Assembly: GCF_027497235.1 (NCBI RefSeq)
Contig: NZ_CP114902.1
Coordinates: 1,811,501-1,875,500, forward strand
Direction of reading: 5' to 3'
Source: Micromonospora sp. WMMD1128
GTDB lineage: Bacteria; Actinomycetota; Actinomycetes; Mycobacteriales; Micromonosporaceae
DNA: 64,000 nt
Numbering within the stretch: the first letter of the stretch is position 1; each line of letters opens with the position of its first letter. The position numbers and the translations under genes were made by a program. Of this stretch, positions 1 through 64,000 are shown one piece after another. The notes below the pieces were generated by a model. The model saw only the letters and a program-made list of their open reading frames with translations, had not been told where the DNA came from and did no database searches.

Positions 1-893
1 CCGTACGCCGGGAGGAGCGGCACCGCGCCGGGGTCGGCTCCCGGATCTTCAACGGCTTCTCCCACGTGTTCCTGGTGGTCTGGGCCGTGATGGTCATCTA
101 CCCGCTGCTGTGGGTGGTGATGTCCGCGCTGAAGGACGACTCGGAGGTCATCCGCGAGCCGCTCTCCCTGATCCCGGACAAGCTGCACTGGGAGAACTTC
201 GGCCGGGCCTGGACCGAGGGGCACCTCGGCTCGTTCTTCCTGAACACCCTCCTGGTGCTGGCCGGCAGCGTCACGCTGACCATGCTGCTCGGCTCGATGG
301 CCGCGTACGCGCTGGCGCGGTTCGAGTTCCGCGGCAACCGGCTGATCTACTACATGTTCCTGTCCGGGCTGACACTGCCGATCTACCTGGCCGCGGTGCC
401 GCTGTTCAAGGGCGTCTACAACACCGGGGTCAGCTTCCCGCTGCTCGGCCCGAACAAGCACCTCATGCTGATCCTGGTCTACGTGGCCTGGTCGCTGTCG
501 TTCACGATCTTCTTCATGCACTCGTTCTTCCGGACGCTGCCCGAGTCGATCGCGGAGGCGGCCTCGGTCGACGGGGCCTCGCACACGCGCACGTTCTTCA
601 GCGTGATGCTGCCGATGGCCAAGCCCGGCCTGATCAGCATCGGCATCTTCAACGTGCTCGGCCAGTGGAACCAGTGGTACCTGCCGACCCTGCTCATGCA
701 GTCCGTCGCCGGCGAGCCGAAGCACCAGGTCATCGCGCAGGGGCTGATCGAGCTGTCGGTCAACCAGGGCTACAAGTCCGACTGGTCCGGATTGTTCGCC
801 GGGGTCACCATGGCGATGCTGCCGGTGCTGATCGTGTACATCGTCTTCCAGCGCCAGGTCCAGTCCGGCCTCACCGCAGGCGTCAGCAAGTAA
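1..893 (+). CDS. Carbohydrate ABC transporter permease, MalG type (5' end outside window)
   Basis: Inner-membrane permease subunit of a sugar ABC importer. The frame is open to the left edge with no start codon before GTG 66. Residues before that GTG (SRIFNGFSHVF) look like the usual cytoplasmic lead-in to the first membrane helix, so the true start is probably upstream of the window. Hydrophobic helices are spread along the protein. The EAA loop near 540-610 (EAASVDGASHTRTFFSVMLPMAKPG) is the contact with the ATPase, and the C-terminus (FQRQVQSGLTAGVSK) is typical of MalG/UgpE proteins. The partner permease and binding protein must lie to the left. It ends before a strong palindrome. Confidence 0.93.
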   Translation, partial: VRREERHRAGVGSRIFNGFSHVFLVVWAVMVIYPLLWVVMSALKDDSEVIREPLSLIPDKLHWENFGRAWTEGHLGSFFLNTLLVLAGSVTLTMLLGSMAAYALARFEFRGNRLIYYMFLSGLTLPIYLAAVPLFKGVYNTGVSFPLLGPNKHLMLILVYVAWSLSFTIFFMHSFFRTLPESIAEAASVDGASHTRTFFSVMLPMAKPGLISIGIFNVLGQWNQWYLPTLLMQSVAGEPKHQVIAQGLIELSVNQGYKSDWSGLFAGVTMAMLPVLIVYIVFQRQVQSGLTAGVSK

Positions 894-941
894 CCGCACG
901 CGCCACGCGGTCGGGCCGGCCCGGGCCGGGCCGCGTCGCGC

Positions 942-1024
942 GTTAGGCGGGGGCCCCGCTTAACACCTGGTGTTAAGCGGGGCCCCCGCCTATGCAGAAA
1001 ACGTTAAGCGGGGCCCCCGCCTTA
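942..1024. repeat. 83-bp palindromic interspersed element, copy 1
   Basis: It contains three GC-rich blocks: two form a 24-bp inverted repeat, and a third direct copy (AAGCGGGGCCCCCGCC core) closes the element. A second copy of exactly the same length lies at 27593-27675. Both begin GTTAGGCGGGG-like, end AAGCGGGGCCCCCGCCTTA, and end 35-40 bp before a start codon. Confidence 0.75.
944..992. terminator. 49-nt perfect palindrome downstream of the permease gene
   Basis: Arms at 944-967 and 969-992 pair over 24 bp with a single central base. It could form a very stable hairpin ending permease transcription, but no U-tract follows. It is also the left half of the 83-bp repeated element at 942-1024, so a pure terminator role is uncertain. 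Confidence 0.6.
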
Positions 1025-1064
1025 CACCCTCACCCTGTCGGTGGGGGGAGGCAGAATCGCGTTT

Positions 1065-2750
1065 GTGCGGGTGGTGGCGGTGGTGGCGGTGGTGGCGGGG
1101 GAGCGGGGCGGCGGGACGCTGCAACCGCTCGACGTCGACGGCCGCCCGGCCGGCCCGGCCGAGGAGGTGGCCGACCTGGCCGCCGCCGTCGGTGCCCGCG
1201 AGGCGGCCGAGCGGCCCCGCTGGGTGTGGGCCACCGGCGGGAGCGTCTACCCGGCGTTGCTGCGCGCCGGGATCCGGCTCGACCGCTGCCACGACGTCGA
1301 GCTGACCGAGGCGTTGCTGCTCGGGCACGCGGGCCGTTGGGGAGAGCCGCGCGCGCTGCCCGCCGCCTGGGCCCGGCTGACCGGGGCGCCGGTCCCACCG
1401 GACCCGGCGCCCCGCCCGCCGGAGCCGCCCGGCCACGGCCAGGGCGCGCTCTTCGACCCACCGTCCGGCCCGCCGGGCCCCGGCCTCACGGCATTGACCC
1501 GGGTGTACGCGGACCAGCTCGCCCGGGTCGCGGCGACCACCCACCCCGGCCGGTTCCGGCTGCTGGTGGCCGCCGAGTCGGCAGGTGTCCTGGTCGGCAC
1601 CGAGATGGGCGCGGCCGGCCTGCCGTGGCGCGTCGACGTGCACGACGCGATCCTGGCCGAGCTGCTCGGCGAGGCGTCCCCGGTGGGCGGCCCACCCCGC
1701 CGGCTGGCCGACCTCCAGGCGCGGATCGCCGCCGCGTTCGGCGTACGCCATCTGCACGCCGACTCGCCCGCGGAGCTGTTGCGGGCGTTCGCCCGGGCGG
1801 GGGTGGAGCTGCCGAACACCCGGGCGTGGGTGCTGCGCGGGGTGGAACATCCGGCGGTGCCGCTGGTCCTGGAATACAAGGAGCTCTACCGGATCTGGAC
1901 GGCGCACGGCTGGGCCTGGCGCGACGCCTGGGTGTCCGGCGGCCGGTTCCGTCCGGAGTACGTGCCCGGCGGCGTGGTCTCCGGCCGGTGGGCGACCCGG
2001 GGCGGCGGGGCGTTGCAGATCCCGAAGGTGATCCGGCGGGCGGTGGTGGCCGATCCGGGCTGGACGTTCGTGGTGGCCGACGCCGGCCAGCTCGAACCGC
2101 GGGTGCTGGCGGCGGTCTCCGGCGACCAGCGGCTGGCCGCCGCCGGTGGCGCCGGTGATCTGTACGCGGCGCTGGCCCGGGACGCGTTCGCCGGTGACCG
2201 GACCCGGGCCAAGGTGGCATTGCTCGGCGCGATGTACGGGCAGACCGGCGGCGCGGCGGTGCCGGCGCTGGCGGTGCTGCGCAGGAGCTATCCGACCGCG
2301 TTCGGCTACGTCGAGGCGGCGGCGCGCACCGGTGAGGCGGGTGGGCTGGTCCGGTCGTGGCTGGGCCGCACCTGCCCGCCGGGCGCGGTCGGGTTCGCCG
2401 ACGCGGACGAGGTGGTGCAGGACGGCGAGGCGGATCCGCGTGGCCCGTCGGCGCGTGCGGCCCGCTCGCGGGGGCGGTTCACCCGTAACTTCGTCATCCA
2501 GGCCACCGCCGCGGAGTGGGCCTCGACGCTGCTGGCCACGCTCCGCACGGCGTTGGCCGGCACCGCGGCCGAGTTGGTCTTCTTCCAGCACGACGAGGTG
2601 GTGGTGCACTGCCCGGCCGACCAGGCCGGCGCGGTCGCCGAGGCGGTCACCGCAGCCGGGGAGCGGGCCACCACGCTGTTGTTCGGCGACACCCCGGTCC
2701 GCTTCCCGCTCGACCTGTCCACGGTGGACTGCTACGCGGATGCGGCATAG
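1065..2750 (+). CDS. Bifunctional 3'-5' exonuclease/DNA polymerase-like protein (family A)
   Basis: Family-A DNA polymerase-like protein of about 560 residues, an actinobacterial class much shorter than PolA. The C-terminal half carries motif A as VVADAGQLEPRVLAAVSGD (classical DYSQIELR), motif B as KVALLGAMYGQTGG, and motif C as FFQHDEVVVHC with the HDE metal-binding pair. The N-terminal part is in the position of a 3'-5' exonuclease domain but shows no clear DEDD residues. GTG 1065 is chosen because the protein begins with a beta-strand-like VVAVVAVVAG; GTG 1041 is an alternative. The GTGGTGGCG run at the start is a simple repeat that lengthens this strand. Role is probably repair synthesis (inference). 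Confidence 0.88.
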   Translation: MRVVAVVAVVAGERGGGTLQPLDVDGRPAGPAEEVADLAAAVGAREAAERPRWVWATGGSVYPALLRAGIRLDRCHDVELTEALLLGHAGRWGEPRALPAAWARLTGAPVPPDPAPRPPEPPGHGQGALFDPPSGPPGPGLTALTRVYADQLARVAATTHPGRFRLLVAAESAGVLVGTEMGAAGLPWRVDVHDAILAELLGEASPVGGPPRRLADLQARIAAAFGVRHLHADSPAELLRAFARAGVELPNTRAWVLRGVEHPAVPLVLEYKELYRIWTAHGWAWRDAWVSGGRFRPEYVPGGVVSGRWATRGGGALQIPKVIRRAVVADPGWTFVVADAGQLEPRVLAAVSGDQRLAAAGGAGDLYAALARDAFAGDRTRAKVALLGAMYGQTGGAAVPALAVLRRSYPTAFGYVEAAARTGEAGGLVRSWLGRTCPPGAVGFADADEVVQDGEADPRGPSARAARSRGRFTRNFVIQATAAEWASTLLATLRTALAGTAAELVFFQHDEVVVHCPADQAGAVAEAVTAAGERATTLLFGDTPVRFPLDLSTVDCYADAA

Positions 2751-2875
2751 TCACACAATTTTCCGTTTTGCCCCGCTACCCGGCCGCGAGCGCGCTCGTT
2801 GGGCCCGGTGTGCGTACGACGGGACGGACCGGGCGCTGCTGTGCCCGGTCCGTCCCCCTGGTCGAGGGGGCACCG

Positions 2876-3487
2876 CTGAACCGGATCGCTGCAATGATCA
2901 TCGCCGCTGGTGGGGGCCGCCGCATCGGCGGACCCGAGGCGCTGCTGCACCTGGGCGAGAAGCCGCTGGTGAGCCGGATGATCGACACGATGGCCGACGC
3001 GGGCTGCGCGCAGGTCGTGGTCGTGCTGGGCGCGGCGGCCGAGCAGGTGCGGCGGACCACCGACCTGACCGGCGCCACAGTCGTGGTCAACCGGGCCTGG
3101 GGGACCGGGGTGGGCTCCTCGATCCGGGCCGGGCTGGCCGCGCTCACCGACGACGGCATCGAGGCGGTCGTCGTGGTGCCGGTGGACATGCCCGGGCTCA
3201 CCGCGGCGGCGGTACGCCGGGTGGCCGCGCTGCCGTATCCGGATGCGCTCGTCTGCGCCACCTACGAGGGGTTGCGCAACTATCCGATGCTCTTCGGCCG
3301 CCGGCACTGGCCCGGCATCGCCACGCTGGCGAGCGCCGACGTCGGCGCCCGGCCCTACCTGCTGGCGCACAAGGAGCAGATCGTCGACATCTCCTGCGAC
3401 TCGGTGGCCGACGGCAGCCGGATCGACAGTCCGGAGTTGATGGCGCTCTACGGCCTGTCGGTGCCCGAGCAGCGCATCGGCGCGTGA
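2876..3487 (+). CDS. MobA/MocA-like NTP transferase family protein
   Basis: Small nucleotidyltransferase of the molybdenum-cofactor guanylyl/cytidylyltransferase family: nucleotide-binding start MIIAAGGGRRIGGPEALLHLGEKPL, then VVVVLGAAAEQV and the metal-site strand VVVVPVDMPG. The lysine normally found in the LAAGxSxRxGxxK signature is absent (GGPEALL), so the activity is uncertain. CTG 2876 is preceded at a good distance by GAGGGGG, whereas ATG 2894 has no ribosome-binding site; either may be used. The last 36 codons and the first bases past the stop are duplicated at 8469-8584. It is not in an evident molybdoenzyme operon. Confidence 0.8.
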   Translation: MNRIAAMIIAAGGGRRIGGPEALLHLGEKPLVSRMIDTMADAGCAQVVVVLGAAAEQVRRTTDLTGATVVVNRAWGTGVGSSIRAGLAALTDDGIEAVVVVPVDMPGLTAAAVRRVAALPYPDALVCATYEGLRNYPMLFGRRHWPGIATLASADVGARPYLLAHKEQIVDISCDSVADGSRIDSPELMALYGLSVPEQRIGA

Positions 3488-3495
3488 ATCGGCAG
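3380..3495 (+). repeat. 116-bp direct repeat A (3' end of MobA-like gene)
   Basis: This segment runs from the codons for IVDIS to 8 bases past the stop of the MobA-like gene. It matches 8469-8584 with 9 mismatches and no gaps. Here it is part of the intact gene. Together the two copies bound the 5-kb block 3496-8468. Confidence 0.85.
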
Positions 3496-3496
3496 G

Positions 3497-3706
3497 GCGA
3501 AGCGAACCCACCGATCGCCGTATCCGGTCCAGGACCTCGGCGATCTCCCGGGTTTCCTTGTGGTCCGGCCCGTACGCCAGCGCTAGGTCCTCGTGCATCG
3601 GGACGAGTTCGTCCAGGGCTGGTTCGACGCTGCCCTCGGTGAGCAGAAGCCTGGCGATGTTGCGACGCGGCTCCAGTGCGTCGGGCGACACATCCCCCTC
3701 AGCCAC
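3497..3706 (-). pseudogene. Remnant of a tetratricopeptide-repeat protein
   Basis: Read leftwards from 3706, the translation contains NIARLLLTEGSVEPALDEL and LALAYGPDHKETREIAEVL, which matches the repeat unit of actinobacterial TPR proteins (GPDHPDT-type). Only about one and a half repeats are present. No ATPase or other domain is upstream, and the frame runs without a stop into the antisense of the MobA-like gene. The fragment stops being TPR-like almost exactly at the edge of direct repeat A, so it was probably cut by the rearrangement that created the repeat. Confidence 0.55.
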
Positions 3707-3909
3707 ATTGATCTTGACCGGGCGTGCCCATCGTTACGATTCGACCGTCGACCCGACACCGTCCGCAGTGGTCACTGAACAATCCCAGGTCCGGGGCATG
3801 CTGTGCGGATGACCCAGATGCTGAGGCGCGCCTTGTAGTATGTCGCCAGCAGACGTCACGCGCGCCCTGCGCCTGCGGTGGCGCACAGTGGTCGGCGGTG
3901 GAGGGCTGT
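3707..3909. other. Non-coding stretch upstream of the HIT gene
   Basis: About 200 bp without a convincing gene. It is visibly less GC-rich than neighbouring core genes. TTGACC (3715-3720) followed by TACGAT (3736-3741) resembles a promoter but with only 15 bp between the boxes. Confidence 0.35.
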
Positions 3910-4386
3910 GTGGGACCAGAAGGCACTGAGGGGACCCTTTCCGAAGACTTGTCCCCAGACTGTCTGTTCTGTCGGCAGGATGACGTGCGCCTGAACCGGA
4001 TCTCGCACCGGAACGCGACCTGCTTTGCCCGACTGGACAATTTTCCGGCCTCGGAGGGGCACACCGAGATCGTCCCGAAACGCCACGTGGAGTCGTTCTT
4101 CGATCTGACTGCCGAGGAACTCCGTGATGCCTTCGCGCTGATCTTGGCGGTGCGCGACGAACTGTCCCAACGGTTACGGCCGGAGGGATGGACCATCGGT
4201 GTCAATGAGGGCCGCGCGGCGGGGCGCAGCGTCGACCACCTGCACATTCACCTCATACCCCGCCGATTCGGTGACGTCGAGGACCCAGCCGGCGGCATAC
4301 GGCAGATCCTGCCCAACTGTGATCCGGGCACCTGGCAGGCGGCTACGGACCAGGCGATGAACGAGCGCCATCGGGTGCTGAGCTGA
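3910..4386 (+). CDS. HIT family nucleotide hydrolase/transferase
   Basis: A 158-residue histidine-triad protein. The triad is HLHIHLIPR (His 110, 112, 114), with a CLFC pair at 18-21 and the family-typical NFPASEGHTEIVPKRHV strand near 44-60. HIT enzymes act on nucleotide phosphoanhydride or phosphoramidate bonds (Ap4A, AMP-NH2 and similar); the substrate here is not visible. GTG 3910 is preferred because GGAGGG ends 4 bases before it and gives normal HIT length. A rare TTA leucine codon lies at 4174-4176, suggesting bldA-type control or foreign origin. It converges with the GAF gene, 14 bp away, inside the duplication-bounded block. Confidence 0.9.
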   Translation: MGPEGTEGTLSEDLSPDCLFCRQDDVRLNRISHRNATCFARLDNFPASEGHTEIVPKRHVESFFDLTAEELRDAFALILAVRDELSQRLRPEGWTIGVNEGRAAGRSVDHLHIHLIPRRFGDVEDPAGGIRQILPNCDPGTWQAATDQAMNERHRVLS

Positions 4387-4400
4387 CCGCTCTCAATCCG

Positions 4401-5186
4401 TCAGACGTGCAGGATGCCGTCGTCTCCCAGCAGCATGCACAACGAATTGACCTCGTGCCAGAGTTCGTCGTCGGCGAGGGTGCCGAAGCCGGACGTGGCG
4501 TCCACGCTGACGCAGCCGATGAACTCGCCCCGTCCGTTGCGGATGGGGCTGGCGAAGACGGCACCGCGGTGGCGTACTCGCTGGAACTCCGACCAGGAGA
4601 GGTTCATGACGGCGTCGGCGCCCTCGGAGTCGACGTAGGCGTCATATTCGGCCGCTGTGGTGAGCTTGGCCGCGAGCAACTCGACGTCGACGGCCACCTC
4701 CTCGTTACGCTTCCAGCAGAGTCCGACGACGCCGGCACCGCGACCGGGTTCGAAGGCGCGGGTGGCGGGAGTGCTTCCCAGCCGATAGGTGGCGATGCGA
4801 ACCAGCCGGCGACGAGGGTGCCGCACCGCCCAGGCGATTCGCCACACGTGCAGGCCGAGGTCGGAAGGCGGTGGCTTCGGGTCGATGCGCGCGGCGATGG
4901 CGAGCAGCCGGCCGAAGTGGTTGAGGATCTGATGGCGTACGGCGGTGCGCCGAGCCATTTGGGAGCGCTCGGACCAGACCTGGGCTGGGGTGAGGGCGCC
5001 GAAAGTCGCGATGATGGCCACCAGGAAGGCGATGACGTAGCGGCGGCCACCGAGAATGCTGTTCCAGAACGGGGCGGATGGTACGGAATACTGCTGCGCG
5101 ACCATGACGCACGTCGCGGAAAGCATTATCGCACGGTCGACGATCTTCGCCGTGAGTGGCCCCATGCGACTAACGGTAGAACGCAT
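4401..5186 (-). CDS. Membrane-anchored GAF-like sensor protein
   Basis: About 261 residues with two hydrophobic segments (roughly 19-33 and 50-67), then a basic linker and a C-terminal domain from about 105 to 255 that reads like a GAF fold: GVVGLCWKRNEE early and FASPIRNGRGEFIGCVSVDA late, the latter being the typical GAF core strand. No kinase, cyclase or DNA-binding domain is attached. The start is uncertain: TTG 5192, ATG 5186 or ATG 5165. It is divergent from the HIT-like cassette, so it may sense a small molecule and relate to cassette control (inference). Confidence 0.7.
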   Translation of the reverse strand: MRSTVSRMGPLTAKIVDRAIMLSATCVMVAQQYSVPSAPFWNSILGGRRYVIAFLVAIIATFGALTPAQVWSERSQMARRTAVRHQILNHFGRLLAIAARIDPKPPPSDLGLHVWRIAWAVRHPRRRLVRIATYRLGSTPATRAFEPGRGAGVVGLCWKRNEEVAVDVELLAAKLTTAAEYDAYVDSEGADAVMNLSWSEFQRVRHRGAVFASPIRNGRGEFIGCVSVDATSGFGTLADDELWHEVNSLCMLLGDDGILHV

Positions 5187-5279
5187 GAACAAGCCGGTGA
5201 ACTGATCACAAATATCTAACTGACATCGATCAATGCTACGGTGGATGCGTCCGCTTCACCTTCCGGCACGGAGGTCGGC
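5187..5279. promoter_or_regulatory. Divergent promoter region between GAF gene and HIT-like cassette
   Basis: A short, AT-richer gap between two divergent starts must carry promoters for both the GAF gene and the four-gene cassette. I could not assign -10/-35 boxes with normal spacing. GGAGG just upstream of GTG 5280 supports that start. Confidence 0.45.
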
Positions 5280-5978
5280 GTGGCTGTCACGTCAAGGTGC
5301 AACGGTGCCGAACTGTGCGACGAACTGCGCTCCGCTGACGTCAGCACCTTTACGATGACCTATGAGGGTGACCCGCCCAGCCGGCAGATCGCATCCGTCC
5401 CGGGCTTCCGGCTCATCGCCGACATGTCTCCGCTGACGGTCGGTCACCTGCTGCTGCTGCCCGAGGACCACTATCTCAGCTTCGGGCATCTCGACGCCGA
5501 GCAGTCCGAGCGTGCACGCGCCATCGTCAATGTCCTCCGGCCGCTCTACGTCGCGACCTTCGGGCAGATGGCCGTCTTGGAGCACGGCTCCTCTTCGGAG
5601 ATGCCCTCGGCGTGCATCACCCACGCCCACTGGCATTTCCTTCCGATCGACGCGGCCCGGGCGGCGAACCTGATGGCACGTGACGGGCTGACACGTGTCG
5701 AGTTACCCGACTTCACCGGGTTGCAGCGGTTCGCGGCGGCCGACCGACCCTACTACTACTGCGGCGACGGCAGCACGCACATCGTCTTCGACGCGCAGCG
5801 TCGCGTCCGCAGCCAGTATCTCCGCTCGGTGGTCGGAGCCATGCTCGGCATGGCCGATCCGGAATGGGACTGGTCGGTGGTGATCCGCAAGGACCTCCTC
5901 CGGGCGACGCTGATCGCCACGCAGGGCTGGCAGGAGCGGCTCGTGGGCGGTGTGGCGGCACCGGGCGTACGCGGGTAG
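5280..5978 (+). CDS. HIT-like protein, first gene of the nucleotide-chemistry cassette
   Basis: A 232-residue protein. The histidine triad is THAHWHFLP (His 115, 117, 119), preceded by VLEHGSSS, which resembles the EHG element of HIT proteins, and FRLIADMSPLTVGHLLLLPEDHY, the HIT strand that positions substrate. An extra C-terminal part (GSTHIVFDAQRRVRSQYLR, then MADPEWDWSVVIRKD) makes it longer than ordinary HIT proteins. GTG 5280 is chosen for the GGAGGTCGGC upstream; GTG 5241 would add 13 residues. A TTA leucine codon lies at 5703-5705. It leads three genes with nucleotide or phosphate chemistry; substrate unknown. Confidence 0.85.
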   Translation: MAVTSRCNGAELCDELRSADVSTFTMTYEGDPPSRQIASVPGFRLIADMSPLTVGHLLLLPEDHYLSFGHLDAEQSERARAIVNVLRPLYVATFGQMAVLEHGSSSEMPSACITHAHWHFLPIDAARAANLMARDGLTRVELPDFTGLQRFAAADRPYYYCGDGSTHIVFDAQRRVRSQYLRSVVGAMLGMADPEWDWSVVIRKDLLRATLIATQGWQERLVGGVAAPGVRG

Positions 5979-6043
5979 CCGCGTGTTGGCACCTATGGCA
6001 TACGTTGATGCCGCCCCCGCATCCGGCAGAGGGATTCTCTCGA

Positions 6044-6691
6044 ATGCATCACGGCTTGGCAATCTCTGTGGACGGTCCTAGCGCCAGTGGCAAGACGACC
6101 CTCGCCTACGCACTCGCATCTCGACTGCGCATGCACATGCTCGACACGGGGCTGACCTACCGCGCCGTCGCCTATGCCGCGCTGCGGGAGCCGATCTCGC
6201 CCGGCAGTCCCCTGTTCGAGCTGCTGCGTCATGAGGTGGCGGCACCAGGGGCGCGACCCGCCCTGCCCGCTGTCGTTTACCACGGGGAAGACATCACCGA
6301 CGCCATTTGGTCACCAGAAGTGGAACATCAGTTGCGCGTCATATCCGCCGACCCGGCATGGCGGCACGACATCACCACGCACCATCGAATGATCATAGAT
6401 AGGCACGAGCGCATGATCGTCGTCGGGCGTGACTGCGCCACGGCCGTTATGACGAACGCTGATTGCCACGTGTTTCTCACTGCCAATGAGGCAATCCGGC
6501 GGCAACGCCGTCGCCTCCAATACCGGGCGATGCCCGGTCGCACAGTGAGTGCCGGGCCGGCGACCAGGCTCGACGACGCCACCCGCGAACACGTCAGCAG
6601 CCAGCCGCACGGCCTCGTCCTGGACACCACCTTCCTGTCGACATCCGCCACGGTGAGGGCCGTCCTTCATCATTTGGGAGACCACCGATGA
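6044..6691 (+). CDS. Cytidylate-kinase-like P-loop kinase
   Basis: A 215-residue kinase close in plan to bacterial CMP kinase. The P-loop is DGPSASGKTTL (residues 10-20), followed by LDTGLTYRAVAYAAL, equivalent to the LDTGAMYRA acceptor-site element of Cmk. VVGRDCATAVMTNADCHVFL matches the GRDIGT segment of that family. Housekeeping Cmk usually sits beside der/engA; here it is embedded in an accessory cassette, so a specialised substrate is likely (inference). AGAGGG lies 10 bases before the ATG. The stop overlaps the next start by 4 bases (ATGA), indicating coupled translation. Confidence 0.85.
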   Translation: MHHGLAISVDGPSASGKTTLAYALASRLRMHMLDTGLTYRAVAYAALREPISPGSPLFELLRHEVAAPGARPALPAVVYHGEDITDAIWSPEVEHQLRVISADPAWRHDITTHHRMIIDRHERMIVVGRDCATAVMTNADCHVFLTANEAIRRQRRRLQYRAMPGRTVSAGPATRLDDATREHVSSQPHGLVLDTTFLSTSATVRAVLHHLGDHR

Positions 6692-7809
6692 ATTCCGAAG
6701 CCACCTACTCCGACGAACCGACCCGGGTCGCAATGCTGGTCGGTGCATTCCTCGCCGGTCAGTCCGGCGCCGTCCTCGGCGACGGGCACGGCCCGCACGC
6801 CACCCTGACCGGGGGCGCCGACGCAAGGGACGACTGTGCGGTCTACGAGGTCGACGGCCCGGTCACCCTCGTGGTCGGATCGGACTACGTCCGCGGTCCC
6901 AAGTTCGCCCTCTACGAACAGGGCCTGTTGACGAACTTCGACATCGGCTACTACGTCGTGGCCGCCAACGTCAGCGACGTCGCCGCGATGGGTGCCGCAC
7001 CGATCGGCGTCCTGACCGTCGTCCGCTATCCCCACGACCTCGATGACGACGCCTTCCTCGACATCATGGCGGGCATCAACCAGGCGTGCGCCGACTTCGG
7101 CACCTTGAACGTCGGCGGCGACATCGGCAACGCCGAGCGCATCGTCCTGTCCGCCTCGGCCATCGGCATCTGCCGCACCGGCACCGCCCTGACCCGTCGT
7201 GGTGCCCGACCCGGTGACTATCTGTGTGTCACCGGCCCGTGCGGGGTCTTGGGCGCTGCGGTCGCCTATTTCCCCAAGCGCAGCGCGAACGGTTGGCACC
7301 TGGCCGACGCCCTGGAACAGGACCTTCTGGATGGCTGGCGCCGGCCGCGCGCCCGAGTGGCCGAAGGACGGGTGCTGTCGACCGGTGGCTACGCGACCGC
7401 CTGCCAGGACACGTCCGACGGGCTCAAGGCCACCATCGAGCAGCTCGCTGCCACCAGTCGGGTCGGCTTCGAGGTCACCGAGGACGACATCGCCGTTCAC
7501 CCGGCAGTCAGTGCGGTCGCCAAACTCATCGGCTCCGACGACGTCACCCTCGCGATGAGCGCCTCAGCGGACTTTCAGCTGGCCTTCACCGTTCCCGCCG
7601 ATCGGCTCGACGCCTGCCGGGACGCATTCGCCCGCAACGGCCTGACGTTCGACGTCATCGGCCGCGCCACCGCGCCCGAGTCGGGGGTGGCCTTCGTCGG
7701 CCGCGGCGGCGACCGCCACGCCCTGCCGGGCGTCGCCTGGAAGCATCAGACGACCGACGTCAGCGGCCTCGTCGCCGGAGTCACCGCTCCCACCACCGCC
7801 GCACCGTGA
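6688..7809 (+). CDS. ThiL/AIR-synthase-like ATP-dependent phosphotransferase
   Basis: A 373-residue PurM/ThiL-superfamily protein. The ThiL-like signature is NVSDVAAMGAAPIGVLTVV, followed by GGDIGNAERIVLSASAIG and the second-domain start GARPGDYLCVTGPCG. Members use ATP to phosphorylate small molecules (thiamine phosphate, formylglycinamide, selenide and others). There is no thiamine gene nearby, so thiamine-phosphate kinase activity should not be assumed. It overlaps the kinase upstream by ATGA and the methyltransferase downstream by GTGA, so these three proteins are probably made together and act in one pathway (inference). Confidence 0.85.
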   Translation: MNSEATYSDEPTRVAMLVGAFLAGQSGAVLGDGHGPHATLTGGADARDDCAVYEVDGPVTLVVGSDYVRGPKFALYEQGLLTNFDIGYYVVAANVSDVAAMGAAPIGVLTVVRYPHDLDDDAFLDIMAGINQACADFGTLNVGGDIGNAERIVLSASAIGICRTGTALTRRGARPGDYLCVTGPCGVLGAAVAYFPKRSANGWHLADALEQDLLDGWRRPRARVAEGRVLSTGGYATACQDTSDGLKATIEQLAATSRVGFEVTEDDIAVHPAVSAVAKLIGSDDVTLAMSASADFQLAFTVPADRLDACRDAFARNGLTFDVIGRATAPESGVAFVGRGGDRHALPGVAWKHQTTDVSGLVAGVTAPTTAAP

Positions 7810-8450
7810 CCGTCACCACCACGGCTTGGCCCGGAACCGCTCGAATCCGCCAGTCCTATGCCTCGCTGGCCGAGCAATACACCGCGATGACCGCCAGCTA
7901 CAGCCGGTTTCCCGGACTACAGCAGGAACTGGAGGCGTTCCTCGTCACGCTGCCGGACGGGCCTGTACTGGATCTCGGCTGTGGAGCGGGCCGGGACGCA
8001 CACCTGACGACCGCGACCGGCAGGACGGCCGTCCTCGCGGACGTCACCATCGAACTGCTGACCGCCACGGCAACACGCCTCGCCACGCCGCACGCCGTGT
8101 GTGGGGACGCGATCGCCCTGCCGTTCCGGCAGGCATGTTTCGCCGGCATCATCGCCAGCGGTGTCCTGCTGCACCTGCCCAAGCCCTACACCGCCGCTGC
8201 GCTCACCGGCATCCACCGCACCCTGCGGCCCGGTGGCCGGGCACTGATCAGCATGAAGCACGGAGGCCGGGAAGGATGGCGCACCACGGAGGAGTTCCCC
8301 GCGCCCCGCTGGTTCAGCTACTACGAGCCGGAAGAGTTCGCCGATGCCTGCCGCGCGGTCGGGCTGCGCGTCGTGCACCTGGACAAGAGCACGCGGAAGG
8401 ACTGGTTCACCGCCACGACGGAACGGCCGCCGTCCGGTGGGGGCGGCTGA
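7806..8450 (+). CDS. Class I SAM-dependent methyltransferase
   Basis: A 214-residue methyltransferase. SAM-binding motif I is VLDLGCGAGRDA, an acidic residue follows the second strand (ADVTIELL), then GDAIALPFRQACFAGIIASGVLLHL and LRPGGRALISMKH as in small-molecule methyltransferases. GTG 7806 overlaps the upstream stop (GTGA). This is the last gene of the cassette. Its stop is followed in frame by the 3' fragment of the MobA-like gene at 8469, marking the block's right edge. The methyl acceptor is unknown. Confidence 0.88.
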   Translation: MTVTTTAWPGTARIRQSYASLAEQYTAMTASYSRFPGLQQELEAFLVTLPDGPVLDLGCGAGRDAHLTTATGRTAVLADVTIELLTATATRLATPHAVCGDAIALPFRQACFAGIIASGVLLHLPKPYTAAALTGIHRTLRPGGRALISMKHGGREGWRTTEEFPAPRWFSYYEPEEFADACRAVGLRVVHLDKSTRKDWFTATTERPPSGGGG

Positions 8451-8468
8451 GCCCAGCCCCGCCTCAGC

Positions 8469-8584
8469 ATCGTCGACATCTCCTGCGACGCGGTCGCAGA
8501 CGACAGCCGGATCGACAGCCCGGAGCTGATGGCGCTCTACGGCCTGTCCGTCCCCGAGCAACGCATCGGCGCGTGAATCGGCAG
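8469..8584 (+). pseudogene. 116-bp direct repeat B: orphan 3' end of the MobA-like gene
   Basis: This encodes the last 36 residues of the MobA-like protein (SPELMALYGLSVPEQRIGA plus stop) with no start and no upstream domain. Two residues differ from the intact copy; most other differences are synonymous. The similarity continues 8 bases beyond the stop, so chromosomal sequence was duplicated, not merely a protein motif. It follows the methyltransferase stop by 18 bp. It is best read as the scar of an insertion or recombination at the MobA-like gene. Confidence 0.85.
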
Positions 8585-8618
8585 CGGCTCGCGGCGGTGT
8601 ACATCGGGGCCGAGCCGG

Positions 8619-8951
8619 TCAGGTCGACTTGTCGGCGGGGATCAGGACGCCGCTGCCGGACCAGTTGATGTCCTCGTGCGAGATGGCCTTGTCGGGCTCG
8701 TCCTCCTCGTCCAGTGTGGAGTAGTCGGCGAGGTAGCGGCCGAAGCCGTACCCGCCGGCCTTCAGCGTCGCGAGCGCCCACGGCCGCAACTGGTCGCGCA
8801 GCTTGTCCGGCGCGCGTCGGTCGACCGGCACCCGGACGACGCCGAGCAGGTCGTACCACTCGTCGGCCGTGCCGGCGTCGACCACCCGACAGAGCGAGAA
8901 CGCGTGCCGCACCGGCGGCTCCGGGTCGATCCACGTGACCTGACTGCGCAT
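8619..8951 (-). CDS. Hypothetical protein, 110 residues
   Basis: Not recognised. The start is well supported: ATG 8951 is preceded by AGGAGGCAAC, a strong ribosome-binding site. The protein begins MRSQVTWIDPEPPVRHAFSL, is mixed alpha/beta in feel with an acidic stretch (DEEDEPDK) near residue 83, and has no membrane segment or cysteine motif. It is divergent from the Scr1-type regulator across a 136-bp AT-richer gap, so the regulator may control it (inference). Confidence 0.7.
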   Translation of the reverse strand: MRSQVTWIDPEPPVRHAFSLCRVVDAGTADEWYDLLGVVRVPVDRRAPDKLRDQLRPWALATLKAGGYGFGRYLADYSTLDEEDEPDKAISHEDINWSGSGVLIPADKST

Positions 8952-9087
8952 GTTGCCTCCTCTTGCTCTCGAAACTTCTCGGGCCAGCATCGTCGATGAA
9001 CAAATTTATATCAAGAGACTATTGCCCGGCATGTTTGTCGAGTATGGTCCAGGAAGTTTGCTGATGTGGACGGATGGAGTTCAGACG
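8952..9087. promoter_or_regulatory. Divergent promoter region of the XRE regulator
   Basis: A 136-bp gap between divergent starts with an unusually AT-rich core (around 9000-9020, AAATTTATATCAAGAG) for this chromosome. It probably holds both promoters and an operator for the regulator. No symmetric operator was obvious. Confidence 0.5.
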
Positions 9088-9984
9088 ATGCCGAAGACCG
9101 CGAGCACGTCGCGTAGGTCAACGCCACCGCTTGCGTCGCCGACCGTGCAGGCGTGGGAGCTTGGACTGCGGCTGCGTGAACGCCGGGAGGAAGTGGGAAT
9201 GACGGCGGTCGGGGCGGGTCGCGCCAGCGGCATCACACAGGCATACATCTCGGGCGTCGAAGCCGGGCGGGTGAAGTTGCCGCGCGACCGGCTGGCCCAG
9301 CTCGTCAAGGCATACGAGCTTGATCCATCCGATGCCGCCGAGTTGGAAGAGTTGCGGGTTGCGGCCATGGAGCGGGCTTGGTGGCATCAGTACTCGCAGC
9401 TCTTCCCCGCTGATTTCCTCCGCTTCCTCGGTTACGAGGCGGGTGCCGAGCACGTCCGCAGCTACCACAACGAGCTGTTGCACGGCCTGTTGCAGACCGA
9501 GGAGTACGCCCGCGCGGTCATCCGTGGCGGCAACACCTACGTCCGGCTGACCGAGATGGACCGGCGGGTCGCCGTGCGGATGGCGCGTCAGCGGCGGCTC
9601 GACGGTGACCACCCCCTACGACTGACTGCTGTGATCACCGAAGGTGCACTGCGGCAGCAGGTCGGCGGCGCGCAGGTGATGCGGTCCCAGCTCGACCACC
9701 TGGACCGGCTGTTGACCGAGCGCGCCGAGCAGTTCGAGGTCCGGGTAATGCCGTTCGCCGCCGGAGCGCATCCCGCGCTCGGCGGCCCGTTCCAGATCCT
9801 GTCGTTCCCGTCGCCTCGACTGCCTGACCTTGTCTGGCAGGAGGTGCTCACGTCCAGCGACATCATCGACCAGTCCAGCCGGGTCGCGGACTACGTCGTC
9901 ACCTTCGCCGAGGCGCGGGAGCGGGCGCTAAGCTCGGCGGAGTCGCTGGTGCTGATCCGGCGGATCGCCAAGGAGATGACGTGA
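9088..9984 (+). CDS. XRE-family regulator, Scr1/DUF5753 type
   Basis: About 298 residues. The N-terminal helix-turn-helix (roughly 15-75) has LRLRERREEVGMTAVGAGRASGI and ISGVEAGRVKLP, typical XRE helices. The C-terminal two thirds is DUF5753-like: ERAWWHQYSQLFP, then LLHGLLQTEEYARAVI, ARQRRL and RVMPFAAGAHPALGGPF. These regulators pair with DUF397 proteins, as here. ATG 9088 is chosen because GGAG sits 8 bases upstream; ATG 9064 is possible. The stop overlaps the next gene's start, so the two are co-translated. Confidence 0.92.
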   Translation: MPKTASTSRRSTPPLASPTVQAWELGLRLRERREEVGMTAVGAGRASGITQAYISGVEAGRVKLPRDRLAQLVKAYELDPSDAAELEELRVAAMERAWWHQYSQLFPADFLRFLGYEAGAEHVRSYHNELLHGLLQTEEYARAVIRGGNTYVRLTEMDRRVAVRMARQRRLDGDHPLRLTAVITEGALRQQVGGAQVMRSQLDHLDRLLTERAEQFEVRVMPFAAGAHPALGGPFQILSFPSPRLPDLVWQEVLTSSDIIDQSSRVADYVVTFAEARERALSSAESLVLIRRIAKEMT

Positions 9985-10184
9985 TGGTCGCTCGCCCCGC
10001 CCTCGGCGGTGGGTGGTTCAAGTCCTCCCGCAGCTCGGACAACGCGGCCTGCGTCGAGGTGCGGTTCGCCGGTGGCGCGGTGGACGTCCGCGACACCAAG
10101 GACCGCACCGGCCCGACGCTAGCCTTCGACAGCCGATCCTGGGCCAGCTTCCTGACCGGCCTCAAGGCCGCGTCGGACCGGTAG
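9984..10184 (+). CDS. DUF397 domain protein
   Basis: A 66-residue DUF397 protein: WFKSSRSSDNAACVEVRFAGG, then VDVRDTKD and LAFDSRSWASFLTGLK, which is the entire family signature. AAGGAGA precedes the start and the ATG overlaps the regulator's stop (GTG 9981 possible). DUF397 proteins are the standard partner of Scr1-type XRE regulators and behave like part of a toxin-antitoxin-like switch in Streptomyces. Thirty-three bases of this gene (10053-10085) recur at 14403-14435. Confidence 0.93.
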   Translation: MVARPALGGGWFKSSRSSDNAACVEVRFAGGAVDVRDTKDRTGPTLAFDSRSWASFLTGLKAASDR

Positions 10185-10192
10185 GCCGGGCC

Positions 10193-10435
10193 TTACTCCT
10201 GCACCCAGAACTGCCAGCCGGGCGGTGTGGGCGGCCACGACGGGTCGGGTCGCCAGCTCGACGGAGGTACCCAACCTGCCGGGGGTGAGGGCCAGCCGGG
10301 CGGCACGGCGAACCGCCACCGGGCAGGTGTCCGCCACCTCCTGACCGGCCGAGGACTCCGTGCGTTCAGCCGGACTGCTGCCCCGGGCGGTGGGCGGCGA
10401 GGCCAACGGTCCGGGGGATGTCTGGCATCCGACAT
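10193..10435 (-). CDS. Small PPGW-motif protein or gene remnant
   Basis: The C-terminal half reads FAVPPGWPSPPAGWVPP and then DPSWPPTPPGWQFWVQE, a Pro/Trp-rich motif common at the ends of actinobacterial membrane-associated proteins. The N-terminal half is nondescript and no good ribosome-binding site is seen, so this may be the tail of a decayed larger gene. It ends 8 bp from the DUF397 stop. Nothing else is recognisable in 10185-10509. Confidence 0.4.
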   Translation of the reverse strand: MSDARHPPDRWPRRPPPGAAVRLNARSPRPVRRWRTPARWRFAVPPGWPSPPAGWVPPSSWRPDPSWPPTPPGWQFWVQE

Positions 10436-10509
10436 GCATTGACGCTGGCCGCCGTGTCGGGGCGGTGCGGTGGCTCCCGCCGCTGGCCATGACAGCCCAC
10501 AATGACCCC

Positions 10510-10962
10510 ATGGCAGCAGGTGATCAGACGCGCAGGTGGGCGGCGGTGGTCCTCGTCGGGCTGGTGGGCGCCGGCCTGGGGGCGTTTCTGGCCGTCCAGG
10601 ACCTCGACCGGGCGAACAAGTGGTCCGGCGTGTTCGGGCTGTTCCTCACGCTTGCCGGTGTGGGTCTCTCCGCGTACGGGCTGTTCGGTGCCCGGCGGGC
10701 GGCGGGCGGGCAGTCGGTGGACGACAGTGTCGTCGGTGGCGGGGTGACCCAGGTCCGTGGGGTGCGCGGCGACGTGCGTATCGGCGGGTCCGCACCGGCG
10801 ACCGGGTCGCCGTCCGCGCCGACCGCGCCGCCGCCGTCTGCCGCCGGGATGGGGGCCGGCGGCGTACCGGCCGGGGACGGGCAGTCGGTGACGCGGTCGT
10901 GGGCGGCGGGACCGGTACGGCAGGTCGACGGTGTCGGCGGTGACGTGGACATCGACAGGTGA
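10510..10962 (+). CDS. Small two-helix membrane protein paired with the TPR NTPase
   Basis: About 150 residues. It has two membrane helices (around 11-29 and 38-58), then a Pro/Ala/Gly-rich tail with two copies of a short strand-like motif, TQVRGVRGDVRIGG and RQVDGVGGDVDIDR. The next protein begins with a related element (VVFGDVIQISHVDGGVTV). The start is ATG 10510 (ATG 10489 possible); no strong ribosome-binding site. The TGA overlaps the GTG of the NTPase (GTGA), so translation is coupled. Inference: it anchors or signals for the NTPase through the shared GDV motifs. Confidence 0.7.
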   Translation: MAAGDQTRRWAAVVLVGLVGAGLGAFLAVQDLDRANKWSGVFGLFLTLAGVGLSAYGLFGARRAAGGQSVDDSVVGGGVTQVRGVRGDVRIGGSAPATGSPSAPTAPPPSAAGMGAGGVPAGDGQSVTRSWAAGPVRQVDGVGGDVDIDR

Positions 10963-13900
10963 GCCGTCGGTGGTGTCCGCAACCGGCGGCGGGTCAGGTG
11001 GTGACCGGCAGTGTGGTCTTCGGGGACGTCATCCAGATCTCCCACGTCGACGGCGGCGTCACCGTCATCAGCCCGGATCGACCGCCCTACCGGGTGAGCA
11101 CGGCCGACAGTTCCCCGGTGCCGGTGGGTGTGCCGAAGGCCCGATCGCATCCGAGCTGCCTGTTGCTGGCCCGCCATCAGGTGGTGCCGTTCGCCGGTCG
11201 CGAGCGGACCCTGGACGCGCTGGCCGAGTGGGTGCGCGGTGGCGAGCCGGTCGCGGCGTTGCTGGTCCACGGCGCGGGTGGGCAGGGCAAGACCCGTCTC
11301 GCCGCCGAGGTCACCGCCCGGTGCGCAGCGGCGGGGTGGGCGGCGTGGAAGGTGGTGCACACACCGACCCCGGTGCCCGGGACCGCGCCGGTGTCCCGGG
11401 TCGAGTTACCCGGCGGCGCGGTGCTGGCGGTCGTGGACTACGCCGACCGGTGGCCGGCCTCAGCGTTGTTGGCCCTGCTCATTCAGCTACGGGACCTGCA
11501 CACGCGGACCGGCGCCCGGGTGCGGGTGCTGATGCTGGCCCGCTCGGACGGCTACTGGTGGCCGGCGGTGGCCAACCGGGCCGAGAGCGACCTCGGCATC
11601 GACACCGGTCAGGTGGCGTTGCCGCCGCTGGCCGCCGACAGCGACGACGACCGACTGACGCTGTTCACCACCGCGGCGGCGCGCTTCGCCGCGGCCATGA
11701 ACATCGAGCGGGCCGGCTGGCCGGTACCGGATCTGACCGGGCCCGCCTTCGCGCAGGTCCTGGCCGTGCACATGGCTGCCCTGGCCACCGTCGACGCGAT
11801 TCGGCACGGCGATGTCCCACCCGTACGAGGGGACGCCGTCTCGGCTTATCTGCTGCTGCGGGAGGAGGCGTACTGGCACGAGCTGCGTACCGGACCCGAG
11901 GATCCCTTGACGACCCCGCCCGCGGTGATGCACCGGGCCGTGTACACCGCGACCCTGATCGGGGCCCAGCCCCGATCTGCCGCCCGGCGGGCGCTCAGCC
12001 AGGCCGGGTTTGCCGCCGACAGTGCCGCCGCGGACCGGATCATCGACGATCACACGACCTGCTATCCGCCGACCGACACCCGACTCGTGTTCGAGCCGCT
12101 GCACCCCGACCGGCTCGGCGAGGACCTCATCGCCCTGTCCACCCCGGGCCACGGCGGGCTCACGACCCTGGAGAAGGACTGGGCGCCCATCGCGGTCGCC
12201 GACCTGCTCACCGCCGACGGGCCACAGCTGCCGGCCTGGAGCACGGCCGCGGTCACCACTCTCGTCGAGACCGCACGCCGATGGCCGCACATCGCCACCG
12301 ACGTGCTGTACCCGTTGATCCGTCGCCGTCCCGAGCTGGTTGTCGCCGCTGGCGGGGCCACCCTCACCCGCCTGGCGGCCGTCCCCGACATCGACCCCGC
12401 CATCCTGGAGATCCTCGAACCCCTGCTGCCCCAGGGCCGGCACATCGATCTCGACATCGCCGCCGCCGCGATCACCGGCCATCTCACCCGGCACCGCCTG
12501 GCCCACGCCACCGGCGACGCGGACCGTGCCTGGCTGCACGCCATCCACGCCTGGCGGCTGGCCAACGCCGGGCAACACGTCGCCGCGCTGGCCTCGGCGC
12601 AGGAGGCCGCCGGCGTCTACCGGCGGCTGGCGGAGGCCGACCCGGCCTCCCTGCCTGGCCTCGCGATGTCGTTGAACAACCTCGGCAACCATCTGTCGGG
12701 GGTGGGGCGTCGGGAGGAGGCGCTGGCCCCGACGGAGGAAGCCGCCGGCATCTGGCGCCGGTTGGCGATGGTCAACCCGGCCGCCTACCTGCCGCACCTC
12801 TCGGGGGCGTTGAACAACCTCGGCAACCATCTGTCGGGGGTGGGGCGTCGGGAGGAGGCGCTGGCCCCGGCGGAGGAGGCCGTCGCCATTCGCCGCCGGC
12901 TGGCGGAGGCCGACCCGGATGCCTACCTGCCCGAACTCGCGGGGTCGTTGGCCAACCTCGGTAGCCGGCTGGCGGAGGTGGGGCGTCGGGAGGAGGCGCT
13001 GGCCCGAACGGAGGAAGCCGCCGGCGTCTACCGGCGGCTGGCGGAGGCCGACCCGACCGCCCACCTGCCCGATTTCGCGACATCGCTGCACAATCTCGGC
13101 AACGAGCTGTCGGGGGTGGGGCGGCGGGAGGAGGCGCTGGCTCAGGTCGAGGAGGCCGTGACCATTCGTCGCCGGTTGGCGGAGGCCAACCCGGCCGCCC
13201 ACCGGCCCGACCTCGCGATGTCGTTGACCAGCTTGGGGACTCGCCTGTTGGCGCTGGGACGTCGGGAGGAGGCGCTGGCCCCGGCGGAGGAGGCCGTCAC
13301 CATCCGCCGCCGGTTGGCGGAGGCCAACCCGGCCGCCCACCTGCCCGACCTCGCGACATCGTTGAACAATCTCGGCGTCTTGCTGGCGGAGGTGGGGCGT
13401 CGGGAGGAGGCGCTGGCACTGGCGGAGAAGGCCGCCGGCATCTGGCGCCGGTTGGCGGAGGCCAACCCGGCCGCCCACCTGCCCGACCTCGCGACGTCGT
13501 TGATGAACGTCAGCGAGCGGCTGTCCCAGGTGGGGCGTCGGGAGGAGGCACCGGTCCCGGCGGAGGAGGCTACCGGCATCTGGCGCCGGTTGGCCGGGGC
13601 CAACCCGGCCGCCCACCTGCCCCAGCTCGCCGGGTCGTTGGACAATCTCGGCGTCTTCCTGTCCCAGGTGGGGCGTTGGGAGGAGGCGCTGGTCCCGGCG
13701 GAGGAGGCCATGACCATCCGTCGCCACCTGGCGGAGGTCAACCCCGCCGTCTACCTGTCCCACCTCGCGATCTCGTTGTCCAACCGCGGCGCTCTCCTGT
13801 TCACGGTGGGGTGCCGGGAGGAGGCACTGGCACTGGCGGAGGGGGCCGTCGATGTGTACCGGCGACTGGCGGAGGCCAACCCGGCCGCCCACCTGCCCGA

Positions 13901-14384
13901 CCTCGCGACATCGTTGAACAATCTCGGCGTCCTCCGGTCGGAGCCGGACAAGCGGGAGCAGGCCCTGGCCGCGGCGGAGGAGGCCACTGCCATCCACCGC
14001 CGGTTGGCCGGGGCCAACCCGGCCGCCTACCTGCCCCACCTCGCGATGTCGTTGACCAACGTCAGCGAGCGGCTGTCCCAGGTGGGGCGCCGGGAGGAGG
14101 CGCTGGCCGCGGCGGAGGAGGCCGTGACCATCCGCCGCCGGTTGGCGGAGGCCAACCCCGTCGCCTACCTGCCCTTCCTCGCGAGATCACTGTCGGCGTA
14201 CGCGCGGGTGTGTGTCAGTGTGGATGCCGACATGACCGGGGCCCTGGCTGCGGTCACGGAGGCGGTAGGTCTCTATGAGCCCCTGGCGCGGCAGTTGCCG
14301 CAGGCGTTCGCCGACCATCTGTCCGACGCCCGGCAGATCCGCGCCGACATCATCGGGCGGCTCGGCGGGGAGCCCGAGCACTGA
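10959..14384 (+). CDS. STAND-like P-loop NTPase with eleven TPR units
   Basis: A 1,141-residue protein. Residues 13-38 carry the GDV-type motif shared with the upstream protein. Walker A is HGAGGQGKTRLA (about 104-115), Walker B AVLAVVDYAD (about 154-163) and a sensor-like VLMLARSD. A helical middle region follows to about 530. From codon 12669 there are eleven TPR units of exactly 46 residues (SLNNLGxxLxxVGRREEALAxxEEA plus IRRRLAEANPAAHLPDLA), then a degenerate twelfth. The layout fits STAND NTPases that sense ligands with repeats, as in conflict/defence systems. No nuclease, protease or TIR effector is visible. A TTA codon lies at 11406-11408. Confidence 0.85.
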   Translation: MSRRWCPQPAAGQVVTGSVVFGDVIQISHVDGGVTVISPDRPPYRVSTADSSPVPVGVPKARSHPSCLLLARHQVVPFAGRERTLDALAEWVRGGEPVAALLVHGAGGQGKTRLAAEVTARCAAAGWAAWKVVHTPTPVPGTAPVSRVELPGGAVLAVVDYADRWPASALLALLIQLRDLHTRTGARVRVLMLARSDGYWWPAVANRAESDLGIDTGQVALPPLAADSDDDRLTLFTTAAARFAAAMNIERAGWPVPDLTGPAFAQVLAVHMAALATVDAIRHGDVPPVRGDAVSAYLLLREEAYWHELRTGPEDPLTTPPAVMHRAVYTATLIGAQPRSAARRALSQAGFAADSAAADRIIDDHTTCYPPTDTRLVFEPLHPDRLGEDLIALSTPGHGGLTTLEKDWAPIAVADLLTADGPQLPAWSTAAVTTLVETARRWPHIATDVLYPLIRRRPELVVAAGGATLTRLAAVPDIDPAILEILEPLLPQGRHIDLDIAAAAITGHLTRHRLAHATGDADRAWLHAIHAWRLANAGQHVAALASAQEAAGVYRRLAEADPASLPGLAMSLNNLGNHLSGVGRREEALAPTEEAAGIWRRLAMVNPAAYLPHLSGALNNLGNHLSGVGRREEALAPAEEAVAIRRRLAEADPDAYLPELAGSLANLGSRLAEVGRREEALARTEEAAGVYRRLAEADPTAHLPDFATSLHNLGNELSGVGRREEALAQVEEAVTIRRRLAEANPAAHRPDLAMSLTSLGTRLLALGRREEALAPAEEAVTIRRRLAEANPAAHLPDLATSLNNLGVLLAEVGRREEALALAEKAAGIWRRLAEANPAAHLPDLATSLMNVSERLSQVGRREEAPVPAEEATGIWRRLAGANPAAHLPQLAGSLDNLGVFLSQVGRWEEALVPAEEAMTIRRHLAEVNPAVYLSHLAISLSNRGALLFTVGCREEALALAEGAVDVYRRLAEANPAAHLPDLATSLNNLGVLRSEPDKREQALAAAEEATAIHRRLAGANPAAYLPHLAMSLTNVSERLSQVGRREEALAAAEEAVTIRRRLAEANPVAYLPFLARSLSAYARVCVSVDADMTGALAAVTEAVGLYEPLARQLPQAFADHLSDARQIRADIIGRLGGEPEH
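12669..14186 (+). repeat. Eleven tandem 138-bp units encoding the TPR array
   Basis: The coding sequence is an uninterrupted tandem array with period exactly 138 bp. Several units share long near-identical stretches (for example around 13309-13375, 13447-13505 and 13866-13925), suggesting recent duplication or gene conversion. Confidence 0.85.
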
Positions 14385-14402
14385 TGCCGTCCCGGCGCGA
14401 CC

Positions 14403-14435
14403 GTCGAGGTGCGGTTCGCCGGCGGCGCGGTGGAC
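14403..14435 (+). pseudogene. DUF397 gene fragment
   Basis: Thirty-three bases match 10053-10085 of the DUF397 gene with one mismatch and encode VEVRFAGGAVD. No start, serine-rich N-terminus or C-terminus remains. The fragment begins 18 bp after the NTPase stop. The remainder of 14385-14572 holds nothing recognisable. Confidence 0.55.
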
Positions 14436-14572
14436 CGTCATCACGGTGCTGACCACTCAGCCTCCGCGCCGAACGGGTCCTGCTCAACGGCGGTCCGTCC
14501 CCGAGTGACGCGCGTCGGCGCGGTGACCGGGTTGTCACGGAGGCTGTCGTACCGGGGTGCCAGGATGCCGTC

Positions 14573-14905
14573 GTGGCGTATGACGAGGACCTGGCGAACC
14601 GGGTACGGGAGCTGGTCGGGCGCGAGCCCGGCATCGCCGAGCGGCGCATGTTCGGCGGCCTGGCGATGATGCTGCGCGGCAACATGGCCGTGGTCGTCCG
14701 CGGCGCGGGGGGCTTGATGGTCCGCGTCGACCCGGCGGAGTCCGATCGGGCGTTGGCCGAGCCCGGCGCCGAGAGCACGGTGATGCGCGGGCGGGCGATG
14801 CGCGGCTGGGTCACGGTGGAGCCCGCGGCCTGCGAGCGGGACGCGGACCTGGCCCGGTGGGTCGACCGTGGCGTCCGCTACGCGGCCGGTCTACCGGCGA
14901 AGTGA
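14573..14905 (+). CDS. TfoX N-terminal domain protein
   Basis: A 110-residue TfoX/Sxy N-terminal-domain protein. AERRMFGGLAMMLRGNMAVVV and LMVRVDPAESDRAL, then STVMRGRAMRGWVTV are the family's conserved segments. Stand-alone TfoX_N proteins are widespread in actinobacteria, with no demonstrated competence role there; function unknown. GTG start at 14573. It lies in the same direction as the VOC gene 83 bp downstream. Confidence 0.9.
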   Translation: MAYDEDLANRVRELVGREPGIAERRMFGGLAMMLRGNMAVVVRGAGGLMVRVDPAESDRALAEPGAESTVMRGRAMRGWVTVEPAACERDADLARWVDRGVRYAAGLPAK

Positions 14906-14988
14906 CGCCGCGATAATCGGCTGCGGGCCGGTCTCCTCCGCCCTAGGCTCGGCCACCAGTCGGACCGGGCCGGGCCGGCGGATCGGGG

Positions 14989-15723
14989 ATGAGCAGCGCG
15001 ATGACGATCAACCTCCATGCGATAAGTGTCGACGCGGCGGAGCCACTGCGGCTCGCACGCTTCTGGGCGGCGGTGCTCGGCCGGGAGATGGTCGACGACC
15101 CGCACGAGGGGGTCGCGCTCCGGCCCGACGGTGACCCCGGCTTCCGCATCCGGTTCCTTCCGACCGACGCGCCGAAGGCCGGGCAGAACCGCATCCACTT
15201 CGACCTGACCAGCGCGTCCCCGGAGGGCCAGCGGGCGACGGTGTCCCGGGCGATCGAGGTGGGCGGTCGGCACGCCGACGTCGGTCAGAAGGGCGACGAG
15301 GGGCACGTGGTGCTCGCCGATCTGGAGGGCAACGAGTTCTGCGTCTGCGAGGCCGACAACAATTTCCTCGCCGGCTGCGGTCTTGTCGGCGCGGTGAACT
15401 GCGACGGCACGCGGGCGGCCGGTCATTTCTGGAGCGCGGCGCTGGGCTGGCCGCTGGTCTGGGACCAGGATGAGGAGACCGCGATCCAGTCCCCGCGCGG
15501 CGGGGCGAAGGTCACCTGGAGCGGCCCGCCGTTGATGCCGAGGCACGGCCGGGACCGCGTACACCTGGATCTCGCGCCGCCTGTCGGCGCGGACCGGGAG
15601 GCGGAGGTCGACCGGCTGCTCTCGCTCGGCGCGACCCGGGTCGGCGCGGGCCGGCACACCGCCGACGACGTGGTGCTGGCCGACCCCGACGGCACCGAGT
15701 TCTGCATTCTGACTCCCCGGTAG
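14989..15723 (+). CDS. VOC/glyoxalase-like protein with two domains
   Basis: A 244-residue vicinal-oxygen-chelate protein made of two glyoxalase-like halves (about 5-122 and 128-244). Each contains a RFWAAVLG/GHFWSAALG helix and ends with a VVLADLEGNEFCV or VVLADPDGTEFCI strand, the Glyoxalase_6 pattern. Substrate unknown; such proteins include dioxygenases, resistance proteins and isomerases. ATG 14989 gives the typical MTINLHAISVDA start. It is followed by a strong hairpin. Confidence 0.85.
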   Translation: MSSAMTINLHAISVDAAEPLRLARFWAAVLGREMVDDPHEGVALRPDGDPGFRIRFLPTDAPKAGQNRIHFDLTSASPEGQRATVSRAIEVGGRHADVGQKGDEGHVVLADLEGNEFCVCEADNNFLAGCGLVGAVNCDGTRAAGHFWSAALGWPLVWDQDEETAIQSPRGGAKVTWSGPPLMPRHGRDRVHLDLAPPVGADREAEVDRLLSLGATRVGAGRHTADDVVLADPDGTEFCILTPR

Positions 15724-15750
15724 CGGCCCCGCCCGGTCGGTGTCATGTGA

Positions 15751-15796
15751 ATCTTGGTACGGAACAGCCCCTGGAGGGGCGCTTCCGTACCAAGAT
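15751..15796. terminator. Bidirectional hairpin terminator after the VOC gene
   Basis: Fourteen-base arms (15751-15764 and 15783-15796, ATCTTGGTACGGAA and its complement) enclose a second small stem (GCCCC/GGGGC, 15767-15780). It lies 27 bp past the VOC stop and between convergent genes. Confidence 0.7.
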
Positions 15797-15851
15797 CCAG
15801 GATGTCCCGGAAGGTGGGAAGCTGATCCAGGGATGCGAGAATGTGTGCTTG

Positions 15852-15924
15852 ATCGACTCCACCTCGCCGAAGTGGTGGGGTCGGATGGGCCAGGATGCCG
15901 CCACTTCGGGGAAGTGGAGTCGAT
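15852..15924. repeat. Imperfect 27-bp inverted repeat
   Basis: Arms 15852-15878 and 15898-15924 pair with three mismatches around a 19-base loop. A further small palindrome (CGATCGA...TCGATCG) abuts at 15921-15941. It lies in the 363-bp gap 15724-16086, which holds no gene. It could be a second terminator or a dispersed palindromic element. Confidence 0.55.
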
Positions 15925-16086
15925 CGAGAGCCGGTCGATCGAGCGTCGCTCGTGCGGTGTAGACGGTTCAGGTCGGCCCGCGGTGTGAGTCATTCACACC
16001 ATCAAGTTTGTAGGCGCCTGCTGAACACCTTCCGGGTCGACTCCGGGAAGCATGCCGACCGCGTCCGGACGCGTCCCGGCCGCGAC

Positions 16087-16896
16087 TCACACCTGGATGT
16101 CGAAGCGTTGCAGCACCGCGGGCGCGACCAGGCCCAGCGCGGCGAGCACGGCCACCACGGTCATCGCGGTGCGCAGGACGACCGTCTCCGCCTTGCTGCC
16201 GGTTCGCAGCGCGATGCTGTTGGGTAGCCCGATCATCGTCCACATCCGCCGTTTGATCGGGATCGGCCAGAGGATGGGCACGCCGGCCCGGGTGATCATG
16301 TCACCGAGGATGTGCACGAAGCAGCCCACAGCGACGGCGAGACCGATCATCGGATAGCCGCGGTCGCCGGGCAGGTTGGCGAACGTGAACCAGGCCGCGG
16401 CGGCGGACACCAGCGTGATGACCACCCAGCCGGCCCGTTCGGCCCACTCGTCGAAGAGCCCGCGCAGCGCCAGGCCGATCATGAAGAACAGGATGCTGAC
16501 CACGGCCCACTTGCCGTAGTGGGCGCAGAGCGCCGTGGTGCCCCACCCGACCAGCGCGGTGAACGGGACGGTGTGGGTGAGCGTGCGGTGTCCGTTGTTG
16601 CGGCGCGGGTCCTTGCTGAGCTTGGTGGCGTAGTAGACGCCGAGCGAGATCTTCTCCACCACCTCGGCGACGAAGAGGCTGACCACGCCGAAGGTCCGGG
16701 CCACGGTGGCGCCACCCTGGTTGCGGGTGACCTTGCCGGAGAGGTCGAGGTCGGGGAAGAGTGCCCCGCCCGCGCAGACCGCGGTGCCGACGGCCAGCGC
16801 CAGCGGCGTCTGGTGGTAGTCGGCGAACTGGTCCAGCGCCCAGGAGCCGGTCAGCCACACGGCCGCGCCGGACAGCGCATGGGACGGTCCCATCAT
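16087..16896 (-). CDS. YdjM-like membrane-bound metal-dependent hydrolase family protein
   Basis: A 269-residue membrane protein of the YdjM/PF04307 family: SHALSGAAVWLTG at the start, ALFPDLDLSGKVT with the paired Asp, NGHRTLTHTVPF with conserved His, and FVHILGDMITRAGVPILWPI near the C-terminus. Four to six hydrophobic helices. These proteins have a metal-binding pattern; their substrate is not established. ATG 16896 is used; ATG 16893 is equally possible. Confidence 0.88.
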   Translation of the reverse strand: MMGPSHALSGAAVWLTGSWALDQFADYHQTPLALAVGTAVCAGGALFPDLDLSGKVTRNQGGATVARTFGVVSLFVAEVVEKISLGVYYATKLSKDPRRNNGHRTLTHTVPFTALVGWGTTALCAHYGKWAVVSILFFMIGLALRGLFDEWAERAGWVVITLVSAAAAWFTFANLPGDRGYPMIGLAVAVGCFVHILGDMITRAGVPILWPIPIKRRMWTMIGLPNSIALRTGSKAETVVLRTAMTVVAVLAALGLVAPAVLQRFDIQV

Positions 16897-17033
16897 CTCG
16901 GCTCGCCCTCCCCAAAGATCTTGATCGACAAACTACGCCACTGTAGTCAGTCGGCGCGACGGTGGGCATCAGGAAGTATGTCGGCCCAGGCGGGCGCGGC
17001 GGTGCGTCTGTCGGCGATGAGACGCCGGCGGTG

Positions 17034-19799
17034 TCAACCCGCCGTGCGGGTGGGCCGGATCGGACGGATGCTGTCCCGGATCAGAGCGAACTGCCCGTCG
17101 GCGGCGGCCCAGTCGGCGTCCGAGGTGGTCCAGCCCAACGTCCACCCGGACTCCTCGCCCGGCAGCACCCGCAAGGCGTGCATCCGTTCGCCGTTCGGGG
17201 CCGTCCAGCGACACTCCCACTCGGCACCGCCGCCGGCGGCGGCGAGCCGCACCTTGTCGTATGCGGGCAGCCGGCCGGCGTAGCGAAGGTCCCGCTCGGC
17301 GGACTTCAGCCGGCCGACCGGATCCCCGCCCGGATACGGCTCGACGCCCAGGATGCGCCGGGTGGCCGGGTCCTGGAAGCAGGTGGTGTCGCCGGAGCGG
17401 AGCTGGAGCCAGCCGGCGGGCAGGGCGATGTGGAACCCGCCCGTGTCGGCGGGCCAGATCCAGTCGGCGGGCACGGTCACCGCCGGATCGGCAGGTGGCG
17501 GACCCTTCTGCACCGGCGTGCCGGCCACGTCCGGCCGGATGCAGGGGAACGGCGGTGGTGGCACGCCGGGGGGTGGGCCGGGCGGACGATCCCAGGGCTG
17601 GCCGATGGCCGTGCCGTGTCCGTCGCCGGTCCTGGGAGGGTCGCTGTCGACGGCGAGGGCGGTGCCGACGCCGGCGGCCAGGGCCAGCAACGCGACGGTC
17701 GAGGCGAGGCCCCAGCGCCGCAGCGCCGCCCGCCTCCGCTCGTCGTCGGTGGCGTCGGCAGGTGGGTCGCCGGTGGCGCCGTCGTGGGCGGCCTCCCCGC
17801 GGCCGTCGCCGTGCGGAGGGCGCAGGCCGTGCGCCGCGCCGCCGTGGGCGGTTCCGCTCCGATGGGGTACGCCGTGCGCCGCGCCGCCTCGCGCGGGGTC
17901 GTCGTGAAGCGCGCCGCTGCCCGTCGCGCCGCGCAACGAACCGGAGTCGACCGGAGAGTTTGCGGTGACCGGCGGCGGGCTCGCGGCGGGGGTGCCGCCG
18001 GACCCGGGGAGGTGCACCGGGCTGACGGCGTCGGCCCGGGGCGCCGGACCCTCGGGACCGGTCGGGCTGCCCGGGTCGACGAAGCTGGTCAGGACCGTCG
18101 GGCCGAACACGCCGACCGGACGGTCGGGGCCGCCCCGGACCGGGTCGTGCTCCGACTGGTCCGGCTCGTCGGGGTGGTGCTCCTCCGCCGGGTCGGCCGG
18201 CGGGGTCGGGTCGTCCTCGGCCGGTCGCGCCCACTCGCTGCGCCGGGCCGCCCGACTCCACGCCCGGGCGGCGGCGGCCGGCGGCATCATGTCCGGGTAA
18301 CCGACGATCGGCCGGTCCGCCGCGCCCGGGCCGGCCGTGCCGCCCGTGGCGTCGCCGCCATTCCCCCCGCCCGTGTCGTCCCCGCCGTCCCAGCCGTCCG
18401 TGCGGTCGGTGCCGTCCCAGCCGCGCGTACCGTCCCAGTCGTCCCAACCGTGCCGGCCGGCCCGGCCGGGTCGGCCGGCACGGCCGGGTCGGTCGGTCAA
18501 GCCGCCTCGATCGGCGGGGCCGGGTCGGTCGGCAAAGCCGGGCCGGTCGGCCTGGCCGGGCCGGGCCGGGTCTCCCGGGATCGGGTGCCCGGCCCTCCCA
18601 CCGGAGCCGCCGCCCGACACCACGGCGCGTCCGGTCGCGGACCTGGGCGGGGCGTCGGGTCCGCCTCCGGGCGGGTCGCCGGGTCCGAGCCTGGTCGCGG
18701 GCGGGTCGCCGGGGCCGGGGCGGGGGACCGGTGGGACGGCGATGCTGTGGCCGCTCGGCGGTGCGACGGTGGACGCGGACCGGGGGACCGGCGGGACGGC
18801 GATGTGGGAGCCGCTCAGCGGCGGGACGGTCGGTGTGGGCCGCGGGACCGGCGGGTCGTCGCCGCTCATCGACACGACACTGGATCCGGCCGCGTGCCTG
18901 GGTGGCGCGTTCCGGCCGGGCCGGCCGGCCCCGGCGGTGTCGGACGCCGGCCGGTCCGGCGCGTCGGCGGCCGGTACGTCGGCGGCCGGTGTGGCGGCGG
19001 AGGCGAGCAGACGGGCGATGTCGTCGTGGCCGAGCCGGTTGCGCGGGTCACGGCGCAGCAGCCCGACCAGCACCGGCATCAGCGGGCCGGCGTGCGGCGC
19101 CGGGTCCGGTGGCTGGCTGGCCAGCGCGGCGAGCGTGGCCATCGCGGTGCTTCGGGCGTACGGCGAGCGGCCCTCCACGGCGGCGTGCAACGTGGCGCCG
19201 AGCGACCACAGGTCCGCCTCGACGCTCGACACCCCCTCGGCGGCGCGTTCCGGCGCGACGTACTGCGGGGAGCCGAGGACCAGGCCGGGACGGGTCATCG
19301 CACCGTCACCGCCCTCGAACACGGCCAGCCCGAAGTCGGTGAGCAGCACCCGCCCGTCCCGGGCCAGCAGCACGTTCGCGGGTTTCACGTCCCGGTGCAG
19401 CACCCCGGCCAGGTGGGCGGCACGCAGCGCGGCGTGCACCGCCCGTCCGATCTCGGCGGCCCGCCGGGGCGGCAGCGGACCGTCCGCCTCGATGATCTCC
19501 TGGAGCGAGCGGGACGGAACGTACTCCATGATCAGCCATGGGTCGCCCTGGACCCGGACCACGTCGTAGACCCGTACCACGTTCGGGTGGTTGAGCCGCG
19601 CGGCCGTCCGCGCCTCGCGCAGCGTGCGGGCGCGCAGCTCGTCCCGCTCGTTCTCGGCGAGCCAGTTGGGCGGCAGCACCTGCTTGACCGCGACCTCGCG
19701 TTCGAGCTCCTCGTCCCGGGCGAGCCAGACCTGGCCCATCCCGCCGCGGCCGACCAGCTCGATCAGGCGGTACCGTCCGGCGATCACAACCTTACGCAC
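17034..19799 (-). CDS. Transmembrane serine/threonine protein kinase (PknB-like)
   Basis: About 921 residues. The N-terminal kinase domain (8-270) has the glycine loop GRGGMGQVW, catalytic lysine in VAVKQV, HRDVKPANVLL, DFGLA and SPQYVAPERA, so it should be active. A long Pro/Gly/Asp-rich region follows (about 280-690) with internal repeats (for example IAVPPVPR recurring about every 20 residues, and DRPG runs). One membrane helix is near 695-720 and a roughly 200-residue extracellular C-terminal domain follows. GTG 19799 is chosen over GTG 19811 because GAGGAG lies between them and precedes it by 4 bases. Confidence 0.92.
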   Translation of the reverse strand: MRKVVIAGRYRLIELVGRGGMGQVWLARDEELEREVAVKQVLPPNWLAENERDELRARTLREARTAARLNHPNVVRVYDVVRVQGDPWLIMEYVPSRSLQEIIEADGPLPPRRAAEIGRAVHAALRAAHLAGVLHRDVKPANVLLARDGRVLLTDFGLAVFEGGDGAMTRPGLVLGSPQYVAPERAAEGVSSVEADLWSLGATLHAAVEGRSPYARSTAMATLAALASQPPDPAPHAGPLMPVLVGLLRRDPRNRLGHDDIARLLASAATPAADVPAADAPDRPASDTAGAGRPGRNAPPRHAAGSSVVSMSGDDPPVPRPTPTVPPLSGSHIAVPPVPRSASTVAPPSGHSIAVPPVPRPGPGDPPATRLGPGDPPGGGPDAPPRSATGRAVVSGGGSGGRAGHPIPGDPARPGQADRPGFADRPGPADRGGLTDRPGRAGRPGRAGRHGWDDWDGTRGWDGTDRTDGWDGGDDTGGGNGGDATGGTAGPGAADRPIVGYPDMMPPAAAARAWSRAARRSEWARPAEDDPTPPADPAEEHHPDEPDQSEHDPVRGGPDRPVGVFGPTVLTSFVDPGSPTGPEGPAPRADAVSPVHLPGSGGTPAASPPPVTANSPVDSGSLRGATGSGALHDDPARGGAAHGVPHRSGTAHGGAAHGLRPPHGDGRGEAAHDGATGDPPADATDDERRRAALRRWGLASTVALLALAAGVGTALAVDSDPPRTGDGHGTAIGQPWDRPPGPPPGVPPPPFPCIRPDVAGTPVQKGPPPADPAVTVPADWIWPADTGGFHIALPAGWLQLRSGDTTCFQDPATRRILGVEPYPGGDPVGRLKSAERDLRYAGRLPAYDKVRLAAAGGGAEWECRWTAPNGERMHALRVLPGEESGWTLGWTTSDADWAAADGQFALIRDSIRPIRPTRTAG

Positions 19800-19875
19800 C
19801 GCACTCCTCACCGCTGGTCGTGGTCCACAATAGCCAACGGATCGGACGGTACCTATCCTCTCGGGGCGGCAGACC

Positions 19876-21201
19876 TCAGCTCGCCGCGCCGGCCAGCAGA
19901 TTTCCCTCCGGGATGGTGACGGCCGGCCGACCCCCGACCAGCATGGCGGCGGCCCGCCGGGCCTGGAACGAGTGGTGCTCCCGGCGGGCGGCGGCGTAGC
20001 TGACGGCGGTCCGGGCCGCGATGGCGGACCACGCGTACCGCCGGGTCACCATGGCGCGCGCCTTGCGCGCCACCCGGCGGGCGAAGACCTCGTCGCCGAG
20101 CAACCGGTCGACGGCGCCGGCGAGCGCGTCCGGGTCGCCGTGCGGAAAGGTCACCCCGGTCACGCCGGACTCGACGATCTCGGCCAACCCGCCGGTGCGC
20201 GCCACCGCGAGCGGCGCCCCGGCGGCGGCCGCCTCCAGGGCGATCATGCCGAACGGCTCGTAGAGGCTGGGGATCACGGTGGCGTCGGTGGCGGCGAGCA
20301 CCGCGGGGAGCTGGGTGGCGTCCATGAAGCCGGCGAACCGGACGGTGTCGTGCAGCCGCAGCCGGTGTGCCTGGTCCACCAGCTCATCCCGGTACGGGCC
20401 GTCCCCGGCGATCACCACCCGCAGGCCGGGGTGCCGGTCGGCCAGGTGCGGCACCGCGTGCACCAGATGCTGCACGCCCTTCTCGTAGACCAGCCGGCCG
20501 GCGTACCCGATCAGCGGCCCGTCCCCGGCGAAGCGGGCGCGGGCGGAGGCGACCGCGTGCGGACGGGCCCGCCAGGCCCGGTCGTCGACGCCGTTGGCGA
20601 CCACGTCGACGCGCCCGGCCGGCACGTCGAACAGCCGGACCACCTGGTCGCGCATGTAGCCGGAGCAGGCGATCACCCGGGCCGAGGCGTTGCTCAGCCA
20701 GTGCTCGACGCCGTGGATGGTGCGGTTCATCTCCCCGGGCAGCCAACCCTGGTGCCGGCCCGCCTCGGTGGCGTGGATGGTGGTCACCAGCGGCACGTCC
20801 AGGTGCTCGGCCAGGGTCACCGCGGTGTGCGCGACGAGCCAGTCGTGGGCGTGGATCACGTCGTACGCGCCGGCGCCGGCCGCGCGCAGGGCGGTGCGGG
20901 TGAGCGTGTGGTTGAACGCCATGGTCCAGGCCAGCAGCGAGTCGGTGGCGAGCGGGAACCGGACCGGATCCTCGGCCGCCCGCACCACGCGGACGCCGTC
21001 GGCGTACTCCTCCATGGGGGTGCCCTCGGCGTGCCGGGTGACGACGGTGACCTCGTGCCCGGCGGCGGCCAGGGCGACGGAGAGCGCGTGCACGTGGCGG
21101 CCGAGGCCACCGACGAGCACGGGTGGGTACTCCCAGGAGAGCAGCAGCACCCGCAGGCGCCGGGCGGGCAGGATGTCGATCACTTCGGCGTCAGCTGACA
21201 C
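19876..21201 (-). CDS. Family 4 glycosyltransferase, glycogen-synthase-like
   Basis: A 441-residue GT-B enzyme. The donor/acceptor N-terminal domain starts LLLSWEYPPVLVGGLGRHVHAL, the classical start of GlgA-like and mycobacterial alpha-glucan synthases. The C-terminal domain has GYAGRLVYEKGVQHLVHAV and the EX7E element in YEPFGMIALEAAAAGAP. It probably adds glucose or a similar sugar to an alpha-glucan. It is read in the same direction as the debranching enzyme 115 bp upstream and likely works with it in glycogen metabolism (inference). Confidence 0.88.
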   Translation of the reverse strand: MSADAEVIDILPARRLRVLLLSWEYPPVLVGGLGRHVHALSVALAAAGHEVTVVTRHAEGTPMEEYADGVRVVRAAEDPVRFPLATDSLLAWTMAFNHTLTRTALRAAGAGAYDVIHAHDWLVAHTAVTLAEHLDVPLVTTIHATEAGRHQGWLPGEMNRTIHGVEHWLSNASARVIACSGYMRDQVVRLFDVPAGRVDVVANGVDDRAWRARPHAVASARARFAGDGPLIGYAGRLVYEKGVQHLVHAVPHLADRHPGLRVVIAGDGPYRDELVDQAHRLRLHDTVRFAGFMDATQLPAVLAATDATVIPSLYEPFGMIALEAAAAGAPLAVARTGGLAEIVESGVTGVTFPHGDPDALAGAVDRLLGDEVFARRVARKARAMVTRRYAWSAIAARTAVSYAAARREHHSFQARRAAAMLVGGRPAVTIPEGNLLAGAAS

Positions 21202-21316
21202 GCGGCCCCCTTTGAGTTGTCGTCGTCCCGCCCGACGTCACCACCGGGGGGCGGCACCCATCCTGCCCAGGTGTCGATAACCGGCGGCGACACGCCGGTT
21301 GCCGGTCTGTAACGCG

Positions 21317-23260
21317 TTACCGGCGGACTCGCCGCGCGCGCAGCAGCTCGGCCACCGACCAGGCCTGGAACGGGCAGCCGGTGGCGGCGTGCGGGGCGAG
21401 CCCGTCGGCGGTCTCGCTCACCGAGCCGAGACCGTCCTCGACGAGGTGGCCCACCAACCCCACCAGCAGATCGTCGGTGGGCAGGCCGGCCCGGCGGTAC
21501 GCGTCGAGCAGCGGCCCGGTCAGCCACGGCCACACCGTGCCCTGGTGGTAGGCGGAGTCCCGCTCGGCCGGGCCGCCCCGGTGCCGGCCGGTGAAACCGG
21601 GCGACCCGGGGGCGAGACTGCGCGGGCCCAGCGGGGTGAACAACGCCTCGGTGAGCCGGCGCAGCGTGCCCTCGTCCGGCTCCAGCGGGGCGTACGGCAG
21701 CGACCAGGCGAGCAGTTGGTTGGGGCGCAGCAGGTCGTCGTCGTGGTGCGGGGCGCCGCCGAGCGGGTACGCGGGCGCCGGGGCGTCCACCACGTCGTGC
21801 AGCCCGCCGGCCGGCGCCGGGAACCGCTCGCGGAACGCGGTCGTGGCCCGGCCGTGCAGGTCCCACAGGCCGGTGGCGTCCCGGCCGGCCAGCTCGGTCA
21901 GCTCGGCGAGCCCGGCCAGCCCGTTGATCCACAACGCGTTCACCTCGACCGGCTTGCCGGTGCGCGGGGTCACCGGCACCCCGTACACCCGGGCGTCCAT
22001 CCAGGTCAGCGCCACGTCCGGCGGCCCGCCCTGGGTGAGCAGCCCGTCGGCCGGGTCGACGCCGATGCCGTACCGGGTGCCGGTCACGTGCGCCTCCACC
22101 ACGCCGTGCAGCGCCGGCAGCAGCTCGTCGCCGAGGTCGGTGTCGCCGGTGACCGTGACGTGCCGGGACACCGCGTGCAGGAACCACAGCGTGGCGTCGA
22201 CCGTGTTGTGCTCGACCCGGCCGGTGTCGGCGGTGTTCGCCAACATGCCCTCGGACAGCGTGCCCGCGTACGCCCGCAGCAGCTCCCGGCCCTCGTCGGC
22301 CCGGTTGGTGCAGAGGAACAGCCCCTCGTAGGAGATCATGGTGTCCCGGGACCAGGCGCCGAACCAGGGGTAGCCGGCCACCACGTCCGGGCCGGTGGCG
22401 GTGCGGATCACGAACGCGTCGGCGGCCAGCGCGAGCGTCGCCTCGACCGCGTCGTCCGGCTTGGCGGCGGCCACCACCGCCCGGTTGCGCCGCCGGGCCG
22501 CCTCGACCACCGCGGTCGCCGGTGGCGGCTCCTCGCCCAGGTCATCCGCCCAAGCCAGCACCGTCACCGTCGCGCCCGGCTCGTCGAGCGCGCCGGAGAA
22601 GCGGCCCGCGTACCAGAGGTCCTCGTCCGGGTTCAGGCCGCGGTCGGCCTCCGCGCGGTGGCGGACCCCGAGCCACCACTGGCCCTCCGGGGCCCAGCCC
22701 GGCCCGGCGAGCCGGAACGCGCCGTCGACGACCGCGCCGCCGGCCACCGGCTCCAGCCGCGGCGCGGGACCGTCGGCCCGCCGCTCGCCGTGCGCGTCCC
22801 GCCAGGTGCAGGCCGCGGCCAGGTCGAGCCGGACCGGGCCGCCGGAGACCAGCCGGTGGACCACGGCGACGCAGGACCGGCCGTACGCCATGGCGATCTC
22901 CCGCTCGATCACCACGTCGCCGATCCGCCACCGCCAGCGCGGCACCCCGTCGGTCAGGTCGAAGCGCTCCAACAGCTCGAAGCCGCGCGGGTCGACCACA
23001 CCGGAGGACCACTCGTGCGCGCCGAGCCGGACCCGCGTCCCCGACGGCAGGGTCACCGCCGGGTCGAGACTCACGAGTCCCACCTTGCGGGACGCCGGCG
23101 TTTCGCCCGACACCACGAGCAACCCGTGGTAGCGGCGGGTGCGCAGCCCGGCCACGGTGCCCGTGGCGTAACCGCCGCGCCCGTCCGTGACCAGCCATTC
23201 CCGCTCGGCGGAGGTGGACAGGTCCGCGCAGAACCGCGGACCGAAACGGATGTCGATCAA
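21317..23260 (-). CDS. Amylo-alpha-1,6-glucosidase / glycogen debranching enzyme
   Basis: About 647 residues. The N-terminal domain begins SAEREWLVTDGRGGYATGT, with LRTRRYHGLLV, as in archaeal/bacterial GDE proteins. The (alpha/alpha)6 catalytic domain has YPWFGAWSRDTMISYEGLFL, TGRVEHNTVDATLWFLHAV and DSAYHQGTVWPWLTGPLL. It hydrolyses alpha-1,6 branch points of glycogen-type glucans. TTG 23260 is preferred because GGAGGAAAG is directly upstream; ATG 23290 lacks a ribosome-binding site. It is divergent from the GH63-like glucosidase and upstream of the GT4 gene. Confidence 0.9.
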   Translation of the reverse strand: MIDIRFGPRFCADLSTSAEREWLVTDGRGGYATGTVAGLRTRRYHGLLVVSGETPASRKVGLVSLDPAVTLPSGTRVRLGAHEWSSGVVDPRGFELLERFDLTDGVPRWRWRIGDVVIEREIAMAYGRSCVAVVHRLVSGGPVRLDLAAACTWRDAHGERRADGPAPRLEPVAGGAVVDGAFRLAGPGWAPEGQWWLGVRHRAEADRGLNPDEDLWYAGRFSGALDEPGATVTVLAWADDLGEEPPPATAVVEAARRRNRAVVAAAKPDDAVEATLALAADAFVIRTATGPDVVAGYPWFGAWSRDTMISYEGLFLCTNRADEGRELLRAYAGTLSEGMLANTADTGRVEHNTVDATLWFLHAVSRHVTVTGDTDLGDELLPALHGVVEAHVTGTRYGIGVDPADGLLTQGGPPDVALTWMDARVYGVPVTPRTGKPVEVNALWINGLAGLAELTELAGRDATGLWDLHGRATTAFRERFPAPAGGLHDVVDAPAPAYPLGGAPHHDDDLLRPNQLLAWSLPYAPLEPDEGTLRRLTEALFTPLGPRSLAPGSPGFTGRHRGGPAERDSAYHQGTVWPWLTGPLLDAYRRAGLPTDDLLVGLVGHLVEDGLGSVSETADGLAPHAATGCPFQAWSVAELLRARRVRR

Positions 23261-23302
23261 CTTTCCTCCACCGGCAGCGAGGTGTGACATGCCACGACGA
23301 CA

Positions 23303-26005
23303 ATGGCCGCTGTGGAGAAGTACCCCGGCGGCGTCGAAGATGTTCCGGTGATCACCGACCGCCCGACCTCCGTGGCCTCCGACCCCGAGCGGCACCGGCT
23401 CGCCCAGGCCGATGCCGGGGAGCAGGACTGGCGCGCATGGGGCCCCTATCTGTCCGAGCGGGCGTGGGGGACGGTACGGGAGGACTACAGCGAACACGGC
23501 ACGGCGTGGGACTACTTCCCCCACGATCACGCGCGGTCCCGAGCCTACCGGTGGAACGACGACGGCATGGCGGGCGTCTGCGACGACCGGCAGACGTTCT
23601 GCTTCGCGCTGGCGCTGTGGAACGGGCGCGACCCGATCCTCAAGGAACGCATGTTCGGCCTCGGCGGCGACGGCGGCAACCACGGCGAGGACGCCAAGGA
23701 CTACTGGTGGTATCTCGACAGCACCCCCACGCACTCGTGGATGCGCTGGCGTTACCACTACCCGCAGGCCGCCTTCCCGTACGACGAACTCGTCGCGGTC
23801 AACGCGCTGCGCGGCCGGGACGACACCGAGTACGAGCTGGTGGACACCGGCATCTTCGACGACGACCGCTACTGGGCGGTGACCGTCGACTACGCCAAGG
23901 CGTCCCCGACCGACATGTGCGTGCTCGTCACCGTCGCGAACCAGGGTGACCGGGACGCCACCCTGCACGTGCTGCCCACCCTGTGGTTCCGCAACACCTG
24001 GGCCTGGGGGCTGCCCGGCGCCGACCGGGTCCCGACGATCCACGGCGCGGGCTCCCGGCTGGTCGGTGACCACTGGGTGCTCGGTCAACTGCTGCTGGAG
24101 GGCGACGGCGACCCGACGCCGCTGCTGTGCGACAACGAGACCAACGCGGAGCGGCTGTGGGGGCTGCCCGGCCGGTCCGCGTACCCGAAGGACGGGATCA
24201 ACGACCACGTGGTGGCCGGCGCCGCCACCGTCAACCCGGACCGCGTCGGCACCAAGGGCGCGCTGCACTACGTGCTCGACGTGCCGGCCGGCGGGCGGCG
24301 GCAGATCCGGCTGCGGCTGGCCCGCACCGCGCCGCCGCCGGCCGCCGTCGCGCCCCCGCCCGCCGACCTCGGGGACGGGTTCGACACCGTGCTCTGGGCC
24401 CGCCGCGCCGAGGCGAACCGGTTCTTCGACAGCGTCATCCCGGCCGCGGCCACCGCCGACGAGGCGATGGTCGCCCGGCAGGCGATCGCCGGGCTGATGT
24501 GGGGCAAGCAGTTCTACCACTTCGACGTCAAACGCTGGCTGGAGGGCGATCCCGGCTCGGCGCCGCCGCCGGCCGGGCGCCGGCACGGGCGCAACAGCGC
24601 CTGGTGGCACATGACCAGCTTCGACGTGTTCTCCATGCCGGACCCGTGGGAATATCCCTGGTACGCCGCCTGGGACCTGGCCTTCCACTGCGTGACCATC
24701 GCCCGGGTCGATCCGGGGTTCGCCAAGGAGCAACTGCTGCTCCTGCTCCGCGAGTGGTACCTGCACCCGAACGGGCAGATCCCGGCGTACGAGTGGGCGT
24801 TCGGGGACGTGAACCCGCCGGTGCACGCCTGGGCCGCGTTGAAGGTCTTCGAGATCGACGGCGGCCGGGACCACGAGTTCCTCGCCCGGGTGATGCACAA
24901 GCTGATGCTCAACTTCACCTGGTGGGTCAACCGCAAGGACACCGGCGGCAACAACGTCTTCGAGGGCGGTTTCCTCGGGCTGGACAACGTCGGCCCGTTC
25001 GACCGTTCCGCCGCCCTGCCGGTGGCCGGGACGCTCGAACAGTCCGACGGCACCGGCTGGATGGCCATGTACGCGCTGAACATGCTCGACATGGCCGTCG
25101 TGCTGGCCGAGCACGACCACGCGTACGTGGACACCGCGACGAAGTTCTTCGAGCACTTCGCGTACATCGCCGCGGCGGCGTACTCCCAGGGGTTGTGGGA
25201 CGCCGACGACGCCTTCTTCTACGACGTGCTGCGGCTGGCCGACGGCACGAAGGTGCCGTTGAAGGTCCGCTCGGTGGTCGGGCTGCTGCCGCTGGCGGCG
25301 GTCACCCGCCTCACCGCGCGGACGTTGCGCCGCCTGCCGGAGCTGGGGGCCCGGCTGCGCTGGTTCCTCACCAACCGCCCCGAGTACGCCGACGTGATCG
25401 GCGCCCGGCGGCTCGGCCCCGACGGCCGCCAGCAGCGGCTGCTGTCCATGGTCGGCCCGGAGCAGGTGGTGCGGCTGCTGGCCCGGATGCTCGACCCCGA
25501 CGAGTTCCTCTCCGAGTACGGCCTGCGGACGCTGTCCCGCGCCCACCTGGACAAGCCGTTCACGGTCACGTTCGGCGGGCAGGAGTTCAGCGTCGGCTAC
25601 GAGCCGGCCGAGTCGACGAGCGGCCTGTTCGGCGGCAACTCCAACTGGCGCGGTCCGATCTGGATGCCGACGAACTTCCTGCTGATCAGCGCGTTGCGCG
25701 ACCACGCCGCGTTCTTCGGCGACGACCTCCAGGTCGAGTATCCGACCCGCTCCGGGGTCAAGCGCACCCTGGACGAGATCGCCGACGACCTCTCCGCCCG
25801 GCTGATCTCGCTGTTCACCCGCGACGGGTGGGGGCGGCGACCCATCTACGGCGCCGCGCAACTGTTCCAGACCCACCCGGACTGGCGGGACCTGATCTGC
25901 TTCCCGGAGTATTTCCACGGCGACAACGGGGCCGGGCTGGGCGCCTGGCACCAGACCGGGTGGACGGCCCTGGTCGCCGATCTGATCCTCACCCGCCGCC
26001 GCTGA
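23303..26005 (+). CDS. GH63-like glucosidase (MGH1-type), 900 residues
   Basis: A 900-residue cytoplasmic enzyme with no signal peptide. EQDWRAWGPYLSERAWGTVREDYSE and WRYHYPQAAFPYDEL are conserved in the bacterial MGH1/GH63-related glucosidase family. The catalytic alpha/alpha barrel includes SMPDPWEYPWYAAWDLAFHCVT and NSNWRGPIWMPTNFLL near the end. Substrate unproven; relatives act on alpha-glucosides such as glucosylglycerate or oligosaccharides. It shares a short divergent region with the debranching enzyme, so the three carbohydrate genes look like one functional group. Confidence 0.85.
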   Translation: MAAVEKYPGGVEDVPVITDRPTSVASDPERHRLAQADAGEQDWRAWGPYLSERAWGTVREDYSEHGTAWDYFPHDHARSRAYRWNDDGMAGVCDDRQTFCFALALWNGRDPILKERMFGLGGDGGNHGEDAKDYWWYLDSTPTHSWMRWRYHYPQAAFPYDELVAVNALRGRDDTEYELVDTGIFDDDRYWAVTVDYAKASPTDMCVLVTVANQGDRDATLHVLPTLWFRNTWAWGLPGADRVPTIHGAGSRLVGDHWVLGQLLLEGDGDPTPLLCDNETNAERLWGLPGRSAYPKDGINDHVVAGAATVNPDRVGTKGALHYVLDVPAGGRRQIRLRLARTAPPPAAVAPPPADLGDGFDTVLWARRAEANRFFDSVIPAAATADEAMVARQAIAGLMWGKQFYHFDVKRWLEGDPGSAPPPAGRRHGRNSAWWHMTSFDVFSMPDPWEYPWYAAWDLAFHCVTIARVDPGFAKEQLLLLLREWYLHPNGQIPAYEWAFGDVNPPVHAWAALKVFEIDGGRDHEFLARVMHKLMLNFTWWVNRKDTGGNNVFEGGFLGLDNVGPFDRSAALPVAGTLEQSDGTGWMAMYALNMLDMAVVLAEHDHAYVDTATKFFEHFAYIAAAAYSQGLWDADDAFFYDVLRLADGTKVPLKVRSVVGLLPLAAVTRLTARTLRRLPELGARLRWFLTNRPEYADVIGARRLGPDGRQQRLLSMVGPEQVVRLLARMLDPDEFLSEYGLRTLSRAHLDKPFTVTFGGQEFSVGYEPAESTSGLFGGNSNWRGPIWMPTNFLLISALRDHAAFFGDDLQVEYPTRSGVKRTLDEIADDLSARLISLFTRDGWGRRPIYGAAQLFQTHPDWRDLICFPEYFHGDNGAGLGAWHQTGWTALVADLILTRRR

Positions 26006-26010
26006 GCCCC

Positions 26011-26100
26011 GCGTCGCCGAATTCCGTGTCGCCGGGTTCGGTGTCGCCGGGTCTCATGTTGCCGAATCTCGTGTTGCCGGGTTCCGTGTTGCCGGTCGGG
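26011..26100. repeat. 15-bp tandem repeat, six degenerate copies
   Basis: Six consecutive 15-bp units of the form GTGTCGCCGGGTTCC (variants with TTGCC and CGAATCTC) directly follow the glucosidase stop and precede the terminator. The array is not in a gene. Confidence 0.7.
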
Positions 26101-26104
26101 TGCG

Positions 26105-26131
26105 GGGGCACGGCGGTGGCCGCCGTGCCCC
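26105..26131. terminator. Bidirectional terminator between convergent genes
   Basis: A perfect 12-bp stem (26105-26116 and 26120-26131, GGGGCACGGCGG) with a 3-base loop lies between the ends of the glucosidase and the delta-60-repeat gene. Confidence 0.7.
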
Positions 26132-26138
26132 GTGCCGG

Positions 26139-27470
26139 TCAGGACAGCGGCAGGAACGCCAGCCGGGCGTGATATTCGCCGGCCACCGTCACGGTGTCGC
26201 TGCCGACCCACAGGCCCTGGTCGGTGGCGTACAGCTCCCCGGTGCCGACCCCGCGGTCCTTGGTCGGATTCCAGGCCAGCGCCTTGCCGGTGGTCGGGTG
26301 GATCGCGCCGATGCCGGGTCGGGACACCGCGCCCGGGCCGGCCGAGTCCCGACCCTGCGGGTTGTCCAGCCAGCGCTGGTGGCCGCCCACGTACACCGCC
26401 GCCCCGGTGATCGCCACCGAGAGCAGGGTGTCGCCGCCGGTGTAGTTCGCCCAGGTCGGCTGCTTGCCGGCGGTCTCCGTACCGAACTCGAAGCGGGACG
26501 CCGTGTCGCACAGCGTCCCCGGGAACGCCGCGCCGGTGCTGACGACCACGAACCAGGCGCCGTCCGCGGAGATGTCCACCCCACGCATGTAGGTGGGCAT
26601 GGTCCGGGCGCACTGCGGCTGGTAGCGGGTCGTCGACCAGCCGGACAGCGTGGCGCCCGTGGTGCTCAGGTTCGCCACCGCGAGCTGGTGCCGGGCCTGC
26701 CCGGCGACCGAGCTGAAATTGCCCACGAAGACCAGCCGCGTGCCGTCGGCCGAGACGTCCAGCGCCTCGATCTTGACCGGGGCGGTGACCCCGGTGGCGG
26801 TGACCCGGGGACCCTCCAGACGCAGGTTCACCGACGGGTCGGCGGCGCCGGTGGTCGCGTCCAGGGCGGCCAGGGCGCGGCGGGTCACCCCGTCGACGGT
26901 CTGGAACGCCCCGCCCACGAGTAACCGCGTACCGACCAGGCGCATGTCGTTGACCTGGTTGTTGAGCGCGGCGGGGGCGAACCCGGCGACGCGGGCGCCG
27001 GTGGCCGCGTCGATCCGGGCCACCCGGGGCGCGGCGACGCCGTTGACCGTGGTGAACGCGCCGCCGAGGTAGATCGAGCGGCCGTCCGCGGCGGCGGCGA
27101 GCGCCTTCACCGTGCCGTTGACCGCGGGTTTGAACGTGGTGTCGATCCGGCCGGTGGTGGCGTCGAACGCCACCAGTCGGGGCATCGCGAGCTGCGCGGT
27201 GCTGTTCGCGTTGCGCACCTTGGTGAACGAGCCGCCGACGTAGACCCGGTTACCGATCTGGAGGATCCGGTAGACCGTGCCGTCGAGGGCGTGCGGGGTC
27301 CAGGCCGCGGGTTTCGTACTGACCACTGTGGTGTGCGTGGCGTTGACGGCGAGGGCCGGGGACGCGGAAAACGCGCCGGCGGTGGTGGCGAGCGCGGCGG
27401 CCACGGCGATGGCCGCGTGCCTCCGGTGCCGGGCCCGCTTCGCAGATGGTGGGGCGGGTGCGGGAGTCAT
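26139..27470 (-). CDS. Secreted delta-60-repeat beta-propeller-like protein
   Basis: About 443 residues. A basic N-terminus (KRARHRRH) and hydrophobic stretch ending SASPALAV form a signal peptide cleaved near residue 43. The rest is a series of short repeats of the type GGSFTKV...AFDATTGRIDTTFKP, GGAFTTVNGVAAPRVARIDAATG and GGAFQTVDGV, the delta-60 repeat pattern that folds as a propeller. No enzyme motif; probably an extracellular or surface protein. ATG 27470 is used; TTG 27476 is two codons upstream. Confidence 0.85.
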   Translation of the reverse strand: MTPAPAPPSAKRARHRRHAAIAVAAALATTAGAFSASPALAVNATHTTVVSTKPAAWTPHALDGTVYRILQIGNRVYVGGSFTKVRNANSTAQLAMPRLVAFDATTGRIDTTFKPAVNGTVKALAAAADGRSIYLGGAFTTVNGVAAPRVARIDAATGARVAGFAPAALNNQVNDMRLVGTRLLVGGAFQTVDGVTRRALAALDATTGAADPSVNLRLEGPRVTATGVTAPVKIEALDVSADGTRLVFVGNFSSVAGQARHQLAVANLSTTGATLSGWSTTRYQPQCARTMPTYMRGVDISADGAWFVVVSTGAAFPGTLCDTASRFEFGTETAGKQPTWANYTGGDTLLSVAITGAAVYVGGHQRWLDNPQGRDSAGPGAVSRPGIGAIHPTTGKALAWNPTKDRGVGTGELYATDQGLWVGSDTVTVAGEYHARLAFLPLS

Positions 27471-27592
27471 GCTCAAAGCATGCCGATCGAGTAGGAATTC
27501 CGCAGTCGGGTAGCCGCCCCTTTCCGCCCGCCGACCGGCCGGTCCGTGCGGTCCGTGCGGTCTGGTGCGGTGCGGCCCGGTGCGGTGCGGCG

Positions 27593-27675
27593 GTTAGGCG
27601 GGGCCCCCGCTTAACACCACGTGGTAAGCGGGTGCCGTTCCTCTACCAAAAGCGTTAAGCGGGGCCCCCGCCTTA
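27593..27675. repeat. 83-bp palindromic interspersed element, copy 2
   Basis: Same length and layout as 942-1024. The first inverted-repeat arm and the terminal block are conserved, while the central arm is degenerated (GTGGTAAGCGGG). It lies between divergent genes, so it cannot simply be a terminator, and ends 35 bp before the HAD start codon. Confidence 0.75.
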
Positions 27676-27710
27676 CACGTAGGGTGGGCGGGGTTCCGGG
27701 GAGGAGTTCG

Positions 27711-28394
27711 ATGCGATCCGTGCTGGTCTTCGACGCCGACGACACGCTCTGGGAGAACAACGTCCTCTTCGAGCGGGTGATCGAGGACTTTCTCACCTGG
27801 CTCGACCATCCGACGCTGGACCGGGCGCAGATCCGGGCCGTCCTCGACGACGTCGAGCGGGCCAACGCCGTGGCGCACGGCTACGGCAGCAAGATTTTCC
27901 TGCGCAGCCTGGGCGAGTGCCTGGAGAAGCTGCGCGAGCGTCCCGCCACGGAGGCCGAACGCGCCGACATCGAGCGACTCGCCGCCGCGTTGGTCGGGCA
28001 CCAGGTCGAGCTGATGCCGGGGGTCGCGGAGACGCTCGACGACCTCGGCACCCGCCACGACCTGCTGTTGCTCACCAAGGGCGAGCGCGAGGAGCAGCAG
28101 CGCAAGCTCGATGCCTGCGGGCTGCTGCACCACTTCCACGCGGCGCACATCGTGCCCGAGAAGGACGCGGACACCTACCGCTGGCTGGCCCGCGAGCACG
28201 CGTTCGACCCGGCTGACGCGTGGATGATCGGCAACTCGCCGCGTTCGGACATCCTGCCCGCCCGGGCCGCCGGGATGAACGCGGTCTTCATCCCCAACGA
28301 GAACACCTGGGTGCTGGAGCACGAGGAGTTGGATCCGTCCGACGGCGGCGTGATTCGGCTCGCCGCGTTTCCGGACCTGCTCCGGCACTTCTGA
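27711..28394 (+). CDS. HAD-superfamily hydrolase
   Basis: A 227-residue HAD phosphatase. Motif I is VFDADDTLW with nucleophile Asp, motif II LLLTKG, the conserved lysine is in VPEKDADTY, and motif III/IV is MIGNSPRSDILPARAAGMNAVFI. The helical cap lies between motifs I and II (about 20-90). Substrate unknown, probably a small phosphorylated metabolite. ATG 27711 has GAGGAG 4 bases upstream. The DUF4184 gene follows after 22 bp, so the two may be co-transcribed. Confidence 0.9.
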   Translation: MRSVLVFDADDTLWENNVLFERVIEDFLTWLDHPTLDRAQIRAVLDDVERANAVAHGYGSKIFLRSLGECLEKLRERPATEAERADIERLAAALVGHQVELMPGVAETLDDLGTRHDLLLLTKGEREEQQRKLDACGLLHHFHAAHIVPEKDADTYRWLAREHAFDPADAWMIGNSPRSDILPARAAGMNAVFIPNENTWVLEHEELDPSDGGVIRLAAFPDLLRHF

Positions 28395-28416
28395 GTCGGC
28401 CGGTAACGTCCGGAAT

Positions 28417-29202
28417 GTGCCGCTCACCTTTCCCTCGCATCTGGCGCCGGTGCTGCCGCTGAAGCGGTGGCGACCGCACTGGTTCGACGGCGTGGCACTG
28501 GCCACCGGCGCGGTGGCGCCGGACGTCGGCTACCTGTTCAACGGCACCCGCCTCGAACTCGGGATGCGCACGCACACGATCGGCGGGTTGCTCTGGTGGT
28601 GCCTGCCGGTCGCGCTGGCGTACGCCTGGGTCGTCCGCCGGGTGGTCGCCGGGATCGCCGTGCACCTGCCCGCGTCGCGGTTGTTCGGCTGGCCGCAGTA
28701 CGCCGCGCTGGCCGGGGTGCGGCACCCGTGGCAGGTCACCGTCTGCTCGGCGCTGATCGGCGCGTTCAGCCACGTCGGTTGGGACCGGATCAGCCACAGC
28801 GAACGCCTGCCGCGACTGCTCGGCATCGCCGACTTCCACGCCCAGACCGGGCTGTACTGGTGGCAGTTCACGGACGTGTTCGCCAGTCTCGGCAGCGGGC
28901 TGCTGGTGCTCGCCCTGGCGTTGGAGGCGGCCCGGCGCGGCGCGGTCTTCGCCGGGCCCCGCCCACCCGCCCCGGCGGCGAACCCGCCCGTGTTCTGGCG
29001 GGTGACGCTGGCGGTCACCGGCCTCGGGGCGCTGCTGCTGCCGGGGCTGCCGTCGGCCACCGTCCCCGCGCCGGCCGGCGTACGCGTGCTGCACCTCGGC
29101 GCGTTGGCGCTCATCGCCGGCGCCGCCGCGGCGCGGTCCGCGCCTCCCCTTGACGCCGAGAGAGACCACCGTCCCGACCACGAACAGCGCCCGATCTGTT
29201 GA
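28417..29202 (+). CDS. DUF4184 family membrane protein
   Basis: A 261-residue protein beginning MPLTFPSHLAPVLPLKRW, the hallmark of DUF4184, followed by VAPDVGYLFN and an AFSHVGWDRISHS segment with conserved His/Asp. There are about five or six hydrophobic helices. It resembles a membrane hydrolase in the placing of His and Asp, but no activity is known. GTG start at 28417. The C-terminal tail (DAERDHRPDHEQ) is hydrophilic. Confidence 0.85.
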   Translation: MPLTFPSHLAPVLPLKRWRPHWFDGVALATGAVAPDVGYLFNGTRLELGMRTHTIGGLLWWCLPVALAYAWVVRRVVAGIAVHLPASRLFGWPQYAALAGVRHPWQVTVCSALIGAFSHVGWDRISHSERLPRLLGIADFHAQTGLYWWQFTDVFASLGSGLLVLALALEAARRGAVFAGPRPPAPAANPPVFWRVTLAVTGLGALLLPGLPSATVPAPAGVRVLHLGALALIAGAAAARSAPPLDAERDHRPDHEQRPIC

Positions 29203-29571
29203 CCCCGTTACGTCGACATGCCGCATTTCGGCATAGACATCAATCACAGTCGCGCGTTGCCTGCGGGCGCTTGTCCGACCTGCGCGGACCTGCTTAACCT
29301 GGGCCGGCGTCCGCGCCTCGTCGGGGTGAGTCGGGGGCGCACCGGAGTCCGGTGGTGACAGCACCGTGGAGCTGAGTGCGGGCAGACCGGCTCGCCGTGC
29401 GGCCCGGCGTGGGCGGCGTGCCCCGCCCGCCGCGGCACCCACGGCGCAGGCCGATACCACGTCGGACGGCCGGGGTCAGGGCCGGGGAGTTGCGGACCCG
29501 GTCCTGACCCGTCCGGTCAGCGCCGGGCGTGACCCTCTGGTGCGCCGGCCGTCACGGAGCGACACTGAGTC
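29203..29571. other. Intergenic region without a gene
   Basis: 369 bp between the DUF4184 gene and the lipoprotein gene. Frames here are open only because of GC bias. A short AT-richer patch near 29225-29250 may carry a promoter; no operator or hairpin stood out. Confidence 0.4.
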
Positions 29572-30258
29572 ATGGCACTTCCGCGCGTACCGCTGCTCGC
29601 CGGCCTGGTCGTGCTGCTCGCGGCGGCCTGCACGACGACCGGCCACGACGGCGCGTCGCCCCCGACCTCGGCGCTCGCCGCGCCGGCCACGACGACTGTC
29701 GCGCCGCCCTCCGCCACCGCCCCGCCGGTGCCGACCGGCGCCGCCGGGCCCACCGCGTCCTGGCGGACGACCTGGGGCTGGGCGGTGCCCGACCGCCCGG
29801 CCCGGGTGACGCACCCGGTGCGGGCGCCGGTCACCCCGGGGCAGCCGCTGCCCGTCCTGGTGGCGGTGGAGACCGGGGACCACCCGGCGGAGGGGTTCAG
29901 CCGGATCACCTTCGCCTTCCGCGGGCCCACCCCGTCCTACCGGGTCGGATACGTGGCTCAGGTGGTGACCGAAGGGCGGGGCGCGTCCGTCGAACTGCCC
30001 GGCACGGCGTTCCTGTCGGTGCGGTTCTCCCCGGCGCAGGCGCACGACGCGCGTGGCGGCGGGACCGCCCACGTGCCGCCGGCGGTCATCGACTATCCGA
30101 CCCTGCTCGGCTGGGCCGCGGCCGGCGACTTCGAGGGGCACCTGAGCTTCGGGCTCGGCCTGCGGGTGCCGGAGAGCGGGCCGGTCCCGGTGCGGTTGGC
30201 TGAGTCCACCCGCCCGGACGGCGCCCACGTCATCTCCGTCGACGTCCGACGGGGCTGA
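29572..30258 (+). CDS. AMIN-like domain lipoprotein
   Basis: A 228-residue lipoprotein: hydrophobic leader, then lipobox LAAAC with Cys 19, a Thr/Ala/Pro-rich spacer (20-65), and one domain (about 75-228) with FSRITFAFRGPTPSYRVGYV, VELPGTAFLSVRFSPAQAHD and FEGHLSFGLGLR. This pattern matches the AMIN-like domain found in many actinobacterial lipoproteins. AMIN domains can bind cell-wall components; the partner here is unknown. It converges with the next gene (22 bp). Confidence 0.8.
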   Translation: MALPRVPLLAGLVVLLAAACTTTGHDGASPPTSALAAPATTTVAPPSATAPPVPTGAAGPTASWRTTWGWAVPDRPARVTHPVRAPVTPGQPLPVLVAVETGDHPAEGFSRITFAFRGPTPSYRVGYVAQVVTEGRGASVELPGTAFLSVRFSPAQAHDARGGGTAHVPPAVIDYPTLLGWAAAGDFEGHLSFGLGLRVPESGPVPVRLAESTRPDGAHVISVDVRRG

Positions 30259-30280
30259 CCGCCGCCCGGCGCGGGCGAAC

Positions 30281-30556
30281 TCAGTTGACCTCGCCGCGGA
30301 CGATCGCCACCGCCACCCGGCAGAACTCGTCCATGTCCGGCGTGAACCCGGCGGCGATGTCCGGGTGCAGGCCGGAGCGGGTCTCGTCGAGCAGCCGACG
30401 GCAGACGTCCTCCACGGGCTCGCCCGCGTAGCTGGCGCGCACCCGCTCGGTGGCCGCCTGCAGGGCCGAGGTCAGCTGATCCTCCAACGGGCCGCGCAGC
30501 TTCTGCTGCACCGGATCGAGCCCGCTCGGATCGAGCGTGACATGTGGCTCCGACAT
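30281..30556 (-). CDS. Hypothetical protein, 91 residues
   Basis: Not recognised. Mostly helical and acidic: MSEPHVTLDPSGLDPVQQ, then AATERVRASYAGEPVEDV and DETRSGLHPDIAAGFTPD. No signal peptide or metal motif. ATG 30556 follows GGGAG at 5 bases. It is read in the same direction as, and 47 bp downstream of, the RusA-like gene, so the two probably form an operon. Confidence 0.65.
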   Translation of the reverse strand: MSEPHVTLDPSGLDPVQQKLRGPLEDQLTSALQAATERVRASYAGEPVEDVCRRLLDETRSGLHPDIAAGFTPDMDEFCRVAVAIVRGEVN

Positions 30557-30603
30557 CGGCGCTCCCTTCGTCGGCGTCCGCGGTACCCGACCGCGGGCGT
30601 CGG

Positions 30604-31035
30604 TCAAACCATCGTCGGTACGGCCGCCACCCGGACCAGGTACGAGAACTCCTCCGCCGGCTCCTCCGCGTACGACAGCCGGCGGATCTGCCGGTCGTCG
30701 GACCAGAGGGCGACGTCGACGAGCACCCCGAGGTGGGCGAGGCCGATGTTCGCCACCCGCTTCTTGTCCTGGAGCACGGCGCAGACGCCGCCGAGCAGGG
30801 TGCTGGCGTCGGAGGTGCGGTGCCCGGGCGGGCACCGCAGGGTCAGGTCCACCTCGATCGGCCCGGCGAGTGGGGTCCACCCGGTGCGCTGGGCCGCCGT
30901 GCAGGCGGCCTGGAGCAGGGTGCGGACCCTCGTCGCCTGTCGGTGTCCGGCGGCGAAGATGGACAGGGCCTCGGTCTTGACCGGGGGCAGGCCGCTCACC
31001 TCGAACGTCAGGGTGAGAACGCGGGTGTCCTGCAC
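30604..31035 (-). CDS. RusA-like protein, 143 residues
   Basis: GTG 31035 is supported by AGGAGG 10 bases upstream. The plan matches the RusA Holliday-junction resolvase fold: an N-terminal strand (LTLTFEVSGLPPVKTEA), a helix, strand GPIEVDLTLRCPPG, helix DASTLLGGVCAVLQDK, then VALWSDDRQIRRLSY, equivalent to the FWLDDAQV element of RusA. RusA's DLDN catalytic pair is reduced to DAST here, so one aspartate is missing and resolvase activity is doubtful. No phage genes are adjacent. This is a remote similarity by eye; it could be an unrelated hypothetical. Confidence 0.5.
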   Translation of the reverse strand: MQDTRVLTLTFEVSGLPPVKTEALSIFAAGHRQATRVRTLLQAACTAAQRTGWTPLAGPIEVDLTLRCPPGHRTSDASTLLGGVCAVLQDKKRVANIGLAHLGVLVDVALWSDDRQIRRLSYAEEPAEEFSYLVRVAAVPTMV

Positions 31036-31242
31036 GACGGCACCTCCTCCTGGGGAGAATCCTGCCCAACCGGTACGCGCGCACGCGGAGGTTCCGGGGA
31101 GAACCAACCGATCGGGCGGGCTGTGGGGGACAGCCGGCGGCGGGTCGACATCGTCGGCGACGCGCTGGCCACGGAGTGAGGGAAACGCTAGTCCAGTCCG
31201 TTGACGCTGGGTAGTCTCACCGTTCACCTGATGGGACGACGC

Positions 31243-31530
31243 TCATGCCGCCTCTCCGGCGTGCCGGGCCAGGTACTCGTCGATCGCCCTGCGGATCAGG
31301 CCGGAACGGCCACCCTTGTCGTTGCCGGCAAGTTCGTCGAGCCGCCGGACGATCGTCGAGGGAAGGCGAACGCCGGTGACGATCATCGGTACGCTCTCCG
31401 AGGCTGGGGCCGGGCCGAGATCGGGGCCCACGGTTGCGTCCCGCAGCAGTTCCGAGATGTCGCCACCCCGGTCGAAGTAGGCCACCAACTCCTCACGGCT
31501 CATCGTCCGCGGATCTTGTTTTGCGCTCAT
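31243..31530 (-). CDS. Ribbon-helix-helix (CopG-like) antitoxin
   Basis: About 95 residues. The C-terminal part VTGVRLPSTIVRRLDELAG, then GRSGLIRRAIDEYLARH is a clear ribbon-helix-helix domain. The N-terminal part (MSREELVAYFDRGGDISELL) is helical and likely wraps the toxin. ATG 31530 overlaps the toxin's TGA by 4 bases. It likely represses its own promoter together with the toxin, as is usual for type II modules. Confidence 0.8.
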   Translation of the reverse strand: MSAKQDPRTMSREELVAYFDRGGDISELLRDATVGPDLGPAPASESVPMIVTGVRLPSTIVRRLDELAGNDKGGRSGLIRRAIDEYLARHAGEAA

Positions 31531-31817
31531 CGTGTCCCCTCCATCCACTGCTTGACCTCATCAGGCGTGGCGGGGCGCACGGCCAGGATCGCGTAGCTGC
31601 TGACCTTCCCGATCCGCTCACAGAGCACCATGATCACGCGGGCGGTGTCCGCCAGGCCGGCCACGGCGAGCAGGAGGGTGCCGATGTAGTTCTCGATCCG
31701 CTGCGGAGAGTAGAGCGCATCGATCGCTTCCTGCTCGGACACGTCGTGCCGGGCCGCGCTGGCCTTTCCGGCGTCGGTCCACCCGTACTCCCGCTCCGTC
31801 CCGACATCAGCGTACAA
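31527..31817 (-). CDS. BrnT-like type II toxin (probable)
   Basis: A 96-residue protein first in a two-gene toxin-antitoxin operon. The order toxin-then-RHH antitoxin and the plan (YGWTDAGKASAARHDVSEQEAIDAL, then VIMVLCERIGKVSSYAILAVRPATPDEVKQW) resemble BrnT ribonuclease-fold toxins: an N-terminal WDxxKAxxNxxKHxVSFEEA-like segment and a C-terminal ARxATxxE-like one. Identity is not close enough to fix the catalytic residues. ATG 31817 start. Confidence 0.6.
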   Translation of the reverse strand: MYADVGTEREYGWTDAGKASAARHDVSEQEAIDALYSPQRIENYIGTLLLAVAGLADTARVIMVLCERIGKVSSYAILAVRPATPDEVKQWMEGTR

Positions 31818-31830
31818 CGCGTAAAACGCG

Positions 31831-32409
31831 TCAGCGGCGGGCGCGCTTGAGTTCGTGGAACGTGTCCAGGCGCATCAGCGGCAGCATCGAGTCCCAGATC
31901 GTCAGCGCGTCCTCGGTGCCCGGGACGTCGGTGATGATCGGGCCGTGGATGCCCCGGGAGGCGTCCGGCACCATCAGCACCGGCGAGCCGATGTCCGGTC
32001 CGGCCGAGCCGTACGCCAGGGCGTGCGACTCGTGCACCGCGGCGTCCCAGCGTTCGTCGTCGAGCGCCGGCGCCGCGTCCGCCAGCCCGGCCGCCTCCAC
32101 CGCCGCCGCGACGATCTTGTCGCCGAGCGGGTTGCCCGCGTCGTGGCTGCGCGCCCCGACCTCGGTGTAGAGGCGGCCCGCGTCGTCGTGCCGGTCCTGC
32201 GCGCGCAACGCCTCCACCAGCCGCAGCACCCGGTGGGAGGCGGCCATCGGCGCGGCGAACTCCGGGGGGACCTGACCGTCGTTGAGGATCGCCAGGCTGA
32301 ATGCCCGCCACTGCACGCGCAGCCCGCGCGCCTGCGCGACCGCGACCAGCCAGCGGGAGGTGCGCCAGGTCCAGGGGCAGACGGGGTCGAAGAAGAAGGT
32401 GGCGTCCAT
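31831..32409 (-). CDS. DsbA-fold oxidoreductase, Rv2466c (mycothiol-dependent nitroreductase) family
   Basis: A 192-residue thioredoxin/DsbA-fold protein. FFFDPVCPWTWRTSRWL and VQWRAFSLAILN match the Rv2466c family of mycothiol-dependent nitroreductases, with MVPDASRGIHGPIITDVP as the late conserved segment. Rv2466c has CPWC; here the second cysteine is threonine (CPWT), leaving a single Cys at residue 11. A monothiol mechanism with mycothiol is possible. ATG 32409. Divergent from the sugar-binding lipoprotein. Confidence 0.82.
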   Translation of the reverse strand: MDATFFFDPVCPWTWRTSRWLVAVAQARGLRVQWRAFSLAILNDGQVPPEFAAPMAASHRVLRLVEALRAQDRHDDAGRLYTEVGARSHDAGNPLGDKIVAAAVEAAGLADAAPALDDERWDAAVHESHALAYGSAGPDIGSPVLMVPDASRGIHGPIITDVPGTEDALTIWDSMLPLMRLDTFHELKRARR

Positions 32410-32614
32410 CCCCCCAACCTAGGCGCGGTCGCGGCGGCGCGCAGCGCGGCGTGACCGTCACGTGACCGTGATGTTTCGCGTCGTGGCAGGTCGGGCACGT
32501 TCAGCCGCACGAAACGCCCGAGGCGTCGGGCGCACGGGCCGGTGCCTCGTCGTCTCGCCGTGCGCCGGGGCACGGGTGACCTCCCCGGCTCTCGCCGAAG
32601 AGAGGGGGAGGGTG

Positions 32615-33898
32615 ATGACGACAGTCCCCGACACGGCCGCGCGCCGGCCGGCGGTACGCGCGGCGGCGGCAGCCGTGGCGCTCGCGCTCGTGGCGCCGCT
32701 GGCCGCCTGCGGGTCCGGCGGCGACGGTGGCCCGCCGACGATCAACCTGTACTACCCGCCGGAACAGAACCTGCAGAAGGTGGTCGACGACTGCAACACG
32801 CAGGCGCAGGGGCGCTACCGGATCAGCTACCGGGTGCTGCCGCGTCAGGCCGACGAGCAGCGCGTGCAGATGGTCCGGCGGCTGGCGGCCCAGGACAGCG
32901 GCATGGACGTGCTCGGCCTGGACGTGACGTGGACCCAGGAGTTCGCCAGCGCCGACTGGATCCGGGAGTGGACCGGCCAGGACAAGGCCGAGGCGGAGCA
33001 GGGCACGCTCGCCGGGCCGCTGGACACCGCCCGGTACGAGGACAAGCTCTACGCCGCGCCGAAGAACACGAACGTGCAGCTGCTGTGGTATCGCGCCGAC
33101 CTGGTGTCCGAGCCGCCGAAGACCTGGGACGAGATGATCTCGGCGGCCCAGCGGCTGAAGGAACAGGACAAGCCCTACCGGGTGCTCACCATGGGCGCCC
33201 AGTACGAGGGCCTGGTGGTGCTCTACAACACGCTCGCCGAGAGCGCCGGCGGCAGGATCCTCAGCGACGACGGCAAGAAGGCGGTGATGGACGCCGGCAC
33301 CGTGCGCGCGCTGGAACAGCTCAAGACGTTCGCCACGTCGGGCGTGACGTCGCCGTCGTTCAGCAACGCGACCGAGGACCCGGTGCGGCTGGAGTTCCAG
33401 TCCGGCGGCGGCGCGTTCCAGGTGAACTGGCCGTTCGTCTACCCGGCCATGCAGGAGGCCAGCCCGGAGCTGGCCAAGGACGTGAAGTGGGCGCGGGTGC
33501 CGGGCATCGACGCGAACACGCCGAGCAAGGTCACCATCGGCGGGATCAACCTGGCGGTGAGCACCTACTCGAAGCACCCGACCGAGGCGTTCGAGGTGGC
33601 CCGGTGCCTGCGTGACGCCGAGCACCAGAAGTTCTCCGCGGTCAACGACGGCGTGCCGCCGACCATCGAGTCGGTCTACGACGACCCGGAGATGGCCGAG
33701 GCGTACCCGATGAAGGAAACCATCCTGGAGGAGCTGAAGGAGCCGGCGGTGCGTCCGCTGACCCCGGCCTACCAGAGCATCTCCACCGTGATGTCGGCGA
33801 TCCTGTCGCCGCCGTCGGGCATCGACCCCGAGAAGACCGCGGACGAGCTGCGCAAGGCGATCGCCGACGCGCTGGAGTCGAAGGGTGTCCTGCCATGA
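32615..33898 (+). CDS. Sugar ABC transporter substrate-binding lipoprotein (LpqY-like)
   Basis: 427 residues. Signal peptide with lipobox LAAC (Cys 32), then a two-lobed solute-binding protein: PPTINLYYPPEQNLQKVVDDCN, DVLGLDVTWTQEFASADWI, YAAPKNTNVQLLWYRADLV, GGGAFQVNWPFVYPAM and TIGGINLAVSTYSKHPTEAFEV. Order and sequence resemble the mycobacterial trehalose importer LpqY-SugABC. ATG 32615 follows a purine-rich AGAGGGGGAGG tract. It overlaps the next gene by ATGA; all four genes form one operon. Confidence 0.9.
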   Translation: MTTVPDTAARRPAVRAAAAAVALALVAPLAACGSGGDGGPPTINLYYPPEQNLQKVVDDCNTQAQGRYRISYRVLPRQADEQRVQMVRRLAAQDSGMDVLGLDVTWTQEFASADWIREWTGQDKAEAEQGTLAGPLDTARYEDKLYAAPKNTNVQLLWYRADLVSEPPKTWDEMISAAQRLKEQDKPYRVLTMGAQYEGLVVLYNTLAESAGGRILSDDGKKAVMDAGTVRALEQLKTFATSGVTSPSFSNATEDPVRLEFQSGGGAFQVNWPFVYPAMQEASPELAKDVKWARVPGIDANTPSKVTIGGINLAVSTYSKHPTEAFEVARCLRDAEHQKFSAVNDGVPPTIESVYDDPEMAEAYPMKETILEELKEPAVRPLTPAYQSISTVMSAILSPPSGIDPEKTADELRKAIADALESKGVLP

Positions 33899-34890
33899 GC
33901 GTGAACGCCACTCCGGCCGGCGCGGAGTCCGCCGCCGAGGCGGAGCAGCCGACCGGCCGGCACGCCACGGTCCCCGCCCAGCGGGCCCGCCGCGGCTCCG
34001 GCGCGCCGCTGAGCGACAACAAGCGCGCCGAGCGTCGCCTCGGCTGGCTGCTGTGCGCGCCCGCCGCGCTGGTCATGGTGCTCGTCACCGCGTACCCGAT
34101 CCTGTATTCGATCTGGCTCTCGCTGCAACGGTTCGACCTGCGCTTTCCCGACGAACGGCAGTTCGTCGGGCTGGACAACTACGTCACCGTGCTGAGCAAC
34201 CAGTTCTGGTGGACCGCGTTCGGGGTGACCGTGCTGATCACGGTGGTCACCGTCGCGGTCGAGCTGGTGCTCGGCATGGGCCTGGCGCTGATCATGCACC
34301 GGACGCTCGTCGGCCGGGGCATCGTCCGCACCGCGGCGCTGATCCCCTACGGCATCGTCACCGTGGTCGCGGCGTTCTCCTGGCGGTACGCCTGGACGCC
34401 CGGCACCGGCTACCTGGCGAACCTGTTCGACGGCAGCGCGCCGCTCACCGAACGGGCCAGCTCGCTGGCGATCATCATGCTGGCGGAGATCTGGAAGACC
34501 ACCCCGTTCATGGCGTTGCTGCTGATGGCCGGGCTGGCGCTGGTGCCGGAGGACCTGCTCAAGGCGGCCTCCACCGACGGGGCGACGGCGTGGCAGCGGT
34601 TCACCAAGGTGATGCTGCCGGTGATGAAGCCGGCGATCCTGGTCGCGCTGCTGTTCCGCACGCTCGACGCGTTCCGGGTCTTCGACAACATCTTCGTGCT
34701 CACCAACGGCGGCAACGAGACCTCGTCGGTGTCGATGCTCGCCTACAACAACCTGATCCGGGGCTTGAACCTCGGCATCGGCTCCACGATGTCGGTGCTC
34801 ATCTTCATCACCGTGGCGATCATCGCCTTCGTCTTCGTGAAGCTGTTCGGCACCGCTGCCCCCGGCAGCGACGATGGGGAGAGGCGCTGA
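33895..34890 (+). CDS. Sugar ABC transporter permease (MalF/SugA type)
   Basis: A 331-residue permease. A hydrophilic N-terminal tail of about 45 residues is followed by six membrane helices. The EAA loop is [27 protein letters not shown], and the [17 protein letters not shown] segment is typical of MalF-type proteins. It forms the channel with the next permease. The start overlaps the binding-protein stop. Confidence 0.93.
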
Positions 34891-34891
34891 C

Positions 34892-35728
34892 ATGGCCGTG
34901 GAAACCACCACACGGGCGAAGCTGCGCTGGGGTGTGTTGGACGTCGTGGTCGTCGTCTTCGCGCTCGTCCCGGTGCTCTGGATCGCCTCGCTGTCGTTCA
35001 AGACCCCGGGCACGCTCACCGACGGCAAGTTCTGGCCGCGGGAGTGGACGCTCGACAACTACCGGACGATCTTCGACACCGACCAGTTCGTCCGGGCCCT
35101 GATCAACTCGATCGGCATCGCGCTGATCGCCACCGCGATCGCGGTGGTGCTCGGCACGATGGCCGCGTACGCGATCTCCCGGCTGGACTTCCCGGGCAAG
35201 AAGCTGCTGGTCGGGGTCTCCCTGCTGATCGCGATGTTCCCCCAGGTGTCGCTGGTGTCGCCGCTGTTCGAGATCGAGCGGCAGCTCGGCCTCTTCGACA
35301 CCTGGCCGGGCCTGATCCTGCCGTACATCACGTTCGCGCTGCCGCTGGCGATCTACACGCTGTCGGCGTTCTTCAAGCAGATCCCGTGGGACCTGGAGAA
35401 GGCGGCGAAGATGGACGGCGCCACCCAGGGCCAGGCGTTCCGGCGGGTGATCGCCCCGCTGGCCGCGCCCGGCGTGTTCACCACGGCCATCCTGGTCTTC
35501 ATCTTCTGCTGGAACGACTTCCTGTTCGCGATCACGCTCACCTCGACCGAGCGGTCCCGCACGGTCCCGGTGGCGTTGCAGTTCTTCACCGGCGAGTCGC
35601 AGTTCGAGGACCCGACCGGGGCGATCTGCGCCGCCGCGGTGGTGATCACCGTGCCGATCATCCTGTTCGTGCTCTTCTTCCAGCGCCGCATCGTCTCCGG
35701 CCTGACCTCCGGCGCAGTCAAGGGATAG
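34892..35728 (+). CDS. Sugar ABC transporter permease (MalG/SugB type)
   Basis: A 278-residue permease with six helices. The EAA loop is [27 protein letters not shown], and the C-terminus [17 protein letters not shown] is the MalG type, much like the partial gene at the left window edge. ATG 34892 lies one base after the previous stop, with GGGGAGAGG upstream. Confidence 0.93.
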
Positions 35729-35737
35729 GTGGTAACA

Positions 35738-36946
35738 GTGGCTGACATCGTGCTGGACAAGGTGAGCAAGCGGTTCCCGGACGGGACCACCGCCGTGCAG
35801 GACGTCGACCTGGAGATCGCCGACGGCGAGTTCGTCATCCTGGTCGGCCCCTCCGGCTGCGGGAAGTCCACCACCCTCAACATGATCGCCGGGCTGGAGG
35901 ACATCAGCGCCGGTGAGCTGCGGATCGCGGGGGAGCGGGTCAACGACAAGGCGCCCCGGGACCGGGACATCGCCATGGTCTTCCAGTCGTACGCGCTCTA
36001 CCCGAACATGACGGTGCGGGAGAACATGGCCTTCCCGCTGCGCCTGGCGAAGATGGACAAGGAGACCATCAACCAGAAGGTGGACGAGGCCGCCAAGGTG
36101 CTGGAGCTGACCGCGCTGCTGGACCGCAAGCCGGCCAACCTCTCCGGCGGCCAGCGGCAGCGGGTGGCGATGGGGCGGGCGATCGTCCGCCAGCCCAAGG
36201 CGTTCCTGATGGACGAGCCGTTGTCCAACCTGGACGCCAAGCTGCGGGTGCAGATGCGCACGGTGGTGTCCCGGTTGCAGAAGCAGCTCGGCACCACCAC
36301 CGTCTACGTCACCCACGACCAGACCGAGGCGATGACCCTCGGCGACCGGGTGGTCATCATGCGCGGCGGCGCGGTGCAGCAGGTCGGCCCGCCGCAGGAG
36401 CTGTACGACCACCCGCGCAACCTCTTCGTCGCCGGGTTCATCGGCTCGCCGTCGATGAACTTCCTGCACGCCAAGGTGGAGGAGGGGAAGCTGCGGACCG
36501 CGCTCGGCGACGTGCCCATCGGCGAGCGGATCCGTCGCGAGCTGGAGGCCGGCGACGCCCCGCGTGAGCTGATCCTCGGCGTCCGCCCGGAGCACTTCGA
36601 GGACGCCGCGCTCATCGACGACGAGACCCGCCGCCGGGGGGTGGAGTTCGAGGCGCCTGTCGACATCGTCGAGTCGATGGGCTCGGACAAGTACGTCTAC
36701 TTCACCGTCGAGGGGGAGCGGGCCACCGCCGCCGAGCTGGAGGAGTTGGCCGCCGACGCGGGGGCCGCCGACTTCGCCGGCGCCGGGTCCAGCCTGGTCA
36801 CCCGGCTGTCGGCGGAGTCGCCGGCGCGGGAGGGCGAGTCGCGCCGGGTGTGGTTCAACCTGGAGAAGATCCACCTGTTCGACCCGGGCAGCGGTCGCAA
36901 CCTGACCCTGCACGAGGGGCGGTCGGCCGGCGCGCTCGCCGACTGA
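35738..36946 (+). CDS. Sugar ABC transporter ATP-binding protein (UgpC/SugC type)
   Basis: A 402-residue ATPase. Walker A GPSGCGKSTT, Q-loop FQSYALYP, signature LSGGQRQRVAMGRA, Walker B FLMDEPLSNLD and switch THDQTEAM are all intact. The C-terminal regulatory (TOBE-like) domain from about 240 is as in multi-sugar ATPases (ELILGVRPEHF). GTG 35738 gives MADIVLDKVSKRF; GTG 35729 is possible. Such ATPases may serve several importers, including the one cut at the left edge. Confidence 0.95.
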   Translation: MADIVLDKVSKRFPDGTTAVQDVDLEIADGEFVILVGPSGCGKSTTLNMIAGLEDISAGELRIAGERVNDKAPRDRDIAMVFQSYALYPNMTVRENMAFPLRLAKMDKETINQKVDEAAKVLELTALLDRKPANLSGGQRQRVAMGRAIVRQPKAFLMDEPLSNLDAKLRVQMRTVVSRLQKQLGTTTVYVTHDQTEAMTLGDRVVIMRGGAVQQVGPPQELYDHPRNLFVAGFIGSPSMNFLHAKVEEGKLRTALGDVPIGERIRRELEAGDAPRELILGVRPEHFEDAALIDDETRRRGVEFEAPVDIVESMGSDKYVYFTVEGERATAAELEELAADAGAADFAGAGSSLVTRLSAESPAREGESRRVWFNLEKIHLFDPGSGRNLTLHEGRSAGALAD

Positions 36947-36961
36947 GCGTAGGTGCGCGCG

Positions 36962-36993
36962 GGAGGGTCGGCGGCCTCGGTCGCCGACCCTCC
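36962..36993. terminator. Terminator of the sugar importer operon
   Basis: A perfect 12-bp stem (36962-36973 and 36982-36993, GGAGGGTCGGCG) with an 8-base loop lies 15 bp after the ATPase stop. Confidence 0.75.
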
Positions 36994-37098
36994 GGTCGCC
37001 CAATGGACGCGGGCGCAGTCGGCACGCCCGCCGGCACGCCCGTGGCTGGGGCCGGCCGCAGCAGCCGACCCTCGAGGCGCGCCCGGGTGAGGAGAACG

Positions 37099-37122
37099 CG
37101 GAGCGCGACGTGGCGCGCTCCG
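37099..37122. terminator. Terminator of the winged-helix gene
   Basis: Stem CGGAGCGCG / CGCGCTCCG with a 6-base loop lies 14 bp beyond the stop of the leftward winged-helix gene. Confidence 0.55.
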
Positions 37123-37135
37123 GGCAGGAGCGCCG

Positions 37136-38239
37136 TCACCAGGAGTGACGCAGCTCCAGCCCGAGGAAGCGGGCGTAGCCGGCCAGAGCCGCGTCGACCC
37201 GGGCGCGCAGCGGCGCGTCGAACGGCACGAGCTGCCGCACGGTCACCGTCACCGTCTTCGCCGTGAGCGTCCGCTTCCAGGTGCCGACCACCCGGCCGCC
37301 GCGCACCACCGTGGCCTGGAACATCCCGTTGTTGCCGGGCACCACGGCGGCGGCGTGCGCCGGGTCGAGCATCAGCGAACGGTCCTTGAAGCCCAGCAGG
37401 TATTCGTCGAAGCCGGGCAGCACGTGCAGGTCGTCGACGGGGGCGCGGGGCGCGTCGAGCAGCGCGGCGTCGACCGTCGCCGGCTCGCCGTCGACCTCGA
37501 CCGGGGCGAGGAGGTCACCGGCCAGGGTGAGGGCCCGGGTCGCGTCGGTGACGGTCAGCCCGCTCCACCGGGCCAGCTCGTGCCGGGTCACCGGGCCGTG
37601 GCCGCGCACGTAGCGGTGGGCCAGCACCGCCAGCGCCTCGTCGCGCTCCGGGCGGTGCGGGTCGGGCACCCATTCGTCGAGCAGCGCGAATGTCTGCTCG
37701 TTGCCCACCTGCGGCGCGATGCAGGTGATGCCGCGCTGGGCCGCGTACCACAACAGGTGGTAGCCGCGCTGGCCGGCGGTGTCCAGCCCGGCGGTCCGCA
37801 GCGCGGCCAGGCACTCGGCGCGGGTGAGCCGACCGCCGCCGCTGAGCGCCGCGCCGAGCACGTCGCCGGCGCGGTCGCCGTCGGTGAGGGTGAGCCCGAG
37901 CTGACGCCACCTGGCGGCCAGCCCGCCCAGTGCGCGGACCCCGGTCACGGCGAGCATCCAGTGCGCGTCCCGCGGCGGCACCAGGTGCACCGTGCCCCGC
38001 ATCGGCCAGGTCCGCAGCGCCTCGCGTCGCTCCAGCGCCGCGTGGACGTCGCCCCGGGTGCGGCCGGGCAGGCGGACGCCGAGCGACCACAGCCCGCTTG
38101 CCGCGTCCTGCGACTGCATGGCGCCGAACCACTCCACCACATCGGACACGCTCCGCGGCCGGGTGGCCGGATGCGGACGCAGCAGCAGGCTGGTCATGCG
38201 GAGCGCGAGCGCCTCGGCGCGATCGAGGCGTACGGTCAC
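37136..38239 (-). CDS. Winged-helix DNA-binding domain protein (YcaQ/AlkX-like, HTH_42)
   Basis: A 367-residue protein of the HTH_42 family: VVEWFGAMQSQDAASGLWSLGVR and LRTWPMRGTVHLVPPRDAHWML at the N-terminus, RGHGPVTRHELARWSGLTVTDA in the middle, and LLPGFDEYLLGFKDRS-type VLPGFDEYLLGFKDRSLML near 280. Relatives include DNA glycosylases of the YcaQ/AlkX class that repair alkylated or crosslinked DNA, often near antibiotic clusters; the QSQD motif fits. Whether this copy is an active glycosylase cannot be told from motifs alone. Confidence 0.85.
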   Translation of the reverse strand: MTVRLDRAEALALRMTSLLLRPHPATRPRSVSDVVEWFGAMQSQDAASGLWSLGVRLPGRTRGDVHAALERREALRTWPMRGTVHLVPPRDAHWMLAVTGVRALGGLAARWRQLGLTLTDGDRAGDVLGAALSGGGRLTRAECLAALRTAGLDTAGQRGYHLLWYAAQRGITCIAPQVGNEQTFALLDEWVPDPHRPERDEALAVLAHRYVRGHGPVTRHELARWSGLTVTDATRALTLAGDLLAPVEVDGEPATVDAALLDAPRAPVDDLHVLPGFDEYLLGFKDRSLMLDPAHAAAVVPGNNGMFQATVVRGGRVVGTWKRTLTAKTVTVTVRQLVPFDAPLRARVDAALAGYARFLGLELRHSW

Positions 38240-38536
38240 GGCGGCCTCCCGTCAGCGGCTGGACGGTGAGCATAGGGCCGGACTCCGACAGCGCCGGGCG
38301 GGAGTGGACCCCTGATCGCGCTACGCCGGCAGCGGTGCCGACGGAGCGCGATCCCCCGTTCAGGTTCCCGGCGCAGGGGCGGCGATCGGCCGGCGCCGGT
38401 GTGAACAGGATCCTCGGTGCGCGCGGCCGGGCGCGCGGTTGCCGGCCGAACTTGCGCAAATCTTGAGCGGCGTTTGCGCCGGCAACTAACGGGTAGTCGC
38501 CGGAGCTCACCGGCAATTCGAGAAGGAGAACGTCTG

Positions 38537-39154
38537 ATGGATGGCCAGGTCAAGGTCGCGGTGATCTACTACAGCGCGACCGGTATCACCTACCAGATGG
38601 CGCAGTCGGCGGCCGAGGCGGCGGGGGAAGCCGGTGCCGAGGTCCGCCTGCGCAAGGTGCGTGAGCTGGCGCCCGACGAGGCGATCCGCTCCAACTCGGG
38701 CTGGCAGGCGCACCGGCTGGAGACCCAGGACGTGATGGAGGCCGAGCCGGACGACCTGTCCTGGGCCGACGTTGTGATCATGGGATCGCCCACCCGGTAC
38801 GGCATGATCGCCGCGCAGCTCAAGCAGTTCATCGACACCACCGGCCCGCTCTGGGCCAACGGACTGCTCGCCGACAAGGTCTACACCGGCTTCACCTCGA
38901 CCGCGACCTCGCACGGTGGCCAGGAGGCCACGCTGCTGTCGCTGTACACGGTCTTCTACCACTGGGGTGGCATCGTGGTGACCCCCGGCTACACCGACCC
39001 CAGCCAGTTCGTCGCCGGCAACCCGTACGGCGCGTCGCACACGAGCAACAACGGCGAGATCGCCCCGGACCACGTCGCGCTGGCCGCCACCGCGCTCACC
39101 GCCAAGCGGGCGGTGCTGACCGGGGCCGCGCTCAAGCGGGGCATGGCCGGCTGA
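38537..39154 (+). CDS. wrbA: NAD(P)H:quinone oxidoreductase WrbA
   Basis: A 205-residue flavodoxin-like quinone reductase. The FMN phosphate loop is YYSATGITYQMA, then VIMGSPTRYGMIAAQLKQFIDTTGPLW and TATSHGGQEATLLS, all diagnostic of WrbA. It carries out two-electron reduction of quinones, protecting against oxidative stress. ATG 38537 has AGAAGGAG upstream. The 297-bp region before it (38240-38536) separates it from the divergent winged-helix gene and shows no further gene. Confidence 0.95.
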   Translation: MDGQVKVAVIYYSATGITYQMAQSAAEAAGEAGAEVRLRKVRELAPDEAIRSNSGWQAHRLETQDVMEAEPDDLSWADVVIMGSPTRYGMIAAQLKQFIDTTGPLWANGLLADKVYTGFTSTATSHGGQEATLLSLYTVFYHWGGIVVTPGYTDPSQFVAGNPYGASHTSNNGEIAPDHVALAATALTAKRAVLTGAALKRGMAG

Positions 39155-39215
39155 CGCGTCCGGTGCCGCGGAAGCCGATCAGAGTCGCCGCCTGCGCCGG
39201 GTAGGTTGACCGGCG

Positions 39216-40598
39216 ATGGACATTCTCGCTCTGGACCTGGGCACCTCCTCGGTACGCGGGCTGGTGCTCGACCCGGACGCGGTGCCGCGTCCGGGCGCGC
39301 TGGCCCGCCGGAAGGTGCACCTGGTCACCGGCGACGACGGCACCGGGACGCTTGACGGCCCCGGCTACCTGGCGTGCCTGGTGGAGTGCCTGGACGAGTT
39401 GGCCGCCGGCGGGCACCTGCGGCAGGTCGGGCTGGTGGCGACGTCCGGGCAGTGGCACTCGGTGCTGCCGCTGGCCCCCGACGGCACCCCGTCCGGCCCG
39501 GTGCTGACCTGGCTGGACACCCGGGCGGCGCCGCCCACCGGCGCGTCCGGCCCGGCCGACCCGGACGACTACCACCGGCGGACCGGCACCTGGTGGCACC
39601 GCTGCTACTGGTCGATGCGGCTGCCCTGGTTACGGGAGCGCGGCGGCGACTCGGCCGCCCGCTTCGTCGGCCTGGCCGAGTACGTCCTCGGCGCGCTGCT
39701 CGACGAGGCGCCGATGTCGGCGTCGCTGGCCTCCGGCACCGGGCTGCTCGACCTTCGTCGCCTCGACTGGGACGCGGAGGCGTTGGCGCTCGCCGGCCTG
39801 TCCCCGCGGCGGCTGCCGCCGCTGGCGCCGGAGGGCTGGCACGGCCGGTTGAACGCGCGACACGCCCGGCGCTGGCCGGCGCTCGCCGACGCGCGCTGGG
39901 CGGCGCCGGTCGGCGACGGGGCCGCGTCGAACGTGGGCTCCGGCTGCGTCGACGGGTCCCGGGCCGCGGTCACCGTCGGCACCTCCGCCGCGGTCCGCGT
40001 GATCCAGGCGGTTCCGGCCGGCGCGGAGCTGCCGCCGCTGCCGGACCAGCTCTGGCGCTATCGGGTCGACCACGACCACGTGGTCACCGGGGCGGCGTAC
40101 TCCAGCGGCGGGAACCTGTTCGCCTGGGCCGCCCGCGAGCTGCGGCTGCCGAAGGACGCGGAGCTGGAGGCCGCGCTGCGCCGGGCCGCCGCCGCCCGGC
40201 CGGTGCGGGCCGATCCCCGCTTCGGCGGCGACCGGCCCCCGGGCACCGCCCCCGCCGGCTCGGGCGAGCTGCGCGGGTTGAGCTTCGGCACCACCGCGGT
40301 GGACATCCTGGCCGGGCTGATGGACGGGCTGTGCCGGCTCGTCACCGACGACCTGGCGCTGCTCGAGGCCGGCGTCGGCGACCCGATGGAGGTGGTGCTC
40401 GGCGGCGGGGCGTTGACCGCCTCGCGGTGGTGGCGCACGGCCTTCGCCGACGCGCTCGTCCCGCGTACGGTGCGGTGGCAGCGGAACCCGGAGATCGGGG
40501 CGACCGGGGCCGCTCTGGTGGCCCTCGGACGGGTGCCGGAGGCGACCTCCATCGGCGGCGTCGGCGGGACCGACGAGGACGCCGCACCGGACGTCTGA
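39216..40598 (+). CDS. FGGY-family carbohydrate kinase (gluconate-kinase-like)
   Basis: A 460-residue sugar kinase: ATP phosphate-1 motif LALDLGTSSVRGLVLD at the N-terminus, ATSGQWHSVLPL, WLDTRA, and the C-terminal FGGY region SFGTTAVDILAGLMDGLC, then VVLGGGALTASRWW. The family phosphorylates xylulose, gluconate, glycerol and others; the form here is nearest to gluconate/xylulokinase-like members, with substrate unproven. A rare TTA codon lies at 39630-39632. It stands alone, 61 bp after wrbA in the same direction. Confidence 0.85.
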   Translation: MDILALDLGTSSVRGLVLDPDAVPRPGALARRKVHLVTGDDGTGTLDGPGYLACLVECLDELAAGGHLRQVGLVATSGQWHSVLPLAPDGTPSGPVLTWLDTRAAPPTGASGPADPDDYHRRTGTWWHRCYWSMRLPWLRERGGDSAARFVGLAEYVLGALLDEAPMSASLASGTGLLDLRRLDWDAEALALAGLSPRRLPPLAPEGWHGRLNARHARRWPALADARWAAPVGDGAASNVGSGCVDGSRAAVTVGTSAAVRVIQAVPAGAELPPLPDQLWRYRVDHDHVVTGAAYSSGGNLFAWAARELRLPKDAELEAALRRAAAARPVRADPRFGGDRPPGTAPAGSGELRGLSFGTTAVDILAGLMDGLCRLVTDDLALLEAGVGDPMEVVLGGGALTASRWWRTAFADALVPRTVRWQRNPEIGATGAALVALGRVPEATSIGGVGGTDEDAAPDV

Positions 40599-40705
40599 AC
40601 ACTGATCGTCCTGCTCATGCCGTCCGGGCGGCCGTTGACACCGCCCGCTGGCCTGGTTGGATGGAGCCGCTCCCCGACGTGGTGGAGCGGATCGAGGAGG
40701 CGAGT

Positions 40706-43303
40706 GTGGGCGCACGTCCCGACCCGGCCCGCGGCGTGGCCCCGGCGCCGCACCGGCGGCGCTCGGGGTTCCGGCTGCGGGACTGGCGGATGGGGACCAA
40801 ACTGGCCACCGTGCTGGTGATCCCCACGCTGGCGTTCCTGGTTCTCGCCGGCGTGCAGACCCGGAGTCTGGTGGGTACGACCACCACTCTGAGTGACTTC
40901 GCCGATCAGGTCGGCATCGGTCGCCAGATCACCACCGTGATCGATCGGATCCAGCAGGAGCGGGACCGCTCCGCGGGCGAGTTGGCCGCGCTGCGCCGGG
41001 CCGGCGCCGGCGCCGACCGGGACGCCGCGGTGGTCGCGCTACGGCCGTTCCAGGAGGCCACCGACCGGGCAATGGACGAGCTACGGACCGTCGCCGCGCC
41101 ATTGGCCGACGCGGACGCCGCCTGGCGGATCGCCTACTCCGAGGCGCTTGAGGCGTACGACCAGGTGGTGGCCATCCGGGCGGCGGTGCCAGCCGCGCTG
41201 CTCGCCAGCGACACCATCCTCAGCAACTACCACCGCTCCGTCGCGGCGCTGATCAGCCTGCTCGCCGAGCCGTCGCCCGGCGGCGACCGGCAGGAGCTGA
41301 CCGAGGCGGTGTTGCGCTACGTGCAGCTGGCCCGGGTCAAGGAGTTGTCCTCGCGGATCCGCGGCGAGCTCTACGCCGCCGCCCGGTCCGGCCGGTACAC
41401 CTCGGACAACCAGGTGACCCTGAGCGATCTGCGCGCCCAGCAGCTGACCGCGCTCGGCGCGTTCCGGGTGGCGGCCACCGACGAGCAGATCCGCCGCTAC
41501 GACCGGACGTCGGTGGACCCGGCGTTCGTCGCGGCCGCCCGGTTGGAGGAGCGGACCCTGCCCGTCGGCGACGCGAAGCCGGCGCTGCCGTCCGCGACGC
41601 TCTGGTGGGCGGCCACCGAGCAGCGGCAGGCGCTGTTCGGCCAGCTCGAGGGCGAGATCGTCGACGACGCGGGTCGCCGGGCCGACGACGCGAGCGCCCG
41701 GCAGTTGCGCGAGACGTTGCTGGTGGCCGGCGGCATCGTCACGGTGCTCCTGGTGGCGGTGCTCATCTCGCTGCTGGTGGGCCGGTCGGTGGCCCGCGCC
41801 ATCCGCCAGCTGCGTGGCCAGGCGCTGCGCATCGCTCAGGTGGAGCTGCCGATGACGCTGGAGCGGCTGCGCGCGGTGGACCGTCCGGTGGGCGCGATCG
41901 CCGTGCCCCCGGCGGTGATCAAATCGCAGGACGAGATCGGCGAGCTGGCGGAGGCGTTCGTGGCGGTGCACCGCAGCGCCGTCGGGGTCGCGGTCGAGCA
42001 GGCGACGATGCGCCAGAACGTCAACGCGATGTTCGTCAACCTGGCCCGGCGCAGTCAGGTGCTCGTCGAGCGGCAGTTGGAGCTTCTCGACGACCTGGAA
42101 CGCGAGGAGAGCGACCCGGATCAGCTGGAGAACCTGTTCAAGCTGGACCACCTCGCCGCCCGCATGCGCCGCAACGACGAGAGCCTGCTGGTGCTCGCCG
42201 GCACCGAGTCCACCCGCCGGTGGAACCGCCCGGTGGGGCTGGGCGCGGTGCTGCTCGCGGCCAGCGCGGAGATCGAGCAATATCAGCGGATACGCCACGA
42301 GAGCCACGCCGACCTGCACGTGGTGGGGCACGCCGTGGGCGACCTGGTGCACCTGTTCGCGGAGCTGTTGGAGAACGCCACCGCGTTCTCCCGGCCGGAG
42401 ACGGCGGTGCGGGTGGTGGTCCGGGCGGACGGGCCGGGCGCGCTTGTGGAGATCATCGACCAGGGGCTCGGCATGGGTCCGGCCGCGCTCGCCGAGGCGA
42501 ACGCGGTGCTGGCCGAGCCGCCGGCGGCCGACGTGGGCGCCTCCGAGCGGATGGGCCTGTTCGTGGTGAGCCACCTGGGCGCCCGGCACGGGGTGTGGGT
42601 GCAGTTGCGCCCCGGCCGGGAGGGCCTGGTCACCCGGGTCCGGATCCCGGCCGGCTTGCTGGCGGAGGCGTCCGCGCCGGACCTGGACCCGCCGATGCCG
42701 GCGCGGACGCTTACCGGCGAGGTCGCCGTGGGGTCGCGGACGTTCGGCGTGGCCACCGCCGAGCTGCCGGTGGCCGGCCGGCACCCGGCCGCGCCGCAGA
42801 TGGCCACGGCGCAGATGGCGCCACCGGGTGCGCCGTCGCTGCCGGTGTCGCCACTGACCGGCCGGCCGCTCGGCGACGCGACGGAGGGCGGGCCGACCGG
42901 TCCGCCCGCGCCCGCTGGTCCGCCCGGCGCGGTGCCGCGCCACCGACCGGCGCCCGGCCGGGCCGAGCACGTGCTCGCCCCGGCGGCCGGTCCGGCCGCC
43001 GGTGGCGGCTGGTTCTCGCGGCAGGGGCCGACGTCGTCGGTGCTGGGTGTGACGCCCGCGCCGGCGCCGACGCCGGTGACCGGCGGGACGAACGCACGTG
43101 GCCTGCCGGTACGCGTACCGATGGCGCAGCTCGCCGCCGTCTCCCCGGCGGACCGACCGGACCGGGCGGCGGTGCGGCACGAGCCGGACCCGGAGGCGGT
43201 CGGCGGCATGCTGTCCCGCTTCTACGGCGGCGTGCGGCGGGCGGAGACCGAGGAGACCACCGAGATGTACCTGCCGCAGGACCAAGGAGGACGACGACAG
43301 TGA
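40706..43303 (+). CDS. Nitrate/nitrite-sensor-type histidine kinase, CvnA-like
   Basis: About 865 residues. Membrane helix at 31-50, an extracellular NIT-type all-helical sensor (about 60-330, with [15 protein letters not shown] and [14 protein letters not shown]), second helix near 337-358, HAMP, then [22 protein letters not shown] (probable phospho-His helix) and an ATPase domain ([40 protein letters not shown]). A long Pro/Ala-rich tail follows from about 660. GTG 40706 has GAGGAGG upstream; ATG 40661 does not. It overlaps the roadblock gene by GTGA, as in conservons. Confidence 0.9.
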
Positions 43304-43722
43304 CGACGTTGAGCCAGGAAGCACGGGACCTGAGCTGGCTGGTGAACGGGTTCGCCGAGCGTGTTCCGGGTGTGGCGCACGCCGTGGTGGTGTCCTCCGA
43401 CGGGCTGCTGGTGGCGATCTCCGCGCACCTGCCCCGTGACCACGCCGACAAGCTGGCCGCGGTCACCTCGGGTCTGATGAGCATCACCGCGGGCGCGGCC
43501 CAGATGTTCGACGGCGACATCGTCAAGCAGACCGTGGTCGAGATGGGCCGGGGCTACTTCCTGGTCATGCAGATCCGGGACGGCTCGATCCTGGCCACGC
43601 TGGCCGGCGCGGACGCCGACATCGGCGTGGTCGGCTACGAGATGGCGCGGCTGGCCAAGCAGACCGGCGAGATGCTCACCCCGGCGCTGCGGGCCGAACT
43701 GCAACAGGCGCTGCCGCGCTGA
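43300..43722 (+). CDS. Roadblock/LC7 domain protein, CvnB-like
   Basis: A 140-residue roadblock protein: [29 protein letters not shown], then [19 protein letters not shown] and [17 protein letters not shown]. In conservons CvnB links the kinase CvnA to the DUF742 protein CvnC and the GTPase CvnD. Here the operon ends after CvnB with a terminator and a convergent gene, so C and D are missing locally. AGGAGG precedes the GTG. Confidence 0.93.
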
Positions 43723-43754
43723 GCCGAACCAGGCGCTGTCGCGCTGCCCGGGTG

Positions 43755-43780
43755 CCCGGCCGGCGGTGCCGCCGGCCGGG
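43755..43780. terminator. Bidirectional terminator between CvnB and the GH1 gene
   Basis: Stem CCCGGCCGGC / GCCGGCCGGG with a 6-base loop lies in the 66-bp gap between convergent genes. Confidence 0.65.
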
Positions 43781-43788
43781 GCAGACCC

Positions 43789-45282
43789 TCAGAGTCCGTT
43801 GCGGCGGATCACGTCGCGGTACCAGTGGGCGCTGCGCTTGAACACCCGTCGCTGGGTCCGGTAGTCCACGTAGACCAGGCCCCAGCGCTGCTCGAAGCCC
43901 TGGTCCCACTCGAAGTTGTCGAGCAGCGACCAGACGTGGTAGCTCTCCAGCGGCACCCCGTCGCGGATCGCACGGTGCGCGGCGGCGAAGTGGTCGCGCA
44001 GGAAGGTGACCCGGCCGGCGTCGTCGATGGTGCCGTCCGGTCCGGGGACGTCCGGGCAGGGCAGGCCGTTCTCGGTGACGGTGATCGGCACCGGGCCGTA
44101 GTCGCGGGTGACCCGGGTCAGGACGTCGTACATGCCCTCGGGGTAGATCTGCTGCCACTCCGCCTCGGTGGTGGGCAACTTGCGGACCGTGCCGCCGCCG
44201 CCGGTGACGTAGATCGGGGTGTAGTACTGCACCGCGAGCAGGTCCACCGGGCTGGAGATGATCTTCAGGTCGCCGTCCCGGACGGCCCGGACCATCCGGC
44301 TGTCCGGGCCCAGGTCGGCGAGCACGTCCTGCGGGTACGCGCCCTTGAAGATGGAGTCGAGGTAGAGGCGGTTCTCGTAGCCGTCGTAGAGGCGGGTCGC
44401 GGTGGCGGCCTCGGCGGTGTCGTCGGCGGGGTAGCAGGGGTGCAGGTTGAGCGCCGGGCCGATGCGTCCGGGCACCCCGGAGGCGCGCAGCGCCTGCACG
44501 GCGAGGCCGTGGCCGAGTTGGAGGTGGTGGGCCACCAGATAGGCCGCCGCCTCGTCCTTGTGGCCGGGCGCGTGATGACCCCAGATGTACCCGTTCTGCA
44601 CCACGGTCTTGGGCTCGTTGACGGTCAGCCACACCGGTACCTGCCCGCCGAGGGCGCGGAACACGATGTCGGCGTAGTCGGCGAAACGCTCGGCGGTGTC
44701 GCGGTTCTCCCAGCCGCCGTCGTCCTGGAGGGCCTGGGGGAGATCCCAGTGGAACAGGGTGGCCATCGGTGCGATGCCCCGCTCGTGCAGGCCGTCCACG
44801 AGCCGGCGGTAGAAGTCCAGGCCACGCTGATTGGGGCGGCCGGAGCCGTCGGCCTGGATCCGCGGCCAGGCGATGGAGAACCGGTAGCTGCGCAGCCCCA
44901 GCTCGCGCATCAGGTCGAGGTCTTCGGCGTAGCGGTGGTAGTGGTCGGCCGCGACGTCGCCGGTGTCGCCGTTGCGGGTGCGCCCGGGGGTACGGCTGAA
45001 GGTGTCCCAGACGGACTCACCGCGCCCGTCCTCCTTGGCGGCCCCCTCGATCTGGTACGCCGAGGTCGCCGCGCCCCAGCCGAAGTCGGGCGGGAAGCGC
45101 AGCCCTCGGTCCGACTCCTGGTCGGTGCGGCGCTCGGGCGATGAGTCGCAGCCGCCGAGGGCGGTGGCGGAGGCCGCGATCCCGGCCGCGGTGGCGCCGG
45201 CGAGCCCGGTCCGGACCGCGCCGGCGGCGGTCGCGGACAGGGCGGCGCGGCGGAGCAGGCGCCGTCGGGTGAGTAACGACAT
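43789..45282 (-). CDS. Exported GH1 beta-glucosidase (Tat lipoprotein)
   Basis: 497 residues. N-terminus MSLLTRRRLLRRAALS with a twin-arginine stretch and a long Ala/Gly helix ending in ATALGGC, giving a Tat-type lipoprotein signal with Cys 45. The GH1 barrel follows: FGWGAATSAYQIEG, acid/base Glu in LTVNEPK, nucleophile Glu in ITVTENGLPC and SLLDNFEWDQGFEQRWGLVYV. It releases glucose from cellobiose or other beta-glucosides outside the membrane; most GH1 enzymes are cytoplasmic. A CebR-type palindrome lies 38 bp upstream of the start, fitting cello-oligosaccharide control. Confidence 0.92.
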   Translation of the reverse strand: MSLLTRRRLLRRAALSATAAGAVRTGLAGATAAGIAASATALGGCDSSPERRTDQESDRGLRFPPDFGWGAATSAYQIEGAAKEDGRGESVWDTFSRTPGRTRNGDTGDVAADHYHRYAEDLDLMRELGLRSYRFSIAWPRIQADGSGRPNQRGLDFYRRLVDGLHERGIAPMATLFHWDLPQALQDDGGWENRDTAERFADYADIVFRALGGQVPVWLTVNEPKTVVQNGYIWGHHAPGHKDEAAAYLVAHHLQLGHGLAVQALRASGVPGRIGPALNLHPCYPADDTAEAATATRLYDGYENRLYLDSIFKGAYPQDVLADLGPDSRMVRAVRDGDLKIISSPVDLLAVQYYTPIYVTGGGGTVRKLPTTEAEWQQIYPEGMYDVLTRVTRDYGPVPITVTENGLPCPDVPGPDGTIDDAGRVTFLRDHFAAAHRAIRDGVPLESYHVWSLLDNFEWDQGFEQRWGLVYVDYRTQRRVFKRSAHWYRDVIRRNGL

Positions 45283-45319
45283 GGGGTCTCTCCTCGGAGT
45301 GACGGGCCGCCCGGCGGGC

Positions 45320-45333
45320 CGGGAGCGCTCCCA
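45320..45333. promoter_or_regulatory. CebR-type operator 1 (GH1 side)
   Basis: CGGGAGCGCTCCCA differs from the streptomycete CebR box TGGGAGCGCTCCCA at one base. It lies 38 bp upstream of the GH1 start codon. Confidence 0.75.
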
Positions 45334-45540
45334 GCATAGGCCGGAGGCGGCCGGCCTCGATTCCGGCGGTCGCGGCGCGTATGGCGGCGCGGCCGGCGGG
45401 CGGCCGGAGTTGGTGGGCGGGTGTCGCTCGGGGGGTGGGGGGCGAGCGGCGAGATGGGGCAGATAGCGAGAAAGGCCGTCCGGGTGGCGTCACACGCCTG
45501 TCCCGTCGGCCTCTTTTGCCGTCGACAACGGGGGTTTAGT

Positions 45541-45573
45541 GTGGGGACGGGGGAGGGCAACCCCCGTCCCCAC
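45541..45573. other. Stable hairpin in the GH1-GH48 intergenic region
   Basis: A perfect 13-bp stem (45541-45553 and 45561-45573, GTGGGGACGGGGG) with a 7-base loop. It is followed by CA repeats rather than a U-tract. It could be a terminator for transcription entering from either side or an RNA control element. Confidence 0.6.
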
Positions 45574-45780
45574 CGAGATGCACACACACACGACATGGAA
45601 TTGGCGTCCGTCGTGCGTGTCGCGCGGGAGCCGGGCCACGCGAGTGGCTCTGGTTCCACCTCCCTCCGTCTGGCGGGTGATGGCCGGCGGCGGCGTCCGG
45701 GCTGGTATCGCCGTCGGCCACTGGGCCGATACGCCGAGCACGGGTGTCCCCGGCGATTCAGTACTTACAATCTCCGTCGA

Positions 45781-45794
45781 TGGAAGCGCTCCCA
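45781..45794. promoter_or_regulatory. CebR-type operator 2
   Basis: TGGAAGCGCTCCCA, one mismatch to the CebR box. It is the exact reverse complement of operator 3, which lies 110 bp further right. Confidence 0.72.
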
Positions 45795-45890
45795 TCGGCG
45801 ATGCTGCGACTGTAACGCCCGTCACGGCTTTGTGAAAGCCCCTAAACGAGATCGAAACATGGAAGTGGGCGTCCGCCCTGGCCATTGTGG

Positions 45891-45904
45891 TGGGAGCGCT
45901 TCCA
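45891..45904. promoter_or_regulatory. CebR-type operator 3 (GH48 side)
   Basis: TGGGAGCGCTTCCA, one mismatch to the CebR box, 215 bp upstream of the GH48 start codon. It probably overlaps or lies near the cellulase promoter. Confidence 0.75.
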
Positions 45905-46119
45905 TGGCAGACTTTCGATACGCGACGCGGAGCCAGCTCGCGCGAGCACGGGCCGCCGAGGGCACCCGGTGACAAACCGGTGCGGCGCCCCGATCCCCGG
46001 CACGGCCGGGACGACCACCTTTCCGGACGCCTCCGTCCCCCCGCGTACGCCTGTCGGCGCGTGGAGGCGCCCAGCCGGGACCCGAGAGTCCCGGCCCGGT
46101 CCGAGGAGACACCGCCCAG

Positions 46120-49026
46120 ATGAGACTCATGGCCAGGCGTCGCCGCATAGCGATGCTCGCCGCCACCGCCCTCGCCATCGGCGGGGTGAGCCTGCCCGCG
46201 AGCGCCGCGCAGGCCGCCCCCGCCTGCGACGTGACCTACGCGACCAACGACTGGAGCAACGGCTTCACCGCCAACGTCACCATCAAGAACCTGGGTGACG
46301 CGCTGAACAACTGGTCGCTGAAGTTCGCCTTCCCGAACAGCAGCCAGCGGGTGACCCAGGGCTGGTCGGCCAAGTGGAGCCAGTCCGGCAGCGACGTGAC
46401 CGCGACGAACGAGTCGTGGAACGGCAGCCTGCCCAGCGGCGCGTCCACGAACATCGGCTTCAACGGCACGTTCAGCGGCAGCAACCCGAAGCCCACCTCG
46501 TTCACGCTCAACGGCGTCGCCTGCAACGGCGCTTCCACCAACCAGCCGCCGACGGTTTCCCTCGGGGTGCCGGCCGGTCCGTTCACCGCCCCGGCGGACG
46601 TGCCGCTCACGGCGACCGCCAGCGACGCCGACGGCACCATCAGCAAGGTCGAGTTCTACCGCAACGGGATGCTCGTCAACACCGACACCACCGCCCCGTA
46701 CGGCTACGACCTGCTGAGCCTGCCGGCCGGCAGCTACACCGTGCAGGCCAAGGCGTACGACAACGCCGGCGGCACCGCGACCGCGGAGAAGTCGTTCACG
46801 GTGACCGCGGCCACCGGGCCGAAGCTGGTCGCCACGCCGTCGGCGGTGAGCGTCGACGAGGGCGGCAGCGCGACGGTCCGGTACACGCTCAGCGCGGCGC
46901 CCAGCGGTAACGTCCCGGTGAGCCTCGCCGTCACCGGTGACAGCGACATCACCGTCTCGCCGTCCACGCTGACGCTCACCCCGAGCAACTGGAGCACCGG
47001 CGTCACCGCCACCGTCTCCGCCGCGGAGGACTCCGACACCGTCAGCGGCACCGCCACGATCACGGCGTCGGCCACCGGCTACGCGCCGGTCTCGGTCGTC
47101 GCCACCGAGGTCGACAACGACAGCCCGGGCGGCGACAACGCCTACATCAAGAAGTTCCTCGACCAGTACGGCAAGATCAAGAACTCGGGTTACTTCAGCC
47201 CCGAGGGCGTGCCGTACCACTCGATCGAGACGCTCATCGTCGAGGCGCCCGACCACGGGCACGAGACCACCTCGGAGGCGTTCAGCTTCTGGATCTGGCT
47301 GGAGGCCCAGTACGGCCGGGTCACCCAGAACTGGAGCCCGTTCAACAACTCCTGGACGGTGATGGAGAAGTACATCATCCCCAGCCACGCGGATCAGCCC
47401 ACGGCGGGCGCTCCGGGCACCCCGCAGTACGCGGCCGAGCACAACCTGCCCAGCCAGTACCCGTCCGCCCTGGAGGCGAGCGTCCCGGTCGGCCAGGACC
47501 CGCTGCGCTCGGAGTTGCAGTCCACCTACGGCACCGGTGACATCTACGGCATGCACTGGCTGATGGACGTCGACAACACCTACGGCTTCGGCCGCTGCGG
47601 CGACGGCACCACCAAGCCCGCCTACATCAACACGTTCCAGCGGGGCACCCAGGAGTCGGTGTGGGAGACCGTGCCGCAGCCGTCCTGCGACACGTTCAAG
47701 CACGGCGGCCCGAACGGCTACCTCGACCTGTTCGTCAAGGAGTCGAGCGCCCCGGCGAAGCAGTGGAAGTACACCAACGCGCCGGACGCCGACGCGCGTG
47801 CCGTCCAGGCCGCCTACTGGGCGCTGACCTGGGCCAAGGCGCAGGGCAAGGAGGCCGACGTGGCGGCCACCGTGGCGAAGGCCGCCAAGATGGGCGACTA
47901 CCTGCGCTACGCGCTGTTCGACAAGTACTTCAAGAAGATCGGCAACTGCGTCGGCGCGTCCTCCTGCCCGGCCGGCAGCGGCCGTGACTCGGCGCACTAC
48001 CTGCTCTCCTGGTACTACGCCTGGGGTGGCGCGTACGACACGTCGCAGAACTGGTCGTGGCGGATCGGCTCCAGCCACAGCCACTTCGGCTACCAGAACC
48101 CGTTCGCGGCCTGGGCGATGACGAACATCTCGGAGCTGAAGCCGAAGTCGCCGACCGCGGTCTCGGACTGGCAGAAGAGCATGGACCGGCAGCTGGAGTT
48201 CTACACCTGGCTGCAGTCCGCCGAGGGCGGCATCGCCGGTGGCGCCACCAACAGCTGGGACGGCAACTACGGCACCCCGCCGGCCGGCACCGCCACCTTC
48301 TACGGCATGTTCTACGACGTCGACCCGGTCTACAACGACCCGCCGTCGAACCAGTGGTTCGGCATGCAGGCGTGGTCGATGGAGCGCATCGCCGAGCTGT
48401 ACCTGCAGACCGGCAACGCCAAGGCCAAGGCCCTGCTCGACAAGTGGGTGCCGTGGGCGATCGCCAACACCACCACCGGCGCCAACTGGTCCATCCCGTC
48501 GGACATGAAGTGGACCGGCCAGCCGGCCAACTGGAACCCGAGCAGCCCGCAGCCGAACACCAACCTGCACGTCGAGGTGACGGTCAAGGGCCAGGACGTC
48601 GGCGTCGCCGCCGCCTACGCCCGTACCCTCATCGCCTACGCGGCCAAGTCCGGCAACACCGCGGCGAAGACCACCGCCAAGGGCCTGCTGGACGCGCTCT
48701 CGGCCGCCGCCGACAGCAAGGGCGTCTCGATGCCGGAGAAGCGCGGCGACTACAAGCGCTTCGACGACGTCTACAACTCCTCCGACGGCCAGGGTCTCTA
48801 CATCCCGCCGGGCTGGACCGGGAAGATGCCCAACGGCGACACGATCGCCCCGGGCAAGAGCTTCCTGGACATCCGGTCCTTCTACAAGAACGACCCGGAG
48901 TGGCCGAAGGTCCAGGCGTACCTGGACGGCGGCGACGAGCCGGTCTTCAACTACCACCGGTTCTGGGCACAGGCGGACGTCGCCATGGCGTACGCCGACT
49001 ACGGCACCTACTTCCCGCAGGGATGA
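46120..49026 (+). CDS. Secreted GH48 cellulase (cellobiohydrolase) with CBM2
   Basis: 968 residues. Signal peptide (ARRRRIAMLAATALAIGG, cleaved near AAQA/AP at 33). CBM2 at about 35-132 (CDVTYATNDWSNGFTANVTI, then GWSAKWSQSGSDVTATNESWNG). Ig-like domain at about 138-228 (ATASDADGTISKVEFY). A second beta-sandwich at about 231-330 with VDEGGSATVRYTLS (Calx-beta-like). GH48 from about 340 to the end, with the likely acid Glu in GHETTSEAFSFW near 384. GH48 enzymes release cellobiose processively from crystalline cellulose. ATG 46120 or 46129. Upstream CebR-type boxes imply cellobiose induction. Confidence 0.95.
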   Translation: MRLMARRRRIAMLAATALAIGGVSLPASAAQAAPACDVTYATNDWSNGFTANVTIKNLGDALNNWSLKFAFPNSSQRVTQGWSAKWSQSGSDVTATNESWNGSLPSGASTNIGFNGTFSGSNPKPTSFTLNGVACNGASTNQPPTVSLGVPAGPFTAPADVPLTATASDADGTISKVEFYRNGMLVNTDTTAPYGYDLLSLPAGSYTVQAKAYDNAGGTATAEKSFTVTAATGPKLVATPSAVSVDEGGSATVRYTLSAAPSGNVPVSLAVTGDSDITVSPSTLTLTPSNWSTGVTATVSAAEDSDTVSGTATITASATGYAPVSVVATEVDNDSPGGDNAYIKKFLDQYGKIKNSGYFSPEGVPYHSIETLIVEAPDHGHETTSEAFSFWIWLEAQYGRVTQNWSPFNNSWTVMEKYIIPSHADQPTAGAPGTPQYAAEHNLPSQYPSALEASVPVGQDPLRSELQSTYGTGDIYGMHWLMDVDNTYGFGRCGDGTTKPAYINTFQRGTQESVWETVPQPSCDTFKHGGPNGYLDLFVKESSAPAKQWKYTNAPDADARAVQAAYWALTWAKAQGKEADVAATVAKAAKMGDYLRYALFDKYFKKIGNCVGASSCPAGSGRDSAHYLLSWYYAWGGAYDTSQNWSWRIGSSHSHFGYQNPFAAWAMTNISELKPKSPTAVSDWQKSMDRQLEFYTWLQSAEGGIAGGATNSWDGNYGTPPAGTATFYGMFYDVDPVYNDPPSNQWFGMQAWSMERIAELYLQTGNAKAKALLDKWVPWAIANTTTGANWSIPSDMKWTGQPANWNPSSPQPNTNLHVEVTVKGQDVGVAAAYARTLIAYAAKSGNTAAKTTAKGLLDALSAAADSKGVSMPEKRGDYKRFDDVYNSSDGQGLYIPPGWTGKMPNGDTIAPGKSFLDIRSFYKNDPEWPKVQAYLDGGDEPVFNYHRFWAQADVAMAYADYGTYFPQG

Positions 49027-49034
49027 GGTGACAA

Positions 49035-49072
49035 CTCCTCCGTGGGCGGGTGAGGACCCGTCCACGGAGGAG
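49035..49072. terminator. GH48 terminator
   Basis: Sixteen-bp stem (49035-49050 and 49057-49072, CTCCTCCGTGG...) with one G-U pair and a 6-base loop, 8 bp after the GH48 stop. A second stem (49116-49124/49132-49140) follows. The rest of 49027-49390 holds no gene. Confidence 0.8.
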
Positions 49073-49390
49073 GTCGACCCGGCCGATGGGGGAACGGAGC
49101 GGCCGGGCCGGCGGACGGCCTGACACCCACGGTCAGGCCGGGTGGGCCGGCCGTCCGGCCGACGCAGCGGACGGACCGGCCCACCACTCCGCCCGGGGCG
49201 ACCCATGGCGCGAAAAGGCACGGAAAATTCAGCGCTCCACGGGATCACATCCGTGGCGCGGACGGAGTAACGTATTTGACGGAGAGGCCGCTCCCCCCGT
49301 GGCGGCCTCTCCACTATTTTTTCCGAGCCGCCCACCAGATCCGAGGCGCTCCGACGCGCGCCGCACCGGCCCGACCGCTAAGTTGTCCGG

Positions 49391-50272
49391 GTGCGGGAGA
49401 CGGCAAGAGGGTGGACGGCAGTCTGGTTGGTCGTACTGGCCCTGGCCCAGACGGCCGCGTTCCTGATGGTGTGGCGCTTCGCCGTGCACACCGACCTGGG
49501 TCAGTGGCTGGACACGGTCGCGTTGACCGGCAACCAGATCGGGCAGGACCGGGTGGACGGCCCGGTGGACACCCTCCTCAACGCCATGTCGGTGGTGTCG
49601 CTGCTGGCCGCGACCGCGGTGATCGGCTTCATCGCGTTGATCCGGGGCCGCAAGGCGCTCGCCGTCACCGCGACGCTGCTGATCGCCGGCGCGAACGTGA
49701 GCACGCAGGTGCTCAAACAGTTCCTGGTCCGACCGGACTTCGGCATCGACCCGGAACGGGCCGCCGCCGGCAACAGCCTGCCCAGCGGCCACACCACGGT
49801 GGCGGCCTCGGTGGCGATCGCGCTGATCCTGGTGCTGCCCCGGCAGGTGCGGGTGGCGGGCGCGTTCCTCGGCGCCGGCTACGCCGCCGCCGCCGGCGTG
49901 GCCACGCTCTCCGCCGGCTGGCACCGGCCCAGCGACGCGGTCGCCGCGTACCTGCTGGTCGGCGCCTGGGCCGCCGCGGCCGGGCTGGTGCTGCTGGTCT
50001 TCCAGCGGGAGCGGGCCGTGGTGGAGCCGGGCGACGCGCACCGGCTCGCCGCCGCCGTGCTCGGCGGCGGCGGCGCGCTGGCCCTGCTGGTCTCCGCGCT
50101 GGCACTGTCCTGGCTGGTCGACCACTCCACGGTCGCCGTCGACGCGCTCGGCCGCCGTCCGCTCTTCATCGGGTACGCCGGCAGCGCGGCCGGCATCGCC
50201 GGCACGATCGCCGTGGTGGCCGCGCTGGTCCTCGCCGTCGTGCACCGGCTGGTGCCCCGCCAGAAGGGCTGA
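49391..50272 (+). CDS. PAP2-family membrane phosphatase
   Basis: 293 residues with about six to eight helices. The phosphatase signature is complete: KQFLVRPDFGID, NSLPSGHTTVAA and SAGWHRPSDAVAAYL, corresponding to KxxxxxxRP, PSGH and SRxxxxxHxxxD (here GWHRPSD). It likely dephosphorylates lipid phosphates such as phosphatidic acid or undecaprenyl pyrophosphate. GTG start without a strong ribosome-binding site. The MDMPI gene begins 10 bp after its stop. Confidence 0.9.
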   Translation: MRETARGWTAVWLVVLALAQTAAFLMVWRFAVHTDLGQWLDTVALTGNQIGQDRVDGPVDTLLNAMSVVSLLAATAVIGFIALIRGRKALAVTATLLIAGANVSTQVLKQFLVRPDFGIDPERAAAGNSLPSGHTTVAASVAIALILVLPRQVRVAGAFLGAGYAAAAGVATLSAGWHRPSDAVAAYLLVGAWAAAAGLVLLVFQRERAVVEPGDAHRLAAAVLGGGGALALLVSALALSWLVDHSTVAVDALGRRPLFIGYAGSAAGIAGTIAVVAALVLAVVHRLVPRQKG

Positions 50273-50282
50273 GGACGCCGGA

Positions 50283-50954
50283 GTGGAGCCGGTACGGGCG
50301 GCGTTCCGCGTCGAGTGCGAGCGGCTGGAGCGGGTGCTGCGCGGGCTCGACGAGTCGGCGCTGGATCGTCCGACGCCGTGCCCGCCATGGCGGGTACGGG
50401 ATCTGCTGGCGCACGTGCGTGTCGGCGCCGGCCGGCTGGTCGCGATGCTCGCCGAACCCGCCCCGCCACGGCCGGAGGTGACCGCGTCCGGCTACTTCGG
50501 CGCGGCCAAGTTCGCGCCGGCGGTCGACCGGGACCGGATCGACGGGGCCCGGGCGGCGGCGCGGGAACACCCGGGCGCGGTCGAGCTGGCGCGGGAGTTC
50601 GGGCGGGCCTGGCGGGCCACCGACGCGGCGGTGGCCGCCGAACCGCCGGGCCGGGTGGTGCGCACCCGGCACGGCGACGCGATGGCGTTGACCGAGTTCC
50701 TGCGTACCCGGGTGGTGGAGGTGGCGGTGCACGGCCTGGACCTGGCCGACGCGCTGGACCGGCCGCCGTGGACGACACCGGCCGCGGCGGCCGTGGTGGT
50801 CGACGTGCTCACCACCGGGACACCGGTGCCGGACCGGCTCGGCTGGGACGCGCTCCTGGTGCTGCGCAAGGCCACCGGCCGGGTGCCGCTGACCGGCGCG
50901 GAGCGGGCGGCGCTGGCGGCGGCCGGCATCCGCCGGCTCGCCTTCGGCGGCTGA
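50283..50954 (+). CDS. Maleylpyruvate-isomerase-fold (DinB/MDMPI) mycothiol-dependent enzyme family protein
   Basis: 223 residues. FRVECERLERVLRGLDESALDRPTPCPPWRVRDLLAHV is the typical MDMPI N-terminal four-helix bundle, and VVEVAVHGLDLADALDRPP provides the second conserved metal-ligand His. Members use mycothiol as cofactor in S-transfer or isomerisation; the substrate is unknown. GTG 50283 with GAGGAC upstream; probably co-transcribed with the PAP2 gene. Confidence 0.85.
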   Translation: MEPVRAAFRVECERLERVLRGLDESALDRPTPCPPWRVRDLLAHVRVGAGRLVAMLAEPAPPRPEVTASGYFGAAKFAPAVDRDRIDGARAAAREHPGAVELAREFGRAWRATDAAVAAEPPGRVVRTRHGDAMALTEFLRTRVVEVAVHGLDLADALDRPPWTTPAAAAVVVDVLTTGTPVPDRLGWDALLVLRKATGRVPLTGAERAALAAAGIRRLAFGG

Positions 50955-50961
50955 GCCGGAG

Positions 50962-51801
50962 TCAGCCCGCCGCGGCCCGTCGCAGGTGGTCCAGCACGAT
51001 CGGGTCGATCCGGCCGGGCACGAAGCGTTCCTCCAGATTCTCCAGGCCGGACCAGGCGGCGAGCGCGTCGTCCAGGCCGGCCGGACCGACCGGGTGCCCG
51101 GCGGCGGCGAGCAGCTCCGCCACCTCGACGGCGAGCGGGCCGGTCAGGTCGCGCAGGGTGGCCGGGTCGGGGCGACCGAAGATCATGGTGTGCAGGTCGA
51201 GCAGGCGGCGCAGCTCGGCGACCGGGTCGGCGTGATCGTCCACCCGCAGGTCCACCAACTCGTCCCCGGTGCCGGCGTAGCCGCCGTGGCGTCGCACCAC
51301 GAGCAGCGCGGCGCTCTGCCGGCCGCGCCGGTCACCGCCGGCCCGGTCACCGGCCCCGAGCGCGGCCAGCATCCGCTGCGGGAACGGCAGGTCGGTGCCG
51401 GTGAGCCAGGCGTCGCGCAGCGCGTCGATCACCTGCGGGCCGGTCAGGATGTTGCCCTGCGCGGCCCAGCCGTCGCCGGCCTGCCCGCCGGCCCAGGGAT
51501 GGCAGCGCGGCCCGGTCCAGGTGGCCCCCGCGCCCGCGGCGCCGACCACGGCGAGCTGCCGGTCGTCGCGCCCGGGGTCGGCGGCGACCAGCCCGGCCAC
51601 CGCGTCGGCGGCGGTGACGCCGGTGCGCAGCAGCGCGAGCGCCTGCGCCCGGTAGGCGAGGTTGGCGTGCGCCTGGGTGGCGACCGCCCCGACCCGCGCC
51701 TCGGCCGCCGGCACCAACGCCCCGGCGGCGAGGAACCGGCTGGCCACGGCCACGCCGTGCAGGTGCCCGTCGGCGGAACGGGCGACGAGCGAGAAGGTCA
51801 C
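50962..51801 (-). CDS. DUF1028 family protein with C-terminal peptidoglycan-binding-like domain
   Basis: About 279 residues. TFSLVARSADGHLHGVAVASRFLAAGALVPAA and VGAVATQAHANLAYRAQAL are the DUF1028 (Ntn-hydrolase-like) signature, with NILTGPQVIDAL in the middle. The C-terminal part from about 205 (LRRLLDLHTMIFGRPDP) matches the small domain often fused to DUF1028. Substrate unknown. GTG 51801 gives the usual MTFSLVAR start; GTG 51834 is the upstream alternative. It converges with the MDMPI gene (7 bp). Confidence 0.88.
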   Translation of the reverse strand: MTFSLVARSADGHLHGVAVASRFLAAGALVPAAEARVGAVATQAHANLAYRAQALALLRTGVTAADAVAGLVAADPGRDDRQLAVVGAAGAGATWTGPRCHPWAGGQAGDGWAAQGNILTGPQVIDALRDAWLTGTDLPFPQRMLAALGAGDRAGGDRRGRQSAALLVVRRHGGYAGTGDELVDLRVDDHADPVAELRRLLDLHTMIFGRPDPATLRDLTGPLAVEVAELLAAAGHPVGPAGLDDALAAWSGLENLEERFVPGRIDPIVLDHLRRAAAG

Positions 51802-51840
51802 GCGCGGATCGTAGCCCGGGTCCGGGGCCGCCACCGGCGC

Positions 51841-53055
51841 TTAGAACGGGGTCGCGTGGGCCTCCGGTGGACGACCCCACGCCCGGCGCAGGTCGACCAC
51901 CGCCACCGCCGCCAGCACCACGACCGCCCAGCTCGCCGCGAGCAGCGGCGCGACCCGCGCCAGCAGCGGCACCGGCAGCAGCAGCGCGGCGATCGCCAGC
52001 AGCCGGGACGGGGAGACCCGGCCGAACACCTCGTACTCGAACCGGGCCCGGCCGGCCAGGAACAGCGCCGGCCCGCCCAGGACCATGGCCAGCCACGGCA
52101 ACTCGTTGTGCCCGGTGGGGTGCTCGATGGACAGCTCGTAACCGATCGCGGTGGCCACCACGCCGATCACCATGACCATGTGGGTGTCGGCGGCGGAACG
52201 GCCGATGGTGGCCGGGTGCTCGGCCCCGGTCACCGCCTCGCCCAGGATCTGCCCGGCCCGCTGTACGTAGATCCGCCACATCAGCACGGACGTGGCCAGG
52301 GCGGCGGCGAACGCCACGGTGCTGGGCCAGCCAGCGGTCGAGCGGGTGTAGGTCAGGCCGGCGACCAGGATCGTCTCGCCGATCGCCACGAGGAAGATCT
52401 GCTGGTACCGCTCGGCCAGATGTTTGCCGTGGATGTCCCAGCGGGAGACGGTCGAGCGACCGAGCCCCGGCACCGGCCAGCCGAACCGGTTACCGAGATA
52501 CTCGATCACCAGCGCGGTGCTCCAGAGCACCACCCGGGCGTTCGTGGACATCCCCGCGCCGGCCAGCCACAGCACCCCGCACAGGCAGTACGTGAGCAGC
52601 ATCCGCAGCTTCAGCCGGCGGTACTGCTGCCGGCGCAGCACCAGCACGAGGATCGCCGAACGGCCCACCTGCCCCACCACGTACGCGACGGCGAAGGTCA
52701 GGCCGGCCCCGCCGGTGAACGCGCGCGGAACGGCCACCCCCATCACCATCGCCGCCACCAACGCGGTGACCACGATGACCTGGAGCCAGAGGTGGTACGG
52801 GTCGTAGCGGCTGGTCGTCCACGCGGTGCCCTGCCAGAGCATCCAGAGCGCGAGCAGCAACAGCAGCGTCTTGCCGGCGCCGGTCACCGCCGCCCAGTTG
52901 CTCTGGCCGCCCTGCAACGCCAGGTCCTCGAACGCGCGCGCGGAGATCCGGGTCAGCGCGAACACGTAGACCAGATCGAAGAAGAGCTCCAGGAACGTGG
53001 CCCGCTCCCCGTCGTCGTCGGTGGAGCGCAGCGCGCCGGGCTCGGCGATCCTCAC
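51841..53055 (-). CDS. Low temperature requirement protein A (LtrA) family membrane protein
   Basis: About 404 residues and around twelve hydrophobic helices. The LtrA signature is at the start (ATFLELFFDLVYVFALTRIS), followed by RYDPYHLWLQ and HLAERYQQIFLVAIGETILVAG, which is strongly conserved in the family. The role in Listeria is growth at low temperature; the mechanism is unknown. GTG 53055 gives the normal short lead before TFLELFFD and has GGGGGA upstream; GTG 53100 would add 15 residues. Confidence 0.9.
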   Translation of the reverse strand: MRIAEPGALRSTDDDGERATFLELFFDLVYVFALTRISARAFEDLALQGGQSNWAAVTGAGKTLLLLLALWMLWQGTAWTTSRYDPYHLWLQVIVVTALVAAMVMGVAVPRAFTGGAGLTFAVAYVVGQVGRSAILVLVLRRQQYRRLKLRMLLTYCLCGVLWLAGAGMSTNARVVLWSTALVIEYLGNRFGWPVPGLGRSTVSRWDIHGKHLAERYQQIFLVAIGETILVAGLTYTRSTAGWPSTVAFAAALATSVLMWRIYVQRAGQILGEAVTGAEHPATIGRSAADTHMVMVIGVVATAIGYELSIEHPTGHNELPWLAMVLGGPALFLAGRARFEYEVFGRVSPSRLLAIAALLLPVPLLARVAPLLAASWAVVVLAAVAVVDLRRAWGRPPEAHATPF

Positions 53056-53176
53056 CGCCGTCCCCCGCCCTCGCTCGCGTCCACCCGGCAGTCGTAACAC
53101 TCTTTCCCGGCGTCGCGGTGCGGATCGCGCGGATCGCTCCGCCGATCGTGCTCCGGCGCCCGCGTGTCCCGCCCGG

Positions 53177-55540
53177 TCAGCGCCGCCAGCGCAGCGGCCC
53201 GGGGTGCACCCGCCACCACAACCGCCGCCAGCGGGGCCGGGCGTCGCGCAGCGCGTCGCCGTACGCCGAGGCGAGCGCCGCCGCCCGGTCCGCCTCGCCG
53301 GGAGTCATGGTGCCGGGCGCGAAGGCCAACTGGTTGACAAGTCCGGCGAGTTCGTCGACCGCGCCGCCCGCCACCGCCACCGCGTCGCCCGCCACCGTCG
53401 TCGCCGCGTCGCCCGTCACCGTCGTCGCCGCGTCGCCCGTCGTCGCCGCGCCGGATGCGGCGTGGGCCTCGGTGAGCGCGTGACGGGCCCGCTCGGCCAC
53501 CTCCGCCGCCGCCAGTTCGTCGCCCACCGGGCGGCCCGCCAGGCGCAACGCGTCGGTCAGCTCCCGCCAGGCGCCGGCGACCCGCCCGCCGGGGTCACCC
53601 CGCTCCAACCGGGACCTGGTCAACCGGCGGCGCATCGTGGCCAGCGCCGCCAGCACCGCGCCCACCAGCAGCAGCAGGCCACCGACGCCGCCGCCGACAA
53701 GCACCGGCGTACCCGGACCGCCGCGGGCCCGGTCCGGCGCGGACCCGGCGGCCGGTGGCGTGGCCGTGGGCTCCCCGGTCGGCGCCGGCACCTCCGACGG
53801 CGGCGGATCCTCCGGCTGCGGCCGGAAGTCCTCCTCCACCGGCCGGGGCTCGGAGTCCGGGCGCGGCATCGGGTCGAACGGCACCCAGCCGACACCCTCG
53901 AACAGCACCTCCGGCCAGGCGTACGCGTCGGCGGCCCGCACCGGCCCGTCCGCCTTCGGCGCGAACCCGACCACCACCCGGGTGGGCAGCCCGGCGAGCC
54001 GGCCGAGCACCGCGAACGACGCCGCGAACTGCTCCGAGGTGCCCCGCTGCCCGCCGCCGTTGCGCGGCCCGAACAGGAAGAACGTCAGGTTCGGGTAGGC
54101 GTGGCCGCTCGGCGCGTCGGCGGTCACCCGGTAGTGCTCGGCGAGGAACGTGGCGATCGCGTCCGCCCGCGCGTACGGCGCCCCGTTCTCCTCGGCGAGC
54201 TGGGTGGCCAGCCGGCGCACCTGCTCCGGCGCCCCGTCCGGCACCCGCAGCACCCGGGCCACCGCGTCCCCGGCCGGCACGTTCGCGGTGGCGACCAGGT
54301 TCGGGTCCGGACGCTCCCGCACCGAGGACACGTCATACCGCAGCCCCGGGGCGAGCCCCTCCGGCCGGATCAGCGTCCCGCTCGCCGGGTCGTACGCCAC
54401 CCGCGCGCCGCCCACCTCACGCGGCGTCGGCACGGCCGGCAGCAGCCGCCCGGTCAGGTCCGCCACCGTGATCTCCTGGCGCACCACGTCGGTCGTGGCG
54501 CCCGGCGCCGGCTCGACGGCCGGCAGGATCCGCCCCGCGTTGCGGTACGTGGCACCCACCCGCCACGTCACCCCGTCGTAGTCGCTGAGCACCGCCAGCC
54601 GGATCCGCGGCGGCCCGCCCCCGGTCGAACCGGCGACCGTACGCACGTCGAGCAGCCGCTGGTCCGGGTTCAACGCCCAGCCGGAGATGCGGATCAGCGG
54701 GTTCTCATCCAGAGTCTCCACCCGCGGCGGCTCCACATAGCGGCGCGGGTCGACCGGATGGTCGTCGACCTGACCGGCGACCACCGGGGCGAGCAGCGCG
54801 GCGAGCGCCACCACCACGGCCAGCCCGCCCGCGCTCGCCACCGCCGGCCGCAGCCGCACCGCCGCGCGTACCGCCGGGGTTCCCCCGGCGACCGGGTCGG
54901 CGGCATCCGCACCGGCCGGTCGTCCGGTGGCCGCCAGGCCGGCCGCCGCGACCGCCGCGAACAGCACCGTCGGGCCCACCGCCGGCTCCGCGTTCGGCCC
55001 GACCACGTAGAGCGCGCCGGCGTAGAGCAGCGCCGGCGGCAGGTAGCCGAGCAACACCCGGCCGGCCCGCAGCGCCACCTCGGCGGCGGTCAACCCGGCC
55101 AGCCAGGCCGCCACCACCGGGAGCAGCACGGTGTCCGGCGTCGGCTGCACCGGGATCATCGCGGTCAGCAGCCGGGGGATCGCGTTGCCGGCGGCGTCCG
55201 CGGCCACCTCACCGAGCCCACCGGGCAGCGCCGCGTGGCTGGCCGCCAGCCGCAGCGACAGCAGCGTCCAGCCGGCCAGGGCGGCCACCGACAGCGGCGC
55301 CACCTGCCACGACGGCAACCGCCGGGCGGCCACGCTCACCAGTACCGAACCGGCCGCCGCGCCGACCATCAGCCGGGTCAGCAGCGGGTCCGCGTACACC
55401 CGGCCCAGCACCACGGCGGACAACGCGACCAGCACCACGAGCGCCACCGGCACCGGCGCCGCCCGCAACGCCCGCGCCGCCCACCCCCGCGTCGGGGTCG
55501 GCGGCGGCCCGGCGGCCGGACGCGGCGGCGACACGGTCAC
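53177..55540 (-). CDS. TgpA-like membrane protein with transglutaminase-like fold
   Basis: About 787 residues: five to seven N-terminal helices (to about 260), an extracellular transglutaminase-like core (about 400-570), a Pro-rich linker, one more helix near 620 and a cytoplasmic tail. The core reads GTSEQFAASFAVLGRLAGLPTRVVVGF, then DAYAWPEVLFEGVGWVPFDPMP. The usual catalytic Cys and His are replaced by Ser and Tyr, so it may not be a classical transglutaminase or protease. GTG 55540 overlaps the DUF58 stop (GTGA). Last gene of the MoxR operon. Confidence 0.88.
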   Translation of the reverse strand: MTVSPPRPAAGPPPTPTRGWAARALRAAPVPVALVVLVALSAVVLGRVYADPLLTRLMVGAAAGSVLVSVAARRLPSWQVAPLSVAALAGWTLLSLRLAASHAALPGGLGEVAADAAGNAIPRLLTAMIPVQPTPDTVLLPVVAAWLAGLTAAEVALRAGRVLLGYLPPALLYAGALYVVGPNAEPAVGPTVLFAAVAAAGLAATGRPAGADAADPVAGGTPAVRAAVRLRPAVASAGGLAVVVALAALLAPVVAGQVDDHPVDPRRYVEPPRVETLDENPLIRISGWALNPDQRLLDVRTVAGSTGGGPPRIRLAVLSDYDGVTWRVGATYRNAGRILPAVEPAPGATTDVVRQEITVADLTGRLLPAVPTPREVGGARVAYDPASGTLIRPEGLAPGLRYDVSSVRERPDPNLVATANVPAGDAVARVLRVPDGAPEQVRRLATQLAEENGAPYARADAIATFLAEHYRVTADAPSGHAYPNLTFFLFGPRNGGGQRGTSEQFAASFAVLGRLAGLPTRVVVGFAPKADGPVRAADAYAWPEVLFEGVGWVPFDPMPRPDSEPRPVEEDFRPQPEDPPPSEVPAPTGEPTATPPAAGSAPDRARGGPGTPVLVGGGVGGLLLLVGAVLAALATMRRRLTRSRLERGDPGGRVAGAWRELTDALRLAGRPVGDELAAAEVAERARHALTEAHAASGAATTGDAATTVTGDAATTVAGDAVAVAGGAVDELAGLVNQLAFAPGTMTPGEADRAAALASAYGDALRDARPRWRRLWWRVHPGPLRWRR

Positions 55541-56691
55541 CACCGGCGGATCCCGTCCCACTCGGCGGCGAACGCCGCGCCGTCCGCCGCCTCCAGCACC
55601 ACCAGGCCCGTCGCGCCGGCCGCCGTCGGCGCGGACCCGCCGAACATCCCCACCACCACCGACGGGTACGCCCCGCGCAGCGCGCCCACATGCCCCAACT
55701 CTTCGGCGGCGCCCGGCCCGGTGAGGAAGACGAGCGTGTCGCCGAGCCGCTCCTGCCGCAGTCGGCCCGTCGCCGCCGACAGCACCTCCACCCCGCCGCC
55801 GGCCAACTCGACCGCGGCGAGCCGGTCCAGCGGCCCGGCCGCCCCCGCCGGCTCCACCTCGGCCGGCGCGACGAGCAGCAGGTGCACCGGCAGGTTCTCC
55901 CGCACCGCCGCGGCCACCACCGACGCCGCCGCCTCGCACGCCGCCTCGAACGACTCCGCCACCCCGGCCACCCGCCCCGGATGGGCCGCCGACCGGTTGT
56001 CCAGCACCACCACGAGGCGCGGCAGGCTGGTGTCCACGTTCTCCCGCACCATCAGCTCACCCACCCGGGCGCTGGTCCGCCAGTGCACCCGGCGCAACTC
56101 GTCGCCGACCACGTACTCGCGCAACGAGTCGAACGTGATCGACCCGTGCGGCACGCTGTCGACGCGCCCGTCCAGGCTGCGCCCCGCCCCGGTCGGCACT
56201 GCGGACAACGGGTGGATCCGCGGGTACACCCACACCGCGACCGTGCCGCCGTAGCCGCGGGTCAACGCCACCAGCCCGAGCGGGTCCCGGCGGACCACCC
56301 GCAGCGGCCCCACCGGCACCACACCCCGGCGGTGCGTCGGCACCGCGTACCGCACCCGCGTGTCCCGCCCCGGACGCAACCGCAGCAACGGCACCGGCAC
56401 CGGCGCTCCCGCGCAGCGGTCCTCCGCCACCAGGTTCGCCGCCCGCAACCGGCCCGTGTTGCGCACCGCCAACTCCATCGCCGCCGGCTCGCCCCGGGCC
56501 ACCCGATCCGGGTCGGCCCGACGCTCCACGGCCAACCGGGGCCGCCAGGCGGCCGTCACCCCGGCGTAGGCCACCGCCACGCCGGCCGCCGCGCCGAGCA
56601 CGGTCAGCTCCGGGTACGCGTACCGGAAACCCGCCCCGAGCAGCACCAGGGCGGCGACGAGCAGCCCGACGCCACGGGCGGTGATCCCCAC
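55537..56691 (-). CDS. DUF58 domain protein
   Basis: 384 residues. Two N-terminal helices (about 8-46), then a beta domain and the DUF58 core LREYVVGDELRRVHWRTSARVGELMVRE (about 188-215), followed by a VWA-like part (LPRLVVVLDNRSAA). DUF58 proteins act with MoxR ATPases and transglutaminase-like proteins at the membrane. It starts 2 bp after the MoxR stop and overlaps the next gene by 4 bases. Confidence 0.92.
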   Translation of the reverse strand: MGITARGVGLLVAALVLLGAGFRYAYPELTVLGAAAGVAVAYAGVTAAWRPRLAVERRADPDRVARGEPAAMELAVRNTGRLRAANLVAEDRCAGAPVPVPLLRLRPGRDTRVRYAVPTHRRGVVPVGPLRVVRRDPLGLVALTRGYGGTVAVWVYPRIHPLSAVPTGAGRSLDGRVDSVPHGSITFDSLREYVVGDELRRVHWRTSARVGELMVRENVDTSLPRLVVVLDNRSAAHPGRVAGVAESFEAACEAAASVVAAAVRENLPVHLLLVAPAEVEPAGAAGPLDRLAAVELAGGGVEVLSAATGRLRQERLGDTLVFLTGPGAAEELGHVGALRGAYPSVVVGMFGGSAPTAAGATGLVVLEAADGAAFAAEWDGIRRW

Positions 56692-56693
56692 GC

Positions 56694-57689
56694 TCAGCCG
56701 TGCACCGGGGCGGGCTGGCCCGACGGCAGCGGCACCGGCACCGAGGCGACCGCCTGACGCAGCACCTCGGCCGGCGTGACGCCCCGCACCTGCGCATCAG
56801 GCGTCAACAGCAGCCGGTGCGCGAAGACCGGCTCGACCAGCGCCTTCAGGTCCTCCGGCATGATCCAGCCCCGCCCGTCGATCAGCGCGTACGCGCACGC
56901 CGCCCGGGTCAACGCGATCACCCCGCGCGGGCTCACCCCCACCCGCACCTGCGGATGGGTCCGCGTCGCCGCGGCCAGCCGCACCGCGTACGCGTAGAGC
57001 GGCTCGGCGATGTGCACCCGCCGGGCCATCTTCACCATCTCGCCGACCGTGGCGGTGTCGGTGACCGCGGTCAGCGAGTCGGGGGAGCGGACCGTGGCGC
57101 CGCGCAGCACCTCCACCTCGACCGCCTCGTCCGGATAGCCCACCGAGAGCTTCACCAGGAACCGGTCGAGCTGCGCCTCCGGCAGCCGGTAGGTGCCGTC
57201 CATCTCCACCGGGTTCTGCGTGGCCACCACCAGGAACGGCTGCGGCACCGGATGGCGTACGCCGTCCACGGTGACGGTCCGCTCCTCCATCACCTCCAGC
57301 AGCGCCGACTGGGTCTTCGGCGACGCCCGGTTGATCTCGTCGGCGATCACGATGTTCGCGAACACCGGCCCCGGGTGGAACTCGAAACCGCGGCTGGCCT
57401 GGTTGAAGATGGTCACCCCGGATACGTCCGAGGGCAGCAGGTCCGGGGTGAACTGGATCCGCCGCCACTCACCCTTGACGGTGGCCGCCACCGCGCGCGC
57501 CAGGGTGGTCTTGCCGACCCCGGGCACGTCCTCCAGCAGCACGTGCCCCTGGGCGAACAACGCGGTCAGCGCCAGCCGGACCACCTGCGGCTTGCCCAGC
57601 ACGACCGCGTTGACGTTGTCGGCCAGCCGGGCGGCCAGGGCGGCGAAGCCCTGCACCTCCGGCTGGCTCAGCGGTTCGTGCGTGTTCAC
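56694..57689 (-). CDS. MoxR-family AAA+ ATPase
   Basis: 331 residues. Walker A EDVPGVGKTTLARAVA, Walker B NIVIADEINRASPKTQSALLEVMEE, sensor 1 VVATQNPVEMDGTYRLPEAQLDRF and the arginine-rich lid SPRGVIALTRAACA. MoxR ATPases act as chaperone-like remodelers for partner proteins encoded alongside, here DUF58 and the TgpA-like protein. GTG 57689 has GGAAGGG 8 bases upstream. Confidence 0.95.
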   Translation of the reverse strand: MNTHEPLSQPEVQGFAALAARLADNVNAVVLGKPQVVRLALTALFAQGHVLLEDVPGVGKTTLARAVAATVKGEWRRIQFTPDLLPSDVSGVTIFNQASRGFEFHPGPVFANIVIADEINRASPKTQSALLEVMEERTVTVDGVRHPVPQPFLVVATQNPVEMDGTYRLPEAQLDRFLVKLSVGYPDEAVEVEVLRGATVRSPDSLTAVTDTATVGEMVKMARRVHIAEPLYAYAVRLAAATRTHPQVRVGVSPRGVIALTRAACAYALIDGRGWIMPEDLKALVEPVFAHRLLLTPDAQVRGVTPAEVLRQAVASVPVPLPSGQPAPVHG

Positions 57690-57715
57690 GGGTGTGCCCT
57701 TCCGAAACGGCGCGG

Positions 57716-60343
57716 TCAGCAGGTGGGCAGCAAGTTGAGGTCGTCGCCGCCCTCCAGGTTCAGCCAGGCCCACGGAATGTAGGTCTTGCCCTTGTAGTCG
57801 ACCTGGACCCACCAGGTGCTCTGCTTGTTGTTGTTGTAGATCCAGGCATCGACGTTCTCACCCTTGGCCTTGCAGTAGGTGCGCAGCCGCCTGCCGTCCG
57901 GCACCCAGCCGGCCTGCCGGTCGTTGTCCTGCCGGGTGACCTCGAAGATCTCGTTGCCGTTGCGGCCCGGCACATCCGAGTCGCAGTACGTCCGCTGGTC
58001 CCCGTCCGGACCGTTCTTACAAGTGGCGACGCCGTAGACCGGGTCGGTGGTCTGGGCACGGGTGGCGGTGTTCTTTCCGGCCGCGTTGCTCGCGGTCACC
58101 GTCACCGTGTACGCCGTGCCCGGCGACAACCCGGTCACCCGCAGGCTGGCACAGCCGCCGCTGGCCGTCTTGCCGCCGGTGGCCGCCGTGCAGGTGGCCC
58201 GCCCGCCGCCGGCGTCCACGGTGAACGTCACCGTCACCGAGGTGGCGTCCGCCGACGAACCGGTCACCGTGACCCGGGGCGCGGCCACCGTACGGGCGGT
58301 GGTGGTGGCCTCCGCGCCGGGACCGGCCTCGTTCACCGCCTTCACCTTCACCGTCACGTTCTGGCCGTTGCCGAGCCCGCCCACGGTGGCCTTGACGTCG
58401 GTCACCTCGACCGTCTTCCCGGCGGCCTCCACCACGTACTTCATCACCGGGCGGCCGTTCTCCACCGCCGGCGACCACTGCACCGCGACGGTGCCGGGCT
58501 GGTCGGCCACGGTGGACGCGCGCAGCTCGGTAGGGGCCTTCGGCGTCGTGAACGGCACCACCGTGTTGCTCACCGGCGACGCCTTCGACCCGGCGCCCTT
58601 GTCACTGACCGCGGTCACCGTGAACGCGTACTGCGTGCCGTACTCCAACTGACCCGCCGGCACCACCAGCTCGGTCTTCGGCGACTCGCCGGCCGGGGCG
58701 CTCGCGCCGGCCGAGGTCGCGGTCACCGCGTACCGCGCCACCTTGTTGCCCTGCCCGTCGGCCTCCGGCCAGCTCACCCGCACCGTGCCGTCCGGTCGCG
58801 CCTCGGCGGTCACCGAGGCCGGCGGGTCCGGCACCTCGGCCGTCGGCACGACCGGGTTGCTGCGCCGCGCCGGCCCGTCGCCCTTCGCGTTCACCGCGTG
58901 CACCGAGAACGTGTACGACTCGCCGTTGGTCAGCCCGGTCACCTCAAGCGCCCGCTGGTTCGCGCCCACCTGGTGGGTCTGACCGCCGCCCTCCACCACG
59001 TACCTGGTGATCTCGGCGCCGTTGGACGTGGCGGGCTGCCAGCTCACCCGCGCCGAGGCGTTGCCGGCGGCGGCGCGGACCGACTTCGGCGCGCCCGGCT
59101 TACTCACCTTCGGCTTCTTCGGCGGGGGCGGCGGCGGGGGAGCCGGCGGCGGGTCGCCACCGAGCACGTCGTTCGCGTACTTGTTGACCTCACGGACCCG
59201 GTTCCGGTCGTCGACCACCTGCGCGGTCGACGAGTCCGGCGGGTTGATGAACAGGTGGTTCTCGCGGACCTCCAGCTCCATCGGCCCGGGCCGGCCGGAA
59301 CCCTTGATGGTCTCCACCAACTGGCCGGCGGCGTCGAACGAGTAGACCGCCCCGGTGTCCTCGTCGGCACAGTAGAACCGCCCCGCCCAGGCCACCGCCG
59401 GGCTCAGCCGGACCCCGGCGCCCGGCACCGTGAACGTCCGCACCTCGCGGCCGTCCCGGACCACGTGCACCGACCGGTCACCGGCCACCGTCACCGGCAC
59501 CTGCGGGCCGCTGCTGCGGGTCGGCAGGATGCCGGGGGCGGTCACCGTCAGGTCGGCCCGCTGGGTCCGGCCGCCGACAATCGTCACCAACGACGCCGAC
59601 GTGCGATCGAGCACCGCCACGCCCTCGTCGAGCGTGGACACCACGAGCTCGTGCGCCGGCTCGGCCACCTCGTACGTCTCGACCCGCTTCGGGCTGAGCC
59701 CGGCGGGCGGCGCGTCACCCGGCGTCGCCGGCAGGTCGGCGGCCGTGACCGCCGAGACGGTGCCCTCGCTCGGCACCGCGATCCACAGCTTCCCGTCGCC
59801 GTCGAACGCTCCGCCGGTGATGCCCGGCGGATAACGGACCGGCTCGCCCACCGGCGTCAACGCCCGCGGGTCGAGCTGCCGGACGATGCCCTGCACCGCG
59901 TCCACCACGAACGCCGCGTCCTCGTGCAACGCCACGCTGACCCCGAGCCCCGGTGCGGTCGGGGTGGTCGCGGTGATCTGGAGCGTCGCCAGGTCGAGCG
60001 AGCTGACCTGGCCGGTGTTGAGGTCACGCAGGATCAGCAGCCGGTCGGTCTGCGCCACCAGCATCTGGTGCCGCCGCCCGCCGGGCACCTCCATCCGGGT
60101 GTCTACCCGTGCGGTGATGCCGTTGACCCGGGCCAGCTCGCTGCGCGTGGTGCTCCACAGCCAGGACGAGGAGTCGAAGTTGGCCACCGCGTTGTCGGCG
60201 GCGCCCAGCCCGAGCACCGTCAACCCCATCGCGGCCAGCAGCGCCGCCACCGTGCCGATGGTGACCAGCCCGCCGCGCAACCGCTTCCGCGGGCGGGCCG
60301 TCTCCGACCCGGCGGTGCTCGTGACGTCCTCAATGGTGGTCAC
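57716..60343 (-). CDS. Membrane-anchored beta-propeller/fibronectin type III protein
   Basis: About 875 residues. A basic N-terminus and one membrane helix (about 25-47), then a propeller-like region (about 55-400; RLLILRDLNTGQVSSLDLATL), a proline run, about four Fn3 domains (GAPKSVRAAAGNASARVSWQ; VPDPPASVTAEARPDGTVRVSW; KAPTELRAST), and a small Cys-containing C-terminal domain resembling an SH3-type module (TWWVQVDYKGKTYIPWAWLN). Probably extracytoplasmic. GTG 60343 is preceded by GGGGAGG. First gene of a unit with MoxR, DUF58 and TgpA-like genes. Confidence 0.88.
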   Translation of the reverse strand: MTTIEDVTSTAGSETARPRKRLRGGLVTIGTVAALLAAMGLTVLGLGAADNAVANFDSSSWLWSTTRSELARVNGITARVDTRMEVPGGRRHQMLVAQTDRLLILRDLNTGQVSSLDLATLQITATTPTAPGLGVSVALHEDAAFVVDAVQGIVRQLDPRALTPVGEPVRYPPGITGGAFDGDGKLWIAVPSEGTVSAVTAADLPATPGDAPPAGLSPKRVETYEVAEPAHELVVSTLDEGVAVLDRTSASLVTIVGGRTQRADLTVTAPGILPTRSSGPQVPVTVAGDRSVHVVRDGREVRTFTVPGAGVRLSPAVAWAGRFYCADEDTGAVYSFDAAGQLVETIKGSGRPGPMELEVRENHLFINPPDSSTAQVVDDRNRVREVNKYANDVLGGDPPPAPPPPPPPKKPKVSKPGAPKSVRAAAGNASARVSWQPATSNGAEITRYVVEGGGQTHQVGANQRALEVTGLTNGESYTFSVHAVNAKGDGPARRSNPVVPTAEVPDPPASVTAEARPDGTVRVSWPEADGQGNKVARYAVTATSAGASAPAGESPKTELVVPAGQLEYGTQYAFTVTAVSDKGAGSKASPVSNTVVPFTTPKAPTELRASTVADQPGTVAVQWSPAVENGRPVMKYVVEAAGKTVEVTDVKATVGGLGNGQNVTVKVKAVNEAGPGAEATTTARTVAAPRVTVTGSSADATSVTVTFTVDAGGGRATCTAATGGKTASGGCASLRVTGLSPGTAYTVTVTASNAAGKNTATRAQTTDPVYGVATCKNGPDGDQRTYCDSDVPGRNGNEIFEVTRQDNDRQAGWVPDGRRLRTYCKAKGENVDAWIYNNNKQSTWWVQVDYKGKTYIPWAWLNLEGGDDLNLLPTC

Positions 60344-60488
60344 AGCCGGCTGCCTCCCCGCGTCGGTGGGGGAGGGCGCCGCACGTGGTCGACCCTCCCC
60401 AGAGCCGGGAGCCATCATAGGTGCCGGCCGGGGCTGGTGAAACCCGCACCGTCCCCCTGTGGACACCGAGCGTGTCGTAGGTGGCCGG

Positions 60489-63400
60489 TCAGTTCGGCGT
60501 GCCACCGCCCTCGCGGTCCGTGCAGACCTGACCCGAGGTGGCGTACGAGTCGGTCGAGTAGACCGCAAGCACCGTGAAACAGTAGTCAAGCTTCGCGCTC
60601 AACCCGTTCACCGTGTAGCGGGTCTGCCCGGCGTCCACGGTGGCCATCACCCCGAGCTTCTGCCCGGCCCGCCCACCGGCGACCACGAACGGCACCCCGC
60701 CGTCCGTCGGATCGGTCCAGGTCACCGTGATCGTGGTGGTGTCGTCCCGCAACCGCAGGTCAACCGGGGGTGGCCCGGTCACCTTCGGCTTGGCCACGCT
60801 CGGCGCCGGCGCGGGCGGCGGCGCGTCCCGGCCCAGCCACACCGCGCCCCCGGCGACCACGGCCACCAACGCGACCGCCGCACCACCCACCACGGCCACC
60901 ATCGTCCGGTTACGGCCGCGCCGCTCCGGCTCCTCCGCCACCGGGTACGCGGCGCTCTGGTGGAACGCCTGCGGCACCGCCGGCCAGGCCCCCTGCTCCG
61001 GGTACGCCGCTGGTTCCGGCCGCGCCGGTCCGGGAAAGTCCAGCAACCCGTCGTAGACCGGTAACGCCCGACCCTCGTCCGGGACGTCCCCGCCGGGGTG
61101 GTGGTCCGCCCCGGTGGCGCTGCCGCCCCGGCCTTCGACGTTCCGATGCTGGTCAATGTCGTTGCCGTTCGCCCCCACGGCGGGGTCCCACCCGGTGGGG
61201 CTCCGGTCCTGCCCGGTGGTGCCGCCGTCCTCGTCGTCCACAGTCGGCGTGAGGTCCGACCCCGGCTCGGCACCGACCGGCTGCGACGGCGCCACGCTGC
61301 TCCACGGCGGCGCGACCATGCCCCACGGCGGCGCGGGCGTGCCGCTGGCGGGCGCGGCGCTGGTCGGCGTGGCGCTGGCGGGCGTGGCGCTGACGGGCGT
61401 GGCGCTGGCGGGCGTGCCGCTGACCGGCGCGGCGCCGGTCAGCGCGGCGCTGGTCGGCGTGGCGCTGGTCGGCGTGGCGCTGGTCGGCGTGGCGCTGGCG
61501 GGCGTGGCGCTGGTCGGCGCGGTGCTGACGGGCATGGCGGGTGGCCCGCTGACCGACGGCGGGTGGCCGCCGACCGGATACCCGCCGGGTCCGCTCACCG
61601 GCGGTCCGGGTGGTCCACTCACCGGGTACCCGGGTGGTCCGCTCGCTGGTGGTCCGCTTACGGGCGGTCCGGGCGGTGTGCTGACGGGATATCCGAGGGT
61701 GCCGGTGACCGGCGGCCCGCTCCCGGGATACCCAGGGTGCGGGGCGACGGGCGGTCCGGGCGGTGTGCCGACGGGATATCCGGGGGTGGGTCGTCCGGGC
61801 GGCCCGCTCACGGGATGCGGTGGTGCGCTCGCGGAGCCGGCCGGCGGATAGGCGGCGGCATGCGGTCCGGCGGCCGGACGCGTCGGAGCGCCGGGCGGGG
61901 CGTCGCTCGCCGGCGGGCGCGGGCCATCGGGCTGGTGATCCCGCTCCGGGCCGGCGGCGGGCGGCGCGCCCGGAGGCGGGCCGACCACCGGCGGTCGGTC
62001 TGCGGCAGGTGCGCTGCTCGGCGTTCCGCTCGCCGAGTGGGCGGCGTCAGGTGCGCTGCTCGGTGTTCCGCCCACGGGCGGTCCGCTGACCGGGATCGGG
62101 CGTCCACTCACCCGCGGTGCGCTGACAGGTGGTGCATCGGCGGCGTGCGCTTCGCTTGTCGCGGCGCCCCTGGGCGAGGCGGAGGCGGCGGCCTGCCGTT
62201 CCGCTTCCTCCCGCAGCAACGGGCCGATCTGCTGCACCTGAATGGTCGGCTTGTCCCAGCCCGGGGCGGGCGTCGCCGATCCGGGTCCGGGGCCACCCAC
62301 CCCCGGGCCGGCGGGCCCGTCGGCTGGGCGCGACGGCGACGTGGCGGCCGGAACCGCGGGCCGGTGCCCCGTGGCGGTCTCCGACGCGGGTGGCGCGCCG
62401 GTCCGATCAACTGGCGGGACCGATGCCGGCGCCGGGACGGGCGGATGGGAAACCGGTGGGGCGGGTGGCGGCAGCGCCCCAGTCGCCGACGGGCTCGGGA
62501 TCGGTGGCCCTGAGATCGGGGGGCCTGAGATCGGGGGGCCTGAGCCGGGCGGGCTCGAGATCGGTGGGCTTGAGATCGGCGCGCCTGGGATCGGCGCGGC
62601 TGGGGTCGGGCCTGTGATCGGTGGGCTCGGGAACGGCCGGGCGGCCGGAACGGGCGGGGGAGGCGGCAGGACTCCACTCCCCGGTGGACCGGAGATCGGC
62701 GTCGGTACACGCGGCGCCGGCGGCCCGGAGGACAGAGCCGGCGACGCCGGTGGGGCGACCGGCGTCGACCCGGGAGAAGACGGCGGGGCCGCCGCCCAGG
62801 GAGGTGCGCCGGAACCGTCGGGCGACGACTGCCGACGGGGCGATGGGATGACCGGCGGGGGCGGTAGTGGACCCGCCCCGACGGTCGGCGGCGGTGGACC
62901 GTGATGTGCCGGCGGGCCGGGATGTGCGGGCGGGCCGGGATGTGCCGGCGGGCTTGGAGGCGTTGGCGGGCCGGGAGGCGTCGTCGGGACGATCGACGGC
63001 CGGGGCGGCACCGGCATCACGCCGGGAGTGGGCACCGGCTGGTTGTGGGCGGTGGCCGGCGATGCCGGGAAACGTGCGGTGGCCTGTCCGGGCGGCGCCG
63101 GCAAACCGCCGGCGGTGTCGGCGGCCGGCGGTGGAGGAGGAGGCGCCCAGGGACTGGCCGGCCGATCCGAGCCGCTGGGCCGGACCGGAGGCGCCGAGGT
63201 GGGGATCACCGGAGGAGGCGGCAGCGACGCCGGGTTGCTTTGGGGCAGCGGCGTCGGGGCGCTCTGGGGCATCGGGGGCGGAGCGGGACGGGCTCCGGGG
63301 TCGGACGCGGTTCCGGGCCACGGTGCTCGGGACGCCGGCCCCGGCTGCGGCGCCCATTCGGCGCCGGGCACCGGTGCGGCGGCGGGTGCCGTGGAGGCAG

Positions 63401-63974
63401 CGGGTGGCGGCACGGTGGACTGGGGAGGGTACGTCGGTGGGACCGCCGGCAGCGACACGGTGGGCCCGGACAGCGCCGGATCGGAGCGCTCACCGGCAGC
63501 GGGGGCGAAGCCGCCGGGAGGGGGTCCATAACCGGCGGGAGCGGCGGCGGAGCCGCCGAGGTACTGGCGGGCTGCGCGTACCGCCGGGTGGTCCGGACCG
63601 AGCACGGCGGGCCCGGCGGTGGCCACGCGACCGTAGTTGCGGCGGGCCTCGTGCCGGTTGCCCAACTCCTCCGCCACCCCGGCGAGGTCGAAGCTGAGGG
63701 CGAGCATCAGCGGATCGGCGTCCCCGCGACGGCGCTCGCCCGCCGCGTACGCCTCTTCCAGGACGCGGCGGGCGGCGGCTGGCTCGTCGGCCTCACGATG
63801 CAGGCGGGCCAGCAGGTGGCCGGTGGTCAGGACGTCCTGGTGGTCCTCGCCGTAGGCCGGACGGGCCGCGGTGATCGCGTCGGCGAGCAGGCGGCGGGCG
63901 CTGGTCAGGTCGCCCGCGGCGCGGAGGGCCAGGGCCTGGTGTTGCACGGCGGTCAGCGGGGCGGGGTGGGACAC
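60489..63974 (-). CDS. TPR / Pro-rich / transmembrane / Fn3 protein (start near window edge)
   Basis: 1,161 residues. TPR-like helices at 1-130 (AYGEDHQDVLTTGHLLARLHRE; VLGPDHPAVRAARQYL), then about 800 residues rich in Pro, Ser, Ala and Gly with many short repeats, a membrane helix near 1030-1050, and a single Fn3-like domain outside (DLRLRDDTTTITVTWTDPTDGG; FTVLAVYSTD). GTG 63974 has no clear ribosome-binding site and the frame is open to the right edge, so the true start could lie outside. It precedes the Fn3/MoxR operon by 145 bp and may be functionally linked. Confidence 0.8.
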   Translation of the reverse strand: MSHPAPLTAVQHQALALRAAGDLTSARRLLADAITAARPAYGEDHQDVLTTGHLLARLHREADEPAAARRVLEEAYAAGERRRGDADPLMLALSFDLAGVAEELGNRHEARRNYGRVATAGPAVLGPDHPAVRAARQYLGGSAAAPAGYGPPPGGFAPAAGERSDPALSGPTVSLPAVPPTYPPQSTVPPPAASTAPAAAPVPGAEWAPQPGPASRAPWPGTASDPGARPAPPPMPQSAPTPLPQSNPASLPPPPVIPTSAPPVRPSGSDRPASPWAPPPPPPAADTAGGLPAPPGQATARFPASPATAHNQPVPTPGVMPVPPRPSIVPTTPPGPPTPPSPPAHPGPPAHPGPPAHHGPPPPTVGAGPLPPPPVIPSPRRQSSPDGSGAPPWAAAPPSSPGSTPVAPPASPALSSGPPAPRVPTPISGPPGSGVLPPPPPVPAARPFPSPPITGPTPAAPIPGAPISSPPISSPPGSGPPISGPPISGPPIPSPSATGALPPPAPPVSHPPVPAPASVPPVDRTGAPPASETATGHRPAVPAATSPSRPADGPAGPGVGGPGPGSATPAPGWDKPTIQVQQIGPLLREEAERQAAASASPRGAATSEAHAADAPPVSAPRVSGRPIPVSGPPVGGTPSSAPDAAHSASGTPSSAPAADRPPVVGPPPGAPPAAGPERDHQPDGPRPPASDAPPGAPTRPAAGPHAAAYPPAGSASAPPHPVSGPPGRPTPGYPVGTPPGPPVAPHPGYPGSGPPVTGTLGYPVSTPPGPPVSGPPASGPPGYPVSGPPGPPVSGPGGYPVGGHPPSVSGPPAMPVSTAPTSATPASATPTSATPTSATPTSAALTGAAPVSGTPASATPVSATPASATPTSAAPASGTPAPPWGMVAPPWSSVAPSQPVGAEPGSDLTPTVDDEDGGTTGQDRSPTGWDPAVGANGNDIDQHRNVEGRGGSATGADHHPGGDVPDEGRALPVYDGLLDFPGPARPEPAAYPEQGAWPAVPQAFHQSAAYPVAEEPERRGRNRTMVAVVGGAAVALVAVVAGGAVWLGRDAPPPAPAPSVAKPKVTGPPPVDLRLRDDTTTITVTWTDPTDGGVPFVVAGGRAGQKLGVMATVDAGQTRYTVNGLSAKLDYCFTVLAVYSTDSYATSGQVCTDREGGGTPN
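61337..61531. repeat. Thirteen tandem 15-bp units inside the Pro-rich gene
   Basis: Units of the form GCGTGGCGCTGGCGG (variants TGGTCG, TGACGG), period 15, encode SATPT-type pentapeptides on the minus strand. The array is likely to vary in copy number. Confidence 0.75.
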
Positions 63975-64000
63975 GGGAGCAATGCTGCCCGGAATCGTCG

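What the first reader, a model, noticed from the sequence alone, without database searches (positions are those of the whole stretch)
5280..8450. Unrecognised four-gene cassette: HIT-like, CMP-kinase-like, ThiL-like, methyltransferase
Three of the genes overlap start-to-stop by 4 bases, so the products are probably made in fixed ratio. The families act on nucleotides or phosphorylated small molecules, yet none sits in its housekeeping setting (no thiamine, purine or der/cmk neighbours). A small kinase, an ATP-dependent PurM-fold enzyme, a HIT transferase/hydrolase and a methyltransferase would suffice to build, activate and methylate a nucleotide-like compound. I know of no described pathway with this set. 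This is my main candidate for an undescribed system.
Basis: partly seen in the sequence, partly recalled or inferred. Interest (0 to 1): 0.78.

Follow-up and report, generated by a model that had tools for sequence, protein, structure and literature searches.

The report
Transferable six-gene nucleotide-chemistry cassette

Summary
But the set is incomplete: a second HIT protein (H2, 3724-4386 +) and a probably membrane-anchored protein without Pfam, PADLOC or PDB match (X, about 4401-5165 -) belong to it. In 25 distinct ThiL-like loci the partners occur as HIT1 22 (1 weak), X 21, H2 21, methyltransferase 20 (4 weak), CMP-kinase-like 17 (10 weak). In 70 control ThiL loci only H2 occurs, once. 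Of 80 Amycolatopsis genomes the same 9 carry ThiL-like and X. In the window the block lies between two copies of the 3' end of a core gene, at an insertion hotspot, and is the lowest-G+C 5 kb of the window. It is neither the housekeeping ThiL nor the housekeeping Cmk. Best guess: it makes or turns over a phosphorylated, methylated nucleotide-like molecule, with X as membrane receptor or effector. The unit is shown; chemistry and role are inferred. Seven literature searches for such a set found no description.

The parts
3380..3495 (+). 3' end of the core MobA-like nucleotidyltransferase gene (frame 2516-3487); left copy of a 116-nt direct repeat
   Evidence: 92% identical to 8469-8584; query 2850-3495 matched in 121 of 121 genomes of the genus at E<=0.001, three of them (G763, G784, G734) only weakly
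3724..4386 (+). H2: HIT-family protein with HLHIH motif; the true start may lie further in, since most relatives align from about residue 62 on
   Evidence: PF01230 E 7e-21; present in 21 of 25 loci
4401..5165 (-). X: probably membrane-anchored (family-average hydrophobic stretches near residues 12-33, weak, and 42-75, strong, then about 190 further residues); no Pfam above cut-off, no PADLOC or PDB match; a few records call relatives 'GAF domain-containing'
   Evidence: single-sequence hydropathy shows only the second stretch, and the profile test against GAF was negative; the ORF runs to a TTG at 5192 but relatives of 254 aa favour the ATG at 5165; 21 of 25 loci
5280..5978 (+).
   Evidence: (profile also reaches CWF19-like protein 1, E 0.002); fused to ThiL-like in P0099; 22 of 25 loci
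6044..6691 (+). K: CMP-kinase-like P-loop kinase with shortened lid
   Evidence: PF02224; alignment; 17 of 25 loci, 10 of them weak
6688..7809 (+). T: ThiL-like (PurM-superfamily) ATP-dependent enzyme, a clade of its own
7806..8450 (+). M: SAM-dependent methyltransferase with DLGCGAGRD motif
   Evidence: 16 of 25 loci at E<1e-20, 4 more weak; alignment
8469..8584 (+). right copy of the MobA 3'-end repeat (last 35 codons, stop and 8 nt), closing the inserted block
3496..8584 (.). inserted cassette block (5,089 nt repeat-to-repeat)
   Evidence: 67.2% G+C (3496-8468) vs 73.1% median of 5-kb stretches, the lowest of the window; not found after MobA in the relatives mapped

Best explanation
A six-gene cassette (H2, X, H1, K, T, M) that is gained and lost as one unit. 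Most likely mechanism: K and T each add a phosphate to a monophosphorylated substrate (K a nucleotide-like one; T in the manner of ThiL, phosphate onto phosphate). M methylates the compound. H1, the near-constant partner of T, transfers or hydrolyses a nucleotidyl group in the same pathway, and H2 probably cleaves the product or a by-product. The product stays in the cell and is bound by the soluble domain of the membrane-anchored X, which acts as receptor, effector or immunity partner. Shown: composition, linkage, co-occurrence, insertion or loss as a block, and conserved catalytic residues in T and the HIT proteins. Inferred: substrate, order of steps, the place and role of X, and the biological purpose (signalling or conflict, as opposed to a secreted product). 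My confidence in the unit itself is about 0.95; the number below is for the mechanism.
For: Partners in 25 distinct T loci: H1 22 (1 weak), X 21, H2 21, M 20 (4 weak), K 17 (10 weak); in 70 other ThiL loci: H2 1, the rest 0. In a clustering of all called ORFs of 11 loci these six are the only families shared by more than two loci. Same 9 of 80 Amycolatopsis genomes carry T and X. H1-T fusion. Distances of the six genes correlate, r 0.79-0.95, no permutation of 1000 as high for any of 15 gene pairs, though common descent alone would give this too. In Amycolatopsis the synonymous divergence of the six genes exceeds that of six flanking genes in 18 of 18 genome pairs, 1.8 to 3.3 times: the block has a history or rate of its own. 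Metal/ATP aspartates of T kept in all 18 members aligned. HIT histidines of H1 invariant in 41. K keeps the residues that PMC3603445 gives for phosphate and cytosine contact (Arg41, Arg110, Arg131, Asp132; Tyr40 is Tyr or Phe). X lies in one run with T (and M) in Streptomyces, Amycolatopsis and Lentzea.
Against: No product, activity or phenotype is known. At most 4 of 89 flanking ORFs match a defence model at 1e-10, so the loci do not look like defence islands. K is missing from 8 of 25 loci, among them four otherwise complete ones (L004, L005, L007, L010); M is weak or absent in Streptomyces; one genome (G248) keeps T alone. The steady ratio of synonymous divergence can be read as weaker codon selection in these genes and so does not prove exchange between strains. 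In K of the Micromonospora/Streptomyces type the position of Ser101 of E. coli Cmk (its role recalled, not looked up) is Arg/Lys, so CMP itself may not be the substrate.
Confidence: 0.35

Rival explanations
1. A miniature biosynthetic cluster for a nucleoside- or phosphate-type natural product that is exported, with X as self-resistance or export helper.
For: Actinobacterial hosts; kinase, methyltransferase and HIT chemistry; sporadic distribution. Among flanking ORFs there are four MFS transporters and one cyclodipeptide synthase, though not at a shared place.
Against: No exporter, regulator or scaffold-building enzyme is shared by more than two of 11 loci. Flanks differ between lineages and look mostly metabolic in the 25 of 69 families shown. 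No paper with such a cluster found.
Confidence: 0.25
2. Accessory coenzyme metabolism: T is a second thiamine-phosphate kinase (or acts on a thiamine analogue) and the cassette salvages, repairs or modifies thiamine-like diphosphates.
For: T passes NCBIfam's thiL equivalog cut-off (200.7 vs 184.15 bits), and many relatives are named thiamine-phosphate kinase. In Amycolatopsis group 2 thiG lies within about 3 kb of K in L112 and L113; in L112 a thiO-like oxidoreductase gene and thiE stand between, and in L113 a TMP-TENI protein is next to K.
Against: A housekeeping ThiL is present. T forms a separate clade, 100/99 support, with a changed substrate-side loop (own ThiL STDVLVEGRHF, T GSDYVRGPKF). 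The only TPP riboswitch in 8 loci precedes the thiO-like gene of L112, none lies at a cassette. Thiamine genes were found by one lineage only.
Confidence: 0.2
3. An anti-phage defence system with a nucleotide-derived signal and X as membrane-active effector.
For: Patchy presence of T: 3 of 160 (one without partners), 9 of 80 and 5 of 392 (one a fragment) genomes of three genera; insertion at a hotspot that also holds a TPR/AAA_16-like gene; probable membrane anchor of X.
Against: PADLOC finds no known component, only weak or generic matches (M to mad2 E 1e-10, H2 to ThsC E 2e-8, K to VakA E 2e-4). Flanks are poor in defence genes: at most 4 of 89.
Confidence: 0.15
4. Chance neighbourhood of housekeeping paralogues.
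For: The enzyme families are common.
Against: Co-occurrence, controls and fusion.
Confidence: 0.02

Closest known systems
ThiL, thiamine-monophosphate kinase (PurM superfamily)
   Same: Fold family, ATP/metal aspartates, passes the NCBIfam thiL cut-off
   Different: Own clade, changed substrate-side loop and Gly to Ser at 293, HIT partner, no TPP riboswitch at the cassette in 8 loci
Cytidylate kinase Cmk
   Same: PF02224, P-loop, phosphate- and base-contact residues mostly kept
   Different: Below the cmk equivalog cut-off; shortened lid and Arg/Lys at the Ser101 position in the Micromonospora/Streptomyces type; extra to the housekeeping Cmk
HIT / CwfJ-DcpS branch
   Same: HxHxH motif, profile matches to HINT proteins and CWF19-like protein 1
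   Different: Conserved C-terminal extension; conserved N-terminal cysteines; tied to a ThiL-like enzyme
Nucleotide-signal immune systems (CBASS, Pycsar, Thoeris; compared from memory)
   Same: Nucleotide enzymes together with a probable membrane protein, patchy distribution
   Different: No PADLOC component such as a cyclase or TIR synthase among nine proteins scanned, flanks not defence islands
Gemmatimonadetes HIT-ThiL pair beside a TCAD9 protein (locus L011)
   Same: Overlapping H1-like and T-like genes
   Different: No X, H2, K or M found; a second ThiL-like gene and a TCAD9/APH-like protein instead

Membership tests
ThiL thiamine-phosphate kinase | Scores above the curated thiL model cut-off | tested here: met
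   200.7 vs 184.15 bits
ThiL thiamine-phosphate kinase | Catalytic/metal aspartates of the family | tested here: met
   D48, D49, D66, D97, D145, D241, D244 in all 18 members aligned
ThiL thiamine-phosphate kinase | Groups with housekeeping ThiL proteins | tested here: not met
   21 cassette rows apart from 29 others, 100/99; the comparison set is mixed, not all proven ThiL, and several rows have long branches
ThiL thiamine-phosphate kinase | Thiamine operon or TPP riboswitch control | tested here: not met
   one TPP riboswitch in 8 loci, before the thiO-like gene of L112; thiamine genes near the cassette in one lineage only
ThiL thiamine-phosphate kinase | Phosphorylates thiamine monophosphate | not testable with these tools
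   needs enzyme assay
Cytidylate kinase | Above the cmk equivalog cut-off | tested here: not met
   108.8 vs 135.55 bits
Cytidylate kinase | Base- and phosphate-contact residues | tested here: inconclusive
   Arg41, Arg110, Arg131, Asp132 kept; Tyr40 Tyr or Phe; Ser101 position Arg/Lys in 7 of 17 kinases and Ser in the 10 of Amycolatopsis/Lentzea (Ser101 role recalled)
HIT superfamily | HxHxH active-site histidines | tested here: met
   invariant in 41 H1 sequences; present in the 10 of 21 H2 sequences printed
GAF domain (X) | Profile similarity to GAF | tested here: not met
   hhalign probability 0.2% with a small GAF set; no GAF among the families matched by 42 members; label 'GAF domain-containing' in a few records
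Known anti-phage defence system | Signature protein of a PADLOC system | tested here: not met
   weak or generic matches only
Known anti-phage defence system | Location in defence islands | tested here: not met
   at most 4 of 89 flanking ORFs at 1e-10; the 89 were chosen from 157 listed; no matched random control
Known anti-phage defence system | Protects against phage | not testable with these tools
   needs phage challenge
Natural-product biosynthetic cluster | Exporter and scaffold enzyme in the conserved unit | tested here: not met
   only the six families are shared by more than two of 11 loci

The most novel reading that the evidence does not exclude
The cassette is a complete make-and-sense circuit: H1, the ThiL-like enzyme, the kinase and the methyltransferase build a new methylated nucleotide-type second messenger, H2 degrades it, and X is the founding member of a new family of membrane receptors or effectors. 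It would be a new class of transferable signalling or immune system of multicellular actinobacteria.
Probability: 0.22. Interest if true: 0.88.

Novelty: categorically new. Interest (0 to 1): 0.62.

Why it matters
A compact, recurrent gene set built around a ThiL-like enzyme that databases label 'thiamine-phosphate kinase', in a genome that already has a ThiL, points to unrecognised chemistry. If the product is an intracellular signal it would add a second messenger and a receptor family; if a secreted compound, a minimal nucleoside-type pathway. Either way the automatic annotation of this clade is doubtful, and X (183 relatives at E <= 0.001; none of the 120 listed has a Pfam domain) is a new protein family with a defined biochemical context.

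Tried and rejected
Rejected or weakened: chance association (controls). Carriage by phages or plasmids: no plasmid match for T at E 1e-40 or X at E 1e-5; six phage records with ThiL-like matches of 29-30% identity only; for X, 12 pattern matches in viral contigs, none confirmed; X was not searched in the phage collection. A TPP-regulated thiamine operon and a defence island are not supported. The idea that X is a GAF sensor was tested and not supported. My first impression that K keeps the whole cytosine pocket had to be weakened: the Ser101 position is Arg/Lys in 7 of 17. I looked for thiamine-monophosphate contacts in PMC6416309 (passages), but the passages seen do not list them. G721 carries a second piece of the MobA 3' end 88 kb away; I first took it for the end of a large element, but the sequence next to its full MobA gene is shared with the window, so I do not claim that. 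I first read the excess synonymous divergence in Amycolatopsis as proof of exchange at a fixed site; pair by pair the ratio is steady, 1.8-3.3 in 18 of 18 pairs, close pairs included, so a faster synonymous rate is an equally good reading and I no longer call it proof. The repeat and the G+C contrast make insertion likely, but I recognised no integrase in the block and cannot name the mechanism. The 89 flanking ORFs scanned came from 15 of 20 loci and 157 listed ORFs. The control ThiL set (70 loci) has a median locus length of about 15.6 kb and some are short. Locus duplicates dropped before counting: L012 (= L108) and L111 (= L008), taken as the same by equal contig length.
Full report
What is there. 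The last three are joined by ATGA and GTGA overlaps. Family searches confirm the assignments. The genome holds its own housekeeping ThiL (C1:4927558, 31% identical) and Cmk (C1:3836288), so both enzymes here are extra.

The unit is larger. A 116-nt direct repeat (92%) brackets positions 3496-8468. Its left copy is the end of a MobA-like nucleotidyltransferase gene; a 646-base query from that gene matched in 121 of 121 genomes of the genus, in three of them only weakly. Between the repeats lie two more genes: H2 (3724-4386 +) and X (4401-5165 -). The block has 67.2% G+C, the lowest 5-kb stretch of the 64-kb window (median 73.1%).

It is an insertion at a hotspot. For the 29 relatives that matched MobA best, about 1.5 kb on each side was fetched. 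In 11 (L128, L129, L131-L137, L139, L145) MobA is joined within about 100 nt to sequence that matches the window only from about 14,480 on, or later in the same downstream block. In one (L130) it is joined to 10,477, so the cassette is missing there while the TPR gene is present. In 5 (L138, L140-L142, L151) a spacer of about 0.9 kb intervenes, and in 12 nothing of the downstream block lies within 1.5 kb. Longer stretches were fetched from 20 genomes, 12 of them among the 29. There the next block shared with the window (16,083 on) begins about 10 nt after MobA in L178 and about 50-70 nt in L169 and L177; in five (L163, L166, L172, L179, L180) it was not found in about 10 kb. I recognised no integrase in the block.

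It is conserved. I collected 25 distinct loci with a close ThiL-like relative: 17 places from whole-genome searches and the 10 best of 80 genome-contig loci, less two duplicates. Within the fetched stretches, H1 is found in 22 (1 weak), X in 21, H2 in 21, M in 20 (4 weak) and K in 17 (10 weak, E above 1e-20; Pfam confirms Cytidylate_kin in the two of these tested, L006 and L008). The 70 remaining contig loci, which carry other ThiL-like genes, serve as controls: H2 in 1, the others in 0. In an ORF clustering of 11 loci the six are the only families shared by more than two loci. Four arrangements occur: H2> <X H1> K> T> M> (window, G701); H1> K> T> X> <H2 (Streptomyces, with a weak M on the far side in three of five); H1> T> X> M> <H2 <K (Amycolatopsis, Lentzea); and H2> <M <X H1> T> without K (Actinomadura, Nonomuraea, Nocardia). 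Misses: G248 has T alone; Streptomyces sp. ERV7 keeps a fragment of T between genes that flank the full cassette in S. melanogenes; the Ktedonobacteria and Gemmatimonadetes loci have only an M-T and an H1-T pair, both weak. In Actinokineospora H1 and T are one protein.

It is rare and travels together. T was found in 3 of 160 genomes of the window's genus (probably Micromonospora, judging by the names of the nearest proteins), 5 of 392 Streptomyces (one a fragment), 9 of 80 Amycolatopsis, 5 of 298 sampled from the order, and 1 of 396 sampled from the phylum, that one being the window's own genome (E limits 1e-40 to 1e-60). X was found in 2 of 160 and 9 of 80: the same nine Amycolatopsis genomes, and two of the three Micromonospora ones. 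Distance matrices of the six genes correlate at r 0.79-0.95. In Amycolatopsis, in two chromosomal settings, the mean synonymous divergence of the six genes is 0.60-0.89 against 0.19-0.39 for six flanking genes (6 genomes) and 0.41-0.59 against 0.12-0.37 (3 genomes), with dN/dS of 0.14-0.39 in the cassette. The excess holds in 18 of 18 genome pairs (1.8-3.3 times). It stops at the borders of the six genes in the clearest alignments (for example L090-L109), but in other pairs one alignment runs through cassette and flank. Either diverged versions are swapped at a fixed site or the six genes have a faster synonymous rate; the steady ratio fits the second at least as well.

The parts. T keeps the metal/ATP aspartates of the superfamily but forms its own clade with 100/99 support, and its substrate-side loop differs. 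K keeps the phosphate- and base-contact residues listed in PMC3603445 (passages seen), apart from Phe for Tyr40 in some. In the Micromonospora/Streptomyces type it has a shortened lid and Arg/Lys at the position of Ser101, whose role I recall and did not look up. H1 is a HIT protein whose profile reaches HINT proteins and CWF19-like protein 1, the latter including part of its C-terminal extension. X has a strong and a weak hydrophobic stretch near its N-terminus and many invariant polar residues in the remainder, but no recognised domain (best DUF2428 at E 0.002, which I take as chance). The 'GAF' label in some records is not supported by my profile test, which used a small GAF set and a shallow X profile.

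How it may work. Two kinases of different folds, two HIT proteins and a methyltransferase fit the making and breaking of a phosphorylated nucleotide-like compound. X is encoded in the same run as T, or divergently from H1, and is as constant as H2 and nearly as constant as H1, which suggests that it acts on or responds to that compound at the membrane. I prefer an intracellular compound because no exporter is part of the shared set. Whether the purpose is signalling, defence, competition or an unusual coenzyme is open. Against defence: at most 4 of 89 neighbouring ORFs match a defence model, and no component is known to PADLOC. For a thiamine link: the NCBIfam cut-off is met and one Amycolatopsis lineage has thiamine genes close by. 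Against it: no TPP riboswitch at any of 8 cassettes searched and the presence of a housekeeping ThiL.

Novelty. Seven searches of the open paper library for combinations of these families returned nothing on such a cassette; one search listed one kinase-classification paper, of which I saw the listing only. led to PMC7159879, in which the terms ThiL, AIR synthase, HIT domain, TCAD9, cytidylate and PurM do not occur. Most subscription literature is not held, so 'undescribed' means not found here. I rate the composition as categorically new because I know of no described system that has it, while stressing that the function is unproven.

Noticed in passing
window 3488-14480: Hotspot for variable DNA between the core MobA-like gene and the downstream genes across the genus; the spacer runs from about 10 nt to more than 10 kb.
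   Followed up: partly
window 10052-10085 and 14402-14435: 34-nt direct repeat (97%) flanking the TPR/AAA_16-like gene 10959-14384, perhaps DUF397-type coding remnants (by eye), suggesting a second inserted or duplicated block.
   Followed up: no
window 12507-14186: TPR protein with eleven copies in a 138-nt (46-aa) repeat ladder, 63-82% identical at DNA level to the reference copy; matches to G782 are many-to-many, so the array may expand and contract.
   Followed up: no
L158:4978-10114 (G721): A 151-nt piece of the MobA 3' end lies beside what look by eye like McrB- and McrC-type restriction genes, 88 kb from the intact MobA gene.
   Followed up: partly
L011:4475-9062: Gemmatimonadetes locus with two ThiL-like genes, a HIT gene overlapping one of them, an unassigned 206-aa protein and a TCAD9 (ternary complex associated domain) protein.
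   Followed up: partly
L008, L090-L092, L109, L110 and L112-L114: At two Amycolatopsis sites the six cassette genes show 1.8-3.3 times the synonymous divergence of their flanks in every pair; exchange or a faster rate is undecided.
   Followed up: partly
window 942-1025: Three similar palindromic copies around GTTAAGCGGGGCCCCCGCC in tandem after the transporter gene, terminator- or repeat-element-like.
   Followed up: no
P0005 and P0007: Two proteins of the ThiL-like clade in Micromonospora endophytica share the same longest-contig length, suggesting two copies in one genome.
   Followed up: no
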